Assembly (NCBI RefSeq): GCF_011044495.1
Contig: NZ_CP049143.1
Span: forward strand, 3,720,001-3,784,000
DNA: 64,000 nucleotides
From: Roseimicrobium sp. ORNL1
GTDB taxonomy: Bacteria > Verrucomicrobiota > Verrucomicrobiia > Verrucomicrobiales > Verrucomicrobiaceae
Direction: 5' to 3'
The translations under genes and the position numbers were made by a program. Every line of letters starts with the position of its first letter. Positions within the stretch are counted from its first letter, which is position 1. Below the pieces are notes generated by a model. The model ran no database searches. It saw only the letters and a list, made by a program, of their open reading frames with translations, and was not told the origin of the DNA. Shown here piece by piece: positions 1 through 64,000 of this stretch.

Positions 1-3000
1 AGGGCCAGGATTTTCTCCTCGACGGTCCCCCGGCAAACGAGGCGGTAGGCGGTGACAGGTCTCCCCTGCCCGATTCGGTGGGCACGGTCGATGGCTTGGG
101 CCTCGACGGCGGGATTCCACCAGGGGTCGACGAGGACGACTTCGTCGGCGGCGGTGAGGTTCAGACCGTAGCCGCCAGCCTTGAGCGAGATGAAGAAGAG
201 CTTCTTCTCGGGGTCGTTCTGGAAGCTGGCGACCTGCGCGGGCCGGTCGGTGCTGGAGCCGTCGAGATAGCAATGCGGGATGCCCTGGGCCTCGGCATGG
301 GCCTTGAGCATCTTCAACATGCCCACGAACTGGCTGAAAATCAGCGTCTTGTGACCACCTTCGATGGATTCCGTCAGCAATTCCTCGTACACGGGAAGCT
401 TGCCGGAGGAGAGGCTTGGGGCCTTGGGCTTGGGCGCAGCGGATTTCTTGGCTTTGCCGCCCTTGGCGGCCGGTGCTTCCACGACCTCGGCGGGTGCTGC
501 CGCTTCGGCCTTGGCGCCGGCGGTTTTGATGCCCAACAAGCTGAGATCGTTACAAACCTGCCGGAGCCGCAGCAGCACGGTGAACATGGTCATGCGGCTC
601 CCGCCAGGGCCGCGGAGACGGGCGGCGCGGATTTCCTCGCGACCCTCGTCGAGGAGGCGCTGGTAGATGGTCTTCTGCGCCTGGGTGAGCTCGCACCAGA
701 GGACCTTTTCAATCTTCTCGGGCAGGTCCTTGGCCACTTCCCGCTTCGTGCGGCGGAGGATGTGGGGGCGGATGAGGCGGCGGAGGCGCTCCATGATGGC
801 GGCGGCCGGTGAGCGGGCGCCCCCTTCACCGGAGAAGGACGCCATGTTGTTCCCGGAGCCAGCGGCGGCGGCCTTCGCCAGAGGCTTCACGAAGCGGTCC
901 TGGAAGTCCGACAGAATCGGCAGGTAACCCGGGAGTGTGAAGGCGAAGATGGACCAGAGGTCCTTCACCGAGTTCTCCACGGGGGTACCGGTGAGGGTGA
1001 ACCGGGCGACCGCCTGAAGCTGGCGGACGGCGCGGGCGGATTCGGTATCCGGATTCCGGATGTAGCTGGCTTCATCCAGCACAATGGCGGAGAAGTTCAC
1101 GGCCTTGTAATACTCCAAATCACGCTGGATGAGGGCGTAAGAGGTGAATATCACGTCGAAATCAGCAAGCTTTTCCAAAGCAGCATGGCGCTTCCCCTGG
1201 TGGGAAATGTGCGTTTTCAGCTCTGGGGTGAAGCGGGCGGCTTCCTCGGACCAGTTCCCCAGGAGTGAGGTCGGACACACGATGAGCGCGGGGCCGGGCA
1301 CGGACTCGGCCGCCTTGGATTTTGACTTGGAGGTCGATTGGGCGACACGAGCGTCCAGGACGAGTCGCACCAGGGCGAGGGTCTGGACGGTCTTGCCGAG
1401 ACCCATTTCATCCGCCAGCAGGCCACCGCCACCGGAGCGGCTGTGGCGCTCCAGCCAGCGGACGCCCTCAAGCTGGTAAGGCCGGAGCATTTCCCCGAAG
1501 CGGCCGAGGCGGCTGCGCACAACCTCCTCCTCCAAGAACGGAATGGGGTCCAGCAGGATGGGGCTGTCGGCGGGAAGGAAGGCTTCCAACGCCTCCACCT
1601 GGCGGCCGCGGATGGCCACGTGGTTGCCGCCGGTGAAGCGGGTGTTCACGTCCTGCAGGGTGGACTCCAGCTCCTCGCAGCTGTCGACATCGATGAGGTA
1701 GCGCTTGCCGTCGCGGCCCTGGTAGTCACGCTTGCCGCTGCGGATGAGGCGGAGGACGTCCTGCCGCGGGATGTGGAAGCCGTCTGAGGCCTCGTACGCC
1801 ACCTCAAGCGTGAGCCAGTCGTTTCCGGAGGCCTGGGTCGGCGCGCCTTCCTTGGCTCCTGCCTGCTGTGGGGCCGAGAGATTCCGGGCGCTCTTGATGA
1901 AGGGCCGGATGATCGAGAAGGTGTTTAGGAGGTTCTTGAAGCCGTCGCCCTCGGTCACTTCGAACTTCTGGCGGAATTTGGCCAGATGAGAAGAAAGGAA
2001 GTCTAAGACTTCACGTTCTCCTTTTAGTTCGAATGTGTTAAGTATATTTGTTTGCAGGAATCCCGTGGATTGAATTTGCCGCTGGAGGGCGAATTCTGCC
2101 GGGAAATTCCTGGCGTAAAATACCAGTTTATTGCGCTCGTCTTGAATCGGGTATGTGATGGATTCTGGCGCAACTGCGCCCTGAGAGGCGCCAGAGGGCG
2201 GATTTGCGGGATCGTAGTGCGGATATCGCAGCGAAATCTTCGCCTGGAGCTGTCGCTGGGAGCCGTCCAACTGGCACTCAAAGCGCGGGCTGGCCGGCAT
2301 GAGGCGGATGCTTTCGGCGCTGTTCGGACCGGGCGGGAGCTCGAAGAGCTCGGTGATGGCAGTCAGATGGCTGGCGACCCAGCTGATGGGCTGCCGAACC
2401 GGCGCGCCGGTAATGAGGGTGTGCCACATGGGCTGCAGCGCCTCCGGCACGTGTGGGACGGCCTGCAGGGCGTTGGACTCGGAGTCGTAAAGCCAGAGGG
2501 TTTCGCCCAGATGCAGAGTCTCATGACCCGCGTTAGAAAGTTGGAAGGCAACGTATTGCCTCAAGTTATCAATCTCAGAATGGAGAATCCAGCGTGTAGC
2601 ACTGGAAACGATTAACTTATCTTCGCTGATAGTTAACTCCTGCGAAGCCTTCGAGCCACCTTTACTTCCGGCAGCAGGAAGCGTAACCCCTGCCCTGCCC
2701 GGCAAGGTCGGGTGCACGTCCGGGTGGTCGATGAGAGCCTCCAGCAGGTCGCTGAGGTCATCGGCGGGAAGGCGCAGATGCTGGGCCGCAGTGGGCGCGA
2801 GGGGCAGCTCGTGGTCGTAGAGCCACTTCGCCACCGTCAGGTCGCGCGGGGCGTCTGGAGCGGCGGCAGCTGCGGGATTGAACTGGATGGAGACCGGGAT
2901 ACTGGCCGAGCTGCCTGAGGCGGCTGCAGGGGTCCCCTTCCCCGTGGCGCGGGTGGTGCCTGCTCCCATGGGGGCAGGAATGCCCCCACTCCTTGAAGGG

Positions 3001-3509
3001 GTGGCGGGCTGCGGGAGCTGGATGAAGTGCGGGGTCGAGATGTGTACGGTGTAGGTCCCGGCGGGAACGTCCTGCTCATTGAGCTCAGGACGAGCGGGTT
3101 TGGCGGGAGCCTGTGCCTCTTGGGAAGCCCGGCTATCGGGTGAAGAGCCGGTAGCTGGCGAGGACCCGGGCGCCGCACCAGCAGCACCCCCCTGCCCTGC
3201 TGCGGCTGGCGCGGGCTCTGGTCTTTTCCCAACAAGCTGGGGACTGATAATAGAGAGGGCCACCGCGATGGCGTGGCTGCAGATGAGGCCCCGTCGGGCA
3301 TCATTGCACCCGCACTTGGCCTCCGTCTTCATGCCGCCAGCCGCGACCAGGGTTGACCGGAGGGCGCGCTGGCCGTAGCCCACGTCCCCCCTGAAAATGA
3401 TGCCGTCCCGCGTCGCATTGGCCACTTGACCTGTGCGCACGTATTCCCTGGCCGCTTTCATTGCCTGCCAGCCACCGATGTCTCCTAACCACTTTTCCGT
3501 TACCTCCAT
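1..3509 (-). CDS. SWIM zinc finger + SNF2-family helicase (C-terminus cut by window edge)
   Basis: SNF2-type ATP-dependent DNA translocase. About 1,169 residues are visible and the frame is still open at base 1, so only the extreme C-terminus is missing. A SWIM zinc finger lies near the N-terminus (C66, C68, C77, H79 in CGC...CSH), followed by a long low-complexity and unassigned region. The helicase core has the Walker A motif DEMGLGKT (Lys about 706), a DEAS motif II (LDEASYIRN, about residue 811), TGTPVEN (motif III) and HRIGQ (motif VI, about 1145). The ATG at 3509 was chosen because it gives the complete SWIM domain and the frame runs unbroken from there. It is divergent from the ParA gene across 68 bases. 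SWIM-SNF2 proteins are known in many bacteria; the DNA substrate is not known here. Confidence 0.93.
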   Translation of the reverse strand, partial: MEVTEKWLGDIGGWQAMKAAREYVRTGQVANATRDGIIFRGDVGYGQRALRSTLVAAGGMKTEAKCGCNDARRGLICSHAIAVALSIISPQLVGKRPEPAPAAAGQGGAAGAAPGSSPATGSSPDSRASQEAQAPAKPARPELNEQDVPAGTYTVHISTPHFIQLPQPATPSRSGGIPAPMGAGTTRATGKGTPAAASGSSASIPVSIQFNPAAAAAPDAPRDLTVAKWLYDHELPLAPTAAQHLRLPADDLSDLLEALIDHPDVHPTLPGRAGVTLPAAGSKGGSKASQELTISEDKLIVSSATRWILHSEIDNLRQYVAFQLSNAGHETLHLGETLWLYDSESNALQAVPHVPEALQPMWHTLITGAPVRQPISWVASHLTAITELFELPPGPNSAESIRLMPASPRFECQLDGSQRQLQAKISLRYPHYDPANPPSGASQGAVAPESITYPIQDERNKLVFYARNFPAEFALQRQIQSTGFLQTNILNTFELKGEREVLDFLSSHLAKFRQKFEVTEGDGFKNLLNTFSIIRPFIKSARNLSAPQQAGAKEGAPTQASGNDWLTLEVAYEASDGFHIPRQDVLRLIRSGKRDYQGRDGKRYLIDVDSCEELESTLQDVNTRFTGGNHVAIRGRQVEALEAFLPADSPILLDPIPFLEEEVVRSRLGRFGEMLRPYQLEGVRWLERHSRSGGGGLLADEMGLGKTVQTLALVRLVLDARVAQSTSKSKSKAAESVPGPALIVCPTSLLGNWSEEAARFTPELKTHISHQGKRHAALEKLADFDVIFTSYALIQRDLEYYKAVNFSAIVLDEASYIRNPDTESARAVRQLQAVARFTLTGTPVENSVKDLWSIFAFTLPGYLPILSDFQDRFVKPLAKAAAAGSGNNMASFSGEGGARSPAAAIMERLRRLIRPHILRRTKREVAKDLPEKIEKVLWCELTQAQKTIYQRLLDEGREEIRAARLRGPGGSRMTMFTVLLRLRQVCNDLSLLGIKTAGAKAEAAAPAEVVEAPAAKGGKAKKSAAPKPKAPSLSSGKLPVYEELLTESIEGGHKTLIFSQFVGMLKMLKAHAEAQGIPHCYLDGSSTDRPAQVASFQNDPEKKLFFISLKAGGYGLNLTAADEVVLVDPWWNPAVEAQAIDRAHRIGQGRPVTAYRLVCRGTVEEKILA

Positions 3510-3577
3510 GGGGATTTGTCTTGCCGTGAAGGTGGATTGTGGTGGAATGCCCCGCTTGTGCAAGCTGAAGCTGCCGT

Positions 3578-4390
3578 ATGAGGATTGTTGCGATTGCGAA
3601 CCAAAAGGGAGGCGTGGGCAAAACGACCACGGCGCTGAATCTGTCCGCGTGTCTCGCGGCGAGGGGATGCCGGGTACTGCTCATCGATCTGGACCCCCAG
3701 GCGAATGCCACCAGTGGCCTGGGACTCGCCCAAGAGGAGGATGGCAGCCTGTACCCGTGCCTGGTGGGTGATGTACTGCCGCAGTCAGTCATCCGCAGCA
3801 CGCGTCTGCCGAACCTTTCCATCATCCGCAGCCATCAGGAGCTGGCCGGGTGTGAAGTGGAGCTGGCCCAGACCGGCCACCACCTGACGCGCCTGCGTGA
3901 TGTGCTGCACCCGCTGCGGTACACCGGGCACTTCGACTATCTGATCATGGACTGCCCGCCCTCCCTGGGCGTGCTGATGACCGGGGCGCTGGCGGCGGCA
4001 GATGAGCTGCTGGTACCCATCCAGTGCGAGTACTTCGGCCTGGAGGGTCTGTCCAAGATTGTGCAGATCGTGCAGCAGATCCGCGAGAGCGGGGCGAACC
4101 CGAACCTGGCGCTGGAGGGCATCGTGATGACGATGTTCGACTCGCGCATGAATCTCTCCCAGCAGGTGGTGAATGACGTGCGCGGCTACTTCGAGGGCGT
4201 GGTGTACCAGACCATCATCCCGCGCACCATCCGCCTCGGTGAGGCACCTAGTTTTGGCAAGACCATCATCGAGTACGATCCGCAGGGCAAAGGCGCGCAG
4301 TCGTACCTGTCACTGGCGGATGAGTTTCTCGCGAGGCACGGTGGGGTCGGCGTGGGCGCTGGCGTGCCGGCGGTGAGTGGTGCGGCGTGA
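3578..4390 (+). CDS. ParA/Soj-family ATPase
   Basis: MinD/ParA-type P-loop ATPase of 270 residues, the usual length for chromosomal Soj proteins. The deviant Walker A motif KGGVGKTT is at residues 10-17, followed by the IDLDPQ motif and a Walker B-like MDCPPS. Such proteins bind DNA non-specifically as ATP dimers and position plasmids, chromosome origins or protein complexes. No parB or parS-like gene follows: the next genes are small proteins of unknown role. It is therefore an orphan ParA in this window, and its cargo cannot be told. The gene starts 68 bases from the divergent SNF2 gene, so the two may share a regulatory region. Confidence 0.92.
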   Translation: MRIVAIANQKGGVGKTTTALNLSACLAARGCRVLLIDLDPQANATSGLGLAQEEDGSLYPCLVGDVLPQSVIRSTRLPNLSIIRSHQELAGCEVELAQTGHHLTRLRDVLHPLRYTGHFDYLIMDCPPSLGVLMTGALAAADELLVPIQCEYFGLEGLSKIVQIVQQIRESGANPNLALEGIVMTMFDSRMNLSQQVVNDVRGYFEGVVYQTIIPRTIRLGEAPSFGKTIIEYDPQGKGAQSYLSLADEFLARHGGVGVGAGVPAVSGAA

Positions 4391-4452
4391 GTTTCGGCTC
4401 GGTGGGACGGTAAGCGGTAAGCGGTGCGACGGTAGATCAATTCTTCAAGGTT

Positions 4453-4860
4453 ATGGAGCCAGTCGCTGAGTTGTCATACATGGCTGAGTCGGTCGAGCTG
4501 GTGAGCGAATCCTACGCACCCGAAGATTGGCTCGTGGGGCTGCATTTTGGCGAGGGTGATCCCGAGGCTGGTGGTCAGCACTGGAACTTTACGAGGGACA
4601 CTACTGAAGATGACGATAGCGGCCTGACTGGAGTCTGCACGGTGAAGGAGATTCAAGAGGTCACTGTATACGGAGGCATCGAACGTTTCGAGCTCAGTTC
4701 GTCGCGTCTGGTCTGCCAGTTCGATGAGCGCGCCTCTGCGAAGACAGGCGTGAAGCGTCTATCTATTTCCTATGCCTTGGACTCCGAAACATGGGCCAAG
4801 GTGAAGGCTGAGGCGACGCGGTTGTTTGAAGGGGACAGCTGCCTTTCCATGGTGGAGTAG
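4453..4860 (+). CDS. hypothetical protein, possibly Imm10-like
   Basis: Acidic protein of 135 residues, soluble, without signal peptide or membrane segment. The second half (VYGGIERFELSSSRL followed by predicted strands and a terminal helix) recalls the Imm10 group of immunity proteins from polymorphic toxin systems, but this is from memory and not firm. No toxin gene is adjacent, so if it is an immunity protein it is an orphan. The stretch between parA and this gene (4391-4452) holds a short tandem of gcggtaa units. Confidence 0.6.
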   Translation: MEPVAELSYMAESVELVSESYAPEDWLVGLHFGEGDPEAGGQHWNFTRDTTEDDDSGLTGVCTVKEIQEVTVYGGIERFELSSSRLVCQFDERASAKTGVKRLSISYALDSETWAKVKAEATRLFEGDSCLSMVE

Positions 4861-4926
4861 TTGGAGCCGCTTTGATTTGGCAACATCAGATCTCAGATCT
4901 GGCGAAACCCCACTGCGGCTACTTTC

Positions 4927-5448
4927 GTGAACTCGCCAGACTCTGAACCAAACGACGAAAGGACCTTGGCCGGGGAGCTGCTGGCTCAACTGCTGAAGGA
5001 CCAAGGCCGCGGCCCCGGGCAGGTCATCTGTGCGGAGACGCGCAGCCGGAGCATGGGCCACAGGGAACGTGGAGAGAATATCCCGCTCATTGTTCTGCCC
5101 AAAGCCCGGGGTGAAGTGGTCCGACAATTTCGCGACGTGGCCCTGCGGAAGTGTCGGCTGGAGGAAGTCTTCGGCGATCTGGATGGGCTGGACCTGGACA
5201 TCCAAGAGTGGGAAGCCATTCAGGACTGCTTCACCGATTGCCGGATTGAGAGTGGATGGAAAACCTTTCGCGCTCGCTTTCCCCGGACCCGTGGGCTTTT
5301 GGAAGTGAGCTGCCCGGCTTTCTCCTCCGATTTCAGCCAGGCGATGATCGAGTACACGAACACGGGTGCATATGGGGAGTGCTGCCTCTATCAGAGGGAA
5401 AATGACGAATGGAGATTGGTGGAGAAGAAGTGCATCTGGTTCGCATGA
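4927..5448 (+). CDS. hypothetical protein
   Basis: Predicted soluble protein of 173 residues starting with GTG. I do not recognise a family. The N-terminal part is helical and charged (GELLAQLLKDQGRG). The C-terminal part looks like a beta-rich domain with the run AYGECCLYQREND and ends in two aromatic residues. It ends in an ATGA overlap with the next gene, so the two are probably co-translated. Nothing in the sequence suggests an enzyme. Confidence 0.6.
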   Translation: MNSPDSEPNDERTLAGELLAQLLKDQGRGPGQVICAETRSRSMGHRERGENIPLIVLPKARGEVVRQFRDVALRKCRLEEVFGDLDGLDLDIQEWEAIQDCFTDCRIESGWKTFRARFPRTRGLLEVSCPAFSSDFSQAMIEYTNTGAYGECCLYQRENDEWRLVEKKCIWFA

Positions 5449-5852
5449 GTGGCAATGTGATCACCCACCCCGCCATCTCCGTCGTCGCCCCTGCTGGTGA
5501 CTGGATTCGTGCCGGCAAAAAGACGCTGGAGATTCGGCGCTGGCAGCCGGAGGAGCTTCCGCTGCGGAACCTGGTGATTGTGCAGAATCACATCCGGCTG
5601 GGTAGTGACGGAACCACGGAAGATCCCGCTGGCATGGCCGTCGCGCTGGTGGATGTGGAGTCCGTCGAGGCATGGCGTGAAGACGAGATCGAGCCTGCCT
5701 GCGCGAGCTACTGGGAGCCAGGCTGGCTGGCGTGGCGATTGGTAAATGTGCGCCCCATCGAGCCACCACTTCCCTGCCCTGCCCGCTTGAGGATTTATTC
5801 GGTGGAGCTGCCGTTGCGCGGCGATGCGTTCAGGGTTATCACCATGGAGTGA
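5445..5852 (+). CDS. ASCH-domain protein
   Basis: Protein of 135 residues with the ASCH-fold signature near the N-terminus: a strand (ISVVAPAGDWI), then the GKKTLEIRRW motif, in which the lysine and glutamate match the conserved ASCH pocket. ASCH domains are RNA/nucleotide-binding beta barrels related to PUA, and some members are N4-acetylcytidine amidohydrolases. The ATG at 5445 is preferred over the one at 5409 because it makes an ATGA overlap with the upstream stop, as elsewhere in this cluster. It ends in a GTGA overlap with the HD-domain gene. Confidence 0.75.
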   Translation: MSGNVITHPAISVVAPAGDWIRAGKKTLEIRRWQPEELPLRNLVIVQNHIRLGSDGTTEDPAGMAVALVDVESVEAWREDEIEPACASYWEPGWLAWRLVNVRPIEPPLPCPARLRIYSVELPLRGDAFRVITME

Positions 5853-6484
5853 ATGTTGCTCTCCCCGACCGGCTCAGCCGCCAGCTTGGCTTCATTGTGG
5901 AGTCGGAACGGCTCAAATCCGTGCTGCGGCGGACGTCCCCCATCCACGCGACGGAGCGGAGGGAGAACTCCGCAGAGCATAGCTGGACCCTCGCGCTGAT
6001 GGCGATGGTGCTGGCTGAGCATGCGGAGGGAAATCCTGACTCTTGCAAGGTGCTCCGCATGCTGCTGATTCACGACTTGGTGGAGATCGATGCGGGCGAT
6101 ACTTTCTGCTACGACCTTGATGCCAATGTCACGAAGGCAGAACGCGAGGCCCGGGCGGCGGACGTCATCTTTGGCATGCTGCCGGAGGAACAGTCGCTGG
6201 AATACCGAAGCCTGTGGGAGGAATTTGAGGCCGGTATTTCAGCGGAGGCCAAGTTCGCCAATGCCCTGGACCGGTTGATGCCCACGCTACAGAACATGCA
6301 CAACGAAGGCGGGAGTTGGCGGGAGCATGGGGTGACCAGCGCACTGGCACTGGAGCGGAGTCGGCCCATCGGTGTCGGGATACCCACGCTCTGGGCGCAG
6401 GTGCAGACATATCTTGTGGAGGCAGAGCAGCAGGGGTGGCTGACGGCCACGCCAGCGGACAGCTCTCCCTTCCCTCCCTCATGA
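5849..6484 (+). CDS. HD-domain phosphohydrolase (YfbR/HDDC2-like)
   Basis: HD-superfamily metal-dependent phosphohydrolase of 211 residues. The metal ligands are visible as AEHSW (first His), HDLVEIDAGD (the HD pair) and a distal NALDRLMP aspartate. The arrangement matches the YfbR/HDDC2 group, whose studied members dephosphorylate deoxyribonucleoside 5'-monophosphates. I place the start at GTG 5849, which overlaps the upstream TGA as GTGA and begins just before the domain (VNVALPDRLSRQLG). It ends in an ATGA overlap with the next gene. The neighbours are other small nucleotide- and phosphate-handling enzymes. Confidence 0.85.
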   Translation: MNVALPDRLSRQLGFIVESERLKSVLRRTSPIHATERRENSAEHSWTLALMAMVLAEHAEGNPDSCKVLRMLLIHDLVEIDAGDTFCYDLDANVTKAEREARAADVIFGMLPEEQSLEYRSLWEEFEAGISAEAKFANALDRLMPTLQNMHNEGGSWREHGVTSALALERSRPIGVGIPTLWAQVQTYLVEAEQQGWLTATPADSSPFPPS

Positions 6485-7056
6485 AGAACGCCTCCCCCAC
6501 CCGCATTCACATCACCGGTGCCTCGGGCGCGGGATGCACCACAATGGGGCAGGCGCTGGCCGGGCGGCTGGAGTGGCCGCTGCTGGATACGGATGACTAC
6601 TACTGGCATGCGACGGTGCCGCTCTTCCAGCAGAAACGGGAGCCGGCGGAGCGCAATGTGATGCTGAAGCGAGACCTCGCCGCGCACCCGCAGTGCGTGA
6701 TTTCCGGCTCGGTGATGCGCTGGGACTCGGACCTCGATGATGCTTTTGATCTGGTGGTCTTCCTCCATGTGCCGGATGAGGTGCGCCTGCCCCGGCTCAT
6801 TGCGCGGGAGACGGAGCGCTTCGGCACGCCGGATGCGGAGTTCATCGCGTGGGCAGCAACGTACGAGACGGCAGATCTCACCACGCGTAGCCTGGCCTTG
6901 CACCGGCAGTGGCTGGCGGAGCGGAGGTGCGATATCCTGCCAATTACAGGCAACTACACCGTTGAGGCAAACGTGGTGCGAATACTCAATCACCTGGGAA
7001 AAACATCGTACTTGTCCCCGACCCCATCGCCATGCCCTACCTGCAGCTCGACGTAA
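6481..7056 (+). CDS. adenylate-kinase-like P-loop protein lacking the Walker lysine
   Basis: P-loop NTPase fold protein of 191 residues. The N-terminus reads ITGASGAGCTTMG, so the position of the Walker A lysine holds cysteine. It continues with LDTDDYYW, as in small-molecule kinases and adenylate-kinase-related proteins. I recall relatives with GSGTTT in the same place, so the missing lysine is probably a family trait rather than damage. The substrate is unknown. The start makes an ATGA overlap with the HD-domain gene, and the last 25 bases overlap the tautomerase gene. Confidence 0.75.
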   Translation: MKNASPTRIHITGASGAGCTTMGQALAGRLEWPLLDTDDYYWHATVPLFQQKREPAERNVMLKRDLAAHPQCVISGSVMRWDSDLDDAFDLVVFLHVPDEVRLPRLIARETERFGTPDAEFIAWAATYETADLTTRSLALHRQWLAERRCDILPITGNYTVEANVVRILNHLGKTSYLSPTPSPCPTCSST

Positions 7057-7439
7057 ACGGCCGCCACGCGGTGCACAACAAGCGCCAACTCGCCCAGCGC
7101 CTCTGTGAAACCTACGCCCGCCTCATGCAGGTGGACATCCGCCGCATCAGCGTGGCCATCCGCGAATCCGGCGAAGGCAGCCTCTGGCGCGTGGTGGATG
7201 GCGAGCCGGTGCCGGTGTCCGTGCTGATGTGCGACATCCGCCGTGGCCGCACCGCCGAGCAACGCATGGAAGTGGCCAAGGCCCTCTGCCACGACTGTTG
7301 CGAGGTCCTTGGCCTGCAGGAGGAGCGGCTGAATGTGGAGTTCACCCAGCACACCGGGGATGAGATGTATCACCCCACCTTGGGAGGATTCAGCCCGGAG
7401 TGGAGTGAGGAGGAGGTCGGTGCGACGGTGGGACAGTGA
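7032..7439 (+). CDS. tautomerase-superfamily protein
   Basis: Protein of 135 residues starting Met-Pro (MPYLQLDVNGRHAV). After removal of Met the N-terminal proline would be the catalytic base typical of the 4-oxalocrotonate tautomerase/MIF superfamily. The length fits the two-repeat members of that superfamily rather than the 60-residue single-repeat forms. The substrate cannot be told. It overlaps the end of the kinase-like gene in another frame and is the last gene before a 406-base non-coding gap. Confidence 0.75.
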   Translation: MPYLQLDVNGRHAVHNKRQLAQRLCETYARLMQVDIRRISVAIRESGEGSLWRVVDGEPVPVSVLMCDIRRGRTAEQRMEVAKALCHDCCEVLGLQEERLNVEFTQHTGDEMYHPTLGGFSPEWSEEEVGATVGQ

Positions 7440-7845
7440 CGTGATCGAAGGCGTCAGCAAGGTGGCTCGCACACTGTCCATGAACGTCAGGGTAAGAATA
7501 TAGAAACGGTGCCGAAGGCCTTGGACTGCGTGCAGCCTGCTGCCGCTTTCCCAAAGTGCAGCCTGCTGCACGCCTCACCGCGACGAAGTCGCCAAGCTCT
7601 TCTGGACACATCACACCACCAGCGAGCGTCACCATCGCCAAAGCAGGCTGCGCGCAGTCCAAGGACGCTGCGCGTCACAGTACCCGGATCTGTCGTGTGT
7701 ATCGTCCTTTGCGGTGAGGTCACCAGTTTTCTTATCGTGACAATCATGCATACTGCGGGACCGCCCGCCGTGAGCCACATTGCTGGCGTCTCCTTTCCGG
7801 GCCACGCTTGATTTTTTCCGACGTCCTGCGTAGGAGGAGTACTGA
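7440..7845. other. non-coding gap with dispersed-repeat-like sequence
   Basis: I see no convincing gene in these 406 bases. They hold a long imperfect inverted repeat and a 13-base direct repeat (listed separately), then a normal leader for the GNAT gene with a strong ribosome-binding site (aggagg at about 7831-7837). Short open frames here have no protein-like composition. Confidence 0.6.
7519..7664. repeat. long inverted repeat, 22-base arms, with internal direct repeat
   Basis: Left arm 7519-7540 starts ccttggactgcg; right arm 7643-7664 is its reverse complement with one mismatch. The loop of 102 bases contains a 13-base direct repeat (tgcagcctgctgc at 7531-7543 and 7557-7569), the first copy of which runs into the left arm. 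It looks like a dispersed non-coding repeat or a miniature element remnant and not a simple terminator. Confidence 0.7.
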
Positions 7846-8292
7846 ATGGCGCACCAGATTCGACAGGCACATGCCGGAGATGCAACAGGCATCGCGCATC
7901 TCATTTCAGTGCTCGGATATGCGTTGCAAGCCGACGAGGTTCCCGCACGGCTGGAAGCCTATGCCAACGACGCGAGCAGGGTGTTCGTGGCCGTGCAGGA
8001 CTCAGGGGCGATCGTCGGCTTCCTGAGCTTCCACGCCAGTCCCCTCTTTCATGAGCCGGGCGCTCTGGGGCGCATCATGGCGATGGCCATCGACTCGGAA
8101 CACCAGCGGCAGGGCATCGGCACGGCGCTGGTGCAGGCGGCGGAGGAGTTTGCCCGTGCGTGCGGCTGCCTACGCATCGAGGTGACCAGTGGCGACCGCC
8201 GGGAGAAAGATGCGCATGTTTTTTATGGAAAGCTGGGCTATGCCTCGGATTGCCGCCGCTTCCTGAAGAGACTAGAGGAAATCCAATCATGA
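7846..8292 (+). CDS. GNAT-family N-acetyltransferase
   Basis: Acetyltransferase of 148 residues. The acetyl-CoA binding motif A is visible as MAIDSEHQRQGIGTAL (R-x-x-G-x-G/A). The acceptor substrate is unknown. The start has the best ribosome-binding site in this cluster (taggagg about 7 bases upstream), consistent with a new transcription unit after the non-coding gap. It ends in an ATGA overlap with the HAD gene. Confidence 0.88.
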   Translation: MAHQIRQAHAGDATGIAHLISVLGYALQADEVPARLEAYANDASRVFVAVQDSGAIVGFLSFHASPLFHEPGALGRIMAMAIDSEHQRQGIGTALVQAAEEFARACGCLRIEVTSGDRREKDAHVFYGKLGYASDCRRFLKRLEEIQS

Positions 8293-8990
8293 ACCTGATC
8301 ATGTTCGACATCGATGGCACGCTCACCGCGAGTGACGTGATGGACGGCGAATGCTTCGTGCAGGCGGTGCAGGACGTGTTTGGATTCGCGGACGTGAGTT
8401 CCGACTGGAGTCTTTATCGGCATTGCAGTGACTCGGGTGTGCTGGATGAACTGTTTCAGACACGCCTGGGGCGCTCGCCCCTGCCGGAAGAAATCGCGGA
8501 GGTGCAGGCCCATTTTGTGAATCTGATGGAGGTGTCCATCGCCGCACAACCACTCAAGGCCATCCCGGGTGCGAAGGAATTGCTGGAGGTGCTGCTGGCG
8601 GAATCCCATGTAGCCATCTCGCTGGCAAGCGGTGCGTGGGAATGTTCTGCACGACTGAAACTGCGTAGTGCGGGCTTGGATTTCCCCCAGATACCCGGCG
8701 CCTTTGCCGATGATGCGCATGCGCGGGAGGACTTCATGCAGGCCTCCTTCCAGCGGGTCGCGCAGAGGCATGGGCGCGAGGAGTTCGACTCCAGGGTGTA
8801 CATCGGAGATGGGGTGTGGGATGTGCGGGCCTCACGCAATCTCGGCTTTGGTTTCATCGGCATTGGTCGTGAGCCTGCCCGCGTGCAGCGACTGCGTGAT
8901 GAGGGGGCCAGCGTCATCTTCCCGGACTTCACGCAGAAAGACGCTTTCCAGGCGGCGCTGGTGGAAGCGCGGGGGCAGGCAAGGACGTGA
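8289..8990 (+). CDS. HAD-superfamily hydrolase
   Basis: Phosphatase-like HAD protein of 233 residues. Motif I is FDIDGTLT with the nucleophile and acid aspartates, motif II is the serine in LASGAWE, and motif IV is IGDGVWDV. A helical cap lies between motifs I and II, as in the phosphoglycolate-phosphatase type. The start overlaps the GNAT stop as ATGA, so the acetyltransferase and the phosphatase are probably co-translated. The substrate is unknown. Confidence 0.87.
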   Translation: MNLIMFDIDGTLTASDVMDGECFVQAVQDVFGFADVSSDWSLYRHCSDSGVLDELFQTRLGRSPLPEEIAEVQAHFVNLMEVSIAAQPLKAIPGAKELLEVLLAESHVAISLASGAWECSARLKLRSAGLDFPQIPGAFADDAHAREDFMQASFQRVAQRHGREEFDSRVYIGDGVWDVRASRNLGFGFIGIGREPARVQRLRDEGASVIFPDFTQKDAFQAALVEARGQART

Positions 8991-9000
8991 ATGCGGCGGT

Positions 9001-9456
9001 ATGAGTGCTGAATCCGTGACGATCCGCGACATCCGGCCTGATGAGCTGCCGGCATTGCTTGAGCTCTATCGGCACCTGCATGCGGAAGATGATGAGCCTT
9101 CCTCACCATCTGCCTATGCCCAGGTCTGGGAAGGCATTTGCGCCAATCCCCTGCTTCACTATTTCGGCGCGGAGGTGGATGACAGGCTCGTCGCCACTTG
9201 TACCTTAACCATCATTCCCAATCTCACCCGTGCCGCGCGTCCGTATGGTGTGATTGAAAATGTGGTGACTCACCCGGACTACCGGAAGCGCGGCATCGCC
9301 ACCGATCTGCTGCGGCATGCGCTGGACTTCGCCAAGGCAGAGCACTGCTACAAGGTGATGCTGCTCACCAGTCGCAAGGATGAGGCCACGCTGCGATTCT
9401 ACGAGCAGGCGGGTTTCTCCGCTGGGGTGAAAACAGGATTTGTAGCGAAGCTGTGA
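9001..9456 (+). CDS. GNAT-family N-acetyltransferase
   Basis: Second GNAT of this cluster, 151 residues. Motif A is ENVVTHPDYRKRGIATDLL, and the C-terminal half has the typical LLTSRKDEATLRFYEQAGF motif B. It is not a close copy of the GNAT at 7846. The start is 11 bases after the HAD stop. Its end overlaps the Nudix start in GTGATG. The substrate is unknown. Confidence 0.88.
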   Translation: MSAESVTIRDIRPDELPALLELYRHLHAEDDEPSSPSAYAQVWEGICANPLLHYFGAEVDDRLVATCTLTIIPNLTRAARPYGVIENVVTHPDYRKRGIATDLLRHALDFAKAEHCYKVMLLTSRKDEATLRFYEQAGFSAGVKTGFVAKL

Positions 9457-9938
9457 TGAGTGCATCGACCTCCATGAACATCGTGCACAAGGCGTGCCCC
9501 TGTGTCTTGCGGAGGGGCTCTTCAGGCTACGAATTGCTGGTCTTTGAGCATCCGCTGGCAGGCCGGCAGATTCCGAAGGGCACGATTGAAACCGGGGAAG
9601 ATCCCAGTGTCGCCTCCCTGAGGGAACTAGAAGAAGAATCTGGCGTCAGGGCGACTGGCATTGTGAGCCGCATCGCGGAGATGGAGATTCTGCGTACGAC
9701 ATCTCTGTACCCTCACAAGGAGGTGCCGCGACTCGAAGCATGGCATCTCTACCACCTGGAGGTGCCGCAGGAAGTGACCACGCGCGAGTACTGGATTCAC
9801 GCGGCGGAAGGCAGCGCGGATGAGCAGGGTCTGCTGTTTGCCTACTTCTGGTTTCCCATCGAATCCTCCTTCGAGAGCTTCGAGCAATACTGGCACGAGG
9901 TGTTGCTTGCAGTGCGGAAGTATTGCGAGGGCCTCTGA
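9453..9938 (+). CDS. Nudix hydrolase
   Basis: Nudix protein of 161 residues (or 160 if the ATG at 9456 is used). The Nudix box is complete: G-x5-E-x7-REL-x-EE-x-G, seen as GTIETGEDPS...RELEEESG. It would hydrolyse a nucleoside diphosphate linked to another moiety; which one is not clear. The gene is translationally coupled to the GNAT upstream (stop and start overlap). Confidence 0.87.
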   Translation: MMSASTSMNIVHKACPCVLRRGSSGYELLVFEHPLAGRQIPKGTIETGEDPSVASLRELEEESGVRATGIVSRIAEMEILRTTSLYPHKEVPRLEAWHLYHLEVPQEVTTREYWIHAAEGSADEQGLLFAYFWFPIESSFESFEQYWHEVLLAVRKYCEGL

Positions 9939-9963
9939 TATTGGAGTCACCCTCTGATGCACC

Positions 9964-10631
9964 ATGATCCACGCCGTCCTCTTTGATCTCGACCGCACGC
10001 TATTGGATCGCGACCAGTCTTTTGCTGCGTTTGCCTCAGGCCAGCACGAGCGCTTCGCGAAACGGATGCCCGATTTCCACCAGCAGGCCTATGTAGAACG
10101 ACTGGTCGCGCTGGATGCCCTTGGCTCGGTGTGGAAGGATGTGGTGTATCAGCGACTCATCGCTGAGCTCGGCATCGACGGCATCACGTGGGAGGAACTG
10201 TTCGCCGACTTCGATACCCACGTTGCCGACAGCTACGTCCCCTTCCCCAAGCTGCAGGAGGTGCTTGCAGTGCTCTCCCAAAGCTATTCGCTGGGCATCA
10301 TCACCAACGGCAAAGGCGAGTTCCAGCAGCGAACCATCGCGCGACTGGACATTGCCCATTACTTCAAGACCATCCTGATTTCAGAAATCGAAGGCGTGCG
10401 GAAACCGGAGGCTGAGATCTTCCACCGCGCTGTGTCTCGTCTCGGCTGCGCCCGGCAGAAGCCGTGTACGTGGGAGACAATCCGGAAGCGGATGTGCGCG
10501 CTGCCCGTGCTGCGGGATTGCGCGCCATCTGGAAACACAACACCGCCTTCGCCGAGCCTGAAGCGGATGGCATCATTGACAGCCTGGCAGAGCTTCCTTC
10601 CTTGCTGAGGACTCTCAACTCGCGAGGATAA
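9964..10631 (+). pseudogene. HAD-superfamily hydrolase with a single-base frameshift
   Basis: The first 160 codons encode a normal HAD phosphatase: motif I FDLDRTLLDRD, motif II IITNGKGEFQ, motif III Lys in EGVRKPEAEIF. At about 10450, just before motif IV, the frame is lost. The uninterrupted frame reads on to 10608 with nonsense-like sequence, whereas the -1 frame from 10452 gives PAEAVYVGDNPEADVRAAR and a normal end with stop at 10629-10631. One base missing from the run gcccgg (a C) would restore a protein of about 222 residues. It is either a recent pseudogene or a sequencing error. Confidence 0.85.
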
Positions 10632-10632
10632 C

Positions 10633-11103
10633 ATGACCATGAAACACCGCATCCGCGCCGCCGCCCTCGTTGTGCATGAAGACAGCATCCTGCTGGTGAA
10701 GCACGTGTATCCAGACACGGGCGAGTCTTTCTGGGTGCCGCCCGGTGGAGGACTGGAGGATGTGGACGATTCCATCTTCGCCTGCGCCGCTCGTGAAGTC
10801 TTTGAAGAAACCGGTCTCACCGTGACGCTCTCCCGCATCGCGTATATCCGTGAATTCATGGAGACGGCGATGGACACCATGCACATCGAGATCTTCCTCT
10901 TCGCTGAGTCCGCCACCGGCACCATCACGTTGGAGCATTTGCCACCCGGTCAGCCCGACTCGGACATGATCAAGGAGTCACGTTTTATCAGTCGTGAGGA
11001 ACTCCCCACGCTCACCGTGTATCCTGCAGAGTTGAGGGATGTATTCTGGGAGCACCATGCGAAGGGGTTCCCGGAGACGCACTACCTTGGCAGGACTTAT
11101 TAG
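10633..11103 (+). CDS. Nudix hydrolase
   Basis: Nudix protein of 156 residues with box GGGLEDVDDSIF...REVFEETG. The N-terminal strand RAAALVVHEDSILLVKH and the WVPPGGG run are as in the ADP-ribose/mutT-like group. It is distinct from the Nudix gene at 9453. The start follows the restored stop of the broken HAD gene by one base, which supports the view that the HAD frame was once intact and coupled to this gene. Confidence 0.88.
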   Translation: MTMKHRIRAAALVVHEDSILLVKHVYPDTGESFWVPPGGGLEDVDDSIFACAAREVFEETGLTVTLSRIAYIREFMETAMDTMHIEIFLFAESATGTITLEHLPPGQPDSDMIKESRFISREELPTLTVYPAELRDVFWEHHAKGFPETHYLGRTY

Positions 11104-11118
11104 CATCTGACGAGGCAC

Positions 11119-11661
11119 ATGAAACTCCTGCTCTTCGGCAAAATCGGCTCGGGCAAATCCTATGCGGGCGAGCTGTTCCAGCGGGAGTTTGGCCTTGCTT
11201 ATCATGATGCAGACCGGGACTTACCGGAGGCAATGAAGGAGGCCATTCGCAACCATCGGCCGACTACGGAAGAGATGCGTGATGATTTTGTGAGGGTCAT
11301 CATAGAGCGTATTCATCAGCTCTCTCAGGAACACCAGCACTTCTGCATCGCTCAGGCTCTGTTCAAGAACCGGCACCGCCAGCGGATACTGGCGGAGTTT
11401 CCTGAATTGCAGATGGTCTGGGTGCGCAGCGATGAGTCGCTCAGCGACGCGAGGCTGGAGAATCGCATCGGGCACGTCGCGAGCCTGTACTACGCCCAGA
11501 TGGTGAACCCAAACTTCGAGGAACCAACCCACCGGCATCTGGTGATCGAGAATACCGGAGATGACTCGACGCTTCTCGACCAGATGCGTTCCATATTGTC
11601 CTCCGACAGCGCTGCCGCCATGGGCAATCTTCTACAAAGTCCGGTTCCTTTACCGAAATAG
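11119..11661 (+). CDS. P-loop kinase-like protein
   Basis: Protein of 180 residues with Walker A GKIGSGKS at residues 7-14, followed by a DADRDLP segment that resembles the substrate-binding acid pair of gluconate/shikimate-type kinases. The lid-like arginines (KNRHRQR, ARLENR) are also present. The substrate is unknown; a nucleoside, sugar or dephospho-CoA-like compound is possible. It lies two bases before the next HAD gene, in one operon. Confidence 0.78.
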   Translation: MKLLLFGKIGSGKSYAGELFQREFGLAYHDADRDLPEAMKEAIRNHRPTTEEMRDDFVRVIIERIHQLSQEHQHFCIAQALFKNRHRQRILAEFPELQMVWVRSDESLSDARLENRIGHVASLYYAQMVNPNFEEPTHRHLVIENTGDDSTLLDQMRSILSSDSAAAMGNLLQSPVPLPK

Positions 11662-11663
11662 CA

Positions 11664-12329
11664 ATGCCACCATTCAAGGCACTCCTGTTCGACCTCGATG
11701 GCACCCTGGTGGATTCCACTGCTGTGGTGAATCACGTGATGGAGGCGTGGTGCCTGCGCCATCATCTCCCGGTGCGGGAAGTGCTCGCTACCTTTCACGG
11801 ACAACGCACCAAGGATACCGTCGCTTTGTTCGCACCACACCTCAACGCGAAGGCCGAAGCGGAAGCTCTCGACGCCGAGGAGAGGGATGCCATGGGAAGC
11901 CTCCTGCCCATCGCAGGAGCAGGGGTCTTTCTCAATGACCTGCACGGCTGCAGGTGGGGCATTGTGACCTCCAGCACCGAGGTGGTGGCAAGATTCAAAC
12001 TCAACACCTGCAAGCTGCCCGTTCCTCCTGTCCTCATCACTGCGGACGTCGTAACGCACGGCAAGCCACATGCGGAGCCCTTTCTGCGCGCTGCGTCTGC
12101 CATGAATCTGCCTCCCGCGCAGTGCCTGGTCTTCGAAGATGCAGACAGTGGTGTGCGCTCAGCGCTCGATGCGGGATGTTGCGTGGTGGTCGTGGGTGAC
12201 CACTGCCAGATCCAGCACGAGCGCATCCTGCTTCGTGTGCCGACCTTCGAAGGTCTGCAGTTTGAACCCTCCGGCAACCTTCTTTGGAAAGGGCAACCCG
12301 TGGCAGTGGTCGAAGTCGCTGCAACTTGA
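11664..12329 (+). CDS. HAD-superfamily sugar-phosphatase-like hydrolase
   Basis: HAD protein of 221 residues with motif I FDLDGTLVDST, motif II VTSSTEVVARF, Lys of motif III in THGKPHAEPF and motif IV FEDADSGVRSA. The HGKP...P and FEDA(D/P)SG motifs are those of the beta-phosphoglucomutase/2-deoxyglucose-6-phosphatase branch. It lies directly upstream of gmhA, so a role in sugar-phosphate or heptose metabolism is possible but not shown. Confidence 0.85.
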   Translation: MPPFKALLFDLDGTLVDSTAVVNHVMEAWCLRHHLPVREVLATFHGQRTKDTVALFAPHLNAKAEAEALDAEERDAMGSLLPIAGAGVFLNDLHGCRWGIVTSSTEVVARFKLNTCKLPVPPVLITADVVTHGKPHAEPFLRAASAMNLPPAQCLVFEDADSGVRSALDAGCCVVVVGDHCQIQHERILLRVPTFEGLQFEPSGNLLWKGQPVAVVEVAAT

Positions 12330-12363
12330 CGCGCGCCTCACACCGCCCTACGAAAGGCGCATC

Positions 12364-12966
12364 TTGATTGCGCACATTCAATCCAGTCTTCGTGAGGCAC
12401 ACGATGCCCTCACCCAATTGCTCTCCAACGAGCAGACCCTTTCAGACATCGAGCACGCGGCAGCATTGCTGATTGCCACCTTCGAGAAGCGCGGGCGTGT
12501 CTACTCCTGTGGCAATGGCGGCTCCATGTGCGATGCCATGCACTTCGCGGAGGAACTCACCGGCAGATACCGCCATGACCGCCCGGCGCTCGGTGCGGCG
12601 GCCATCAGCGACGCGGGGCATCTCACCTGTGTGGGAAACGACATGGGCTATGTCGAAGTTTTCTCACGCTATGTCGAAGCGCATGGCCGCGAAGGCGATT
12701 GCCTCGTGGCGCTGAGCACCAGCGGCACCAGCAAAAACATCATCCGGGCGGCGCAGGTGGCGAAGTCCCTCGGCATGTCCGTGATCGTCCTTTCAGGTAA
12801 ACCCAGCGAAGAGCTGGAACTCATGAGCGATGTCTACATCTGCACCCCGGGCGGGCGCTATGCGGATCGCGTGCAGGAGTTGCACATCAAGGTCCTGCAC
12901 ATCTTGATTGAGCTGGTGGAGCGGCATTTCTTTCCCCAGAACTATCCACCGGCGGAGAACCCCTGA
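12364..12966 (+). CDS. gmhA: sedoheptulose-7-phosphate isomerase
   Basis: Cytosolic first enzyme of ADP-heptose synthesis for the inner core of lipopolysaccharide. The 200-residue product matches the GmhA/LpcA pattern closely: SCGNGGSMCDAMHFAEELTG, CVGNDMGY, STSGTSKN, and the C-terminal helix RVQELHIKVLHILIELVE. No ATG lies near the expected N-terminus. I choose TTG 12364, which follows a gaaagg ribosome-binding site and gives the family's length; an ATT at 12367 is less likely. The gene indicates an LPS-bearing outer membrane. Confidence 0.93.
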   Translation: MIAHIQSSLREAHDALTQLLSNEQTLSDIEHAAALLIATFEKRGRVYSCGNGGSMCDAMHFAEELTGRYRHDRPALGAAAISDAGHLTCVGNDMGYVEVFSRYVEAHGREGDCLVALSTSGTSKNIIRAAQVAKSLGMSVIVLSGKPSEELELMSDVYICTPGGRYADRVQELHIKVLHILIELVERHFFPQNYPPAENP

Positions 12967-12982
12967 GCCTTATCTTCATCCC

Positions 12983-13516
12983 ATGTCGTCACCTTCATCA
13001 TCTCCCTCGCTCGCCCTCCGTATTCGCGAATGCTCGCGACTGACCGGCACCTTCGTCCTGCGCTCCGGCAAGGTGAGCGATACCTACTTCGACAAGTATC
13101 AGTTCGAATCGGACCCCGTGCTGCTGCGTGACATTGCGGAAGCGCTGAAGCCCCTCATCCCGCCCGGCACCGAAGTGCTCGCCGGTCTGGAGATGGGCGG
13201 CATTCCCATCGTCACCATGTTGAGCCAAGTGACCGGCATCCCTGCGGCATTCATCCGGAAGGAAGCCAAGGACTATGGCACCTGCCGTTACGCTGAGGGC
13301 GCCTCCTTCGCTGGCAAACGGTTTGTGCTGGTGGAAGATGTCGTCTCCAGCGGTGGCGCCATCATCGATGCCCTGGCGAAGATGCGGGCGGATGGCCAGG
13401 AACCGGAAGCCGCTCTCTGCGTGATTGATCGCCAGACCGGCGGCAAGGAAGCGCTGGCGAAAGAAGGTCTCACGCTCGTGCCGCTGCTCACCTTCGCTGA
13501 GATTGAGAGCGCCTGA
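12983..13516 (+). CDS. pyrE: orotate phosphoribosyltransferase
   Basis: Makes orotidine 5'-phosphate from orotate and PRPP in pyrimidine synthesis. The 177-residue protein has the PRPP-binding motif VLVEDVVSSGGAIIDA, the flexible-loop RKEAKDYG and the substrate motif LEMGGIPI. The ATG at 12983 begins a short serine-rich leader; an in-frame start further upstream would run into gmhA. It is the last clear enzyme of the 5-13 kb cluster and follows gmhA by 16 bases. Confidence 0.93.
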   Translation: MSSPSSSPSLALRIRECSRLTGTFVLRSGKVSDTYFDKYQFESDPVLLRDIAEALKPLIPPGTEVLAGLEMGGIPIVTMLSQVTGIPAAFIRKEAKDYGTCRYAEGASFAGKRFVLVEDVVSSGGAIIDALAKMRADGQEPEAALCVIDRQTGGKEALAKEGLTLVPLLTFAEIESA

Positions 13517-13557
13517 GCGCACGTTTTGACAACACCACTCGCCCGGCCTCTCCGAAG

Positions 13558-14028
13558 ATGAACGACGACAGCGCACCAGCATCGCCCACTCCTCCACGCC
13601 CAAGACGCCGCTTGGGTTTCCATTTCGCGTTGGTGGGCCTCATCATCGGCTTCCTGGGCCTTGGGATTGCGGCCTATCAGATGTATGAGGAGTCGGAAAC
13701 GCAGCCAACCCGGAGGGTGGAAAAGCTTGGAGATCTGGTGGCTGACACCATCAAAGAGATGAAAGCCAAGCTTGCCAGTAAGAAGGAAGGCAAACCGCAA
13801 GCAAAGGAAGAGCGGGCTGCCGCTCGCAAGATGGGGTTGGCCGCATCCGCCTGCGGATTCCTCGGTGTCGTATTAGGCTGTCTGTCCTGGCTGAAGGGCG
13901 AGCGATATCGCTGGACGTTGGCGTCCCTTGCCGTGGGCATCGCGGCCTTGGCTTGGACCTATGTGGTGGTGGCAGCGGCCGTTGCTGCGGCGGCCCTGGT
14001 AGTCTTGATGATTCTCGGATCGTTTTGA
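13558..14028 (+). CDS. small membrane protein
   Basis: Protein of 156 residues with a proline/arginine-rich N-terminus and about three hydrophobic segments (about 24-42, 92-107, and a long C-terminal one at 118-155 that may be two helices). A lysine-rich loop at about 66-90 lies between the first two. I do not recognise a family. It lies between pyrE and aspS. Confidence 0.65.
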   Translation: MNDDSAPASPTPPRPRRRLGFHFALVGLIIGFLGLGIAAYQMYEESETQPTRRVEKLGDLVADTIKEMKAKLASKKEGKPQAKEERAAARKMGLAASACGFLGVVLGCLSWLKGERYRWTLASLAVGIAALAWTYVVVAAAVAAAALVVLMILGSF

Positions 14029-14168
14029 TGACTCTCGGCGTGAGCCACATGGGTCCCTGACTCCCTCTCGTACGCCCACCCCACCCGGCCGCCGGGCTCC
14101 TGCGTTTCCCCCTTGCGCAAGCCCCCTTTCTCTGGCAAGAAGACTGCCCGATTTTTCACCTCAATTCC

Positions 14169-16004
<1,836 letters not shown>

Positions 16005-16039
16005 CTTCGAAGGAGGTTAGACTTCCAGTCTGACAGCGG

Positions 16040-16062
16040 ACGTCAGGCCTCTGGCCTGACGT
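16040..16062 (+). terminator. hairpin downstream of aspS
   Basis: Perfect 10-bp stem (acgtcaggcc / ggcctgacgt) with a 3-base loop, 36 bases after the aspS stop, followed only by gtttgg-type sequence without a long T run. A smaller hairpin (agact tcc agtct) precedes it at about 16018-16030. It may act as a terminator, or be a dispersed palindromic repeat. Confidence 0.55.
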
Positions 16063-16202
16063 TTGGCGGCTTGTGAACAAGCCACCCAAGCGTCCACGGC
16101 ACAAACTGCGTCTGACTGTCCCTCGCGCTTTCATCTCGCATGCAAGCCCTGGGAGCGCTGGCTTCCAGCCGGCGGGGATTGCGATTGGTCTGTGGCCGAA
16201 CT

Positions 16203-16808
16203 CTACAACCTATACAGAAAGACCTTCTGCTTCATCAGCTTCGCCAACCGATATTCAAGTCTTGAAGGCACTTTGGGTGGACGAGAAAGTTGAATGTACT
16301 CGCCCTCCTTGGTAGCGAGGACTGCTGCCTGAAACTGTCTCCAAGTGACGAGCTGTCCCGCTGAGAAGATCTGGCCTTCTGCATCCATGGTGTACGACCC
16401 GGGCTTGGTACGGCATTCGTAGTAAAGTTTGCTGCCATCGCGGTCACGGGTGAGACGCTCAATCCAGATGGTCACCTCATTCGTGTCTGTCCACATAGCG
16501 CTCGAAATGCAGCAGCTGCAATCAGGTTCCCTCACGGACTCCACCCCCAGGATTGCGGGAACCTTCGGTGCGAAGCTGGTGAGATTTTCCCGCTGCGCGG
16601 GCGTGAGTACAAGCTTCCGCTCACGACCCACCATGGCCACCTGTTCCGGAGATAGCTGTAGGACAACATGAGCGTCCCGCTCGCGTGCTCGAAAATAGCT
16701 GAAGCCATCGGCCAGTGTCTCTTGAGCCATCGCAAGTGTCATGGTGAAAACCAGCAATATGGAAATGCTACGCATGAGATTCGCTAGCCGACTGAACAGC
16801 GAATTCAA
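16203..16808 (-). CDS. secreted hypothetical protein
   Basis: Protein of 201 residues with an N-terminal signal peptide (hydrophobic run ISILLVFTMTLAMAQ). No family recognised. It has a CSCC cysteine cluster in the middle and ends in a basic segment (AKLMKQKVFLYRL). Convergent with aspS. Confidence 0.6.
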   Translation of the reverse strand: MNSLFSRLANLMRSISILLVFTMTLAMAQETLADGFSYFRARERDAHVVLQLSPEQVAMVGRERKLVLTPAQRENLTSFAPKVPAILGVESVREPDCSCCISSAMWTDTNEVTIWIERLTRDRDGSKLYYECRTKPGSYTMDAEGQIFSAGQLVTWRQFQAAVLATKEGEYIQLSRPPKVPSRLEYRLAKLMKQKVFLYRL

Positions 16809-16867
16809 CTGAACGTTGGCGCTATCAAACGCAGGCCTGAATTAGCCAAAGCCCCCCCTATAGCAAT

Positions 16868-17272
16868 TCACATCCATCGCGCATCCTTCTCCTCACTCTC
16901 CTTCACCCGGAAGCGCGCAATCTTGCGAATGAGCCCGACTGGAAGCGGTTTGTCCAAGGGAAACTGAATCGTACTGCTGGAAGTCTTGTACTCCGAAAGC
17001 TCTGCCGCAAAAGCCTTGATGGCGGCAGGTGTGGGAAAGAGGCTGACGTGCTTCTTGAAGGCGGCGTAGGTGAAGAGGATGCGCTTGTAGGACAGGGCAG
17101 GCACGCCCCACTTCAGGCTTTCCGTGGCACCCGGCGCTGCTTTGAGAAGGCAGGCGCGCATTTCCCGCAATCTCTTCTGCGCGTCCTTCGGGGCGTCATC
17201 GATGTACGACGGGACGCTGGCCGGTCCTTCTTCCTTTGGTTTCATCGGCTTTGACGATTTCTTTTCTACCAT
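16868..17272 (-). CDS. DUF1801-like protein
   Basis: Protein of 134 residues with a lysine/proline-rich N-terminal tail (about 18 residues) and then a compact domain: IDDAPKDAQKRLREMRACLLKAAPGATESLKWGVPAL, aromatic strands, PTPAAIKAF and a C-terminal TIQFPLDKPLP...LIRKIARFRV. This is the layout of the DUF1801/YdhG group (some members are described as iron chaperone-like). ATG 17272 was preferred; a longer frame upstream overlaps the next gene. Confidence 0.78.
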   Translation of the reverse strand: MVEKKSSKPMKPKEEGPASVPSYIDDAPKDAQKRLREMRACLLKAAPGATESLKWGVPALSYKRILFTYAAFKKHVSLFPTPAAIKAFAAELSEYKTSSSTIQFPLDKPLPVGLIRKIARFRVKESEEKDARWM

Positions 17273-17304
17273 GACAGTCTCGTGCAGGGAGCAAAACCAC
17301 TTCC

Positions 17305-18021
17305 CTAGTTCGCCGCCGGGGTGGCCTCGGCGGCCCAAATGCGGACGTCGTCGAAGAGCGCGTCCTGTCCGCTCACCGCGAAGTAAAAGTCGCTCTTCAT
17401 CGGGTGTGCCAAGCCTGAAGACTTCAAGTAGCCCGCGGCCTTCCCGTCGAGGCTGACACGCATCTCGTCACCGACAATTTCGATGGTCAAATCGTACCAG
17501 CGTGTGGGATCCAGTTGCATGGGAAATCCCTGGGCGCGTCCAGCGACAGCTTTGACAGCTTCGGCCTGGCGCGCCGGATCTTTTTTCATCTCTTCGATTT
17601 CACGACGCAGGCGCTCCTTGTCGTCGGCGAGAAAAATCTGCCTTGGCGAAAGCGTCACGCGGCAGATGTGGCCACCATGACCTTCCTTGTAGGCGCTGTC
17701 ATTGCACACGGCATTGATGCTGCTGGCCCCACCGAGCTGGAACCGGAAGGCGATGATCAACTCCTTGTGCCCCACCTTTACCATGCCGACCGCACTGTGT
17801 GCGGGCTTGGCCTGGCTGATGTTCAGCGCGCCGCTCGTAATGGTGAGCGCCGGCCAGAGTTCACGCCACGCAGGGCTTACTCCGGACATCGAAAAGTCGT
17901 CAGAGAAAATGGTCGCGCCCTTCTTGCCAAGTGGCTGCGCGGGCACGGGCGCATCGGCGGCATGAAGTGTGATCAGCGGCAGTAGTGCGGCGAGAAGGGC
18001 AAGGATGAAGGAATACCTCAT
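17305..18021 (-). CDS. secreted DUF1080/LamG-like protein
   Basis: Protein of 238 residues with a signal peptide (MRYSFILALLAALLPLITL, then AADA). The mature part resembles a concanavalin-like jelly-roll used by DUF1080 and LamG proteins: FSDDFSM near the start, RWYDLTIEIVGDEMRVSLDGK in the middle, and DDVRIW at the end. A charged helical insert (KERLRREIEEMKKD) interrupts it. Such proteins are abundant in Verrucomicrobiota and Planctomycetota and often bind or cleave sugars, but no catalytic residues can be assigned. ATG 18021 has a ggaag ribosome-binding site. Confidence 0.75.
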   Translation of the reverse strand: MRYSFILALLAALLPLITLHAADAPVPAQPLGKKGATIFSDDFSMSGVSPAWRELWPALTITSGALNISQAKPAHSAVGMVKVGHKELIIAFRFQLGGASSINAVCNDSAYKEGHGGHICRVTLSPRQIFLADDKERLRREIEEMKKDPARQAEAVKAVAGRAQGFPMQLDPTRWYDLTIEIVGDEMRVSLDGKAAGYLKSSGLAHPMKSDFYFAVSGQDALFDDVRIWAAEATPAAN

Positions 18022-18142
18022 GGGAAGGGAACCACGAACAACTCTGAACAACCATGGCGAACGAACTCGCAGGCGCTGGTCTTGCCGCGCAATCGTCATC
18101 TCCCGCTTCGAACCCTCCCGGAAAATGCGTTCCATCCATGCC

Positions 18143-18862
18143 CTATCTCACCAGTACATACGCCTGTTTGAACAGATAACCACCTCCCGCCTGTGGCCAG
18201 TCCAATCGCTTCACAGCCTCCATCGCTGCCGGGGAGGGCTGGCCATTGATGAGACACTGCCCATCCGGAGCACTGCCCGGTTGCATCGCCACCTTCAGAT
18301 CGATGGCCACCGTGGATGCGTCCTTGGGAAGGTGGGGCAAGAGCACATCCAGTATTTTGGTATTCATCTCGGCAGTGCCTTGCAGCCAGCCGCCGGGTGC
18401 GCTGCCACGAATGCCCATGAGTCCGGCATGGACTGAAAACCCGCCAACCACAGTCTCCGCCGCCCGACGTCCTATCGCATCGATGACGGCTTTTCCCGCG
18501 GCCATGTACCATTCCTGAATGGCGGTCATATCCGCATCCTCCCGGGAGGTCCCTACTCCGACCGCACCAAAGGTCAGTTGCGGAACGGGCACACCATCCA
18601 CAGAAACCTCGATGCGTGCAGCCTGAATAGAGCGCCCTTGGTGCTCAAGCGCCTGTTCCGATACCGCAGTGAAGCTTGCCTTCTTCCCACCGGTGATCAC
18701 CTGCCCACCTTCGCAGTGGAAGCCTGATTGTTTCGAGGCCGATTGTTGAAGCAACACCGCCAGTTTGCTGGCCAGAGAGTCCATCTGGTCAGATTGAGCA
18801 CCAAGATTGAAGGCCGCACACATGGCAAGAACAGTGGAGATGAGGATGGATGGAGCTTTCAT
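18143..18862 (-). CDS. secreted hypothetical protein
   Basis: Protein of 239 residues with a signal peptide (MKAPSILISTVLAMCAAFNLGAQ). No family recognised with certainty. The mature part has a glycine-rich central section (GGFSVHAGLMGIRGSAPGGW) and a C-terminal segment GQCLINGQPSPAAM. It is separated by 121 bases from the next secreted-protein gene on the same strand. Confidence 0.6.
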   Translation of the reverse strand: MKAPSILISTVLAMCAAFNLGAQSDQMDSLASKLAVLLQQSASKQSGFHCEGGQVITGGKKASFTAVSEQALEHQGRSIQAARIEVSVDGVPVPQLTFGAVGVGTSREDADMTAIQEWYMAAGKAVIDAIGRRAAETVVGGFSVHAGLMGIRGSAPGGWLQGTAEMNTKILDVLLPHLPKDASTVAIDLKVAMQPGSAPDGQCLINGQPSPAAMEAVKRLDWPQAGGGYLFKQAYVLVR

Positions 18863-18904
18863 GAACGCCAGGTGTGAGGCGGCATCGTCAAGTCCGGTGT
18901 AACA

Positions 18905-19615
18905 TCAAGTGGAGCAACAGTCCCTCACCAATTTCCGAAGTTTGGCGTCTTCCCCCTCTTTGAGGTGGTGCAATGACAGGTAGCGTTCAAGCTCTTCGTC
19001 AGCAGCATTCAACTCACCCGTCATGGCTGAAAGGAAAATATAGGCAAGAGGCAGTTGGGTATAGTTGTAGAAGCCGAAGCAGTTGCTATTACACTCGCGA
19101 ATTTCCCGAATGATATCGAGCATGCCCTGATACGTGTCGCCCTTTGCCCAGGTGGCTACCGCTCTTGTCAGAGCTTCAGGAATGAGCTTTTGCAGGCCGG
19201 ACGAAAGCCTCGCGCTGCCAAAGAGGTAGCTCGGCTGTCCAAGGTCCTTTGGATCCACGACCACATCCAGCATCGCGGCCTTGTTGGAACGATGCCAGCT
19301 AACACGCCGACCGGAGAGGTGGGGAACAAAGTCCAGCGAGAAGCCCCACTTCGCCTTCAAGCCCGCACCTTTCAGAAGTTGAAGTTCAAACATGCGGCGC
19401 ACGGGAGGCGCGCTGCCGTCCACCCAGACTCGGGATTCCATTTCGGTCAAACCAAGCAGTGGCAGATGTTGCCGCAAAACACTTTCACAAAGGGTGTCCC
19501 GCTGCGTGGCTGAGAGCAAATCGTAGTCCGAGTGCGGATCGAAGGCAGGCACCGTCTCCACCGGCGAGGAGGGCGCCTTGGGTTTCTGGCTTTTGAAGAA
19601 ATCGAATAAACTCAT
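18905..19615 (-). CDS. hypothetical cytosolic protein
   Basis: Protein of 236 residues starting MSLFDFFKSQKPK, a start often seen in small cytosolic bacterial proteins, with a good ribosome-binding site (ggagagg). Upstream in-frame codons exist but have no protein-like composition. The protein may contain DUF6348-type features, but I am not sure. The end is helical and charged (DEELERYLSLHHLKEGEDAKLRKL). Confidence 0.62.
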   Translation of the reverse strand: MSLFDFFKSQKPKAPSSPVETVPAFDPHSDYDLLSATQRDTLCESVLRQHLPLLGLTEMESRVWVDGSAPPVRRMFELQLLKGAGLKAKWGFSLDFVPHLSGRRVSWHRSNKAAMLDVVVDPKDLGQPSYLFGSARLSSGLQKLIPEALTRAVATWAKGDTYQGMLDIIREIRECNSNCFGFYNYTQLPLAYIFLSAMTGELNAADEELERYLSLHHLKEGEDAKLRKLVRDCCST

Positions 19616-19817
19616 TTTTCCTCTCCTTGGCAGACTCGATATGGCCCGAAATGGAACTCCGTCAATCTTCCCCGCATTTTGTGCCATTCCGTCCCTGTAG
19701 CGCCCTGTTGCAGAATTCCTTGATTCGCAGCCAACCAGGACAAGCGATATCCAAGCCCCCGTCCCGCGATGCCCCTGTGGCATCCGATTCAGTTGCAGGA
19801 AACTTCCTTTTCTCGCG

Positions 19818-21611
19818 ATGGCTGAGACGGACGCATCTACTTCTTCGGATGAGGGTGAGCATGCCACGAAGACGGCGGCCCTGCACCTTCCTCGTTTGCA
19901 TACCCACATCGCATTGGTCGGCGCACTCCTCACGCTCACCCTGAGTTTCCTGACCCTGGCAGCGTGGATGGGCGGTTGGCCGCTGCTGGCGAGTGTGCGG
20001 GCCCGCTACATCCCCATGGCACCCAGCACGGCGCTGTGCTTCACGCTTTTGGGTGGCTCCCTCCTGCTCCAGCTTCGTGCGACCCGGAGCGGCTTGCGTG
20101 CCCTCGCTGTAGTAATCGCCGCAGTGGTCTCCTCCATTGCCGTGATGAAGCTGGTGGAGTTTGGCACCGGCTGGCGCATCGGCTTGGAGGAACTGCTCAT
20201 CCGGAATCCGGAGATGTTTGGCTCCGTGCCCACGGGCCGCATGTCGCCCGTGACGGCGGGGAATTTTCTCCTGGGAGGTGTGGCCCTCATCCTGGCCACT
20301 TTGCGACCTCGCTCATGGGCTGCAGGAGCGACTGCCTTTGCCATGACCACAGTCAGCCTCATCGTGCTGCTGGGGTACTGGTATGGCTCTCCCCTGCTCT
20401 ATGGCGGCACCATTATCCCCGTGGCGATGACCACGGCCGCGGCGTTTCTCTGCTTCGGCACGGCACTGCTCGCGTCGCAGGGTCCCACGGGCTGGCCCCT
20501 GCGCTATTTCGTGGGGAGATCCACCCGTGCCCTTTTGCTGCGTTCCTTTCTTCCGGTGACGGTGGCGGCCGTTCTCATTGACGGCGCCGTGAGGAACTGG
20601 GCGCTCACCCGTTTCCATGTAAATCCCGTGCTGTTGTCCGCCCTTGCCGCGCTGGCATTCGCAGCGCTGCTGGGCTACGTGATCGCCCATGTCGCTGCCC
20701 TGGTCGGCGGGCATCTCGATCGCGCCGAAGCCGCGCGGCGGCAGGCCCAGGAAGAGCTACGTGCGCTCAATGAAGAACTCGAGCAGCGCGTCATCAAACG
20801 CACGCAGGAACTGCGGGAGAAGAATGAGCAGATGGAGCAGGAACTCCACATGGCCCGCGAACTGCAGCTCGCGATGCTCCCACAAAAGTTTCCCAGGGTG
20901 CCGCCCGATTGCGCCAAAGGTGAGAGCGCGCTGAAGTTCTTCAGCTTCTACTTCCCTACCGGTGGCGTGAGCGGGGACTACTTCGACGTGATGCCACTTT
21001 CGGACAATGCCGTGGGCATCTTCATCTGCGATGTCATGGGCCACGGAGTGCGTGCTGCCCTGGTCACTGCCATGATGCGTGCTCTAATAGGTGAAGAAGC
21101 CAGTCGCGCCCGTGATCCCGGCGAATTGCTGGGGCGCATCAACCGCGCCATGATCGGCTCCCTGCGGCAGTCGGGATCCACCATGTTCGCCACGGCATTC
21201 TACCTGGTGGCGGATGTCGATCGCGGTGAGGTGCTCTACGCCAATGCCGGCCATCCGCAGCCCCTGCGCCTCAACCAGCGAACGCGTCGTGTGCATCCCA
21301 TGGGAAATGGCAATGGGAATGCCGGGCGCGCCCTCGGGCTCTTCGAAGATGCCACGTATGAGACCAAGCGGGAGGACATCTCCGCCGGTGACTTTTTCAT
21401 GCTGTTCACGGATGGACTTTTCGAGGTGGAGAATCCGTCTGGGGATCTCTTCAGCCACGAGCAACTCGCTGAGGTGGTGAAAAATCGCTCCCATGAGTCA
21501 CCCCACGATCTGCTGCAGCGTGTCCTGGGAGATGTCCGCGCGTTCTCCGAACACGCCGAGTTCGACGATGACGTGTGCCTGATTGGCATGGAAGTACGGC
21601 GGGCGGGGTGA
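19818..21611 (+). CDS. membrane-bound SpoIIE/RsbU-type serine phosphatase
   Basis: Protein of 597 residues. About eight transmembrane helices occupy residues 33-295, then a coiled coil (AEAARRQAQEELRALNEELE to KNEQMEQELHM, about 300-350), then a PP2C/SpoIIE domain. The metal-binding acids are visible in GGVSGDYFDV, FICDVMGHGVRAAL, YANAGHPQPL, LFTDGLFEVENP and FDDDVCLI. Such proteins dephosphorylate anti-anti-sigma factors in partner-switching pathways. No partner (STAS or RsbW gene) is in the window. The membrane domain may be the sensor; no known sensor family was recognised. Confidence 0.9.
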   Translation: MAETDASTSSDEGEHATKTAALHLPRLHTHIALVGALLTLTLSFLTLAAWMGGWPLLASVRARYIPMAPSTALCFTLLGGSLLLQLRATRSGLRALAVVIAAVVSSIAVMKLVEFGTGWRIGLEELLIRNPEMFGSVPTGRMSPVTAGNFLLGGVALILATLRPRSWAAGATAFAMTTVSLIVLLGYWYGSPLLYGGTIIPVAMTTAAAFLCFGTALLASQGPTGWPLRYFVGRSTRALLLRSFLPVTVAAVLIDGAVRNWALTRFHVNPVLLSALAALAFAALLGYVIAHVAALVGGHLDRAEAARRQAQEELRALNEELEQRVIKRTQELREKNEQMEQELHMARELQLAMLPQKFPRVPPDCAKGESALKFFSFYFPTGGVSGDYFDVMPLSDNAVGIFICDVMGHGVRAALVTAMMRALIGEEASRARDPGELLGRINRAMIGSLRQSGSTMFATAFYLVADVDRGEVLYANAGHPQPLRLNQRTRRVHPMGNGNGNAGRALGLFEDATYETKREDISAGDFFMLFTDGLFEVENPSGDLFSHEQLAEVVKNRSHESPHDLLQRVLGDVRAFSEHAEFDDDVCLIGMEVRRAG

Positions 21612-21623
21612 GCGGCAATGGGC

Positions 21624-22481
21624 TCACCCGCCAATCGCCCCCACCTTCACGTCCGGAAACGCTGTATCCTCACCCACCGCCCGCCACTTGGCGATCTCAG
21701 CATCCATCGTCGCGCGTTTTTGCTCCCAGAGACCATAGGCATCCTTGCCCAGCATCTGGCGCAGGGGCGGGTCTTCGCTTTCCACGACTTGAATCATCAC
21801 TTCGGCCGCTTTGCGTGGATCGCCCGGCTGCTTGCCGCTGCCACCGTAAAGGTACTGGCGGATGGGCTCGATGACGGGCTGGTAGTCTGGAATGGGATTC
21901 ACCGGGCGCACATTGGCATCACCTGCAAACTCCGTGCGGAAGGCGCCAGGCTCGATGACGGTTACACGAATGCCCAGTGGCTTCACTTCATCATGCAGCG
22001 CTTCGGAGTAGCCCTCGAGCGCAAACTTCGCCGCACCATACACGGCAAAGCCACCCACATTCACACGACCACCGATGCTGGAAATATTCAGGATGTGTCC
22101 GCTCTTCTGCAGCCGCATGTGAGGCAGTACCGCGCGAATCATCTCCGCACACGCGAAGAAGTTGATGTCCATCAGGTCGCGCAGTTGGGTTGAGGAAAAC
22201 TCCTCCGCAGCACCCAGGCTTCCGCGTCCTGCATTGTTCACGAGCACGTCGATGCAGCCAAACCGCTCGATGGCAGCCTGCACCGCTGCCTGTCGCTCTG
22301 CTTCATTCGTGACATCAAGCTTCACTGAGAGAGCAGAGTCCGGGTAACGCTGAATGAGATCGCTCACTGCATCCACCTTCCGCGCCGTGAGGACCGCTTT
22401 GTCTCCGCGCTCCAGCACCGCCTCTGCGAGTGCCCTGCCAAATCCACTGCTCGTTCCGGTGATGAGATAGACTTTGCTCAT
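21624..22481 (-). CDS. SDR-family oxidoreductase
   Basis: Classical short-chain dehydrogenase of 285 residues. The Rossmann motif TGTSSGFG is at residues 9-16, the NNAG motif follows, and the catalytic Ser, Tyr and Lys appear in ISSIGG and YGAAKFALEG. The product is similar in style to the oxidoreductases annotated as YbbO or retinol-dehydrogenase-like. The substrate is not known. It is convergent with the phosphatase gene. Confidence 0.88.
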   Translation of the reverse strand: MSKVYLITGTSSGFGRALAEAVLERGDKAVLTARKVDAVSDLIQRYPDSALSVKLDVTNEAERQAAVQAAIERFGCIDVLVNNAGRGSLGAAEEFSSTQLRDLMDINFFACAEMIRAVLPHMRLQKSGHILNISSIGGRVNVGGFAVYGAAKFALEGYSEALHDEVKPLGIRVTVIEPGAFRTEFAGDANVRPVNPIPDYQPVIEPIRQYLYGGSGKQPGDPRKAAEVMIQVVESEDPPLRQMLGKDAYGLWEQKRATMDAEIAKWRAVGEDTAFPDVKVGAIGG

Positions 22482-22553
22482 GGCGCCACCGATTGAGCTT
22501 GGCGCCCCGGCGGGCAAGCACCAATTTTCGCAGAGAAGTTTACAATGCCAGCC

Positions 22554-23828
22554 TCAGCGCGGAGTGGCATATAGGCCGAATTGTTCTTTGAAGTTCGCCT
22601 TTTCTTTCTTTGAAAGAGTGCCCGTCAGGATGAACTGGCGTCCTCTGGCTGACTCCAAACTCGTAGTCCCCAAGTCCTCGCCATTGGGAAGTTGTTCTTT
22701 ACCCCACTTTCTTGGGACTAACGTGAAACAGCATCTGCGACCATCCTTGCTGCAGGTCACGACGACGGAGGTAGATGCCTCGCCATCCAACTGCAGGGAC
22801 GCGCCATCTTCCACGGATTCCACTTTCCATCCTCCCCTCATGTACATTCGAAACTGACTGCCCCAGAACTGCGTCCGGTGGTTTCGTGATTCCTCGGCGG
22901 TAGGCCGGCGTTTCAGTGGAGGTTCCGCCACCTGCACTCCCAGCGATACCAAGCCGCGAAACGCGGCCTGTCGGACGTAGAAACTCACTTCGGCGACATC
23001 GGCTTCACTGCCGGATTGGATCGTCGTTGATTCATCCTTCAGGAGGTCCCGCAGGATTCGCTCTGTCTCAGGTCCCGGGCATTTCAGAAGATTGTATACG
23101 GCCTCGGCGCGGTATGAGGGGTTTTCCGAGCCGGCCATCTCCACATACTTCGCCCGGTATTTTTCCTCCGCAGGCACTTCAATCGTGGGTTGGTGCCGTT
23201 GGTAGCCCATCTCACGTCCGAGAGAAGAATCAAAGGGCACCTCCAACTCCACGCAGTGGGTAATCTTGGAAGAGCCCCAGGTCCTTGCCAGTGACAGTAT
23301 CTTTTGAGGGTCCATGATCATGTTCAGGTCCTTGTCGACGCAGAACTTCGGAAGCTGCCCGAGATCAAAGATGGGAAAGGGGTGGCAGTAGAAATAGTTC
23401 ACGGGAGAAAGGACGCCTTCCATGTGTTTTTCTCCTCCAGCGTCCTCTGTCGCGAGAAACACCAGCACCTCACCCTTCGCCTCAATCCAGGGCTGCTTTT
23501 CCTGGCGGAAATGACGATGGCTGAATTTCAACTCCCTGACCGGCGGCCCCTTGAACATTTCCGAGACGGCGAGGATGGTATCTTCGTAGACGACATCCCC
23601 GGGTCCATTGACTGTGGTTACTGATTGAAGTCTGCCCACCGCCACGACCTCGGACTTGCAGGTCAGCCACTCCACACTGGATTCCGCGCCAAGGCCGGGC
23701 AGAGCAGATGCAGAGGTAAGACAACCCAAAATGACGCAGGCGCAAACGCAGACACTGACGCATACGCTCCGGATGGCGACCCTGGCCCTTTGTTGGATGA
23801 AGGCATGGCGGGTTGGCTGCGTGGACAT
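22554..23828 (-). CDS. secreted hypothetical protein with HEAT-like middle
   Basis: Protein of 424 residues from ATG 23828, with a basic leader and a hydrophobic signal segment (SVCVSVCVCACVILGCLTSASAL). The middle (NPSYRAEAVYNLLKCPGPETERILRDLL to VRQAAFRGLVSLG) looks like two HEAT-type repeats. The N-terminal part has the look of the tissue-inhibitor-like/NTR-like proteins (VEWLTCKSEVVAVGRLQSV), but that is only an impression. A longer frame to 24098 exists and is unlikely to be coding. Confidence 0.6.
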   Translation of the reverse strand: MSTQPTRHAFIQQRARVAIRSVCVSVCVCACVILGCLTSASALPGLGAESSVEWLTCKSEVVAVGRLQSVTTVNGPGDVVYEDTILAVSEMFKGPPVRELKFSHRHFRQEKQPWIEAKGEVLVFLATEDAGGEKHMEGVLSPVNYFYCHPFPIFDLGQLPKFCVDKDLNMIMDPQKILSLARTWGSSKITHCVELEVPFDSSLGREMGYQRHQPTIEVPAEEKYRAKYVEMAGSENPSYRAEAVYNLLKCPGPETERILRDLLKDESTTIQSGSEADVAEVSFYVRQAAFRGLVSLGVQVAEPPLKRRPTAEESRNHRTQFWGSQFRMYMRGGWKVESVEDGASLQLDGEASTSVVVTCSKDGRRCCFTLVPRKWGKEQLPNGEDLGTTSLESARGRQFILTGTLSKKEKANFKEQFGLYATPR

Positions 23829-23989
23829 GGGTGGGTAACGCTGAAAACAGGTGATCTTCGCCTCGGACTCTTGCCCTTTCGAGAGCACTACGCGGTGCGA
23901 CCACTTTTCTTTGGAAAAAACGCGAGCCTTTCCCCTCTTCAGGGGCAACGGGCATTCATTCCCGCCCTCCCAGCGCAGTCGCCGTGAAG

Positions 23990-24394
23990 TTACACACCGG
24001 GCGATTCGTGTTTGATGGGATAGAGCACGATACCAATCCCAAGTCCAAGCCCCACCACCCTTGCCAGGGTCTCCGGCTTCAAGTGCTGCTCGAAGCAAGT
24101 AGGTTGCCCGCCTGTTTCATAACCAATCGAGAACTCCCTGAAGTTCGCCCCAGCCCACTCCGCTCTCGCCTCCGTCGGGATGGATTCCAAGTCTTCGCAA
24201 TACTTGATGATACAAGGCTCGGGCTCGTCAAAATCGCGCGGGCAACCAATGTTCAGCAGCCACAGGTTGCCAGCATTCCAGTCATGCTTCTGAACGACAT
24301 AGTTCTTTGCCTCCAACGCCGCGACCAGGAGACATGTCCCGCCGCTTCCTTTTACGACGAGATCCACGGTGATGTAACGAGTCTCAAGGGGCAT
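23990..24394 (-). CDS. hypothetical protein
   Basis: Protein of 134 residues from ATG 24394. No family recognised; it has many aromatic and acidic residues, and one cysteine pair region (CPRDFDEPEPCIIKYCEDLE). A GTG at 24430 would start immediately before the stop of the upstream gene and is the alternative. It follows the YcxB-like gene on the same strand and may be co-transcribed with it. Confidence 0.5.
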   Translation of the reverse strand: MPLETRYITVDLVVKGSGGTCLLVAALEAKNYVVQKHDWNAGNLWLLNIGCPRDFDEPEPCIIKYCEDLESIPTEARAEWAGANFREFSIGYETGGQPTCFEQHLKPETLARVVGLGLGIGIVLYPIKHESPGV

Positions 24395-24430
24395 GGCTTG
24401 AGTTCGCTGACTTTGCGAAGTTGACCGCAC

Positions 24431-25018
24431 TCAAGACTTTCTCGCCCCCACGCTGTGTGTTTTCGATACCTTCTTCTGCACCATCGAAACGAATTCTTGG
24501 AACACCTCCTCCGATTCAAACCCGCCACGTGGGACCCAGTAGAAGAGCTCATTGATCGGATACAGTAGCACTCCTTCTGGGGCGAGCACTGCTTTGACAA
24601 AAGTGGACCACGGATTCTCAGCTTTGGAGCCGTCGGACAAAGTCACCTGCGCACGCTCCGAGGTAAAGGTCCAGTTCACCTGGGATCCATTGTCGGGACG
24701 TTTCCGGAACTGTCGCTTCGTATTCCATCTCAGATAATGACGGCGAAAGAATGCCATGTAGAGTGAGGCCAGCAGCAGCAGCACCGCGGTGAATGAAGGA
24801 CCATCGTGATAAATGGCCATGCAAGCACCCAAAAGTGCCAGGAGTACTATCAGACCGAACCCGAAGCGAAACGGGCGCCGGAGCGTATGCAATCCGTGCA
24901 GGCGACGTGCCGCGAGCAGTTCTTCCGCCGTCCATGTATAGTGGGCAGAAATCTCAGGCCCCTCACTCGTGGTTGATGGTCGTTCATTACCGGCGTTGGC
25001 TGCATCTTCAGTGATCAT
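24431..25018 (-). CDS. YcxB-like membrane protein (copy 1)
   Basis: Protein of 195 residues with two adjacent transmembrane helices (about 52-72 and 75-93) in the first half and a soluble C-terminal domain of the YcxB type: WTFTSERAQVTLSDGSKAENPWSTFVKAVLAPEGVLLYP, and a final WVPRGGF segment. Function unknown. A second YcxB-like gene lies 141 bases upstream on the same strand; the sequences are clearly diverged. Confidence 0.75.
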   Translation of the reverse strand: MITEDAANAGNERPSTTSEGPEISAHYTWTAEELLAARRLHGLHTLRRPFRFGFGLIVLLALLGACMAIYHDGPSFTAVLLLLASLYMAFFRRHYLRWNTKRQFRKRPDNGSQVNWTFTSERAQVTLSDGSKAENPWSTFVKAVLAPEGVLLYPINELFYWVPRGGFESEEVFQEFVSMVQKKVSKTHSVGARKS

Positions 25019-25159
25019 TTTCCGTGGTACACGCTAGCGATTTATGGTGGCTATACATCCACCAAACCTTTCAAATTCAAAATTCTTCATGCGTGTGCGC
25101 TGGGCCATATTCAGGAACGCGGAGACAGCTCCCTGTCGCAATCACACCTCGAGCCACGA

Positions 25160-25690
25160 TCAGGCGCTCCGACCAATCCGCTGCTGAAGCGCTGCAAAGA
25201 AAGCATCGTCAGCCGCGACATCAGAGAAGGCACGTCGTGGGATGAGATGAAACAGCCACCACGTCAACTTCACCAGGATGTATCGTTTGGTACGAACGGC
25301 TCGCGGAATCACCGACCAATTCGTGAGAGTCTGGTTCGCACACGTGCTCTCGAAAAGGCCGTCCTCACGAATCTCATAAGTATGGCTGCCCAATATTCCC
25401 TTCATGGTGGAGACTTGGAGCGCCGTCAAAATCGAACCGAGAAGCACAGCCATGAAAAACAAGATGGTCCAAAACACGGCATACAGGACGACGAAGAACA
25501 CTGCCATGAACAAGCTGGTCGGACCGTACTCACCGTGGCACTGCGCCCAGAGAGTCACGCCGAAACCGAGTACATAGATTGCCCATAGCCCACGCAATCG
25601 CAGCATCATGTGAAAAGCCACGCGAACGATATCGCCTCGGGTGATTTCCACCACCACACGCTTGGACTCCGCTTCCTCACCAGCACTCAT
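25160..25690 (-). CDS. YcxB-like membrane protein (copy 2)
   Basis: Protein of 176 residues from ATG 25690 with two or three hydrophobic segments (LWAIYVLGFGVTLWA and SLFMAVFFVVLYAVFWTILFFMAV) and the same type of C-terminal domain as its neighbour (HTYEIREDGLFE, NWSVIPRAVRTKRYILVKL, HLIPRRAF). Function unknown. The longer frame to 25822 has an unlikely basic N-terminus, and I leave it out. Confidence 0.7.
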   Translation of the reverse strand: MSAGEEAESKRVVVEITRGDIVRVAFHMMLRLRGLWAIYVLGFGVTLWAQCHGEYGPTSLFMAVFFVVLYAVFWTILFFMAVLLGSILTALQVSTMKGILGSHTYEIREDGLFESTCANQTLTNWSVIPRAVRTKRYILVKLTWWLFHLIPRRAFSDVAADDAFFAALQQRIGRSA

Positions 25691-25922
25691 GTGGTGGTCT
25701 ATGGCAAAGACTGACTCGCCCTGCCACACAAAAAGCCGCTTATTTTTTAGAAACTGCCTGAATCCGGCCTTCTTAACGCGCGCACCGGGGCGACCAGCTC
25801 TTCCTGATGGATAGCCATCCATTCACCTCCCCCTCAATCAACTCAAGAAGCTCCGCGATCACCCTCGCAATGGCGGTGAGATCAGGAGCGGTGACAACAC
25901 GTGTCAGCTCAGACACACCCAG

Positions 25923-26481
25923 TCAGTCATAGATCATTCCCGTCCGATTCAGACGGAGATGCATGTGCTGAGCCTCCGCGAAGTTGGCCGGGTATTTGTG
26001 CTCCCGCAGGACCATCTCGATAGGCCTGCGCCATCTGACCTGCTGACAGTTCGGGAGCAAGTTGCCCCACCCCAGTGCCCAAGCCCGGGACTGCGATAGT
26101 CTCGATGGGCGTCACGCCTGCGTAGCTCATCACCGCAGCAAGGATCGCCTTCATCGCAAGGTAAGCGTTCACCGAGGTGCAAATCCTCATGGGCACACGC
26201 ATGGTGGGAGCACAAATGAGCCAGGGAGTTTTGTCGTCATGGGTGGGAACCACGATCGCCTCACCGACGAGCAACTCACCCACCGGACGGCTTTGAATGG
26301 CCTCCTGCACACGCTTCTCCAAGTCCCAGCCAAACCGCTCAGACAATAGACGATCCAGCCTGCCGTCCATGAATCCAAAGGAATTCGCCGGACTCACGAT
26401 GGCATCGCATAGCAACCGGCAAATGTGACCCGCCACGATCTCCACCTCGGTGATTCCTTGGAAGCAGAGAATCAATTTCAT
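25923..26481 (-). CDS. macro-domain protein, C-terminus probably frameshifted
   Basis: Macro-domain (ADP-ribose-binding) fold: DAIVSPANSFGFMDGRLDRLLSE near the N-terminus, and the AVPGLGTGVGQL loop for the distal ribose/phosphate. The uninterrupted frame ends at 25927 with a glycine/proline-rich tail that does not fit the family. Skipping one base just after the AQAY codons (about 26030) gives a helical ending, EMVLREHKYPANFAEAQHM, with a stop at 25923-25925. I therefore think the sequence carries one extra base. Function may be ADP-ribose or ADP-ribosylation processing. Confidence 0.75.
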
Positions 26482-26501
26482 CAGTCAGTGCACGAAACTT
26501 G

Positions 26502-26924
26502 TCATTTAGCGAGGCCTCTCAAGATATCCAGCCTGTTGGACGGAGCGTCTGGCGCCAAGAAGTCAGGAATCGTTTTCGCCGTTCGCCGGGGTCTGCTCAG
26601 AAACTCGATCGCCCATTCAGCGATGCGTCGTTCCTTCATATGGACGTACCTGCCATTTTCTGGTTCATCAATGTACTCCTCCTGAAGAACCAGAGCTAGT
26701 GGCTTCTCTGATCCGACGGTTGATTCGTGGCAATCAAGCGCTTCTTCATAAGTGGCAAAGACATAGTAGTAGTCACTCCCATTTTCCGTGTCCTCGGCAC
26801 CCCGCTCAGGATGGCACCACACGCGGTATTCCAAGACAGCATCCCACACATAGCCGCCTCCAGCTTCGGCAGTTGCAGGATATGAGCCTACCAGTTCTGG
26901 GGTAATAGCATCGGGATAGGACAT
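26502..26924 (-). CDS. conserved hypothetical protein
   Basis: Protein of 140 residues from ATG 26924. It has an aromatic section typical of a compact domain (YVWDAVLEYRVWCHPE, DYYYVFATYEEALDC) and a C-terminal part LALVLQEEYIDEPENGRYVH...FLSRPRRT. I have the impression of a family widespread in environmental bacteria but can give no name. No catalytic motif is apparent. Confidence 0.58.
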   Translation of the reverse strand: MSYPDAITPELVGSYPATAEAGGGYVWDAVLEYRVWCHPERGAEDTENGSDYYYVFATYEEALDCHESTVGSEKPLALVLQEEYIDEPENGRYVHMKERRIAEWAIEFLSRPRRTAKTIPDFLAPDAPSNRLDILRGLAK

Positions 26925-27002
26925 GTTCAGGGTGTGAGAATGTTCAGCGTTCAAGCCGCATTTGAGCACAGGAGGGAAGAACCAATCTTGCGCCATCACC
27001 CC

Positions 27003-27422
27003 TTACCTTCTCACAAGCCATCGCGTCAGTATGAATACTCCCGCGGCAGGTGTGGAGAGCAGCAGAATAATAGGAAACATCGCGCATGCCATGAGCAGAG
27101 TGCGCGGAACGGGAACGTCATGCTTCCAAAGCTCAATCCCGACTCCCAGGACACACCAGAATCCCGCAGGGATCAATGGCGACAGGAGAACGGCGCAACC
27201 CACTGGCACGTCGTTGGACACCCAGCACCCCAATACAATGCCCACCACCACGGACGCAACGATAGGAATCACCATGGTCCACACTTCGCGGGATTGGAGG
27301 TCCGGAACTCCGGATACCGCAAGCCACCCGACGATGATGGGCGGCAGAAAGGTCGCGACCACAAATCCCAAGGTTATCGCCGACAGCGTAGGCGGCTGCT
27401 TTTGATGATACAGATCGTGCAT
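27003..27422 (-). CDS. multi-pass membrane protein
   Basis: Protein of 139 residues with about four hydrophobic helices (AITLGFVVATFLPPIIVGWL, TMVIPIVASVVVGIVLGC, AVLLSPLIPAGFWCVLGV, LMACAMFPIILLL). No family recognised. Same strand as the genes at 24-27 kb. Confidence 0.6.
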   Translation of the reverse strand: MHDLYHQKQPPTLSAITLGFVVATFLPPIIVGWLAVSGVPDLQSREVWTMVIPIVASVVVGIVLGCWVSNDVPVGCAVLLSPLIPAGFWCVLGVGIELWKHDVPVPRTLLMACAMFPIILLLSTPAAGVFILTRWLVRR

Positions 27423-27745
27423 GGCCTTTCCCTGCCCCGCCCAGGCAGCGGGACCTCCATTCCAGTCTTCGCAACATTACTGCTGTTCGACCGCAACTCA
27501 ACTCACAGACACGACTCGTCCAGCCACCCAGGGTGGCGGCATCCATGCCCATCTGCACACTTGAACAGGAACGTGAATACAAGTCACAGAGCCCACACTT
27601 TTAGCGACTTGAAGCAGGTTAAATCAACTGGGTATTCCTTCATTTCGCGCTCGTCCGTCTGTTCAAGCCGCTCCGCCTATCACACCCCCGCCAAACATCC
27701 CGCAGAATGTCACAAATCCGTTTGCATGCCCCCCCCTTTCGAGGC
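27423..27745. other. non-coding gap before kdsB
   Basis: No gene, repeat or hairpin could be supported in these 323 bases, which separate the minus-strand membrane protein from kdsB. It must hold the promoters of both divergent units, but no clear -35/-10 pair stands out. A run of seven or more C lies at about 27728-27736, shortly before the kdsB start. Confidence 0.5.
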
Positions 27746-28519
27746 ATGGAAGTTAAACCGCGCCCGCACACTTTGTCCTCATCACGTCCGCAAGTCCTCG
27801 TTGTCATTCCTGCGCGCTGGGGATCTACTCGATTCCCCGGAAAGCCGCTCCACCTCATCGCCGGAAAACCGCTCGTCCAGCACGTCTGGGAGCGCTGCCT
27901 GCAGTGCCAGCATGTCGACCAGGTGGTGATTGCCACGGATGATGAGCGCATCGCCGACGCGGCACGCCGCATCAATGCCGTGCCGGTGCTCACGGACCCT
28001 GACCACCCCAGCGGCACCGACCGCGTGGCGGAGGCAGCCAAGTCCTTCCCGAGGCACTCCGTCATCATCAATGTCCAGGGAGACGAGCCCCTCATCTCCC
28101 CAGCCCTCATCGATGAGCTGGCCCTCACGCTCATCCGTGAGCCGGAGGTGCCCATGATTACCGCGGCAGCCCCCATCGAGGAGGAGGCGCACCTGCACGA
28201 CAATAATGTCGTGAAAGTGGTGCTCGATTCCCGAAAGGATGCCCTCTACTTCTCCCGCTCGCTGATCCCCTTCCCCCGGAATCCGGACACGGGCATCACC
28301 ACGTATCGCCATTTGGGAATCTACGGATTCCAGCGGGATTTCCTCTTTCAGTTCGTCACGTGGCCCCCCTCTCCCCTGGAGAAGACGGAGTCTCTGGAAC
28401 AGCTCCGGGCCCTGGAAAATGGCGCCCGCATCCGCGTGGTGCCCACCAGGGACCTCTCTCCCGGAGTGGACACACGGGAGCAGGCCGACGCGATTGAGAA
28501 AGTACTGATTTCAAACTGA
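27746..28519 (+). CDS. kdsB: 3-deoxy-manno-octulosonate cytidylyltransferase
   Basis: Activates Kdo as CMP-Kdo for lipid A-Kdo synthesis in the cytosol. The 257-residue product has the nucleotide-binding start [17 protein letters not shown], the NVQGDEPLI motif, and the family pattern HLGIYGF and [22 protein letters not shown] 27746 places the first strand about 16 residues in; an ATG at 27707 adds 13 residues and is less likely. It is followed by pyrG after 55 bases. CTP made by PyrG is its substrate, so the pairing makes metabolic sense. Confidence 0.95.
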
Positions 28520-28574
28520 CCGTTTTTTTAATAAACAACTCCCGACGCTCACCTCCTCACACCTCACCTGCATA

Positions 28575-30182
28575 ATGAAATACATCTTCGTCACTGGCGG
28601 CGTGGTCAGCTCCCTTGGTAAGGGACTGGCGGCAGCCTCGCTCGGCACCCTGCTTGAGCACCGTGGCCTCAAAGTCATCCTTCAGAAGTTCGACCCCTAC
28701 CTCAACGTCGACCCCGGCACCATGAACCCCTATGAGCACGGGGAGGTGTACGTGCTCGACGACGGCGCGGAGACGGACCTGGACCTGGGTCACTACGAGC
28801 GCTTCACCGGGACCAATCTCTCCAAGCTGAACAACCTGACCAGCGGCCAGGTGTACACGAACGTACTCGCCCGCGAACGCAGCGGCGGCTACCTTGGCAG
28901 CACCGTGCAGGTGATTCCGCACGTGACGAATGAAATCAAGGAGCGCATCCGCAAGGTGGCTCGCGAGATGACTGCCGATATCATCATCACGGAAATCGGC
29001 GGCACCGTGGGGGACATCGAGGGCCTGCCCTTCCTCGAAGCCATCCGTCAGTTCGGCCAGGAAGTCGGCCAGGACAATTGCCTCTTCATCCACACCACCC
29101 TGGTCATCTACATGCGTGCAGCGGGTGAGCTCAAGACGAAGCCCACCCAGCAGAGCATCGCGAAGCTGCGCGAAATCGGTATCAGCCCCGGCGTCGTGCT
29201 CTGCCGCACGGAGATGCCGATCGACCAGGACCTGAAGGACAAGATTTCCCTCTTCTGTAACGTCGCGCCTGAGGCCGTCATCGAGGCCCGCGATACGAAG
29301 CACTCCATCTATGAGGTGCCACTGAAGCTTCACGAAGAGAAGCTGGATGACCTCGTGTGCCGCCTGCTGAAAATCGATACCCGCCCACCGGAGCTCACCC
29401 GCTGGAAGCAGTTCGTGCAGCGCATCATCAATCCCTCCCACCACGTGCGCATCGCAGTAGTGGGCAAGTACATCGAGCTCAACGACGCGTACAAGAGCAT
29501 CTACGAATCCCTCGTGCATGCCGGCGCCGCCCACGACACGAAGGTGGAAGTGGTGAAGATCGATGCGGAGAATATCGAAAAAGCCGGCGCGGATCTCTAT
29601 CTCACCGGCGTGCAGGGCATCCTGGTGCCTGGTGGCTTCGGCGACCGTGGTACGGAGGGCAAGATTGCCGCGTGCCGTTTCGCCCGTGAGAACAAGATTC
29701 CGTATTTCGGCATCTGTCTCGGCATGCAGATCGCCGTCATCGAGTACGCGCGGAATGTGTGCGGCTGGAAAGAGGCGAACAGCACCGAGTTTGACAAGGT
29801 CACCCCCTATCCCGTGGTGAGCCTGCTGGAAGAGCAGCAGAAGGTCACGCAGAAGGGCGGCTCCATGCGTCTCGGCGCGTGGGTTACCGACATCCTTCCC
29901 GGCACGAAGGCCTACGACCTCTACCACAGCGCCACCATCACCGAGCGTCACCGCCACCGGTATGAGTTCAACTCGGACTTCAAGGACAGGATGGAAGCCC
30001 ATGACTTCCTCATCAGCGGCACGTCCCCGGACGGCGCGCTGGCTGAGATCATCGAGCTGAAGAGCCATCCTTTCTTCGTCGCGTGCCAGTTCCACCCGGA
30101 ACTGCTCTCCCGGCCGAATCACCCGCACCCCATTTTCTATGGATTCGTGGGCGCGGCGCTGAGGACTCAAGGCGCGCACTAA
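28575..30182 (+). CDS. pyrG: CTP synthase
   Basis: Makes CTP from UTP, ATP and glutamine. The 535-residue protein starts with the synthase domain ([21 protein letters not shown]) and carries [20 protein letters not shown]. The C-terminal class I glutamine amidotransferase domain has the nucleophile Cys381 in GICLGMQ and the His/Glu pair in FHPEL. The length and order are standard. It is downstream of kdsB. Confidence 0.98.
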
Positions 30183-30236
30183 AAAATCTTTACTCTCAGA
30201 GACGCACACAGGCATTCTCGCTGCTACACTGGCGGC

Positions 30237-32018
30237 ATGGGTGAACGTGTGCGTTTTCTTTTCAGACTGTCAGTCTCTGCTTCCGCCTTGAGGGCCGTGT
30301 GGGTGCTCCTACTCGCCGCCCTCTTCCTGAGTAACACCAGCGGTGGAGTGCTCGCGCAGAAGATTGAAGACCCGGATGTGGTGCACAATCGCATGGTGCA
30401 GCACGAGCAGAATGCGGATGCCAAGCTCAAAGCGGAGGACTACAAATCCGCCCTCGCCTTCTACGCACTGGCACTGCGGGATGCAGACACGCTGAAGCCC
30501 ACGTATGTGGACCACGCGGAATACGGTCCGCTGTACCGCGAGCTCAGCGCCTTCTACAAGGACCGCATCGCCACGGTGTATATGCTCATGCATGACAACG
30601 CCCGCGCGCTGACCATGATCGAGAAGGCCGCGCCAGAGTATGATGCCCTGCTGGCTGCGAAGAACACGCTGGAACTCCGCGAGCGCACTGCTGTGATCTA
30701 CGGTCGCCTCGCCTACCAGCAACTGCTGGCCAGTCGCCCTGCCGATGCGGAGAACAGCGCACGCCGTGGACTGCGTCTGGATCCCACCCAGCTCTGGATC
30801 AAGACGAACCTCGCCCACGGCATGCTGCTCACCGGTGAGGTGCAGGAAGCCATGGCCATCTACAAGGCAGAGCAGAACTCCTCCCTCGGCGAATCTGACA
30901 CGCGCACCTTCGGCCAGGCGGTGCTGGATGATTTCAAGGAACTCGAAGAAGCAGGCGTGAAGAGCCCGCTCTTTGATCAAGTGCGGCTGATGTATGGCAC
31001 GCCAGCTTCACCAGCGCCTCCGGCGAACAAAGCTGCTCCCGCACCTGCGCCCACACCTTCCCCGCAACCTCCCAAGGCACCGGAGCACCCGCCCGTGTCC
31101 ATGACGCCTGCGCCATCCCAAGCGGCACCGGCTCCTGCCCCTACGCCCACGCCTTCTTCCTCCCCAGTTACTCACGACACGTCGAAGGCCAAGCGCAAGG
31201 CCCCTTCGTGGGTCACTACCGCCATCACCGTGGCGATAGTTCTCGTCGTCTTCCTGCTCATCGGCGGGTTCGTGGTGCTCTTTATGTATCTGGAGCGGAA
31301 GCGCACCAATGCGGTGAAAAACATGGTCCACTCCATGGGTTGGACCTTCCGCCAAAACTCCGCGCCCACAGATGACCAACTCATCAGCAGCTCGGAGCTC
31401 AGCATGCGCGGACGCGGTCGCAAGCTGTCGAACATCATTGAACTCCCACCGGGTCCTGGCCAACCGCGCATCTTTGACATCCAGTTCACGGAGGGCAGCG
31501 GCAAGAGCGCCCGCACTTACACGCAGACCATCTGCTGTTTCCAGGACGACCTCACCCGCATGCTACCCCACTTCCTGATGCGCCCCGAGCACATGGGAGA
31601 CAAACTGGGCAGCCTCTTTGGTGGGAAGGACATCGACTTCCCCTCCCATCCTGAGTTCAGCAGCAAGTACCTGCTGCGCGGGATGAACGAGCTCGCCATC
31701 CGCCGATTCTTCACGGAGTCGATCTTGGGCCACTTCGACCGTGATCGCGGGTGGACCGTGGAGGCCGTGAGTGGCCGGTTGTTCGTGTATCGCCTCGACC
31801 AGCGCATCAAGCCGCAGGAGTTGCAGCCGTTCATCGACAGCCGGAGAAAAATCCTGGCTGTGATCACCTCGCCAGTCACCTCCGTCTCGGCCTCCGCCCC
31901 GCCGCCACCGTTGCCGGCGCCCGCGCAGCATTCACCCCTTGATGTGCCTGCTGAGTCGGACCCGCTGGATGATGCGCTTACCATTCGCCGTCCCCAGCCT
32001 CCCTCGCTGCCATCCTGA
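30237..32018 (+). CDS. membrane protein with helical-repeat N-terminus
   Basis: Protein of 593 residues. A signal-like segment (VWVLLLAALFLSNTSGGVLAQ) is followed by a TPR-like region (AEDYKSALAFYALALRDAD; PADAENSARRGLRLDPTQLW; TGEVQEAMAIYKAEQ), a long proline/alanine-rich linker (about 258-318), a transmembrane helix (about 326-351) and a cytosolic domain of about 180 residues with no recognised family (IELPPGPGQPRIFDIQFTEG). A proline-rich tail ends the protein. The layout suggests a periplasmic repeat domain linked to a cytosolic one. Confidence 0.7.
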   Translation: MGERVRFLFRLSVSASALRAVWVLLLAALFLSNTSGGVLAQKIEDPDVVHNRMVQHEQNADAKLKAEDYKSALAFYALALRDADTLKPTYVDHAEYGPLYRELSAFYKDRIATVYMLMHDNARALTMIEKAAPEYDALLAAKNTLELRERTAVIYGRLAYQQLLASRPADAENSARRGLRLDPTQLWIKTNLAHGMLLTGEVQEAMAIYKAEQNSSLGESDTRTFGQAVLDDFKELEEAGVKSPLFDQVRLMYGTPASPAPPANKAAPAPAPTPSPQPPKAPEHPPVSMTPAPSQAAPAPAPTPTPSSSPVTHDTSKAKRKAPSWVTTAITVAIVLVVFLLIGGFVVLFMYLERKRTNAVKNMVHSMGWTFRQNSAPTDDQLISSSELSMRGRGRKLSNIIELPPGPGQPRIFDIQFTEGSGKSARTYTQTICCFQDDLTRMLPHFLMRPEHMGDKLGSLFGGKDIDFPSHPEFSSKYLLRGMNELAIRRFFTESILGHFDRDRGWTVEAVSGRLFVYRLDQRIKPQELQPFIDSRRKILAVITSPVTSVSASAPPPPLPAPAQHSPLDVPAESDPLDDALTIRRPQPPSLPS

Positions 32019-32102
32019 ACGGGGCAGGTGTTCTCTGAAGGCGTACGGACGCGGTGCGTGGATTGAGCGATTCAGTAGTGAATCGCCCGCCCCGCACCAT
32101 CT

Positions 32103-32306
32103 ATGAAAGAGGAACCTGCATTCCCACCCGATCCCGAGCCGCTGAAGAAGGACCGCGGCTGCGCCTTCAGCATCGTGATCCTCATCTTCCTGGTCATTCT
32201 CGCAGCAGTGGGCGCATGGGTCATTCTCTGGACGGGAGGCATGCGCGATGCGCAAAAACAGATGCAAAATCAGAATTCCCCGGCTCCCACCGAACAGCGT
32301 CAGTGA
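32103..32306 (+). CDS. small single-pass membrane protein
   Basis: Protein of 67 residues: an acidic/proline-rich N-terminus, one transmembrane helix (AFSIVILIFLVILAAVGAWVIL) and a Gln/Asn-rich tail. It lies between the repeat-domain membrane protein and the cupin gene on the same strand. Function unknown. Confidence 0.6.
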   Translation: MKEEPAFPPDPEPLKKDRGCAFSIVILIFLVILAAVGAWVILWTGGMRDAQKQMQNQNSPAPTEQRQ

Positions 32307-32339
32307 TTTCATTTCATCTTCACCCCCACACCACTCATC

Positions 32340-32684
32340 ATGCCTGCTGTGAGCAATCATCCGTTGGTGCACGACATCTCAAAAAAAGAGTCCTGGTTTG
32401 AAGTGCTCACCACCAGCGACCGCAGTCAGGTGGCCATGATGCGCCTTGCAGAGGGACAGGTGACTGGTGAGCCGGAAGATCATCCCGAGAGCGACCAGGT
32501 GCTCCTGGTGCTGGATGGCTGTGTCACCGGTACCGTCGGTGAGGACGAGGTGACCGTGTGCACGGGTCAATTTGTGGTCATACCCGCAGGAGTGAAACAC
32601 CAGTTTCGCAACCATGGCCAGGGTGAGGCAGTGACGTTCAATGTCTATGCCGGCCCCGCCTATCCGCCGGGCACGAAGGATTAG
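32340..32684 (+). CDS. cupin-domain protein
   Basis: Single-domain cupin of 114 residues. The two cupin motifs are visible as HPESDQVLLVLDG (with the metal-ligand His and Glu positions) and GQFVVIPAGVKHQFRN (the final His). The substrate is unknown; such proteins are often sugar-phosphate isomerases or regulators. It ends before a minus-strand terminator-like hairpin. Confidence 0.85.
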   Translation: MPAVSNHPLVHDISKKESWFEVLTTSDRSQVAMMRLAEGQVTGEPEDHPESDQVLLVLDGCVTGTVGEDEVTVCTGQFVVIPAGVKHQFRNHGQGEAVTFNVYAGPAYPPGTKD

Positions 32685-32883
32685 GAATGTGTGAATACTG
32701 CCAGGCGATGCTGGGGTGTGGCGATGTGTATTGGATCCACCATAAAGCCGCAGCTCTCAGTCTCCGAAGTTCCCTCTACGTCTCTGTGTGTCTGTATTGA
32801 ACCCCTTGCCTTCAAACTCACCCATACTCGGCCGACGAGCACTTGTGCCGGGAACCATCACGACTGACTTCGCTGGGACATGA

Positions 32884-32916
32884 AAGCCGTCGCCGGCAAT
32901 ACGCCGACGACGGCTT
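32884..32916 (-). terminator. hairpin terminator of the small lipoprotein gene
   Basis: Stem of 14 bp with one mismatch (aagccgtcgccggc, 32884-32897, against gccgacgacggctt, 32903-32916) and a 5-base loop. It lies 38 bases past the stop of the minus-strand gene at 32955. Read on the minus strand it is followed by a short T run (gctttc). Confidence 0.7.
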
Positions 32917-32954
32917 AGGCACGCAAAAAATGCAACGCGAGGCAACCAATGGCC

Positions 32955-33152
32955 TTAATAGGTGCGATAGGTTCGCGTCGTGGTGGTGCTCGCCCCCATG
33001 CCGGGTGTATGCGTTTGAATCGACCTCACAGTCTCCTGCGTGGTAGTAGTCGTGGTCACCACCGTGGGTGGTGGCACTTCCACTGTCGTGCAACTTGCAG
33101 CACCCAACATGGCTGTCAGAGCAACGCCAAGGGTGAGGAGTTTTGTTTTCAT
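32955..33152 (-). CDS. small lipoprotein-like protein
   Basis: Protein of 65 residues: KTKLLTLGVALTAMLGAASC gives a signal with a cysteine at residue 21 that can be a lipidation site, although the box AASC is not ideal. The mature part is a threonine-rich low-complexity stretch (TVVTTTTTTQ, STTTTRTYRTY). Small Thr-rich lipoproteins occur in Verrucomicrobiota, but I cannot name a function. It is divergent from kaiC. Confidence 0.6.
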   Translation of the reverse strand: MKTKLLTLGVALTAMLGAASCTTVEVPPPTVVTTTTTTQETVRSIQTHTPGMGASTTTTRTYRTY

Positions 33153-33375
33153 AACAGCGACTGGTTCGCAGGCACGCGCCGGAGTGGCTGTAGCTCTCAC
33201 TCTCCCCTCGGAGGCGGTTGGTGCATACGCATGTAGAACACGCAATCTTCCACCTCCGTTCTTTTCCATCATTCAACGCTACAACAGGTTCCCCTTCCCG
33301 TTTCGACTTGACTCTCATTTGCCCAACAGGGACTCTGCAAAGGCATTCAACACTCCCGCTCCAACCGCGACACAC

Positions 33376-35064
33376 ATGGCTAAGAAAGCCTCCTCTCCTC
33401 CCCTTCTGAAAAAAGCGCTGACGGGCATCACAGGCCTTGATGAGATCACGAACGGAGGCGTGCCCCAAGGCAGACCTACGCTCGTGTGCGGCTCGGCCGG
33501 CTGCGGCAAATCCTTGCTCGCAATTGAATTCCTCATCCGCGGCGCCATGGAATACAACGAGCCTGGCGTGCTCATGACCTTCGAAGAAGGCGTGGAGGAC
33601 ATCAAAAAGAACGTCGCCTCACTGGGCTTCGACGTTGACGATCTCATCGCGAAGAAAAAGCTCATCATCGACTACGTCCATGTCGAGCGCAGTGAAATCG
33701 AGGAAAACGGCGAATATGATCTGGAAGGCCTTTTCATCCGCCTCGGCTACGCGATTGATCAGATCAAGGCGAAGCGTGTGGTGCTGGATACCATCGAGAC
33801 GCTTTTCTCCGGCCTCTCCAATCAAGCCATCCTCCGCTCCGAGCTACGTCGCCTTTTCGGCTGGTTGAAGGACAAAGGCATGACCACCATCATTACCGGT
33901 GAGCGTGGCGAGGGCCAGCTCACCCGTCAGGGACTGGAGGAGTATGTCTCCGACTGCGTGATTCTACTGGACCATCGTGTGTATGGCCAGATTTCCACCC
34001 GCCGTCTGCGCGTGGTGAAGTATCGCGGCTCTACGCATGGCACGAATGAGTATCCCTTCCTGATCGATGAGAAGGGCATCTCCGTCCTTCCCATCACCGC
34101 CTCGGGCATGGACTACACCGTGTCCAACGAACGCGTCTCCAGTGGCATTCCGGCGCTGGATGAAATGCTGGGCGGCGGGGGCTTTTACAAAGGCAGCACC
34201 GTACTCCTCAGTGGTACCGCAGGCACCGGAAAATCGAGCGTTGCCGCGCATCTTGCAGACGCCACCTGCCGTCGCGGCGAACGCTGCCTGTATTTCTCCT
34301 TCGAAGAATCCGCCTCGCAGATTCAGCGGAACATGCACTCCATCGGGCTCCGGCTGGATCAGTGGGTGAAGAAGGGGCTGCTGCAGTTCCACACCACGCG
34401 TCCCACGGTGCATGGCCTGGAAATGCATCTGGTGCTGATGCACAAGCTTGTTTCCGAATACAAACCCACAGTGGTGATTGTGGATCCCATCTCCAATCTC
34501 CAGACCGCAGGCACGCTGGAGGACTCCTCCAGCATGCTCACTCGCCTGGTAGATTTCCTGAGGAAGGAGAAGATTACCGGATTCATGGTGAGTCTTGGAA
34601 CCATGGGCAACCAGCAGGAATCCACGGATGAGGGACTGAGCTCCATGGTAGATACCTGGATGCTGCTGCGTGACATCGAGCTCGGCGGTGAACGCAACCG
34701 CGCCCTTTACGTGCTGAAGTCGCGTGGCATGAACCACTCCAACCAGGTGCGGGAGTTCCTCATCACCTCAAAAGGTATCAAGCTCGTGGTCCCGTATCTC
34801 GGCGCCGAGGGCGTGCTCACCGGCTCCGCCCGACTCTCCCAGGAAGCGAAGGAGAAGGCGACCAGGCTTGCCCTCAAGGACGAACTCCGTCGTAAGGAAA
34901 TGGCCATGGAGCACCGCCGCAAGGCCATGCAGGCGCAAATCGAGGCACTCCAGGCCGGGTTCAAGGCCGAGGAGGAGGAGTTTGCCCGCATGCGCAATTC
35001 GAGCGTACTCGCAGCTGAGGCGTTGGATTTGGATCGAGATGCCATGGCACGCAGCCGGAAATAG
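33376..35064 (+). CDS. kaiC: KaiC-like double-domain ATPase
   Basis: KaiC-type protein of 562 residues with two RecA-like halves. CI: Walker A GSAGCGKS (Lys45), then FEEG with the catalytic glutamates. CII: Walker A GTAGTGKS (Lys286), then [13 protein letters not shown]. By alignment with the Synechococcus protein the CII phosphorylation sites Ser431/Thr432 correspond to Ser422/Ser423, and Thr426 to Thr417 ([13 protein letters not shown]). So the sites are kept with Ser replacing Thr. The C-terminal 65 residues form a charged coiled coil ([17 protein letters not shown]) instead of the short KaiA-binding tail. ATG 33376 begins the domain; longer upstream frames are not supported. Confidence 0.93.
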
Positions 35065-35095
35065 AACGAGAAGCGATAGAAGAGAACTCCCACTC

Positions 35096-35470
35096 ATGAG
35101 CGCAAGCGCCGCCAGGAAAAAACCAGCAAAGAAATCGGCCAAAAAAACGGTCAAACCGAAGGCAATTGCCCCTGATGGGCACGACCACGATAGCTGGAAG
35201 CTGCGTCTCTACGTCGCTGGCCAGACGCCGAAGTCGTTGACAGCGTTCGCCAACCTGAAGCGTCTCTGCGAAGAGCACCTCGCCGGCCGGTATGAGATCG
35301 AGGTTATCGACCTCGTGAAGAAACCGCAGCTGGCACAGAATGATCAGATTCTCGCCATTCCCACTCTGGTGCGGAAGCTGCCGGAACCGATCAAGCGCAT
35401 CATTGGCGACCTCTCGAACCTTGAGCGTGTGATGGTGGGAATGGACCTCAAACCCATTCCGCCGAACTAA
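35096..35470 (+). CDS. kaiB: KaiB-like protein (first copy)
   Basis: Protein of 124 residues: a Lys/Ala-rich leader (about 24 residues) and a full KaiB domain, [20 protein letters not shown] ... [22 protein letters not shown]. The thioredoxin-like fold and the IIGDLSN...MVGMDL C-terminal part match KaiB closely. It lies 31 bases after kaiC and 18 bases before the second kaiB, so it belongs to the same operon. Confidence 0.92.
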
Positions 35471-35488
35471 CCCGGCGGCCAGAGCATC

Positions 35489-35887
35489 ATGCCATCCCCC
35501 AAGAAATCTCCCGCTCCCAAAAAGGATGCTGCCGACGTGACCGAGGAATTTGAGCGTCTGCTCAAGGGTGTTCACGACGGTGAGCGCTATGTGTTGAAGC
35601 TCTTTGTCTCTGGCTCCAGTCCGCGCTCCACCCAGGCCATTGCGGCCATCCGCGCCATCTGCGATGAACGCCTCCAGGGGCGGTATGAGCTGGAAGTGGT
35701 GGACATTTTCCAACAACCGACCGAGGCCTCCGGCAGCCAGATTGTGGCCGCACCTACCTTGGTGAAACAGCTTCCCGAACCTGTGCGGCGCGTGGTGGGA
35801 AACCTCGCTGACAAGGACAAGATCCTAGTCGCCCTGAACCTGAAGGATGCCCCTGGCGATGCCTCTCCCACTTGGGCCAAACTATGA
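35489..35887 (+). CDS. kaiB: KaiB-like protein (second copy)
   Basis: Protein of 132 residues with KaiB domain (YVLKLFVSGSSPRSTQAIAA ... APTLVKQLPEPVRRVVGNLAD). Compared with the first copy it has a different leader (PSPKKSPAPKKDAADVTEEFERLLKG) and the loop EASGSQIVAA instead of [10 protein letters not shown]. The two are diverged paralogues and not a recent duplication. The last four bases overlap the kinase gene as ATGA, which indicates translational coupling. Confidence 0.9.
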   Translation: MPSPKKSPAPKKDAADVTEEFERLLKGVHDGERYVLKLFVSGSSPRSTQAIAAIRAICDERLQGRYELEVVDIFQQPTEASGSQIVAAPTLVKQLPEPVRRVVGNLADKDKILVALNLKDAPGDASPTWAKL

Positions 35888-37593
35888 ATCGAAGCGCGTC
35901 AGAATCTGCCGCTGCACGGAAGACAGCCGTTCAAAAGAAGGACGGCAAAGGTTATTGGATCAGCCAGCAGGAACTTGGCGCGCTCAATGACCGTCTCCGC
36001 GAGGCACAGGAAACACTTGAAGCCATTCGCAATGGCGAGGTGGATGCGCTCGTGGTGCACGGCGACAATGGCGCCCAGGTCTATAGCCTGGCAGGCTCCG
36101 ATCATCCTTATCGCGTCTATGTGGAGCAGATGAAGGAGGGCGCTGTCACGGTATCACCGGAAGGGCTCATTCTTTTCGCCAACCGCCGCTTTGCCGACAT
36201 GGTCGGACTGCCTTTGGAGAAAGTGATCAGTGAAAACCTGCAGCGCTTTGTCGCGGAAGAAGCGTGGAAGGAAGCGCTGGGCATCCTCAGTTCGGAGGAG
36301 GAATCCGTAAGGCTCGAGACGCAGCTGGGCGTGCGAAAAGGCACGACGCTTCCAGTCATGCTCACGGCCAGCAAGCTACCCTTACCCGAGGAGCAAGTCA
36401 TCTGCCTCGTGGTCACGGATCTCACTGAGCAGCGGGAAGCGGAAAGCACGCGCTTCGCGAAGGAAGTCGCCGAGCAGGCCAACCTTGCCAAGGACAGCTT
36501 CCTTGCTGCGCTGAGCCATGAACTGCGCACCCCGCTGACACCCGCATTGCTGGGATTGAAGCACCTTGAGGAATCCGACGAGATCGCCGGTGCCGCAAAG
36601 CGCGAGCTGGAGATCATCCGCCGCAACATCGAGCTGGAAGCCAGGCTTATCGATGACCTCTTGGACCTCACCAGGATCGCGCGCGGCAAGCTTGAGCTGA
36701 ACATGGCTTCCTCCGACCTCCATGGTGTGCTGGAGCAGGCGCTCGCCATCTGCCAGACGGAAGTCGAATCCAAGAACCAGGTGCTGGATCTTGAGTTGCA
36801 GGCGAAACATCACCAGAGCAGCATGGACCCGGTGCGCATGCAGCAGGTGCTGTGGAATCTCATCCGCAACGCCATCAAGTTCACTCCGGCCAAAGGCTCC
36901 ATTTCCATCCGCACCTGGAACAAGTCGCCCAAGAGCATCTGTGTTGAGGTCTCGGACAACGGCATCGGCTTCGAACCCGACATGGTGCGCAAGATGTTCG
37001 AGCCCTTTGAGCAGGGCGGCCGGCACATCACGCGGCAGTTCGGCGGACTTGGGCTGGGCTTGATGATTTGCCGCTCCATCGTAGAGCAGCACAAGGGCAA
37101 GCTGGAAGCGGAAAGCCCGGGCTCGTACAAGGGAGCGAAATTTACCCTGACACTTCCCCTGCACGCGGGGCATGAAACGAAGCATGGTTCCGGAAAGGCA
37201 AAAGACCCGTCCGCGCTCTTCCGCACGCCGCTCCGGGTGCTGCTGGTGGAGGACCATGCGGATACGCGCCGTGCCATGGAGCGCATCCTCCACAAATATG
37301 ATTGCGATGTGGTCTCCGCCGCCAATGCCCAGGAAGCAACCAAGGCAGCGGCTGACCATGCGTTCGAGCTGGTGATCAGCGATGTCGGATTACCGGATTG
37401 TTCCGGTCTCGAACTCATGGCGCAGTTGCACAAGAAGTTTGGCCTCGTGGGCGTAGCCGTCAGCGGCTACGGCATGGAAGACGACATCGCCGCCAGTCGC
37501 GATGCAGGATTCATCGAGCACCTCACCAAGCCCGTCACCGCCGAAGCGCTGAAGAGCATGCTCACACGCGTGGCAAAGCTGTTGCGGAAGTAG
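35884..37593 (+). CDS. PAS-type hybrid histidine kinase with C-terminal receiver
   Basis: Protein of 569 residues without membrane segments, hence soluble. Order: N-terminal coiled coil (ELGALNDRLREAQETLEAIR), PAS-like domain (about 80-185: EGLILFANRRFADMVGLPLEKVI), DHp with His212 in ALSHELRTPLTP, HATPase with NLIRNAIKF, DNGIGFEPDMV and GGLGLGLMI, and a receiver domain from about 455 (LRVLLVEDHADTRR) with phospho-acceptor Asp500 in ISDVGLPDCSG. It overlaps kaiB by ATGA. It probably reads out or feeds the Kai proteins, analogous in position (not in sequence) to SasA. Confidence 0.92.
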   Translation: MNRSASESAAARKTAVQKKDGKGYWISQQELGALNDRLREAQETLEAIRNGEVDALVVHGDNGAQVYSLAGSDHPYRVYVEQMKEGAVTVSPEGLILFANRRFADMVGLPLEKVISENLQRFVAEEAWKEALGILSSEEESVRLETQLGVRKGTTLPVMLTASKLPLPEEQVICLVVTDLTEQREAESTRFAKEVAEQANLAKDSFLAALSHELRTPLTPALLGLKHLEESDEIAGAAKRELEIIRRNIELEARLIDDLLDLTRIARGKLELNMASSDLHGVLEQALAICQTEVESKNQVLDLELQAKHHQSSMDPVRMQQVLWNLIRNAIKFTPAKGSISIRTWNKSPKSICVEVSDNGIGFEPDMVRKMFEPFEQGGRHITRQFGGLGLGLMICRSIVEQHKGKLEAESPGSYKGAKFTLTLPLHAGHETKHGSGKAKDPSALFRTPLRVLLVEDHADTRRAMERILHKYDCDVVSAANAQEATKAAADHAFELVISDVGLPDCSGLELMAQLHKKFGLVGVAVSGYGMEDDIAASRDAGFIEHLTKPVTAEALKSMLTRVAKLLRK

Positions 37594-37653
37594 GGTGTGC
37601 TCCCCAAGGACGGGAACATTCCTGCAGCCAAGGAGCATCGCTCTCCAAGGATC

Positions 37654-37671
37654 GGGGACATTTCTGTCCCC
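37654..37671. repeat. short hairpin after the Kai operon
   Basis: Perfect 7-bp stem ggggaca / tgtcccc with loop tttc, 61 bases after the kinase stop and between the convergent genes. There is no T run after it on the plus strand, so it may be a palindromic repeat rather than a terminator. The sequence around it (aaggacgggaacatt) resembles the same repeat in degraded form. Confidence 0.45.
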
Positions 37672-37759
37672 GCACGACTGACGTCACGATCACGAGCGAA
37701 CATCGCATGCACCGCCCGCTGTCTGGTGAAGCAGCTCGAGAACGAGGACTCCAGCCCTC

Positions 37760-39787
37760 TCACCCCAACAACTTCAACTCACCCGCACGTCGTATCGCCT
37801 CCGCACGGGTGCGACAGTTCAGCCGATCCAGCAAAGCTGCCACATGCATCTCCACGGTACGAGGGCTCAGGTGCAGTCTCTCCGCGGCCTCCTTGTTGGT
37901 GAAACCATCAGCAAGAAGCTGCAGTACGTCCCGCTGGCGGCCCGTGAGAAACTCTGCACCAGCACCTGCATCCTTCTCTTGGGAAACGCGCTGGCTTGAG
38001 ACGCTCGCGAGCAACGGACGCATGCCCAGATGCTTCGCGATGGCAGAAGCCGCATCTTCTTCCACCGCAGCCTCGCGCCCCTTCCCCACTTGGGAAAGCA
38101 GCCGCGCCAGACGCCGCCGCACCATGACTCGCTCAACTGGGGTACCGAGGCGATCATAGCCATCCCGCGAGGCGGTCAGGTGCACGAGGGCAGCTTGCAG
38201 GTCATTCTTTCCCACATCTCCCTCACCCAGCACCGCGAGACGTGCGGAGCGTGTCTCCTCGTTGTCATTGGCATTCACCACGGCATGGAGGATGTCCGTC
38301 GCCTGCGCCACGCGTTTCCATTCACCCTGGTCCGCGAAGAAGGCCGCAGCCGCCATTGCCCCCGGGGAAACATCATGACGGTCCTCCGTCTCACTCCAGA
38401 AATCCAGCAGTGCACCGTAGGCATGAGCGGCAGCAGTCGTCTCTCCACACGACTCAAAGCTGAACCCTTGCGCCCACATCAAATGAAACTCAAGGCTCAG
38501 TACGCCGTGACGCCGCATCTGCAGGGACGACTCCTCCATCCACTGCCGTGCCTGGCGATGCTCCCCACGGAAGGCGGCGATCAACGAGCGCACGCCCATG
38601 GATCCGGCCCGCAGCAAGGGATGCGCCTCTGGATCATCCATCACCTTCCTCGCAGTGTCCTGCGCCTGCTTCCATTCCCCCATGCGGAAGAAGGCATAGG
38701 ACAGGCACATCATGCAGGACTGCTCACCATCCTTCGCGCCCTGCTTCTTGCAGAGCCGGATGGCCTGCTGGTGCGCATCCCGCTCGCCCGCATAGTCACT
38801 CGCGTACTCGTTGAGATTTGCCATGCGCCGGTACGCATTGGACACCTCCGGCTCCAAACGATGCTCCACGGCGATGGCCATCGCCTTCTCGACCCGTTTG
38901 CGACCTGACGCCGCATCCCCCATCATGGACAAAAGGAGCCCCTCATAACTGAGCAACTGCGAGAGCAACGCCGGAGCCCCTTTGCTGCCCAGCAGATCAA
39001 TGGCATGCGTCAATGCGCGATGGGACTCGCGAGGACGAATCTGATCCGCAAGAAAAGAGGCAAAGGCGAACCACCGCTTGGCCGCCTCCTCAACCTCCCC
39101 AAACTTCTCTGCGAGTTCCGCGGAGGCCTGCAGATGCGTGCGTGCTGCGGCATAGTCGAGATTGAGGAGGGCGAGGTCAGCGAGTTGGTGATGCGCCTCT
39201 GCCTTCAGTTCATGATCCTTGGTGAAGTCGGCAACTCCCAACAACTCGCCCAGCTTGTCTTCCGCAAGATCGAGACGGCCACAGTTGCGCGCGCAGCGGA
39301 CCATTTCCTTCGTGAACTGAATCCGCAGATCCGTCTCTTCATCCGCAGGCCAGATGCGCAGTGCCTCTTCCAGCGATGTGAGCGCCTCGGGGTAGCGCTT
39401 TTCAGCACAGGCTTTCTCCGCCACCTTCACCCACAACCGCCGCGCTTCCGGGTAGCAGCAGGCGGCAGCGTAGTGTTTCGCCGCCTCTGCCTGCCTGTCC
39501 GTCCTCGGCAGCAGCAGGGATGCAATCTTTTCATGCAGCCGTCGCTGTACAGACCACGGCGTGCTTTGCAGCGTGGCAGCGGCATCCACTTTCTTTCCGA
39601 GCCGTGCCGAGTTTGCATCCACGGACTCCAGCAACCCTTGATCAAACAGTGTGTCGAGTTGCTGCGGAGTCACTCCCAAAGCCGCGAGCATCGGCAGGTC
39701 AATCTGGCCTTCGAGCAACGCGGCAGCCACGAGGGCAGTGTTGCCCAGGTCCCCGGCATCCGTTGCTGATGTCCGTTTTCGGCTCAC
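37760..39787 (-). CDS. LuxR-type regulator with helical-repeat domain
   Basis: Protein of 675 residues. The bulk is TPR-like helical repeats (for example AEKRYPEALTSLEEALRIWP, HYAAACCYPEARRLW, RRMANLNEYASDYAGERD). The C-terminal LuxR/GerE helix-turn-helix domain starts at about 612: LTGRQRDVLQLLADGFTNKE, then AAERLHLSPRTVEMHVAALL. The N-terminal AAA domain of MalT/LAL regulators is missing: the sequence starts with a winged-helix-like end of that region (LPMLAALGVTPQQLDTLFDQ). It is convergent with the Kai operon and might answer to its kinase, but nothing proves this. Confidence 0.85.
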   Translation of the reverse strand: MSRKRTSATDAGDLGNTALVAAALLEGQIDLPMLAALGVTPQQLDTLFDQGLLESVDANSARLGKKVDAAATLQSTPWSVQRRLHEKIASLLLPRTDRQAEAAKHYAAACCYPEARRLWVKVAEKACAEKRYPEALTSLEEALRIWPADEETDLRIQFTKEMVRCARNCGRLDLAEDKLGELLGVADFTKDHELKAEAHHQLADLALLNLDYAAARTHLQASAELAEKFGEVEEAAKRWFAFASFLADQIRPRESHRALTHAIDLLGSKGAPALLSQLLSYEGLLLSMMGDAASGRKRVEKAMAIAVEHRLEPEVSNAYRRMANLNEYASDYAGERDAHQQAIRLCKKQGAKDGEQSCMMCLSYAFFRMGEWKQAQDTARKVMDDPEAHPLLRAGSMGVRSLIAAFRGEHRQARQWMEESSLQMRRHGVLSLEFHLMWAQGFSFESCGETTAAAHAYGALLDFWSETEDRHDVSPGAMAAAAFFADQGEWKRVAQATDILHAVVNANDNEETRSARLAVLGEGDVGKNDLQAALVHLTASRDGYDRLGTPVERVMVRRRLARLLSQVGKGREAAVEEDAASAIAKHLGMRPLLASVSSQRVSQEKDAGAGAEFLTGRQRDVLQLLADGFTNKEAAERLHLSPRTVEMHVAALLDRLNCRTRAEAIRRAGELKLLG

Positions 39788-39806
39788 ACGCCTACAGAAC
39801 GCCAGC

Positions 39807-42800
39807 TTACCCCGCGGTCAAGTCCACGGGCCAGAGCGTTCGTGACACCGTGAAAATCAGCATCGTCTTCACCGAGGCCGCCGGCAGGCTGGCGAGGCGT
39901 TGCACGGCATCGTGATACAGCTTCAACTGGGGAAGGTAGCCCTGCACGCGTGTTTGCAGGACGGCTTCATCAGCAACCTCATCCGTCTTAAAATCCAAGA
40001 TGGTCGCGGAGGTAAACACGCCGTTGTCGTCCGTCTCCAGCACCACACGGTCCAGCGTGCCGGAGATCCAGCCATCTGCCGTGACCAGGTCAAAGCACTT
40101 TTCCATCCACACCTCGCGAGTAGCACCTCCGCGGGTGAACCACGCCTTGATCGAGGCATCCTCCAGTACCGCCCACGCCTGCTGCGCGGCCGCGGAGGCG
40201 AGGTCATATCCCCTCTCCTGCCAGTTGCCGCGCACATCTCCGGCGTGTTCCAGCCACGGCACCAGTGCCAGCATCTCGTGCACTTGCAGACCATGCAGAC
40301 GCTTCGCCTCGCGCACCGGTGAGGCGAACTCCTGCCCCGTGAGGCGGAAGGACTCTTCGCCCGAGGGCGCACGACGTTGCACGGTCGCATTCACCTCGCG
40401 CAGCAAACTTCCCAGCTTCGGACCTTCCCTGGCCTCAGCCTCGACACGCGGTGTCGGAAGCGCTTCGGAGAATGATTCATGCCAGAGCCGGTCGCCTGTT
40501 TCCCACAAGCATTGCGCGGTCATTCCACCCAACACATACGGAGTCGCCTCGCTGCTCACGAGCCGCTGCCTGAGAATACCAGCCTCATTGCTGTCGGAGT
40601 CGCGCTTGCGATCCGCCGTCATGGCATAGAGAGCGAGCTTCGCCCTGGTCATGGCCACATAGAGACGGCAAATGCCTTCGAAGGCACGTCTCGCCTGCTC
40701 CCGCTGCAGCTCCGCCTTGAGCGTGGCATCCGCTTCCACAATCACCTTCTCAGGCTTGTCGAGAATCCATTGTACTCCGCCGCGAGGACTGCGTGAGACA
40801 AAGAGGCGGTTGCGCGACACCGCATCCAGCGACTCGCCCTGCAACTCAGGCAGGATCACCACATCGAATTGCAGTCCCTTGCTCTTGTGCACCGTAAGAA
40901 CCTGGATGGCACGCGCACCCACCGCATCCTCGCGCAGTGCGTGAGAGCGTGCCCGACGCATGAAATCATCTGCATCACGGCTGCCTGTTTCATCGAAGGC
41001 CGCTGCGAAATCGAGAAGCTGCGTGAGGCGGCGTTCGGTGAAGGCGTCCATGGTGGTCAGCGCCTCGCGAAGCAGTTGCGACCAATCACGCAGCACCGGC
41101 AGAAAGCCCGAGGCGGAGACATCCCTTCGTACCCGCTCACTCAGTCGATAAGCGGTGATGGAATCTCTTTCCAGCACCTCTCCCAGCGGAGTCATGGTGA
41201 TATGCCGCCAGGCCATGGAGTCTGACGGATGCGCGCTCAGTTGCACAAGACTCAGCAGCGCCAGCGTGGCGGGATTGTCAATGAGTACCGTCTCCTCGCT
41301 CTCGCAGATCACCTCCACACCGAGGCGGGCACGCAAGGTATCACTCAGACGACGTGCCGTGTCGTTCTTCCGCAGCAACACAGCGCAAGTCAGCCCGCGC
41401 TCCAGGGGATTGATCTCGCGAATGAGTTCCACCACGGTATCCGTCAATGGATCGGCTTCGGTGCTTCCTTCGCCATCGCCCTCGGCTTTTCCTTCACCGC
41501 CTTCGTCACTCACATGGAGCATCGCGGCATGACCGGACAACGCTGCCACCTTGGGAGCGCACTGATGTTCATCAAACGTCCACAAGCGTCCCACCCCGGG
41601 GAACATGGCATCCAGCAATGTCTCCGCGTCCAGGAACACCCCGTTCACCATCTCCATCACCTGCGGGCAGGATCGGTAGCTCTTGTTGAGCGGCGTGATC
41701 TCGAGTCGCTCACCGGACCACGCATCCTCAACATGATGGAAGATCTCCGGCTCCGCCTGACGCCACAGATAGATGCTCTGCTTCAAATCGCCGACCAGGA
41801 AGACACTCCGCTCCTGCGCCGCATCCTGCCGCGCCTCCTCCAACAAGGGTGACAGCACCTCCCACTGACGTTCGCTCGTGTCCTGGAACTCATCCAGCAG
41901 CCAATGGTCATAACGCGCATCCATGCGGTACTCCACGGCAGTGCGGATGGCATCCCAGCCCTCCGCCAGTCCCGCGCCGAGGTGTCCACTGAGCAACCAC
42001 GCGAGATCTCCAAATACCAAACGCCCCCGCCCACGCACGAGACGATGATAGCTGCCCTCGTACACCTGCATGATACGGCACTGCGCGCGTGAGCGGCGGA
42101 TGTGAGTCTTGAGAACCGTGGTCACGATGGCCTCCAGCACATCGGCGAGTGCTGAGCCTTCATCCGGCGTGAGCATCCGCTTCTTCCACATCATCCACTC
42201 GGTCCCCCGCCGAAGGTCGGAATGCACTCCCCGCTTGGGATCCATCATGTAGAGCACTGCGCCACCCAGCTTGCCGGTGACAGGCAGCGTCCCGGCTTCG
42301 AGGAAGAAGTCGTCCCACTTGGCCTGGGCCCGCTTGTCGAATGTCCCCATCACCAGAATCGTCTGGAGGCGGTTCAATGCCGCGGTCAAATCAACGCCCG
42401 CCTTCTTGTCCGGCCAGATGACCGACTCCCCTCCCCAGCGGTCCACATCGGAGCACTCAATGTAGAGTTGATGCAACCTATTACACCATGATGACAGCGC
42501 CTCTGTGGGACGGTTCTGCTCATGACCGTGGCTCGCGTCCTTCCACGCCTCGCGCAGCTCATCCAGCAGGCTGCGGTCGTCGATACGCGTGATGGAGAGC
42601 ATGAGTGAATCCAGCACCTCGTCGCGTGCCTGGTTGAAATCTTCTTCGCCCATGAGCCCCGTCTGCCCTGTGAGGCCGAGCTCAAAGGGCAGGCACTGGG
42701 TCATCGCCATGAAGAAGGCGTCAATCGTGCCCAACCGCAGGCGATCCATCCGGCGCACCATCTTTCGAAGCAGCGTGATGGCCCCGGCGCCGGAAGGCTC

Positions 42801-43058
42801 CGAGCCGCGTGACGCCAACTCCTGCAGGATGCGCTCGAAGAATTCCCCCGCCGCCTTGCGCGTGAAAGTCATCGCGGCAATGCGCTCCGGATCCACACCA
42901 CGCTCGAGCAGCCACAGGTAACGCTGCACCAGCGCATACGTTTTCCCGGTGCCGGCCGAAGCGCGGATGAGTTCATTCTTCACTTCAGAGGTAGACGAGG
43001 AAGCGGAAGCCGAAACCGCGGCCTGTGTGCCCTGTGCAGGGGTGCGTTTGCGAGTCAT
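39807..43058 (-). CDS. UvrD/AddA-like helicase-nuclease
   Basis: Protein of 1,083 residues, a superfamily 1A helicase with C-terminal nuclease domain. Walker A is ASAGTGKT (Lys39), motif Ia TFTRKAAGEF, motif II LLDEFQDTSERQWE, and motif VI is recognisable in YVAMTRAKLAL. The nuclease motif ILDFKTDE is at about residue 1021. This is the AddA layout: resection of double-strand ends for homologous recombination. The start at 43058 makes an ATGA overlap with the AddB-like gene, so both are expressed together. The order is AddB-like first, AddA-like second. Confidence 0.88.
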   Translation of the reverse strand: MTRKRTPAQGTQAAVSASASSSTSEVKNELIRASAGTGKTYALVQRYLWLLERGVDPERIAAMTFTRKAAGEFFERILQELASRGSEPSGAGAITLLRKMVRRMDRLRLGTIDAFFMAMTQCLPFELGLTGQTGLMGEEDFNQARDEVLDSLMLSITRIDDRSLLDELREAWKDASHGHEQNRPTEALSSWCNRLHQLYIECSDVDRWGGESVIWPDKKAGVDLTAALNRLQTILVMGTFDKRAQAKWDDFFLEAGTLPVTGKLGGAVLYMMDPKRGVHSDLRRGTEWMMWKKRMLTPDEGSALADVLEAIVTTVLKTHIRRSRAQCRIMQVYEGSYHRLVRGRGRLVFGDLAWLLSGHLGAGLAEGWDAIRTAVEYRMDARYDHWLLDEFQDTSERQWEVLSPLLEEARQDAAQERSVFLVGDLKQSIYLWRQAEPEIFHHVEDAWSGERLEITPLNKSYRSCPQVMEMVNGVFLDAETLLDAMFPGVGRLWTFDEHQCAPKVAALSGHAAMLHVSDEGGEGKAEGDGEGSTEADPLTDTVVELIREINPLERGLTCAVLLRKNDTARRLSDTLRARLGVEVICESEETVLIDNPATLALLSLVQLSAHPSDSMAWRHITMTPLGEVLERDSITAYRLSERVRRDVSASGFLPVLRDWSQLLREALTTMDAFTERRLTQLLDFAAAFDETGSRDADDFMRRARSHALREDAVGARAIQVLTVHKSKGLQFDVVILPELQGESLDAVSRNRLFVSRSPRGGVQWILDKPEKVIVEADATLKAELQREQARRAFEGICRLYVAMTRAKLALYAMTADRKRDSDSNEAGILRQRLVSSEATPYVLGGMTAQCLWETGDRLWHESFSEALPTPRVEAEAREGPKLGSLLREVNATVQRRAPSGEESFRLTGQEFASPVREAKRLHGLQVHEMLALVPWLEHAGDVRGNWQERGYDLASAAAQQAWAVLEDASIKAWFTRGGATREVWMEKCFDLVTADGWISGTLDRVVLETDDNGVFTSATILDFKTDEVADEAVLQTRVQGYLPQLKLYHDAVQRLASLPAASVKTMLIFTVSRTLWPVDLTAG

Positions 43059-45904
43059 ACCCTGCCTCCTTTCCAAGCCTCGGGTGGCAGGGCTCCGCGC
43101 ATCACATCGCCTGCGAAGATCTCACTGAAGTCGTCATAGTCCGCCTCGCTGGCCGGTGGCCAGAAGATGCCATCTTTGATCTGTTGCACCGCACGCTCAG
43201 CGCAGAGCCAGGCGCTGGAAAGGAGATGCTCGTCCAGGCCTTCCCACGGGCGCAGCTTGATATCATCCACCGTGGCTGGCAGGCAGACATACGCGGCCTC
43301 GATCTCCCCGGCATCTGGCCACTTCCTACGCGCCGCCTCCACGTACAACGGAAGCTGCAGATCCGTCCAGTGCATGAGGTGCCCCTTGCCATCGGTGAAA
43401 TGCTTCCACTGCTGGGTTTCATCCGTGCTCTCCGCAGCGGGCACCTTGCGACGGTGCGCCCCTGCCGGTCCCTGCTTCTGGCGCGAGGTCTTGTAGTCCA
43501 CGATGCGCATCTTCCCCGTGCTGTCGTGGCGCTCCACGCGGTCGATGGTTCCGACCAGCGGCACATCACCAATCGTCACACCCCACGTAGCATCGATGCG
43601 CTCCTCCACAGCAATGATGCGCCAGCCATCGCTCCGTTGTTCCGCCTGCAAACTAGCGAAGGCGTGTAGACGCTGCCGCATCGACTCCGCCTGCAACGCC
43701 ACGGCAAAGAGCGGCTGCAATCCATGGCGTGCACGCACCTGCTTATCCAGCGCGTCCTCCAGCCATGAGGCGATCTCCCGCTCATTCGTACTCGTCGAGA
43801 TCAACGGGTCCTTCCCAAAGGATTCCAGCACGGAATGCACCAGACTTCCGAAGTCCGCCGGTGACATCTCTCGCTGCCCGCTCTCCACGGCTCCCATGTT
43901 GAGCACGCGCGAGAGATAGAAACGGAAGGGACAAGCCAGGTACGCGCGCAGGTCGGACGGCGAGATCTTTTGCGCGCGCCACTGCCGGAACTCCGGGCGC
44001 AATCCAAAGGCCATCGTGCGAGCCGGGCGTGGCTGACCGGCGCTCTCCTCTTCCTGGGGAAAGAGGTGCCGCACGCGCTCGGGCAGTTCTTCATCACTCG
44101 CATCCAGCAGCAGGCGCGAGGGACGCAGGGCATCGTTGTCCTTGCTCACCTTGCCGAGGATGACATGCAGCGCGCCCTGCTTCTCGCGCTGGCCGGCCAT
44201 GGCATGCAGCAGATACGTATCACGCGCGCGGCGTGTGGCCTGGCAGGAAAGGCCCAGCTTCTCCCGTGCTTGATCCGGCAGGAAGGGATCGCTGCCGGGA
44301 TTTCCGGGCACATGTTCATCATTAAATCCCGTGATGACCAGACCGGGAGCCGGTTCCCAGGGCAGTTCCAGCCAACCGTGGATCACCAGTTCCGCCTCGC
44401 CGCGCACATCACTCATCTGCCCTTCCTCTAGCGCGTCAAACACCTGGCCCAACAACTCCATCGCAGAAGCTTTGCCGCGCACCGCATCCACATCCGCCGC
44501 CAGTCGGAGCACCTCTCCGAAGATCTCACCGAAGTGGCGGTCCGACTCTTTCGCCGTGTCGAACGTGCGCGCGCCATACAGCCACAACAGGAAATCCCGC
44601 ACAGCTGTGACACATGACGCAGTGCCCCAGATTTCCGCGGCTCTCATGGCAGCGGAGAGTGCCGCATGCAGGCACGCATAGTCTTCCTTTCCCGCGGAAA
44701 GCTTCACCGCATCATCAATGGTCGGCGGAAGATGCGTCGCATGAAAATCATCCAGCTCCACGAGCACCTCTCCCGGCAAAGCCTTCGCCTCCCGGCAGAT
44801 CGCCTGCAGCACATCATCCATGCGCAGGAAGGGCAGCCAGCCACGCCAGGACGGTGCGGTCGCGGCCTTCCAGCCACAGCGCAACACTTGAGCAATGATG
44901 TGCTGCCGGGCCGAGCGACCTGCGGGATTGTACACCCGCGCACCTTCGGCAGAGAGCGTGCCTTCCAGCGTGCTGGCGAGTGCCTGGTCACAGGTACCAA
45001 TCGCCACCGGCCATCCCTGACCTGCCATGTCCGCCAGTAGCTTCACCGCGAGCCTCGACTGATCCTCCGGTCCGGGCACGCAACGCATGCGCGCATGCGG
45101 CACGGGACAGTTCAGCACGATTTCCGCCTCATCTCCCCACGCGGAGGACAGCGGCACACCCAGTTCACTGAAGCTCGTGCGCATGCTCTCCGGCGCGTGG
45201 ACGAAGATGTGCGTCTCGATCTGCTCCGGCAGGGAGCGCAACCATTGCAGGAAAAGCATCGGCGCATCTGCCACAGCACACACCAGGACGCGACGCACAC
45301 CTTCGGGAAGCACTGGATACATGGCCGCATGGCGCTTGTATTCCTGTGCATCTTCCAGCCCCCAGGCTTCGAGCTGTCGCAGGTAGTCCTGCTCCAGCGT
45401 CACCAGATGCTGCCAGCGCTCCGCGGAGTCCATGCCGGACAATTCCTCTGCGGCAGACTCCATGGTGTGCCCACCAGCGCCGAGGGCATGCCTTGTCTTT
45501 CTCAATGTCTCCGCCACGGCAGACGCCCATCCCAGGTCACGCGACTCCGGAAGCGAAGGAAACAGCGCCTCCATTTCCTCCACGCGAGCCCGCATCAGCA
45601 CTTCGCTCCACGCCATCCTTTCCTGCAGGACGGGAGCGATGGCATGCGAATGCTGCTGATCCGGGAGTGGATTCAGCGCACTCGCAGGATGCCACACATG
45701 CGGAGCCATCACCGCACTGTCGCGCTTGGCTGCCGCCTCCGCCAGAGCCTGCCGCAACCGACGCACCGCTTCCGCCGTGGGACACACGATGATGGCGTCC
45801 CCCAAGTCCAGCGCGCCCGCCTTCCATCCCGCAGTCAACTCCTCCACGGCATGCTCCAGCACCGGACGATCCCAGTTCCAGAAGTGAAGCGTGGCATTGG
45901 ACAT
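43055..45904 (-). CDS. AddB-like protein with PD-(D/E)XK nuclease domain
   Basis: Protein of 949 residues, partner of the AddA-like helicase. The N-terminal part resembles an inactive helicase (VCPTAEAVRRLRQALAEAA). A C-terminal RecB-type nuclease has YLACPFRFYLS (about 655), GSLVHSVLESF, VGTIDRVERH and IVDYKTSRQKQG (about 803). AddB of Bacillus binds a 4Fe-4S cluster with four cysteines around this domain. Here only the single cysteine of LACPFR is seen and no CxxC-type group is present near the C-terminus. So the Fe-S staple seems to be missing, as in some other lineages. Confidence 0.82.
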   Translation of the reverse strand: MSNATLHFWNWDRPVLEHAVEELTAGWKAGALDLGDAIIVCPTAEAVRRLRQALAEAAAKRDSAVMAPHVWHPASALNPLPDQQHSHAIAPVLQERMAWSEVLMRARVEEMEALFPSLPESRDLGWASAVAETLRKTRHALGAGGHTMESAAEELSGMDSAERWQHLVTLEQDYLRQLEAWGLEDAQEYKRHAAMYPVLPEGVRRVLVCAVADAPMLFLQWLRSLPEQIETHIFVHAPESMRTSFSELGVPLSSAWGDEAEIVLNCPVPHARMRCVPGPEDQSRLAVKLLADMAGQGWPVAIGTCDQALASTLEGTLSAEGARVYNPAGRSARQHIIAQVLRCGWKAATAPSWRGWLPFLRMDDVLQAICREAKALPGEVLVELDDFHATHLPPTIDDAVKLSAGKEDYACLHAALSAAMRAAEIWGTASCVTAVRDFLLWLYGARTFDTAKESDRHFGEIFGEVLRLAADVDAVRGKASAMELLGQVFDALEEGQMSDVRGEAELVIHGWLELPWEPAPGLVITGFNDEHVPGNPGSDPFLPDQAREKLGLSCQATRRARDTYLLHAMAGQREKQGALHVILGKVSKDNDALRPSRLLLDASDEELPERVRHLFPQEEESAGQPRPARTMAFGLRPEFRQWRAQKISPSDLRAYLACPFRFYLSRVLNMGAVESGQREMSPADFGSLVHSVLESFGKDPLISTSTNEREIASWLEDALDKQVRARHGLQPLFAVALQAESMRQRLHAFASLQAEQRSDGWRIIAVEERIDATWGVTIGDVPLVGTIDRVERHDSTGKMRIVDYKTSRQKQGPAGAHRRKVPAAESTDETQQWKHFTDGKGHLMHWTDLQLPLYVEAARRKWPDAGEIEAAYVCLPATVDDIKLRPWEGLDEHLLSSAWLCAERAVQQIKDGIFWPPASEADYDDFSEIFAGDVMRGALPPEAWKGGRV

Positions 45905-46133
45905 GGAGTCGTACGCGTGGCGTGGCGAGTCCGTTACTTAGCACGAGGAATGACGGTGCCAAGGGAGTGACTGCAGTTTCTGAAAACCTTCGCTCCCTGA
46001 AGCATGAAGACCGCCACCTCGCAGGATGTCTCGGCGTGCACCACGGACGACAGACCGTTCATTTCTTGTGCAATGCCATTTATCACAAGGCGCTGCTTCG
46101 CAGTCATTGTACATGGATTGATCCTTGAAGCCT

Positions 46134-46607
46134 TTACCCAACGCTCAAAAGTCCCTGCAACTCCGCATCGCCAATCTGTACAGCAAAATCCAACGGAGAT
46201 CTTCCGCTTTTGTTCTTTCGTGACACTGGCCCCCCAGCTTCGATATACAAACGCGTCAGCTCGTAACGGCCGCGGGCATTGAAAACCGCATACCACAAGG
46301 GCGCATTTCCAAATTTGTCGCTGACAAGTTGATCTGCCTTGTGCGTTACAAGAAGCTTCGCCGTCTCCAAATCGTTATGAATTGCAGCGTAGTGAAGTGG
46401 CGTTTGTCCCTGCTTGTCTTGAGCGTCTACGTCGACTCCGTGCAAAATCAATAATTCAGCATGCTGGGCTTTCCCGTAGGCAATCGCCTCGTGAAGCATA
46501 CTCATGCCACGGCTGGTGACCCCCGGCGCAACGCTCTTGAGTTTTTCGAGGAACACCTCGACGGGCTCGCGCCGAATAATCGGAAAAATTTCATGCTCAG
46601 CCTTCAT
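46134..46607 (-). CDS. ankyrin-repeat protein
   Basis: Protein of 157 residues with about four ankyrin repeats. The best are KQGQTPLHYAAIHNDLETAK and SGRSPLDFAVQIGDAELQ. No signal peptide or other domain. Small free-standing ankyrin proteins often act as immunity or binding partners, but no toxin-like gene is next to it. The 229 bases on its other side (45905-46133) appear non-coding. Confidence 0.8.
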   Translation of the reverse strand: MKAEHEIFPIIRREPVEVFLEKLKSVAPGVTSRGMSMLHEAIAYGKAQHAELLILHGVDVDAQDKQGQTPLHYAAIHNDLETAKLLVTHKADQLVSDKFGNAPLWYAVFNARGRYELTRLYIEAGGPVSRKNKSGRSPLDFAVQIGDAELQGLLSVG

Positions 46608-46689
46608 TATTCCTATGGGGATACAGAAATCGGGGCTTGGCCAGTTCTAAGTTGTCTTCAAAAATTCAACAAACTTCACGTTGCCTGCC

Positions 46690-47217
46690 TCAATCCCCTC
46701 CCAGCACCTCCACCACCTCCTGCACAATCTCCTCCGGCGACCCGGAAATATCCACCACGATCGCCTCATCCGTTCCCGGTTCTTCCAGGGCGGCGAACTG
46801 CGAATCCAGCAGCTCCGGCTTGAAGAAGTGGCCCTTCCGCTCATTCAGGCGGGAGGCGATCAGTTCCTTCGAGCCCTTAAGATAAACGAACCGCAGTTCC
46901 TTATCCGTGTCCTCCCCACGCAGCAAGTCGCGGTACGTCCGCTTCAGCGCGGAACAAGCAACCACGTGCCAGGGAGTCTGGGAGCGTGTCGCCAGAATAT
47001 GTTCCCGCAGATTCGCGAGCCAGGGCCAACGGTCCTCGTCCGTCAGCGGAATCTTCTGGGACATCTTCGCCTTGTTCGCGGGCGGGTGAAAGTCATCGCC
47101 ATCATCGAACTTTCCTCCCAGCGCCTTGGCCAACATGGCGCCAATGAGGCTTTTGCCACAACCACTCACACCCATGACAATGAGCGTGCCGGAGGAAGGA
47201 TTGACAGGTGCGGACAT
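46690..47217 (-). CDS. gluconokinase
   Basis: GntK-type sugar kinase of 175 residues. Walker A is GVSGCGKS near the N-terminus, followed by the family's gluconate-binding DGDDFHPPANKAKM, then PLTDEDRWPWL, CSALKRTYRDLLRG and GHFFKPELLDSQF. Phosphorylates gluconate to 6-phosphogluconate in the cytosol. ATG 47217 starts the domain; the longer frame to 47343 is not supported. It lies 70 bases downstream of the ABC ATPase gene on the same strand. Confidence 0.92.
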   Translation of the reverse strand: MSAPVNPSSGTLIVMGVSGCGKSLIGAMLAKALGGKFDDGDDFHPPANKAKMSQKIPLTDEDRWPWLANLREHILATRSQTPWHVVACSALKRTYRDLLRGEDTDKELRFVYLKGSKELIASRLNERKGHFFKPELLDSQFAALEEPGTDEAIVVDISGSPEEIVQEVVEVLGGD

Positions 47218-47287
47218 GAATGAACGAACGAACGAAAGATCGGATTGGAAGCGGAGCGAAAAGGAAAACGAACGAGACAGACCGATT

Positions 47288-48019
47288 TCAATCGGAATCA
47301 CCCGATACCATCTCCAGGAAGATCTCCTCAAGCCGTTTCCCATTACGCTCGCGCATGTTCTGCAGTTCCTGCATCGTGCCCAGCGAGATGAGCTTGCCCC
47401 TGTGCAGGATGCCGATGCGGTCCGCCAGTTCCTCCGCGATATTCAGCAGGTGGGTGGACATGAGAATGGTCATGCCGGCGCGGCTGCGTTCCTTCAGTTC
47501 CTGCTTCACCACCCGGGCATGAATGGGATCCAGGCCCACCATTGGCTCGTCGATGACGAAGACCTTCGGATCATGCAACAGGGCGCTGGTGATGGCCAGT
47601 CGCTGCCGGGTGCCGTGGCTCAGGTTCTCGATGCGCTGGTGCGCGTAACTGTCGAGATGGAACTTCTTGAAGAGCGCCGCAGCACGCTCCTCCGCCACCG
47701 CTTCATCAATCTCGAAGATATCCGCAATGAAACGCATGAACTCCGCCGAGGTCAGCTTCTCGTAAAACACTGCCACATCCGGCACGTACCCGAGCACGGC
47801 CTTGGCCTTCAGGGGCTCCGTTTGCACATCGTAGCCGCACAGCTTCACTGAGCCCCGAACTGGGCGCATCAGGCCCGTCAGCAGCTTGATGGCTGTGGTT
47901 TTGCCCGCGCCGTTCGGCCCCAGGAAAGCGAAAAACTCCCCTTGGGGGATATTGATGGTCAGACCGTCTAGCGCCCGGAGGGGGCCATAGTCCATGGTCA
48001 GGTCGTTGATCTCAATCAT
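47288..48019 (-). CDS. ABC transporter ATP-binding protein
   Basis: ATPase subunit of 243 residues. Walker A is GPNGAGKTT, the signature is LSHGTRQRL (LSGGQ-like with His), and Walker B is KVFVIDEPMVGLDP. The overall pattern resembles the export-type ATPases of multidrug or Na+ efflux systems. No permease gene is adjacent: the neighbours are the single-pass protein at 48079 and the gluconokinase, so the partner must be elsewhere or unrecognised. Confidence 0.9.
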   Translation of the reverse strand: MIEINDLTMDYGPLRALDGLTINIPQGEFFAFLGPNGAGKTTAIKLLTGLMRPVRGSVKLCGYDVQTEPLKAKAVLGYVPDVAVFYEKLTSAEFMRFIADIFEIDEAVAEERAAALFKKFHLDSYAHQRIENLSHGTRQRLAITSALLHDPKVFVIDEPMVGLDPIHARVVKQELKERSRAGMTILMSTHLLNIAEELADRIGILHRGKLISLGTMQELQNMRERNGKRLEEIFLEMVSGDSD

Positions 48020-48078
48020 GCTCGAATACTTGGGGGGAGAACCTGCGATCTGTCGGCAGCAGAATGCTTACCGCAAGT

Positions 48079-48879
48079 TCATTCCTCCTCTTCCTTGCCA
48101 TAATCGGGCGTGAGACCGTAAATAGTCTGTTCCATGAGGCGATACCCATCGGGCAGGTTCACCAGGGCCAGCTCTCCCGCCTCGGTGAAGAACGCCTTGA
48201 GCCGCCAGCTCTCCGTGGCTCCGAGTTCCAGGGTGTATCCCTGACGCTTCTGTCCCCCGATGTTCATGGAGCCTTCACGGGTGGTGAGGTGCACGGACTT
48301 CTCATCGGGCACGGCGGCCATGCCCGGCACCGCCTGCTTGCCGCTGCCCAGCATCTGGCGCAGCAGGGTCTGCATCATCTGCAACTCTGGGGCCGGCTCG
48401 CCCCCTCGCTGTGAGAACGTAATTGTCGGAGCCTTTTCCCCGGAGTTCCACACAAACTCAGCTTTGATATCGGGATCCTGCAGGGTAATGGTCCCCTTCA
48501 GGTATTCAAATTCCTCCATCCGGTTCAGTCGTGCATCCAGCCGCCAGACGACCGCCTGCTGCACACTCTTGAGCATGCCCTTTTCCAGCGTGCCGCTGAT
48601 TTTCAGCATATGCACCGGCGGATCACCCGGCTTGCTGTCGATGCCCCTAACGGGCAGCGCCATGACGGATGCGTGTCCAATTTTCTTCTCGTAGTGGTAC
48701 ACATACATGGCGTTGGTCTTGTTCCCCTGCTCCAGGAACAACTTCATCACGACCCGCGGCGGCACCTCGGCAAACTGCGAACTCTCCGGAAAATACGTAT
48801 ACCGCACCAGCAGCACCGTCATCACCAGCCAGAAAGCCAGGACCAATGCCATGAACAACCGAGTTACCATGCGCGCCAT
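48079..48879 (-). CDS. membrane-anchored hypothetical protein
   Basis: Protein of 266 residues with one N-terminal transmembrane segment (RLFMALVLAFWLVMTVLLV) and an extracytoplasmic domain with predicted beta strands. No family recognised. It starts 60 bases upstream of the ABC ATPase gene on the same strand and may be functionally linked to it. Confidence 0.62.
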   Translation of the reverse strand: MARMVTRLFMALVLAFWLVMTVLLVRYTYFPESSQFAEVPPRVVMKLFLEQGNKTNAMYVYHYEKKIGHASVMALPVRGIDSKPGDPPVHMLKISGTLEKGMLKSVQQAVVWRLDARLNRMEEFEYLKGTITLQDPDIKAEFVWNSGEKAPTITFSQRGGEPAPELQMMQTLLRQMLGSGKQAVPGMAAVPDEKSVHLTTREGSMNIGGQKRQGYTLELGATESWRLKAFFTEAGELALVNLPDGYRLMEQTIYGLTPDYGKEEEE

Positions 48880-49117
48880 GTTAGCGTACCGGCTCCCGCG
48901 GACTCAACCAGGAATCGACGGACCTCAGAAAAATTTACCAAGATTGAACAAATTGTTGTCGTGCAATACTCAAGGCGTCGATTGCGCGTTCATGGTTCTG
49001 CGCTAACAACTCCCAGCCCCGCGACGCCCGCACCATGCCAGTCCGGGTCCCGTGATTGATTGATTTCTGCCAGCCTGCAAGAGTCACCGTTAAAAAACAC
49101 ACATCACACCACGCACC

Positions 49118-50137
49118 ATGTCCACCTTTCAGATCATTGGTACCGGCGCCGTTGTCATCATCGGCCTTTTCTTCATTCTCATCCTCGGGAAGTTCTTCAA
49201 TCTCTGGCTGCGTGCCAAGGTGGCGAATGCACCCGTGGGCATCCCCACTCTCGTGGCCATGTGGCTGCGTGGGGTGCCCAATGCCTTGATCGTGGATACT
49301 CGCATCACCGCCGTAAAGTCCGGCAATCCCCTCACCACGGACCAGCTTGAAGCGCACTACCTCGCCGGCGGCAATGTGACGCATGTGGTACTGTCCCTCA
49401 TTGCAGCGAACAAGGCGGGCATCCAGCTCGACTTCGACCGCGCCTGCGCCATCGACCTCGCCGTGAAGGGCACTTCCAAAACTGTGATCGAAGCCGTGCG
49501 CACCAGCATCAATCCCAAGGTCATCGACTGCCCCAGCGCGGAAATGGGCAAAGGCGGCAAGATCGACGCCGTGGCACGCGACGGTATTTCGCTCCGCGTA
49601 CGCGCCCGTGTGACCGTGCGCACGAATCTGGACCGCTTCATCGGCGGCGCCACGGAAGAAACCGTGATCGCCCGTGTGGGTGAAGGCATCGTGACCTGCA
49701 TCGGCTCCAGCGCCAGCTACAAGGACGTGCTGGAAAATCCGGACAGCATTTCCAAGGTGGTGCTGCAGAAGGGTGTGGATGTGGGCACCGCGTTTGAGAT
49801 CATCTCCATCGACATCGCCGACGTGGATGTGGGCGAAAACGTGGGCGCCAAACTCCAGGCCGACCAGGCGGAGACGGACAAGAAGATTGCCCAGGCCAAT
49901 GCCGAAGTACGCCGTGCCGCAGCCGTGGCCGTCGAACAGGAAATGTCCGCCAAGACCCAGGACATGCGCGCACGCGTGGTGGAAGCCGAGGCGCAGGTGC
50001 CCATGGCCATTGCAGAAGCCTTCCGCAATGGCAACCTGGGCATCATGGACTACGCCCGCTATCGCAACATCTCCGCGGACACCGAAATGCGGCAGAGCAT
50101 TGCCGGCGAATCTCCGGCCCAGCACGAAAAGAAGTAA
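49118..50137 (+). CDS. floA: flotillin-like protein
   Basis: FloA/YqfA (UPF0365) protein of 339 residues. An N-terminal membrane-inserting segment ([22 protein letters not shown]) is followed by the SPFH-like domain ([18 protein letters not shown]-type [16 protein letters not shown]) and the coiled coil with the conserved [11 protein letters not shown] and [11 protein letters not shown]. FloA organises membrane microdomains. The motif order is conserved over the full length, so I am confident. It is followed by two genes on the same strand. Confidence 0.95.
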
Positions 50138-50161
50138 ACGCAGAAGCCCGCGAAGACGAAA

Positions 50162-50192
50162 GGCAGCGTCCACACCCTGCGGGGACGCTGCC
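50162..50192 (+). terminator. hairpin after floA
   Basis: Perfect 10-bp stem (ggcagcgtcc / ggacgctgcc) with an 11-base loop, 24 bases after the floA stop. No T run follows, so termination would be weak or Rho-linked. It separates floA from the next gene. Confidence 0.5.
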
Positions 50193-50238
50193 GGCCACTA
50201 ATCAAAATAGTCAAACAACCGGCGGACCTCCCTCTCCC

Positions 50239-50934
50239 ATGCTTCACCCCCTGGCACTGACACCTCTCCTTGCCGAAGTCGATCTTGGCCAGGTAGTCAC
50301 CGTCATCGTGTTCCTGGCGGTCATTTTCATCAACTGGCTGATCAATCTCTGGAAGCAAAAGCAGGAGGCGGCAGAACGCGACCGCCATATGCCCACCGAG
50401 GACGAGACTGAGATGCGGCGCAAGGCATGGGCGGAACAAACCAAAAAAATCGAGGAACCACCCACGAGACTGCCCCAGCATCCGCCCTCCCCTGCCTCGC
50501 CCACCACAGGCGGTTCCCTCAAGGAACTCTTCGAGGAACTGAAGCGTGCCGCCCAGGAAGCACAAGCACCGTCGCCACCGCCGATGCCCGCTCATCCGCA
50601 TCCGCAGCGCCCACATCAGCCATCACACCGTCCTGTGGCGCCACCTCTGCCCACTGCAGCATCGCGGGCACACCAAGCTCCCCCCCTTTCTCCCGCATCG
50701 CGCCCTCAGGCCCCGGCAAGAACTACCGTGGATGGTCCTCTGCAAACGCATGCCGCCTCTGCAGCACTGGCCTCACACGCCTACGATACCAAACTGCCCT
50801 CACGGCGGAACTCCCACCCCCTTGCTGCCCTGCTTCACACTTCGGCTGGCTACCAGCAGGCCTTCATCTTGAAGGAGATTTTGGACACCCCCAAGGGCAT
50901 CCGGAATACGCCTTGGGACAACGATCCGTCCTGA
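50239..50934 (+). CDS. membrane protein with proline-rich tail
   Basis: Protein of 231 residues with one transmembrane helix near the N-terminus (VVTVIVFLAVIFINWLINLW), a charged helix, and a long proline/histidine-rich disordered part (about 85-175). The last 30 residues are ordered and end in AFILKEILDTPKGIR, which looks like a conserved short motif. It lies directly after floA and could be a microdomain component; this is inferred from position only. Confidence 0.7.
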   Translation: MLHPLALTPLLAEVDLGQVVTVIVFLAVIFINWLINLWKQKQEAAERDRHMPTEDETEMRRKAWAEQTKKIEEPPTRLPQHPPSPASPTTGGSLKELFEELKRAAQEAQAPSPPPMPAHPHPQRPHQPSHRPVAPPLPTAASRAHQAPPLSPASRPQAPARTTVDGPLQTHAASAALASHAYDTKLPSRRNSHPLAALLHTSAGYQQAFILKEILDTPKGIRNTPWDNDPS

Positions 50935-51001
50935 GGCTCTCCTTGGGAACTCCATGAAGTTTGGCTGGTCGGGACCCTTCGTTTCCGATACGCTTGCTCG
51001 C

Positions 51002-51556
51002 ATGAAGACTGCCGTGCCCCGCAGCCGTGGCTTCTGCTGGCTGCCTCTCACTGCCGCGCTGCTCCTTGCTTCCGGCCCCGTCAGCATCCTCGCGCAGGTG
51101 ATACCCGCGACGCCGAAGAAATTCACCAAACGCATCGAAGGCAGTGGCGGCGCCAGCATCGGTCCCGGCCTCGGCCCGGTTGCTCCCAAGCCTCCGCCCA
51201 TCTTGCGCACCACGATGTATTACACCGTGTCGGATTCTCGGCAGTGGACCAGCAGTGACGGCAAGCCCCTGCTGGCCAAGCTCATCATCTTTGAGGAAGC
51301 CGTCATCGAAACACAGGGAAACCAGACCCCTCCGCCCACTCCACCCGCCATGCCAGCCAACCCCACCGTGGTGCGTGATGGCAAGGTCCGCCTCCTGTCC
51401 GGCACCAAGCCCTACGAGGTCCCTCTGGACCGCCTGTCCCAGCCGGACCGGGATTTTGTTGAAGGTATCCGTGCCGCCGTCGCTGCCAGGAACTTCCAGG
51501 CACCCGCTGCGCCTGCGTCACAGCCACAGCCACAGGGAGAAAAGGAAAAGAAATAG
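51002..51556 (+). CDS. secreted hypothetical protein
   Basis: Protein of 184 residues with a signal peptide (FCWLPLTAALLLASGPVSILAQ). The mature part has a strand-rich domain with TMYYTVSDSRQWTSSDGKPL, and a run of prolines. It ends in VRLLSGTKPYEVPLDRLSQ and a Gln/Pro-rich tail. An ATG at 50954 would add a weakly supported leader. No family recognised. Confidence 0.62.
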   Translation: MKTAVPRSRGFCWLPLTAALLLASGPVSILAQVIPATPKKFTKRIEGSGGASIGPGLGPVAPKPPPILRTTMYYTVSDSRQWTSSDGKPLLAKLIIFEEAVIETQGNQTPPPTPPAMPANPTVVRDGKVRLLSGTKPYEVPLDRLSQPDRDFVEGIRAAVAARNFQAPAAPASQPQPQGEKEKK

Positions 51557-51652
51557 CGGTCAAATCCGGTTCCTTTGCAAACAGACTTGCATCCACCGCG
51601 CGACTGGCTTAATCGTTTTCCCCTGCTCCTCAGAGCAGAACAAAATCAGAAG

Positions 51653-51736
51653 GCCGGCGTGGTGAAATTGGTAGACGCGCTAGACTCAAAATCTTGTGTC
51701 CGCGAGGACGTGTCGGTTCGAGTCCGACCGCCGGTA
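51653..51736 (+). tRNA. tRNA-Leu (anticodon CAA)
   Basis: Class II tRNA of 84 bases without encoded CCA. The acceptor arm (gccggcg / cgccggt, with a G-U at the end) closes. The D-arm region tggtgaaattggtagac is typical of tRNA-Leu. The anticodon loop ctcaaaa gives CAA. A long variable arm (gtccgcgaggacg) and T-loop ttcgagt follow. One T-T mismatch is seen in the anticodon stem. The 3' end is followed by a truncated integrase, as at tRNA attachment sites. Confidence 0.9.
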
Positions 51737-51851
51737 CTTTGCTGAAACTCAGAGGTTTCTCGCGCCAATGCGATGGCAGAATTCGCAAAACACAGAAGGA
51801 CTGCTTTGCAGCTGGTTTGCATTTTCGGACTTCACCTCCCCTGTTCAGGCT

Positions 51852-52388
51852 GTGGAAAGGCTTACGCCCACCTGGGACCAGTTCCAGCAAATGGTGGCGT
51901 ACACACGTGAGAACACCATCAATCGACGTTGCGCCGCCAGCGGTGACTTTGTGGAGTTCATGGGCCTGTCCGGGCTGGGCAATGGTGAGGTAGCTGAACT
52001 GAAGGTACGCGATGTGGATCTTGCCCGCGGCAAGATTTGGGTCCGCCGCCAGAAAACGGACACGGGTTTCCATATTCCCATCTTCCCCCGCCTGCGCCCG
52101 TTGGTGGAACGGTTGGTACGCGCCCAGCGATCCGACCCAAATGCCAAACTGGTGCCTATTTCGGAGGCCAAACACGCCCTCGACTCTGCCTGTAAGGCGC
52201 TACAATTCCCTCACTTCACCCAGAGATCCCTCCGGCGCATGTTCATTACGGACGCCTTGGAAAAGGGCATCGACGTGAAGACCATCGCCGAGTGGCAGGG
52301 TCATCGGGACGGGGGCAAGCTGATTCTCGAAACGTACAGCCACGTCCGCCGCCCGCACCATGACAGGATGGCGGAGTTACTCGCTTGA
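51852..52388 (+). pseudogene. truncated tyrosine recombinase (catalytic half only)
   Basis: The 178 residues from 51852 correspond to the C-terminal catalytic domain of a phage-type integrase: LSGLGNGEVAELKVRDVDL, RRQKTDTGFHIPIFP, QRSLRRMFIT, AEWQGHRDGGK and LETYSHV with the tyrosine. The N-terminal DNA-binding half is missing, as the frame runs back into the tRNA. The box I arginine and the first histidine of H-x-x-R are not in their usual form (GLGNGE, QRSLR). I recall similar motifs in Verrucomicrobia integrases, so these changes may be a family trait. Confidence 0.75.
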
Positions 52389-52590
52389 TTCGCCATCGTA
52401 GTTTCCCTGGACGATCCCAGCTCAATCGGGGGCTTCCTAGTGGTCACGTGGATCCACCTGTGGCTCATGATGGATGGGCTAAGGGCTTCCGCTACTCAAT
52501 GATGACCCGCAGAAACACCTGAACTCTACAATTGGCGACGGAACTTGGCAGTGCTGGACATCGTTTAGTCAGTCCACTAAAGTCTATCCG

Positions 52591-53574
52591 ATGGCTAAAC
52601 CACCACCCCATTTCGGAGCCTTTGGCGGTGGGTGGAGCGATGTAAAGCTCTCCGTTGTCCGTGATTACTTCACGTGTTTCAACACGGCTCTCAGCAAAAC
52701 CGGTTTCACGAGGGTGTACATTGACGGCTTTGCTGGTGGCGGGCGTGTTAGGCCAGGGCAAAGAGAGAAACCGAACCCAACTCCCCTCCCTTCGCGCGAT
52801 TTGTTTTCCGGGCACCTACCGCAGGAGGACGCGAAAGTTTCTTCCTACGAGGATGTTGACGAGCAAGAGGAGACAAAATTTCGGCACGGGTCTCCCCTCA
52901 TGGCTCTGGAAACTGACCCGGGGTTTCATGAGTTTATATTCATTGATCGCAACTCCAACACACTGGCCCAGCTTGAAGCGCAGGTGGAAGAAACAGGAAA
53001 AGTACGAGAAAGACGAGTGCAGTACATATGTGACGACGCCAATTCTGCTCTCTCCAAGATCTCGCAGATGGACTGGACCAAGAGGCGTGCCACAATATTC
53101 CTCGATCCATTTGCCCTGCACCTGCGATGGAACACTGTCGAGGATATTGCGAAAACAAAGGCAATGGATATGTGGATGCTGTTTCCGGCAATGGCAGTCA
53201 ATCGCATGTTGCCGCGTGATGCCGAAGTCCCTGAGGCTTGGGCGCAACGTCTTGACGAGACCTTTGGAGACAGTTCCTGGCGACAGGAGTTCTACGCCAC
53301 TCCACAGAGAGGCCCCCAATCCGAGTTGTTTCCAGAAACCCTATTCACCACGCGTGAGGCCAAGCTGAACGACCCATTTGGACGTTTGAGCCGCTATGTC
53401 ACCCGGAGACTGAGGCTGGTGTTTGCGAGTACGGTCGAAGAACCTCTGATTTTGAAGACGGCTTCTGGCTCGCCATTGTTCCTCCTATGCTTTGCTGTTG
53501 CAAACGAAAGGGGTGCACCAATCGCCACACGAATCGCCCAGCACATCATTAAGAAACAGCAAAATGGCCAATAG
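52591..53574 (+). CDS. tcmP: three-Cys-motif partner protein (TcmP-like)
   Basis: Protein of 327 residues resembling the TcmP family, which is found beside proteins with a three-Cys motif. Visible features are WSDVKLSVVRDYFTCF at the start, VYIDGFAGGGRV (methyltransferase-like glycine loop), HGSPLMALE, and IFIDRNSNTLAQLE. The family is known from mobile and phage-related DNA; its activity is not established. Its end overlaps the start of the Gp37/Gp68-like gene by 11 bases, which supports the pairing. Confidence 0.85.
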   Translation: MAKPPPHFGAFGGGWSDVKLSVVRDYFTCFNTALSKTGFTRVYIDGFAGGGRVRPGQREKPNPTPLPSRDLFSGHLPQEDAKVSSYEDVDEQEETKFRHGSPLMALETDPGFHEFIFIDRNSNTLAQLEAQVEETGKVRERRVQYICDDANSALSKISQMDWTKRRATIFLDPFALHLRWNTVEDIAKTKAMDMWMLFPAMAVNRMLPRDAEVPEAWAQRLDETFGDSSWRQEFYATPQRGPQSELFPETLFTTREAKLNDPFGRLSRYVTRRLRLVFASTVEEPLILKTASGSPLFLLCFAVANERGAPIATRIAQHIIKKQQNGQ

Positions 53575-54286
53575 CTCCATCGAATGGACTGAGTTTACGT
53601 GGAATCCCACAACAGGCTGCGACAAGATCTCTGCCGGCTGCAAAAACTGCTATGCAGAAGTAATGACGCGTCGCTTGAAGGCGATGGGACTAGCCAAGTA
53701 TCAGGCGGGATTTGCCGTCCGTTGCCACGAAGATGCGCTCGACATGCCGCGCGCTTGGCGGAAGCCCAGCGTAGTCTTTGTCAATTCCATGAGCGACCTT
53801 TTTCACGACGAAGTGCCTTTGCTTTTCATCGAAAAGGTTTTTGAGGTAATGAACCAATGTCCTCAGCACGTATTTCAGGTGCTTACAAAGCGCGCGGAAC
53901 GTTTGGCCCAAGTGGCCAAAAAACTCAACTGGACCCCCAACATCTGGATGGGGGTGAGTGTAGAGAATGAGGCGGCAACTTGGCGAATTGACTACCTTCG
54001 AAAAGTACCCGCGACTGTTCGTTTTCTTTCCTGCGAACCCCTAATAGGCCCCCTGCCAAAGCTTAGGTTGGCCGGTATTCATTGGGTTATTGTAGGCGGT
54101 GAAAGCGGCGCTCACTCCCGGCCTATGTCAGCAGACTGGGTTCGCCAGATCCAGCGACAGTGTGAAAAACTCGACGTTGCCTTTTTCTTCAAGCAATGGG
54201 GCGGTAGAAACAAGAAGGCTGCGGGTCGGGAGATCAACGGAAGGACATATGACGGCATGCCTGCAAGGAAGGCGGCCTTTCCATGA
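53564..54286 (+). CDS. phage Gp37/Gp68-like three-Cys protein
   Basis: Protein of 240 residues (DUF5131 / Gp37-Gp68 group). It starts with IEWTEFTWNPTTGCDKISAG and carries a Cys motif C19-x6-C26-x2-C29 (in KNCYAE), reminiscent of radical-SAM motifs. Other family features are VFVNSMSDLFHDEVP, LTKRAERLAQ, WMGVSVENEAAT, RFLSCEPLIGP, VIVGGESGAHSRPM and FFFKQWGG. It is the expected partner of TcmP. Function unknown; possible nucleic-acid or tRNA modification. Confidence 0.88.
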   Translation: MANSSIEWTEFTWNPTTGCDKISAGCKNCYAEVMTRRLKAMGLAKYQAGFAVRCHEDALDMPRAWRKPSVVFVNSMSDLFHDEVPLLFIEKVFEVMNQCPQHVFQVLTKRAERLAQVAKKLNWTPNIWMGVSVENEAATWRIDYLRKVPATVRFLSCEPLIGPLPKLRLAGIHWVIVGGESGAHSRPMSADWVRQIQRQCEKLDVAFFFKQWGGRNKKAAGREINGRTYDGMPARKAAFP

Positions 54287-54770
54287 GATTTCAAGAGAGG
54301 TTAGATGCGCACCCACGTCTAAGCTCCACACTGTATTTAGAGCCGCCCGCTCCCATGGTACGGAGGAAGGCCGCCTCATGGAAAAGCAACGTACAGATTA
54401 ATGTGGCTCTAAGTGTTTGGAAGTGTTGCAGTCACTTTTGCTGCATTTTCAGCTAGGCCCGTCATCTAGCTTTCGAGCTGTGGCAAGTGCAGACCAGTAC
54501 CGTCAATTGCGATGGCCAGCTTGGGCTCCTTAGAACGAGATTAAGCTTCCTTGGGGCAGACCTGGGATGACGTTATGGGGGAATACTCCGCGAACAACCC
54601 TTGTTTGGTGCAATAGCAGCCTGATCCGTGTTACATACAAATGACGATCTGAAGATTCAGTATCGATCCACTGAAACTTCCGTACTCCTCAGCCATACCT
54701 CCAAGCCCCAGCCGGTAACCTCCGGGTGGGGCTTCTTTGTATGCAACAACATCAACCCACTCAGACCACT
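54287..54770. other. degraded or non-coding stretch
   Basis: No supportable gene in 484 bases. The GC content and base use look different from the neighbours, and short frames are interrupted. A pair of inverted words (ggcggcctt at 54271-54279 and aaggccgcc at 54367-54375) brackets the first 100 bases. A terminator-like hairpin closes the stretch at 54703-54734. Confidence 0.5.
54703..54734 (+). terminator. hairpin A, 36 bases before the gene at 54771
   Basis: Arms aagccccagccgg (54703-54715) and ccgggtggggctt (54722-54734), one mismatch, 6-base loop, followed by ctttg-type tail (cttctttg). It is a terminator-like hairpin and shares the aagcccc/ggggcttctt core with hairpin D. Confidence 0.75.
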
Positions 54771-54899
54771 ATGTTCAACACCAACCTTCTCAAAGCACTT
54801 CGCCAAGGTCTGGAAGTCGTGCTCACGATTTCCACTGTCATCATGACTGCCCTAGACCTGCTGCCCAAACACCCCCGCAAACTTCGCAAACATCACTGA
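54771..54899 (+). CDS. small protein
   Basis: Possible protein of 42 residues: MFNTNLLKALRQGLEVVLTI, then a hydrophobic stretch and a basic tail (PKHPRKLRKHH). It lies directly after hairpin A with the start context accactATG, which recurs at 55211. It is followed after 4 bases by the next small gene. The size makes certainty impossible. Confidence 0.5.
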   Translation: MFNTNLLKALRQGLEVVLTISTVIMTALDLLPKHPRKLRKHH

Positions 54900-54903
54900 G
54901 CCT

Positions 54904-55116
54904 ATGCCCAGGCCAACATACTACAGCCCTGTCATTTCCAGATTCATGGTTTCAGTCCTGTACCATGAAAGCCGAAGGAGGCGTATGCCCATGACGCGCC
55001 TAACCGACGTACTCCTGCGCCAAGCGCTCCTCGGATCTCCGGGCTGGCAAACCGCCAGCAGCCTGCAGGCCACGGAAACTTCCCCACAGCATGTCACGTC
55101 CAAAACAGGGACGTAG
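54904..55116 (+). CDS. small protein, possible ribbon-helix-helix type
   Basis: Protein of 70 residues. The first part (PRPTYYSPVISRFMVSVLYH) and the helical stretch RMPMTRLTDVLLRQALLGSP resemble a strand followed by two helices, as in small ribbon-helix-helix DNA-binding proteins. Its C-terminal end (TAS...) looks unstructured. It starts 4 bases after the stop of the preceding small gene. The family is not certain. Confidence 0.55.
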   Translation: MPRPTYYSPVISRFMVSVLYHESRRRRMPMTRLTDVLLRQALLGSPGWQTASSLQATETSPQHVTSKTGT

Positions 55117-55145
55117 GTTTACATTCACCATCACACACTGCAGCC

Positions 55146-55170
55146 AGGCCAGCCTCAACAGGGCTGGCCT
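55146..55170 (+). terminator. hairpin B, 40 bases before the gene at 55211
   Basis: Perfect 9-bp stem (aggccagcc 55146-55154; ggctggcct 55162-55170), 7-base loop, followed by tcttcg. It lies 30 bases after the stop of the small gene at 55116. Confidence 0.75.
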
Positions 55171-55210
55171 TCTTCGTATCTGCACCAACAAACACCAAAC
55201 TCGTACCACT

Positions 55211-55762
55211 ATGGCCATCGTACTTGAAGCCAACTACGCGAAAAAGCTGGGTCTTCCCGGCTACTCTTCCCATCAGTACAGTATCAGCATCCGTACCGAG
55301 CTCACCGATTTGAGCCAGGTCGAAGCTGAAAGCGCCCGTCTCTATGCGCTGCTTCAGTCGGCAGTGGACAAAGACATTCAGGAAGTGGGGTTCATTCCCG
55401 ACAACAACACCTACGGCATGAACGCCAACGGTCAAAATCACCATGGCAATGGCTTCCACGGCCAAGTCAACGGCAACGATCGTCACAACGGCAGCACCAA
55501 CGGAACCCATCAGGCCAAGGGATTCGGTGACCGATGGAACTGCACAGACGGTCAAAAAGGGTTTATCCAGCGGATCGTCAACGAGAACAAGCTCGACAAA
55601 GGTGAGGTCGAACACCTCGCCAATCAGCTTTTCGGCGCTGGCGTGAAGCAGCTCAACAAGATGCAGGCTTCACAACTTATTGAAGACCTCCTCGTGAAAG
55701 TCGGCAAGCCCGCACCACGCCAGACGCGCTGGCAGCAACGCCCCACCCAACAAGCAGCATGA
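55211..55762 (+). CDS. hypothetical mobile-element protein, two domains
   Basis: Protein of 183 residues. The N-terminal domain (about 1-65) has LEANYAKKLGLPGYSSHQYS, a strand, and a helix DLSQVEAESARLYALLQSAV, and resembles proteins that I associate with plasmid or phage regions. A low-complexity Asn/Gly/His linker (about 72-100) follows. The C-terminal part (TDGQKGFIQRIVNENKLD ... QLNKMQASQLIEDLLVKVG) is helical, of the kind seen at the C-terminus of DNA-repair related proteins. It overlaps the nuclease gene by ATGA. Confidence 0.75.
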   Translation: MAIVLEANYAKKLGLPGYSSHQYSISIRTELTDLSQVEAESARLYALLQSAVDKDIQEVGFIPDNNTYGMNANGQNHHGNGFHGQVNGNDRHNGSTNGTHQAKGFGDRWNCTDGQKGFIQRIVNENKLDKGEVEHLANQLFGAGVKQLNKMQASQLIEDLLVKVGKPAPRQTRWQQRPTQQAA

Positions 55763-56577
55763 CTACCCTCGCTGAATCTCCCCTACCCCAAGCCGAGCCC
55801 AGCGAGCAGGACATCATCACCGGCTTGCAGCAAACGGTCTCGGCTTCACGGCTGGCGCTGTTCCTGCAATGCCGTTTAAAGTTCTGGTTCCGCTACGTGC
55901 TCAAGCTCACAAAGCCCAAGACTCCCTCGCTCCATCTCGGCAACACGGTTCACGCTGTGCTGAAGGGCTGGAACAAAGCCAGATGGCTCCAAAACCCACT
56001 TACGCTCAAACAAGCTCATGATGCTTACACAGCAGCATGGGCGGACAATACAGAAGGTTCGGTAAACTGGGATCCTGGCGAGGAAGAAGAGGAAAAAACA
56101 ACCGGCTGGCGCCTAGTGGACACTTACCTGCGGGAACATCATGTTCCCGCGGAGGTAAAGCCCGATGCCGTGGAAGTCCCTGTCGAAGCAGATCTGCGTC
56201 GGCATGGCCTGCCCAAGCTCATCGGCATTCTGGATCTGGTGCAACAACGCAAGATCATCGACTACAAAACCATCGCCTCCACCCCCACTCCGGAGAAGGT
56301 CGCTCATAGTACTGAGATCCAGACCAGCAGCTACGCCATCCTTTACCGGCACAACACCGGCAACACCGAGGCTGGTATCCAACTGCACCACCTGGTGAAG
56401 CTCAAGAACCCCAGAGTGGTGATCACCTCGCTGCCTCCCATCAGCCAGCAACAGGAAACCCGACTGTATCGGCAGATGGATGCCTACCTGGACGGACTCC
56501 AGCAACCGCACTTCGTGCCTTCACCGGGTATGCATTGCTCAAGCTGCGAGTTCTTCAACGAATGCCGGCGAGCATAA
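55759..56577 (+). CDS. Cas4/AddB-like PD-(D/E)XK nuclease with Fe-S cysteines
   Basis: Protein of 272 residues. It has the RecB-family nuclease motifs: GNTVHAVL (His65), GILDLV (Asp159) and IIDYKT (Asp168, Lys170), and four cysteines in the Cas4/AddB arrangement: Cys38 in FLQCRLKFW, and Cys260, Cys263, Cys269 in HCSSCEFFNEC. So a 4Fe-4S-stapled exonuclease is likely. No cas genes or CRISPR array are near. The upstream gene overlaps it by ATGA, which suggests that the two act together in DNA end processing. Confidence 0.9.
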   Translation: MTTLAESPLPQAEPSEQDIITGLQQTVSASRLALFLQCRLKFWFRYVLKLTKPKTPSLHLGNTVHAVLKGWNKARWLQNPLTLKQAHDAYTAAWADNTEGSVNWDPGEEEEEKTTGWRLVDTYLREHHVPAEVKPDAVEVPVEADLRRHGLPKLIGILDLVQQRKIIDYKTIASTPTPEKVAHSTEIQTSSYAILYRHNTGNTEAGIQLHHLVKLKNPRVVITSLPPISQQQETRLYRQMDAYLDGLQQPHFVPSPGMHCSSCEFFNECRRA

Positions 56578-56613
56578 ACCCACAATCATCCTCAGCCAAA
56601 TACCCCATCTACC

Positions 56614-56647
56614 TGAGGCCAGCTCTCTTCACAAAGAGCTGGCCTCA
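56614..56647 (+). terminator. hairpin C, 20 bases before the gene at 56668
   Basis: Perfect 13-bp stem (tgaggccagctct 56614-56626; agagctggcctca 56635-56647) with an 8-base loop, 37 bases after the nuclease stop, followed by tcctttg and then a gaaagga ribosome-binding site. Confidence 0.8.
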
Positions 56648-56667
56648 TCCTTTGAAAGGAAACCCAC

Positions 56668-57093
56668 ATGAAACGAAAATCCGTTCTCACTGACACGGGC
56701 TTTATGGACATCATCCGTGCGCCCTTCCCATCCACTCACGACGGAGCGGCCCTGCCTCCGCCGTTCGGCTTTCCCGATGTGGTCACACCCCCGCGGCTTA
56801 GCGATGTCGTGGATTTGTTCCACCGCTTACTGGCGGCCATGAAGCGGCTGCTGGCTACCTGGAAGCAATACACAAAGCAGGCACTCCTGGTTCTCGTTTG
56901 CGGGGCCTGGCTTCTTGCCAGCTTCACTTGCTTTGTCCTCACCCAACTGAGCGGATGGATCAGTCTGTTGGTGCAAGTTTTTGTCTGGCTCGGGGTCTGC
57001 CCCCTCATCGCGTGGCTAACGTTCTGGATCACCAAGGGAGCGATCCTTCTCAGCCACACCGCGCTCCCGAAGGACGTCCAGGATTCCAAATAA
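56668..57093 (+). CDS. membrane protein
   Basis: Protein of 141 residues with two transmembrane segments (ALLVLVCGAWLLASFTCFVL and LVQVFVWLGVCPLIAWLTFW) in the second half, and a proline-rich soluble first half. No family recognised. It has a good ribosome-binding site (gaaagga). It is followed by the WGR ligase gene after 53 bases; here no hairpin separates the two. Confidence 0.65.
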   Translation: MKRKSVLTDTGFMDIIRAPFPSTHDGAALPPPFGFPDVVTPPRLSDVVDLFHRLLAAMKRLLATWKQYTKQALLVLVCGAWLLASFTCFVLTQLSGWISLLVQVFVWLGVCPLIAWLTFWITKGAILLSHTALPKDVQDSK

Positions 57094-57146
57094 GTCAGCC
57101 CCTCTACGCCCACTATTCACCATTTCCACCAATCACCTCCATTACT

Positions 57147-58220
57147 ATGGACAAGATCACCCTCTATTTTCGCGAAGGATCCTCTGACAAGGTTTACACC
57201 GCCAGCATTGATCCCAGGGATGGCGGTTTCGTCGTCAGCTTCGCCTACGGTCGCCGTGGTACCACACTCACCACTGGAACCAAAACACCTTCGCCTGTCG
57301 AGTATCAGGTCGCCAAGGGCATCTACGACAAGCTTGTGAAGGAAAAGACTGCCAAGGGCTACACCCCCGGAGAAGACGGCACCCGCTACCAGCACACAGA
57401 CAAGGCGCCACAGGCCACTCGCATTCAATGCCAACTCCTTAACACCATCGAGGAGACCCGCATTCAGGAATTGATCACCCACCCCGACTGGTGGCTTCAA
57501 GAGAAGTTGGATGGACGGCGCCTCCTCATCCGCCGGGACGGCTCCACCGTCACCGGCATCAATCGCCTCGGCTTGGAGATTGCCCTGCCGCAGTCCCTGG
57601 TGGAAAGCGCCCTGGCCTGTACCGCCAACTTCATCATCGATGGCGAAGGGCTCGGCAATACCCTTCACGTATTCGATGTACTGAATCTCCACGGCGAGGA
57701 TCTGCGTGGCCTCTGCTATGCCGAACGCTTCGTGCGCCTGGGCAAGCTTCTCAAGGCATCCGATGCTCCCCACTTCAGACTGGTGGATACGGCGCTTCAT
57801 CTCAGCGACAAGCGTGCCTTGTTCGAGCAGCTCCAAAGCGAGCACCGCGAAGGGGTCGTCTTCAAGCACATGATGGCTCACTACACGGCGGGCCGTCCTG
57901 CTTCCGGCGGCATGCAGCTCAAGCACAAGTTCTGCGAGACAGCCTCCTTCATCGTGACCAAGCCCAATTCTAAGCGCAGTGTATCCCTCATCCTCTTTGA
58001 CGAGGACCGGGTGGTTCCCGCAGGCAACGTGACCATTCCGCCCAACCACGAGATCCCGGTTCCGGGCACCGTGGTGGAGTGCCGCTACCTGTACGCCTTC
58101 CGCGAGTCCGGCTCCATCTACCAGCCGGTGTACCTCGGTCCGAGGGAGGACATCCGCGCGGAGGAATGCACGACCGCCCAGCTCAAGTACAAGGCCGAGG
58201 TTGTACAGCCTGCCGCATAA
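57147..58220 (+). CDS. WGR-domain ATP-dependent DNA ligase
   Basis: Protein of 357 residues. N-terminal WGR-type domain (KITLYFREGSSDKVYTASID ... FAYGRRGT; about 1-75), then a DNA ligase core with the adenylation motif I EKLDGRR (Lys120), motif III-type VFDVLNL, motif IV EGVVFKH and motif V LKHKF, and a C-terminal OB-like domain (SVSLILFDEDRVVPAGNVTI). The WGR domain is known from PARPs and MolR-like proteins and binds DNA ends; its fusion to a compact ligase suggests nick or break sealing. It is adjacent to the sliding-clamp paralogue. Confidence 0.88.
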   Translation: MDKITLYFREGSSDKVYTASIDPRDGGFVVSFAYGRRGTTLTTGTKTPSPVEYQVAKGIYDKLVKEKTAKGYTPGEDGTRYQHTDKAPQATRIQCQLLNTIEETRIQELITHPDWWLQEKLDGRRLLIRRDGSTVTGINRLGLEIALPQSLVESALACTANFIIDGEGLGNTLHVFDVLNLHGEDLRGLCYAERFVRLGKLLKASDAPHFRLVDTALHLSDKRALFEQLQSEHREGVVFKHMMAHYTAGRPASGGMQLKHKFCETASFIVTKPNSKRSVSLILFDEDRVVPAGNVTIPPNHEIPVPGTVVECRYLYAFRESGSIYQPVYLGPREDIRAEECTTAQLKYKAEVVQPAA

Positions 58221-58246
58221 TTCACCATAAACAACCCACACCCGCA

Positions 58247-58277
58247 AAGCCCCTGTGCGCCCGTCGCTCAGGGGCTT
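58247..58277 (+). terminator. hairpin D, 35 bases before the gene at 58313
   Basis: Perfect 9-bp stem (aagcccctg 58247-58255; caggggctt 58269-58277) that can be prolonged inside by gcg/cgc after a T-T mismatch. It is 27 bases after the ligase stop and is followed by cttcatg. Confidence 0.78.
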
Positions 58278-58312
58278 CTTCATGCAATCCCAACCATAAC
58301 ATCTTTATCATC

Positions 58313-59809
58313 ATGAAACCGATCACACTGCCTGCGGCGGAACTCAAACCCGCCCTCACAGGACTCGCCAAAGTCATCAACACTCGCTCCACCCTTCCCG
58401 TCCTTAGCAACATCAAGGTGGAACGCACCAGCGACGGCTGGATCGCCCTAACCAGCACCGACCTCGACCGCTGGGTGACTGTACGCCTGGAACATCCCGC
58501 CGAAGGTCCACCCTCCACCGTGATGCTTCCCTACGATCAGCTTTCGCAGGTCGTGAAGAGCTGTGGCAAGGGCGAGAACATTGAAGTCACCTCCACCGAG
58601 GACACCAGCATCATCCGGTTCCCATTGGGGGACACCCTTGGAGAATCCAAGGTGTCATTCATCTCGCCGGATGAATTCCCGAAAACTCCCAAGCTGAAGA
58701 GCGAGTCCATCCCGCTGCCATCCGGCCTGCGTGAGTCACTCCTGGAGGCCATGGAGTGTGCCAGCAATGACCAGACCCGGTATGTACTCAATGGAACGTT
58801 CATTGATTCCATGGACCCGAAGGCCAACTACATCGTCGCCACAGACGGCAAGCACTTGTATTCGGCCAACTCATTCACGTTGCCGCTCAAGGACTCCGTC
58901 ATCATCCCCATTCACAAATTCCTGGCATGGAAGGAATTCAACGGCGACGGCGAATGGCAGATGCGGGTCGGCGACCAGCACCTCCAACTCAGTACCCGCC
59001 GTTGGCGTTTCATCACCAAAACCATTGAGGGTAAATACCCTGACTGGCGTACGCCCATCCCGGATCCAAGCACCATCAAGACAAGCATCGCGCTTGATCC
59101 GTCGAAGCTGGACACGCTCATCAAGCTGATTCAGCGGATGCCCTGCCATGATGACACCTACCACACCCTCGGCCTGGAGTGGAAGGAGGGACATCTCATG
59201 CTCATGGGCAAGGACAAACCCCAGGATGAGTGGCTTCGGGTTCCGGTGCCTGACGTCAAGGGCGAGGGCCCGGACATGACACTCTACCTGAATCGCATCT
59301 ACCTCATCAAAGGGCTCGGCTTCGGGATGCATGTCATCAGCCTCATTGATCCGCAGTCTCCCATCCGCCTCCACAGCGGCGGCAAGCAGCTAATCGTGAT
59401 GCCAGTGCGGGACAATGCAGGTCCCCCTCCTGAACCCACGGCACCGCAACCGCCTGTCGACGCGACACCCCCCAACCCCAACTCTCCGCCTACCACGGCG
59501 GCACAACCCACCCCACCACCACCCATGCAAACGCCCCCGCGATCCCACGAGCAACATCCTCCTGCTGCTGCAGCCAACGGTTCCACCACTTCCGTCGCTG
59601 CCAATACGAACAAGCAGGAAACCAAGTCCGGACTCGAAACTGCCCTTGTGCATCTGGAGAGCATCAAAACCAGCTACCGCGAAGCCTGCATCGGCCTCTC
59701 GAAGCTTGGCGATTCCCTCCGTGCCGCGATGCGCGAGCAGAGAGCCAGCGAGAAGGAAATCCAGGGAGTGCGTCAGACACTCCGCTCGCTTCAGGGCGTG
59801 CGCATCTAG
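58313..59809 (+). CDS. sliding-clamp (DnaN-like) protein with proline-rich tail
   Basis: Protein of 498 residues. The first 365 residues are a DNA polymerase III beta-clamp: ELKPALTGLAKVINTRSTLPVLSNI, FPLGDTLGESKVSFISPDEFP, NDQTRYVLNGTFIDS, DGKHLYSANSFTL, and the C-terminal VMPVRDN. About 70 residues of Pro/Thr/Gln linker follow, then a final helical coiled coil (TKSGLETALVHLESIKTSYR ... EKEIQGVRQTLRSLQ). The clamp part is diverged, and the tail is not found in chromosomal DnaN. It may load element-specific ligase or polymerase. Confidence 0.9.
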   Translation: MKPITLPAAELKPALTGLAKVINTRSTLPVLSNIKVERTSDGWIALTSTDLDRWVTVRLEHPAEGPPSTVMLPYDQLSQVVKSCGKGENIEVTSTEDTSIIRFPLGDTLGESKVSFISPDEFPKTPKLKSESIPLPSGLRESLLEAMECASNDQTRYVLNGTFIDSMDPKANYIVATDGKHLYSANSFTLPLKDSVIIPIHKFLAWKEFNGDGEWQMRVGDQHLQLSTRRWRFITKTIEGKYPDWRTPIPDPSTIKTSIALDPSKLDTLIKLIQRMPCHDDTYHTLGLEWKEGHLMLMGKDKPQDEWLRVPVPDVKGEGPDMTLYLNRIYLIKGLGFGMHVISLIDPQSPIRLHSGGKQLIVMPVRDNAGPPPEPTAPQPPVDATPPNPNSPPTTAAQPTPPPPMQTPPRSHEQHPPAAAANGSTTSVAANTNKQETKSGLETALVHLESIKTSYREACIGLSKLGDSLRAAMREQRASEKEIQGVRQTLRSLQGVRI

Positions 59810-59836
59810 TCCCATCCACACATCTCCATTCATGGC

Positions 59837-59872
59837 GCGGGCCGGTTGCATCCTCGTGGTGCACCGGCCCGC
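59837..59872 (+). terminator. hairpin E, 38 bases before the gene at 59911
   Basis: Arms gcgggccggttgca (59837-59850) and tgcaccggcccgc (59860-59872), paired except for one bulged T, with a 9-base loop. It is 28 bases after the clamp stop and is followed by cttgtttg. Confidence 0.78.
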
Positions 59873-59910
59873 CTTGTTTGGGAAACAACCAAAGAAAGGA
59901 AACCATCATC

Positions 59911-60690
59911 ATGATTGCCCATCTCGAACCTCCACCCGTCATCATGCCTCCCCGTCGCAGTCCGAATCTCGTGCTTCACTGCGGCGCTCAGGCCGTGGAT
60001 CTCAAGGAAGTCCGCAAGGTCTCCACGCCCCGCCCCACGGAAACCTGGTGCCCCATCCCACATGACCAGCTCATCTCCACGGTTCAGCGAACCCTTACCT
60101 CCACCCGCCTGCGCATCGGCAACGAGGCGCACAGCCTGACACACGATGGGATGAGGTACTTTGGGCTGATGGAAATCCATGCGCAAAAACCCAATGACGA
60201 CTATTGCTGGGTGCTGGGACTACGAAACAGCCACGACAAGCAGTTCCCCGCGGGCATTGTTGCCGGAGCAAGCTGCTTCGTTTGCGATAATCTGTCCTTC
60301 AGTGGGGAAATTAAATTCGCCCGCAAACACACGCGTTTCATCGTCCGAGACCTGCCCCAATTGGTCGAGCGCTCCATCGGATTGCTCATGGCGAAATGGC
60401 ATGACCAGGATAAGCGCATTGCCGCCTACAAGGAAGCGGAGATCACCGACATCAATGCACACGATTTGGTCATTCGAGCCACGGATGTCGGCGTGTGCAG
60501 CAATCGGCAGATTCCTCCGGTGCTTCATGAATGGCGCGAGCCCCGGCATGAGGCGTTTCAAGGGCGGAATGTCTGGAGCCTGTTCAACGCCTTCACCGAG
60601 TCTCTGAAGGAGGGCAACCTTGCCGAACTGCCGAAACGCACGGAAGCCTTGCATGGATTGCTCGATACGTACGTCGGACTCTCCGCGTAA
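59911..60690 (+). CDS. DUF932-domain protein
   Basis: Protein of 259 residues. The DUF932 pattern is visible in WVLGLRNSHDKQFPAGIVAG, then ASCFVCDNLSFSGEI, and a C-terminal helical part NVWSLFNAFTESLKEGNL. DUF932 proteins are typical of plasmids and phages; function unknown. Ribosome-binding site aaagaaagga at 59891-59900. It follows hairpin E. Confidence 0.87.
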   Translation: MIAHLEPPPVIMPPRRSPNLVLHCGAQAVDLKEVRKVSTPRPTETWCPIPHDQLISTVQRTLTSTRLRIGNEAHSLTHDGMRYFGLMEIHAQKPNDDYCWVLGLRNSHDKQFPAGIVAGASCFVCDNLSFSGEIKFARKHTRFIVRDLPQLVERSIGLLMAKWHDQDKRIAAYKEAEITDINAHDLVIRATDVGVCSNRQIPPVLHEWREPRHEAFQGRNVWSLFNAFTESLKEGNLAELPKRTEALHGLLDTYVGLSA

Positions 60691-60709
60691 TCCACTCAGC
60701 ACACAGAAG

Positions 60710-60739
60710 GCTCTGGCGGGCTCAAGGACCTGCCGGAGC
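60710..60739 (+). terminator. hairpin F, 59 bases before the gene at 60799
   Basis: Arms gctctggcggg (60710-60720) and cctgccggagc (60729-60739) pair with two G-U pairs; loop 8 bases. It is 20 bases after the DUF932 stop. The tail ttgctg is a poor T run. Confidence 0.6.
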
Positions 60740-60798
60740 TTGCTGTGGTTACAATTTGATACCTCTAACTCAGCCATATTGGATGGCATCCCACTATC

Positions 60799-61371
60799 AT
60801 GTTCGACTTCATCGGAAACGCCAAGAAGGCACTCGATGCCTTCGCTCAAGCCACACGCATTCGGATTGTGCCGGACCCCCTTTGGCACCCTGGCGGTGAT
60901 GAAGTGTGTCTTCTGGAGGTCCCCGGATACAGACAGATTGAAAGCTATACCTGTGGATTCGTGGCCGGGGCAATGATTCTCCACACGTTCCATCCTGGGG
61001 CTTGCCTCAAAACTTTCTTTGAGCAGTGCACCCCCGGACGTGCCAGTGGACTCGACACCGAACCGCTTATTCGCTGCCTACGCGCAAACCGAATTGGCGT
61101 GAGCGTGAAGCGGGAGCTGACTTTCAAACAAATAGCAGCCGCCCTTGACCATGGGTATCCCATCCTCACACTCACCCGCACTCCACGCCCCAATGAGGTG
61201 CACTGGGTAGTGCTTTTTGGTTACGGAAAGAATCCCAACAGGGTATTCATGGCTGGAGAAGGCTTGCCAGTCCTCAGCAGCTTAATGGGTCAAAAGGAGG
61301 TTCTGTGGTCCGAGTTCTCACGCTCGAAATGGGCGCAGCGTGGCTTCGGACTCGTCTGCTGGGGTAAGTGA
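60799..61371 (+). CDS. C39-peptidase-like protein
   Basis: Protein of 190 residues resembling the papain-like C39 fold: Cys52 in SYTCGFVAGAMIL and His135 in EVHWVVLFGYG, with a possible acid further on. Gln in RQIESYTC would form the oxyanion-hole position. No signal or transporter gene is adjacent. It may be a non-peptidase relative or an anti-host protease of the element. The start is not strongly supported by a ribosome-binding site. Confidence 0.7.
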   Translation: MFDFIGNAKKALDAFAQATRIRIVPDPLWHPGGDEVCLLEVPGYRQIESYTCGFVAGAMILHTFHPGACLKTFFEQCTPGRASGLDTEPLIRCLRANRIGVSVKRELTFKQIAAALDHGYPILTLTRTPRPNEVHWVVLFGYGKNPNRVFMAGEGLPVLSSLMGQKEVLWSEFSRSKWAQRGFGLVCWGK

Positions 61372-61414
61372 CTTCCCTGTCTCACTGGCTCCTGCCCCAA
61401 GCGAATCCTCCTGA

Positions 61415-61711
61415 CTACTTTCCTTTCCCTGCTTTCGGCTTCTTGGAGGTTAAGTGGGACGCCATGCATTCCGACAGCAATTGTCCCACGTCCAGTTTCA
61501 GCGCCAATCCGTACCGAACCAGGTTCAGCAGGGTCGGATTATCTTCTGGATTCTCAATGTAACGCGCGGTAGCACGGTCAAATCCAGCTGCGCTGGCCAG
61601 CGCCTTCTTGGAAATCCCGGCAGCCTCCCGCTCCTGAGCAAGTCGTTTGCTCAGTTCGGAGACAATCTGGCTGGCGGGGTCTTCAGGCACTCCGCCCACC
61701 ATGGTTGACAA
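61415..61711 (-). CDS. XRE-type helix-turn-helix regulator
   Basis: Protein of 98 residues on the minus strand. The HTH reads LAQEREAAGISKKALASAAG followed by FDRATARYIENPEDNPTLLNLVRYGLAL; a Lys/Pro tail follows. It is in the opposite orientation to all the genes of the island, as expected of a repressor. A target site could not be identified. It might start at ATG 61702 instead, giving three residues fewer. Confidence 0.82.
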   Translation of the reverse strand: MSTMVGGVPEDPASQIVSELSKRLAQEREAAGISKKALASAAGFDRATARYIENPEDNPTLLNLVRYGLALKLDVGQLLSECMASHLTSKKPKAGKGK

Positions 61712-61977
61712 AATTACAAGCGGGCATGAGGATAAATCCCCACCCCTGTACTACTGCACAAGCTCATGCCTTCAGATGACCTGCGGCTACCTCAACCCGG
61801 CCCTCTGGCCCCTAGGAGAAACAGGCCCCGATCCGAAGTGAAGAAGCCCTGAAAAGAGTCCGCATCATAGTAACAACCAAGACGGGCCAGAGAAGCAGTC
61901 CTGCCCCTCCGCCACTGACCTGGCGCTCGCCAAAAAAATTCCAACTCGCAACGCATCAAACACAATCGACATACCAA

Positions 61978-62538
61978 ATGAAAACTGTACTTACAACGCT
62001 CATCTTCCTCATCATGCCTATTTGGGGCGGCGCTCAGCAGCTTCCCAACTTCATGGAGCACATTTACAAAGTGACTCCTGTGGTCAAAGCCACTCCAGCG
62101 AAGCTTCCGAAGAACGGCAGTATTACGACCAACGAATCGTTCAAGCCACCGGTCGAAATTATCATCGAGGCGAAGACCAATGACAAAAATCTGCGTATCG
62201 GGTACGCTGCAGATCAGGTGATTTTCAACTGGGAACAGAATCAGTCCCAATTGAGAGTCGACGGCGGACCCGCGCATAATCAACACAAGCCTGGAGTGGG
62301 GTTGATCCCGAAGGACCAGTTCGTCACCATTCGCTGGGTGGTTCTGCATGACAGGCAGCAGATCTACGTGAACGGAACCCTCCGGTATGAACATCAAGGT
62401 GACTACTCTAAGGTCAATCGACCGGTAAATGTATTCAGTGCACAAGGAAGCTATGTCACCGTGAAGTCTATTCGCGTACGTCAGTTGCCACCGACACCCT
62501 CGCCAGCCAACGCTGTCAAAAATGGTAGCGCTTCTTAG
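61978..62538 (+). CDS. secreted hypothetical protein
   Basis: Protein of 186 residues with a signal peptide (KTVLTTLIFLIMPIWGGAQQ). The mature part has a beta-sandwich look, with RWVVLHDRQQIYVNGTLRYE resembling the end of a DUF1080/LamG sheet, and VNVFSAQGSYVTVKSIRVRQ. No catalytic residues seen. It has its own terminator. Confidence 0.68.
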   Translation: MKTVLTTLIFLIMPIWGGAQQLPNFMEHIYKVTPVVKATPAKLPKNGSITTNESFKPPVEIIIEAKTNDKNLRIGYAADQVIFNWEQNQSQLRVDGGPAHNQHKPGVGLIPKDQFVTIRWVVLHDRQQIYVNGTLRYEHQGDYSKVNRPVNVFSAQGSYVTVKSIRVRQLPPTPSPANAVKNGSAS

Positions 62539-62556
62539 GATTACCATGAAGTGTAG

Positions 62557-62582
62557 AGACCCTGGCCTAAACGGCAGGGTCT
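62557..62582 (+). terminator. Rho-independent terminator
   Basis: Perfect 8-bp stem agaccctg / cagggtct with a 10-base loop and a T-rich tail (tttctt), 18 bases after the stop of the gene at 61978-62538. A textbook terminator. Confidence 0.85.
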
Positions 62583-63005
62583 TTTCTTAGCTGTGTCTCA
62601 CCTCCATGAGACTGTCACATATTGTGGGTAGCTGGCACAGTGAAGGCTATGCGATCCAGTGGCCGGGATACGTAGATCTCGCCCCGGCGCTCCCTTCCGA
62701 TTTGACATGTCGCCCTGATCGATTCTCAGGTGAAGAACAGACACCTAGCCCCGCTTCGGAATAGATCCAATGTGCACTGTGCCATGCTCCGACACTTAGA
62801 AGGGCAGCGCGACTGGCGTTCGAGGGCGATCTAGCAGAGTGGTCGTCACTTCACAAACAAGGTTTCAGTACCGAGCAACTCAAGCCCATTTCGCGCCAAC
62901 CATCATGTCTCGCCCCAGGGGCACTCTGTTTCACTACCGTTAGCAATGTATTAAATTGCAGCCGCGTACACAAAACCCACCGAATCACCAACCGTGTCTG
63001 ATTTG
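62583..63005. other. non-coding gap
   Basis: 423 bases without a supportable gene. Open frames are short and of poor composition. I saw no long repeat or hairpin apart from the terminator before it. It may be the remains of a decayed gene. Confidence 0.5.
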
Positions 63006-63467
63006 CTATTGAGATTCCTCCAACCTTGACCTCAGTGTGAGAAGCACGCGCTTAAAAGCTGCAAGATCGCGGAGTGAAAGGCCTTCCGTCACACTGTTGA
63101 CCCAAGGTGCCTGCAAGACCATCGCGGCGTCGTAAACGCGTTGCCCCTTTTCAGTCAAAACAACAAGCTGCGCACGACGATGGTGCGGATTCGCCTCAAA
63201 GATGACGAACCCCTGCTCGTGGAGGTCGTTGACAATCCGCTGCACGTTCTGGCGATTGGCACCCATGTTGCGCGCCAGCCAGGCGACGGGCTGGGAAAGT
63301 CCGGCGCGCGCAATAGCTCCAAGAATCTGCCAGCGTGCGCTTGTCAGGCCGAGGTTGGTCACGAGGCGGTCGCCCGCATTGAGAAGGAGATTATTGAGGC
63401 GAAAAATGTCCAGGGTGAGGGCGGTGAGCACCTCGCCTGCGGGTGTTCGTTTGGGGGCACAACTCAT
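63006..63467 (-). CDS. MarR-family regulator
   Basis: Protein of 153 residues with winged helix: ARWQILGAIARAGLSQPVAW, LARNMGANRQNVQRIVNDLH (recognition helix), wing HRRAQLVVLTEKGQRVYD and the helical dimer ends. It would bind a palindromic DNA site and respond to a small ligand. It is divergent from the secreted protein at 63619, and a palindrome lies just upstream of its start. Confidence 0.9.
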   Translation of the reverse strand: MSCAPKRTPAGEVLTALTLDIFRLNNLLLNAGDRLVTNLGLTSARWQILGAIARAGLSQPVAWLARNMGANRQNVQRIVNDLHEQGFVIFEANPHHRRAQLVVLTEKGQRVYDAAMVLQAPWVNSVTEGLSLRDLAAFKRVLLTLRSRLEESQ

Positions 63468-63487
63468 ATCGAAAGGGAGTTTCTTAT

Positions 63488-63503
63488 TGACATCACGATG
63501 TCA
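63488..63503. promoter_or_regulatory. palindromic operator candidate for the MarR protein
   Basis: The 16-base site tgacatcacgatgtca has 7-base perfect arms with a 2-base spacer and lies 21 bases upstream of the marR start, in the gap shared with the divergent gene at 63619. MarR dimers bind such sites. The tttgaca-like word at 63486-63492 overlaps it, so repression of a plus-strand promoter is conceivable. Confidence 0.6.
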
Positions 63504-63618
63504 TATTGCTTCAATTGAACCATTCCACGCAATTCCTCACGCGCCAAATGGAACCGCGCGCTGCTCGATCCATTTATCCTTGAGGCCGACGCAGCAGCAG
63601 AATGCACCCCGCTCGTTT

Positions 63619-64000
63619 ATGAAACACATGCCCGCCCTCATCCTTGCGGCCCTGTCGTTGCTCGCCTCACCAAGACTTGCTGAGGCGCAGGGATCGCCGC
63701 GTGCCGCCCTTCAGAAGCCGTCGGCAGCTTTGCTTAAAGGGGAAAGCGTCTTTTATGCATCGCACAGCCTGATGTGGTACGTTCCGGAGCCGCTAAGAGA
63801 ACTGGCGGCGGCCGCAGGCATACAAGGCCACGAATTGGTGGGGCTGCAAAAGATCGGGGCCTCCAGAACTCTACAGCACTGGGAGTTACCGGAAGGGGAG
63901 AATCAAGCCAAACACGCGCTGGAAGCAGGCAAAGTGGGTGCCTTTGTCATGTCGCCCATCCAGTTTCCCGACGAGGGCGTGGAGAATTTTGTGAAGCTTG
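63619..64000 (+). CDS. secreted protein, SGNH-like or unknown (cut at window end)
   Basis: About 127 residues are visible from ATG 63619. A signal peptide (KHMPALILAALSLLASPRLAEAQ) is followed by a domain with FYASHSLMWYVPEPLREL, ELVGLQKIGASRTLQHW and GAFVMSPIQFPDEGVENFV. The S-x-S...W and D/G-loop patterns recall SGNH-type hydrolases, but the GDSL block is not seen, so I leave the family open. The C-terminus lies outside the window. It is probably regulated by the divergent MarR. Confidence 0.6.
   Translation, partial: MKHMPALILAALSLLASPRLAEAQGSPRAALQKPSAALLKGESVFYASHSLMWYVPEPLRELAAAAGIQGHELVGLQKIGASRTLQHWELPEGENQAKHALEAGKVGAFVMSPIQFPDEGVENFVKL

Follow-up and report, generated by a model that had tools for sequence, protein, structure and literature searches.

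The closest described relative of the system considered here is the KaiBC pair of Rhodobacter sphaeroides. According to the excerpted parts of PMC10076222, its KaiC retains a KaiB-dependent phosphorylation cycle and has Trp419 in its allosteric path, and systems composed of KaiB and KaiC only are associated with hourglass-like timekeeping. The KaiC2 group is characterised by a Ser-Ser pair, a long tail and KaiA-independence (PMC5520375 and PMC10076222, in excerpt). Genes for kinases or GGDEF/EAL proteins adjoining kaiBC were reported earlier (PMC3164672, in excerpt), and the article on the R. sphaeroides structures (PMC10076222) does not use the term 'histidine kinase' in its main text. A KaiB of Legionella was crystallised in the fold-switched form, and its described role is the stress response rather than rhythms (excerpt of PMC10808063).

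The window analysed here is a stretch of 64,000 nucleotides from Roseimicrobium sp. ORNL1 (contig NZ_CP049143.1, positions 3,720,001 to 3,784,000). Within its positions 33376-37593, all on the (+) strand, lie four genes in the order kaiC-kaiB1-kaiB2-hybrid histidine kinase. On balance, this cassette is probably a KaiA-free KaiBC timer of the KaiC2 type, which would act as an hourglass or gauge the energy state and would have an output arm of its own. Its features are as follows.

33376..35064, (+): kaiC, KaiC2 type, with two RecA-like domains and a long C-terminal tail (562 aa; NCBIfam and PDB matches)
34639..34644, (+): codons of Ser422-Ser423, the presumed CII phosphorylation sites (101-KaiC alignment)
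34831..35061, (+): KaiC C-terminal tail past residue 485, aligned to the R. sphaeroides KaiC coiled coil
35096..35470, (+): kaiB1, first-family KaiB (124 aa; PF07689 93.5 bits, trees)
35489..35887, (+): kaiB2, second-family KaiB (132 aa; PF07689 83.2 bits, trees)
35884..37593, (+): soluble hybrid histidine kinase with segment, PAS, HisKA, HATPase and receiver (569 aa; Pfam)
35971..36132, (+): Kai-specific N-terminal segment, with a helix-like stretch, GEVDALVV motif and PAS start (profile A5, 99.7 bits)
36109..36417, (+): PAS domain (PF00989, kinase residues 76-178)
36487..37164, (+): HisKA and HATPase_c (PF00512, PF02518; SHELRTP at residue 211), His212 being the expected phospho-acceptor
37237..37563, (+): receiver (PF00072, residues 452-560; VISDVGLPD at residue 497), Asp500 being the expected phospho-acceptor

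The genes form one tight string, as the initial annotation had described it: 31 bases separate kaiC from kaiB1 and 18 bases kaiB1 from kaiB2, and the kinase overlaps kaiB2 by the four bases ATGA. The Pfam and NCBIfam domains agree with the products proposed there, with two KaiC domains in KaiC, one KaiB domain in each small protein and PAS-HisKA-HATPase-receiver in the kinase, and the predicted solubility of the latter is borne out by a top 19-residue mean hydropathy of 1.09. Because the kinase frame is also open to a TTG start 12 bases upstream, its ATG start is likely rather than proven. The promoter-like sites (2 found against 0.9 expected) and terminator-like sites (2 against 4.9) of the locus give nothing to build on.

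The same four-gene order with tandem kaiB is present in 39 loci of five phyla, hereafter the tandem loci. The combination of two KaiBs with a dedicated kinase, singled out in the initial annotation as deserving attention, is thus a real module, with the gene order and the Ser-Ser pair both kept in relatives, which carry the second kaiB as well as the kinase; it is not special to this organism. The Ser-Ser pair, the long tail and KaiA-independence are likewise marks of the known KaiC2 group and not peculiar to this locus. What is noteworthy instead is the old family of second KaiBs and the Kai-specific segment at the N-terminus of the fourth protein.

KaiC reaches 735 bits against NCBIfam PRK09302 (cut-off 408) and 358 bits against the cyanobacterial circ_KaiC equivalog, under the cut-off of 546. 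The R. sphaeroides KaiC of PDB 8DBA matches it with 669.6 bits (phmmer), residues 13-561 being aligned including the tail, and the protein belongs with this solved structure to the KaiC2 kind. In the alignment of 101 KaiCs, Ser422 and Ser423 fall in columns where relatives carry Ser-Thr or Ser-Ser, which agrees with the sites first proposed. Their conservation is high: 37 of the 39 tandem-locus KaiCs have Ser-Ser, the exceptions being AS (L142) and TA (L155), and the pair also occurs in 16 of 32 KaiCs from loci of the kaiB-kaiC type. In both domains, the P-loop lysine and the catalytic glutamate pair are invariant across all 39 tandem-locus KaiCs. So is Trp428, the counterpart of R. sphaeroides Trp419, the position of which is Ile in all 32 KaiCs of the kaiB-kaiC type. 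The tail measures 70-118 residues in 37/39 tandem-locus KaiCs and mostly 18 in the kaiB-kaiC type. Judged from alignment and tail length, the C-terminus probably forms the coiled-coil extension of about 50 residues that is typical of KaiC2; the initial annotation had described a long coiled coil there.

The locus presents both P-loops and catalytic glutamates, two CII serines and a kaiB adjoining kaiC, as in systems of the R. sphaeroides kind, further marks of which are a dodecamer and a KaiA-independent phosphorylation cycle driven by ATP/ADP. A search of the whole genome with PF07688, directed at ordinary KaiA rather than at chimeric KaiA3-type proteins, gives 0 matches while the S. elongatus control is positive. 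Lacking a KaiA match and having a KaiC below the circ_KaiC cut-off, the system differs from the cyanobacterial KaiABC oscillator. Elsewhere in the same genome, a kaiC-like gene lies with a kinase and without KaiB.

The first 85 aa of the kinase give no Pfam family over cut-off, and Pfam detects no KaiB-like domain of the SasA kind in the protein. This region holds a segment of 54 residues, described by the profile A5. The segment of the kinase is the one reported match in the window genome, where 17 of 43 first-look candidates were scored, so that additional weak copies may have escaped the search. A survey of two phyla, 634 genomes in all, gives 34 strong matches, one per genome, in 16/387 Verrucomicrobiota and 18/247 Bacteroidota; the 18 exclude a marginal match (G1281, 21.8 bits over 21/54 positions). 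All 34 genomes have KaiB, and 33 of the segments follow the KaiB domain at a distance of 53-402 bases, the remaining one, from a Verrucomicrobiota genome (G040), being found in a broken frame on a different contig. The segment is thus almost confined to Kai loci in the two phyla surveyed. It is present in all 38 scanned tandem loci, 18 of which supplied rows to the profile. Among the 59 loci whose KaiC is long-tailed, 7 show no segment in the stretch available, owing in some cases to contig ends. Since it also occurs at loci with one KaiB only, the segment need not touch KaiB2.

In the 38 proteins from tandem loci, the segment is followed by a PAS domain. This arrangement is consistent with the kinase as an input, the PAS of which would respond to redox or to a ligand and determine the state of KaiC or KaiB, with KaiC acting elsewhere; an input role was proposed for the kinase of R. 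sphaeroides (PMC5520375 and PMC10931921, in excerpt). We consider this direction unlikely. The segment-PAS unit is joined not only to HisKA, HisKA_3 or HWE parts but, instead of a kinase, to HD-GYP, GGDEF-EAL or sigma-54 activator parts. Such exchange of end parts is expected for an adaptor feeding outputs. The non-kinase end parts act on second messengers or on transcription and suit an output arm better than an input. A comparison of kinase and non-kinase outputs between tandem and single loci is set aside, as it counts two genes of uncertain class as non-kinase and mixes related species.

The structure models of the two KaiBs differ in fold. The model of KaiB2 has the fold-switched, thioredoxin-like order, with a domain pLDDT of about 83-93, and its best structural matches are 4KUN (Legionella KaiB, Z 15.8) and fold-switched KaiB. 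The model of KaiB1 shows the ground-state fold at low confidence (pLDDT 60.5), and its best 17 matches are all ground-state KaiB. Two of the flip positions known from R. sphaeroides KaiB are aliphatic in 24/37 and 15/37 second KaiBs and in 38/38 and 37/38 first KaiBs. At three flip positions the KaiB2 of the window has V, V and A, residues that do not demand the thioredoxin-like fold. A special sequence likeness of KaiB2 to SasA, as a split SasA would show, was tried and rejected. The single-sequence match to SasA 6X61 is better for KaiB2 (3e-4) than for KaiB1 (0.067), and the profile of second KaiBs scores 28.6 bits against 15.7 for first KaiBs, but ordinary KaiBs of the kaiB-kaiC type score 31.0 bits, so this likeness is not special to KaiB2.

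The Legionella match of KaiB2 would suit a locus with no timing role, serving stress or gauging ATP/ADP, in which KaiB2 would have the thioredoxin fold but no binding to KaiC. The patchy occurrence of Kai loci, with KaiB over cut-off in 20/387 Verrucomicrobiota genomes, points the same way. Against it stands the phosphorylation cycle of the nearest solved relative, the R. sphaeroides KaiC, and a gauge and an hourglass are compatible with each other; the absence of any timing role is, in our judgement, improbable.

The first and second KaiBs form two families with support of 100/100 in a tree without outgroup; after the addition of 26 KaiBs, comprising the kaiB-kaiC type and cyanobacterial ones, support is 98 for the first and 86 for the second. 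The pair is therefore old, and a duplication specific to Bacteroidota is rejected (p-AU 0.0006). The single KaiB of R. sphaeroides falls in the first family in a later tree, for which ten single KaiBs were picked after the 150-row tree was known. In the 150-row tree, 24 of the 38 second KaiBs stand together and 14 on long branches outside. At least 3 changes are required by its starred branches, and the second KaiB may therefore have more than one origin. The KaiB trees are built on 86 columns. Dropped rows comprise the second KaiB of L151 (frame break), KaiBs assigned to the class 'other', matches covering fewer than 60 profile positions, L175 (the same place as L008) and L009, a single-KaiB row wrongly removed as a copy of L008, with which it has only 5% of its 31-mers in common; tandem counts are unaffected. 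Among the KaiB-bearing frames of 115 loci, none joins KaiB to a kinase, PAS or receiver profile; KaiB-kinase fusions suggested by long 'open frames' in genome tables are overlapping frames. A chance neighbourhood of clock-like genes, to which the patchy distribution might point, is refuted by the conserved gene order, found in 39 loci together with two old KaiB families.

For the KaiA-free timer with its output arm, we infer the following binding, phosphorylation, timing and direction of signalling. By homology to R. sphaeroides, high ATP would promote KaiC autophosphorylation at Ser422/Ser423, aided by the coiled-coil tail. ATP hydrolysis in CI would then lead to the fold switch of KaiB1 and its binding to CI, with faster dephosphorylation as ATP/ADP drops. 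The product of the fourth gene would read the state of the KaiC ring by its Kai-specific segment and PAS, and this reading would set the histidine-kinase and receiver activity. KaiB2, as an old paralogue with a predicted bias towards the binding-competent fold, would most likely sit at the same CI sites. SasA reaches the KaiC ring via a KaiB-like domain of its own, and KaiB2 could either recruit the kinase to the ring in this manner or compete with KaiB1. A more tentative, possible extension describes an ancient cassette of at least five phyla, in which KaiB2 in the KaiC-binding fold and the N-terminal adaptor make up a split SasA-like output unit and R. sphaeroides is a reduced form that has lost the second KaiB. 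The adaptor would pass between outputs as different as histidine kinases, sigma-54 activators and enzymes of c-di-GMP, so that one timer design would serve many of them. The segment offers a search handle for Kai partners and KaiC outputs in genomes and can be deleted or swapped. The cassette suggests how clock-like KaiBC outside cyanobacteria could transmit its signal, a question testable in laboratory strains.

Among known systems, the Ramlibacter-type kaiC-kinase pairs resemble the window in the dedicated kinase after kaiC; according to the excerpt of PMC3164672, they differ in the absence of kaiB and in a kinase N-terminus likened to SasA/KaiB. Cyanobacterial KaiABC with SasA shares the roles of KaiC, KaiB and a KaiC-reading kinase, whereas the window has no KaiA match, Ser-Ser in place of Ser-Thr and a kinase without its own KaiB-like domain. 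The Legionella pneumophila KaiB Lpp1115 (4KUN), the best structural match to the KaiB2 model by Z, scores 98.9 bits with the second-family profile, 96.1 with the kaiB-kaiC type and 73.8 with the first family. Plasmid p3 of Pararhizobium qamdonense (NZ_CP119568.1) carries, by its annotation, kaiC-kaiB-kaiB-response regulator with the last two genes overlapping; unlike the window it is an alphaproteobacterial plasmid, and its last gene contains the segment (86.8 bits). The R. sphaeroides KaiBC (PMC10076222; 8DBA, 8FWI, 8FWJ) shares with the window the KaiC2 type, Ser-Ser, the coiled-coil tail, the allosteric Trp, the freedom from KaiA and the kaiC-kaiB-kinase order, and its kinase opens with the same segment (54.7 bits). 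Its one KaiB belongs to the first family and its kinase, of the HWE type, lacks a receiver, whereas in the window a second KaiB is present and the kinase is a HisKA hybrid.

The cassette and its downstream neighbours are located in the window as follows:

33376-37593, plus strand: kaiC-kaiB1-kaiB2-kinase cassette, four genes
37760-39787, minus strand: TPR protein ending in a LuxR-type (GerE) DNA-binding part, its gene converging with that of the kinase
39807-45904, minus strand: overlapping UvrD-type helicase and PD-(D/E)XK nuclease genes, an AddAB-like pair

The first gene encodes KaiC (562 aa), the next two encode the KaiBs (KaiB1, 124 aa; KaiB2, 132 aa), and the last encodes a soluble hybrid histidine kinase of 569 aa with a PAS domain. 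The tight four-gene string claimed by the initial annotation is borne out, with gaps of 31 and 18 bases followed by an ATGA overlap, and so is the lack of a nearby KaiA-like gene, as PF07688 gave 0 matches in the genome. The genome search returned only the two KaiBs of the cassette. One further KaiC-like protein is distant (28% identity); its gene overlaps a PAS-GAF hybrid kinase gene (locus L258, C1:4601000-4613000, at 2991-7471, minus strand). Neither KaiB nor the Kai-specific segment described below was found in that stretch, and the pair resembles the kaiC-kinase pairs without kaiB reported in the portion of PMC3164672 consulted.

The cassette is real and conserved. KaiB (PF07689 over cut-off) is present in 20/387 Verrucomicrobiota, 37/398 Pseudomonadota, 15/246 Planctomycetota and 25/247 Bacteroidota genomes, the names of the last three phyla resting on the named centre record of each search (Azospirillum, Planctomycetales, Daejeonella). 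Among these KaiB-bearing genomes, the pair occurs in 13/20, 4/37, 4/15 and 10/25, respectively, and the others have a single KaiB, the kaiB-kaiC order or other layouts. In total, 115 loci were scanned, comprising most KaiB loci of the surveys, the window and 15 named loci. The order kaiC-kaiB-kaiB followed by a PAS-bearing gene, referred to as the tandem locus, was found in 38 of them, including L166, whose KaiBs stand 939 bases apart. The initial annotation had called for a comparison of gene order in relatives and would have counted unconserved Ser422/Ser423 against the module; with one annotated plasmid (Pararhizobium qamdonense p3, NZ_CP119568.1) the second kaiB and the PAS-bearing gene recur in 39 loci, and 37 of their 39 KaiCs keep Ser-Ser. 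These loci span Verrucomicrobiota, Planctomycetota, Bacteroidota, Pseudomonadota and, by the single locus L012, Thermodesulfobacteriota; in L005, L012, L142, L151 and L228, some genes are interrupted by a contig end or a frame break. Another layout is seen in five pseudomonadotal loci (L213, L215, L218, L223, L224), where a receiver gene stands between two KaiBs, the second diverged, all ahead of kaiC; L213 and L215 have an extra first kaiC behind the first kaiB.

The closest solved relative of the window KaiC is the R. sphaeroides protein (8DBA; PMC10076222, seen in part), with 669.6 bits over residues 13-561; among chains from outside the R. sphaeroides entries, the top score is 378 bits. 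With 735 bits, the window KaiC exceeds the cut-off of the general KaiC model (408), and with 358 it falls below that of the cyanobacterial equivalog (546); its nearest named relatives are verrucomicrobial (L003, L004), and the assignment of the genome to Verrucomicrobiota follows them. In the alignment of 101 KaiCs, Ser-Ser at 422/423 occurs in 16/32 of the kaiB-kaiC type. The part beyond residue 485 comprises 70-118 residues in 37/39 tandem loci (0 and 6 in L015 and L143) and mostly 18 in the kaiB-kaiC type. Trp428 is present in all 39 tandem-locus KaiCs, and Ile replaces it in 32/32 of the kaiB-kaiC type. Since both the Ser-Ser pair and the tail have been described as characteristic of the KaiC2 group (in the parts consulted of PMC5520375 and PMC10076222), the core of the cassette is of a known kind. 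In the KaiC tree, R. sphaeroides falls in an 11-row set (support 98) with six tandem loci.

The two KaiB positions form two families. When 39 first and 38 second KaiBs were placed in one tree, a single branch separated the two positions with support 100/100, and all 200 bootstrap trees recovered it; Bacteroidota KaiBs as one group were rejected (p-AU 0.0006). In a 103-row tree that also includes 26 KaiBs of the kaiB-kaiC type and of cyanobacteria, the first (98), second (86) and outer (91) KaiBs each form one set. Adding ten single KaiBs to the 77 leaves the split at 100/100; R. sphaeroides KaiB then falls within the first family, in a set of 40 rows (97/87), and the singles L157 and L235 fall within the second. 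In a 150-row tree including single and diverged KaiBs, the first KaiBs hold together, joined by 10 singles; 14/38 second KaiBs lie on long branches beyond the main second set, and the starred branches force at least 3 changes. Such scattering may be a long-branch artefact, or the second KaiB may have arisen more than once. The simplest reading of these unrooted trees would be one old KaiB pair, of which one member was repeatedly lost. Mean column identity is 42% in second vs 57% in first KaiBs, and a DIYQQP-like stretch in the second stands where the first have DLLKNP.

AlphaFold2 with the family alignments modelled KaiB2 in the fold-switched state (beta-alpha-beta-alpha-beta-beta-alpha; mean pLDDT 80.1, domain about 83-93), with 4KUN (Z 15.8) and fold-switched KaiB as the closest structures. 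KaiB1 was modelled in the ground state at low confidence (pLDDT 60.5); its best 17 Foldseek matches are KaiB crystals in the ground state. A likeness of KaiB2 to SasA failed its control. The part of PMC10808063 consulted describes variants of KaiB that favour one fold or the other, by prediction or by demonstration, and reports that I68R, V83D and N84R flip R. sphaeroides KaiB. Matching by residue identity puts each of these sites one number lower in the deposited sequence. An aliphatic residue occupies position 68 in 38/38 first, 24/37 second and 21/24 kaiB-kaiC type KaiBs, and position 83 in 37/38, 15/37 and 21/24. The window KaiB2 has V, V and A at the three positions; therefore, the switched state is not forced by its letters.

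At their N-termini, the proteins behind the tandem pairs carry a helix-like region, a motif resembling GEVDALVV (strict form in 26/38) and a YR..(V/I)E.M stretch running into PAS. No Pfam family covers this segment. Its profile A5 (54 positions; 20 rows, 18 from tandem loci) matches 38/38 tandem loci, 21 other scanned loci (two being the same place) and 3/3 annotated plasmid loci tried, R. sphaeroides among them. Across the 387 Verrucomicrobiota and 247 Bacteroidota genomes of the KaiB survey, strong matches to the segment are exclusive to KaiB-bearing genomes. In Verrucomicrobiota, 16 genomes have a single match each, all with KaiB, and 0/367 genomes without KaiB over cut-off have one; 15/16 matches lie 57-402 bases beyond the KaiB domain on the same strand. 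The exception, L254 (G040:C49, 6085-6480), is a segment-bearing gene with broken frames and KaiB on another contig. In Bacteroidota, the 18 strong matches all fall in genomes with KaiB, 53-305 bases beyond it, and the 222 genomes without KaiB gave one marginal match (8e-4). The Fisher p-values of the association (5e-25 and 5e-22) overstate independence because the genomes are related. Where KaiC is full, the segment accompanies 52/59 long-tailed KaiCs vs 4/37 without a long tail. Long-tailed KaiC2 with no segment-bearing partner in the stretch is seen in L007 (Bacteroidota, genome without any KaiB) and L196/L255 (G1116; L255 is kaiC-kaiB, then a receiver gene).

The segment and PAS are followed by HisKA kinases (31 tandem and 9 other loci), an HWE kinase (L230, and R. 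sphaeroides), HisKA_3 kinases (L155, L156, L158), a sigma-54 activator (L165), GGDEF-EAL (L219) or HD-GYP (six Bacteroidota loci by sequence, two checked with Pfam); this tally leaves out three tandem-locus genes cut by contig ends, and also the loci L012, L221 and L232, which gave no assignment. Such exchange of the end parts argues that the segment-PAS part may receive the Kai state and pass it to whatever part comes next. The segment remains in loci with one KaiB of either family, which makes KaiC, or a face common to both KaiBs, a likelier partner for it than KaiB2 alone.

In R. sphaeroides, KaiC autophosphorylates without KaiA, aided by its tail; after hydrolysis KaiB binds CI, and the dephosphorylated state is favoured as ATP/ADP falls (PMC10076222, in part). 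By analogy, the window cassette would run the same cycle, the kinase would read it through its segment, and KaiB2 may share the CI sites or compete for them. Kinases or GGDEF/EAL genes behind kaiBC were noted before in PMC3164672, where the portion consulted holds no mention of a common segment. We found neither the paired KaiB families nor the segment described in the literature searched, which covered few subscription papers. The core of the cassette is ordinary KaiC2 biology, and its new part is the second KaiB family with the Kai-specific adaptor.
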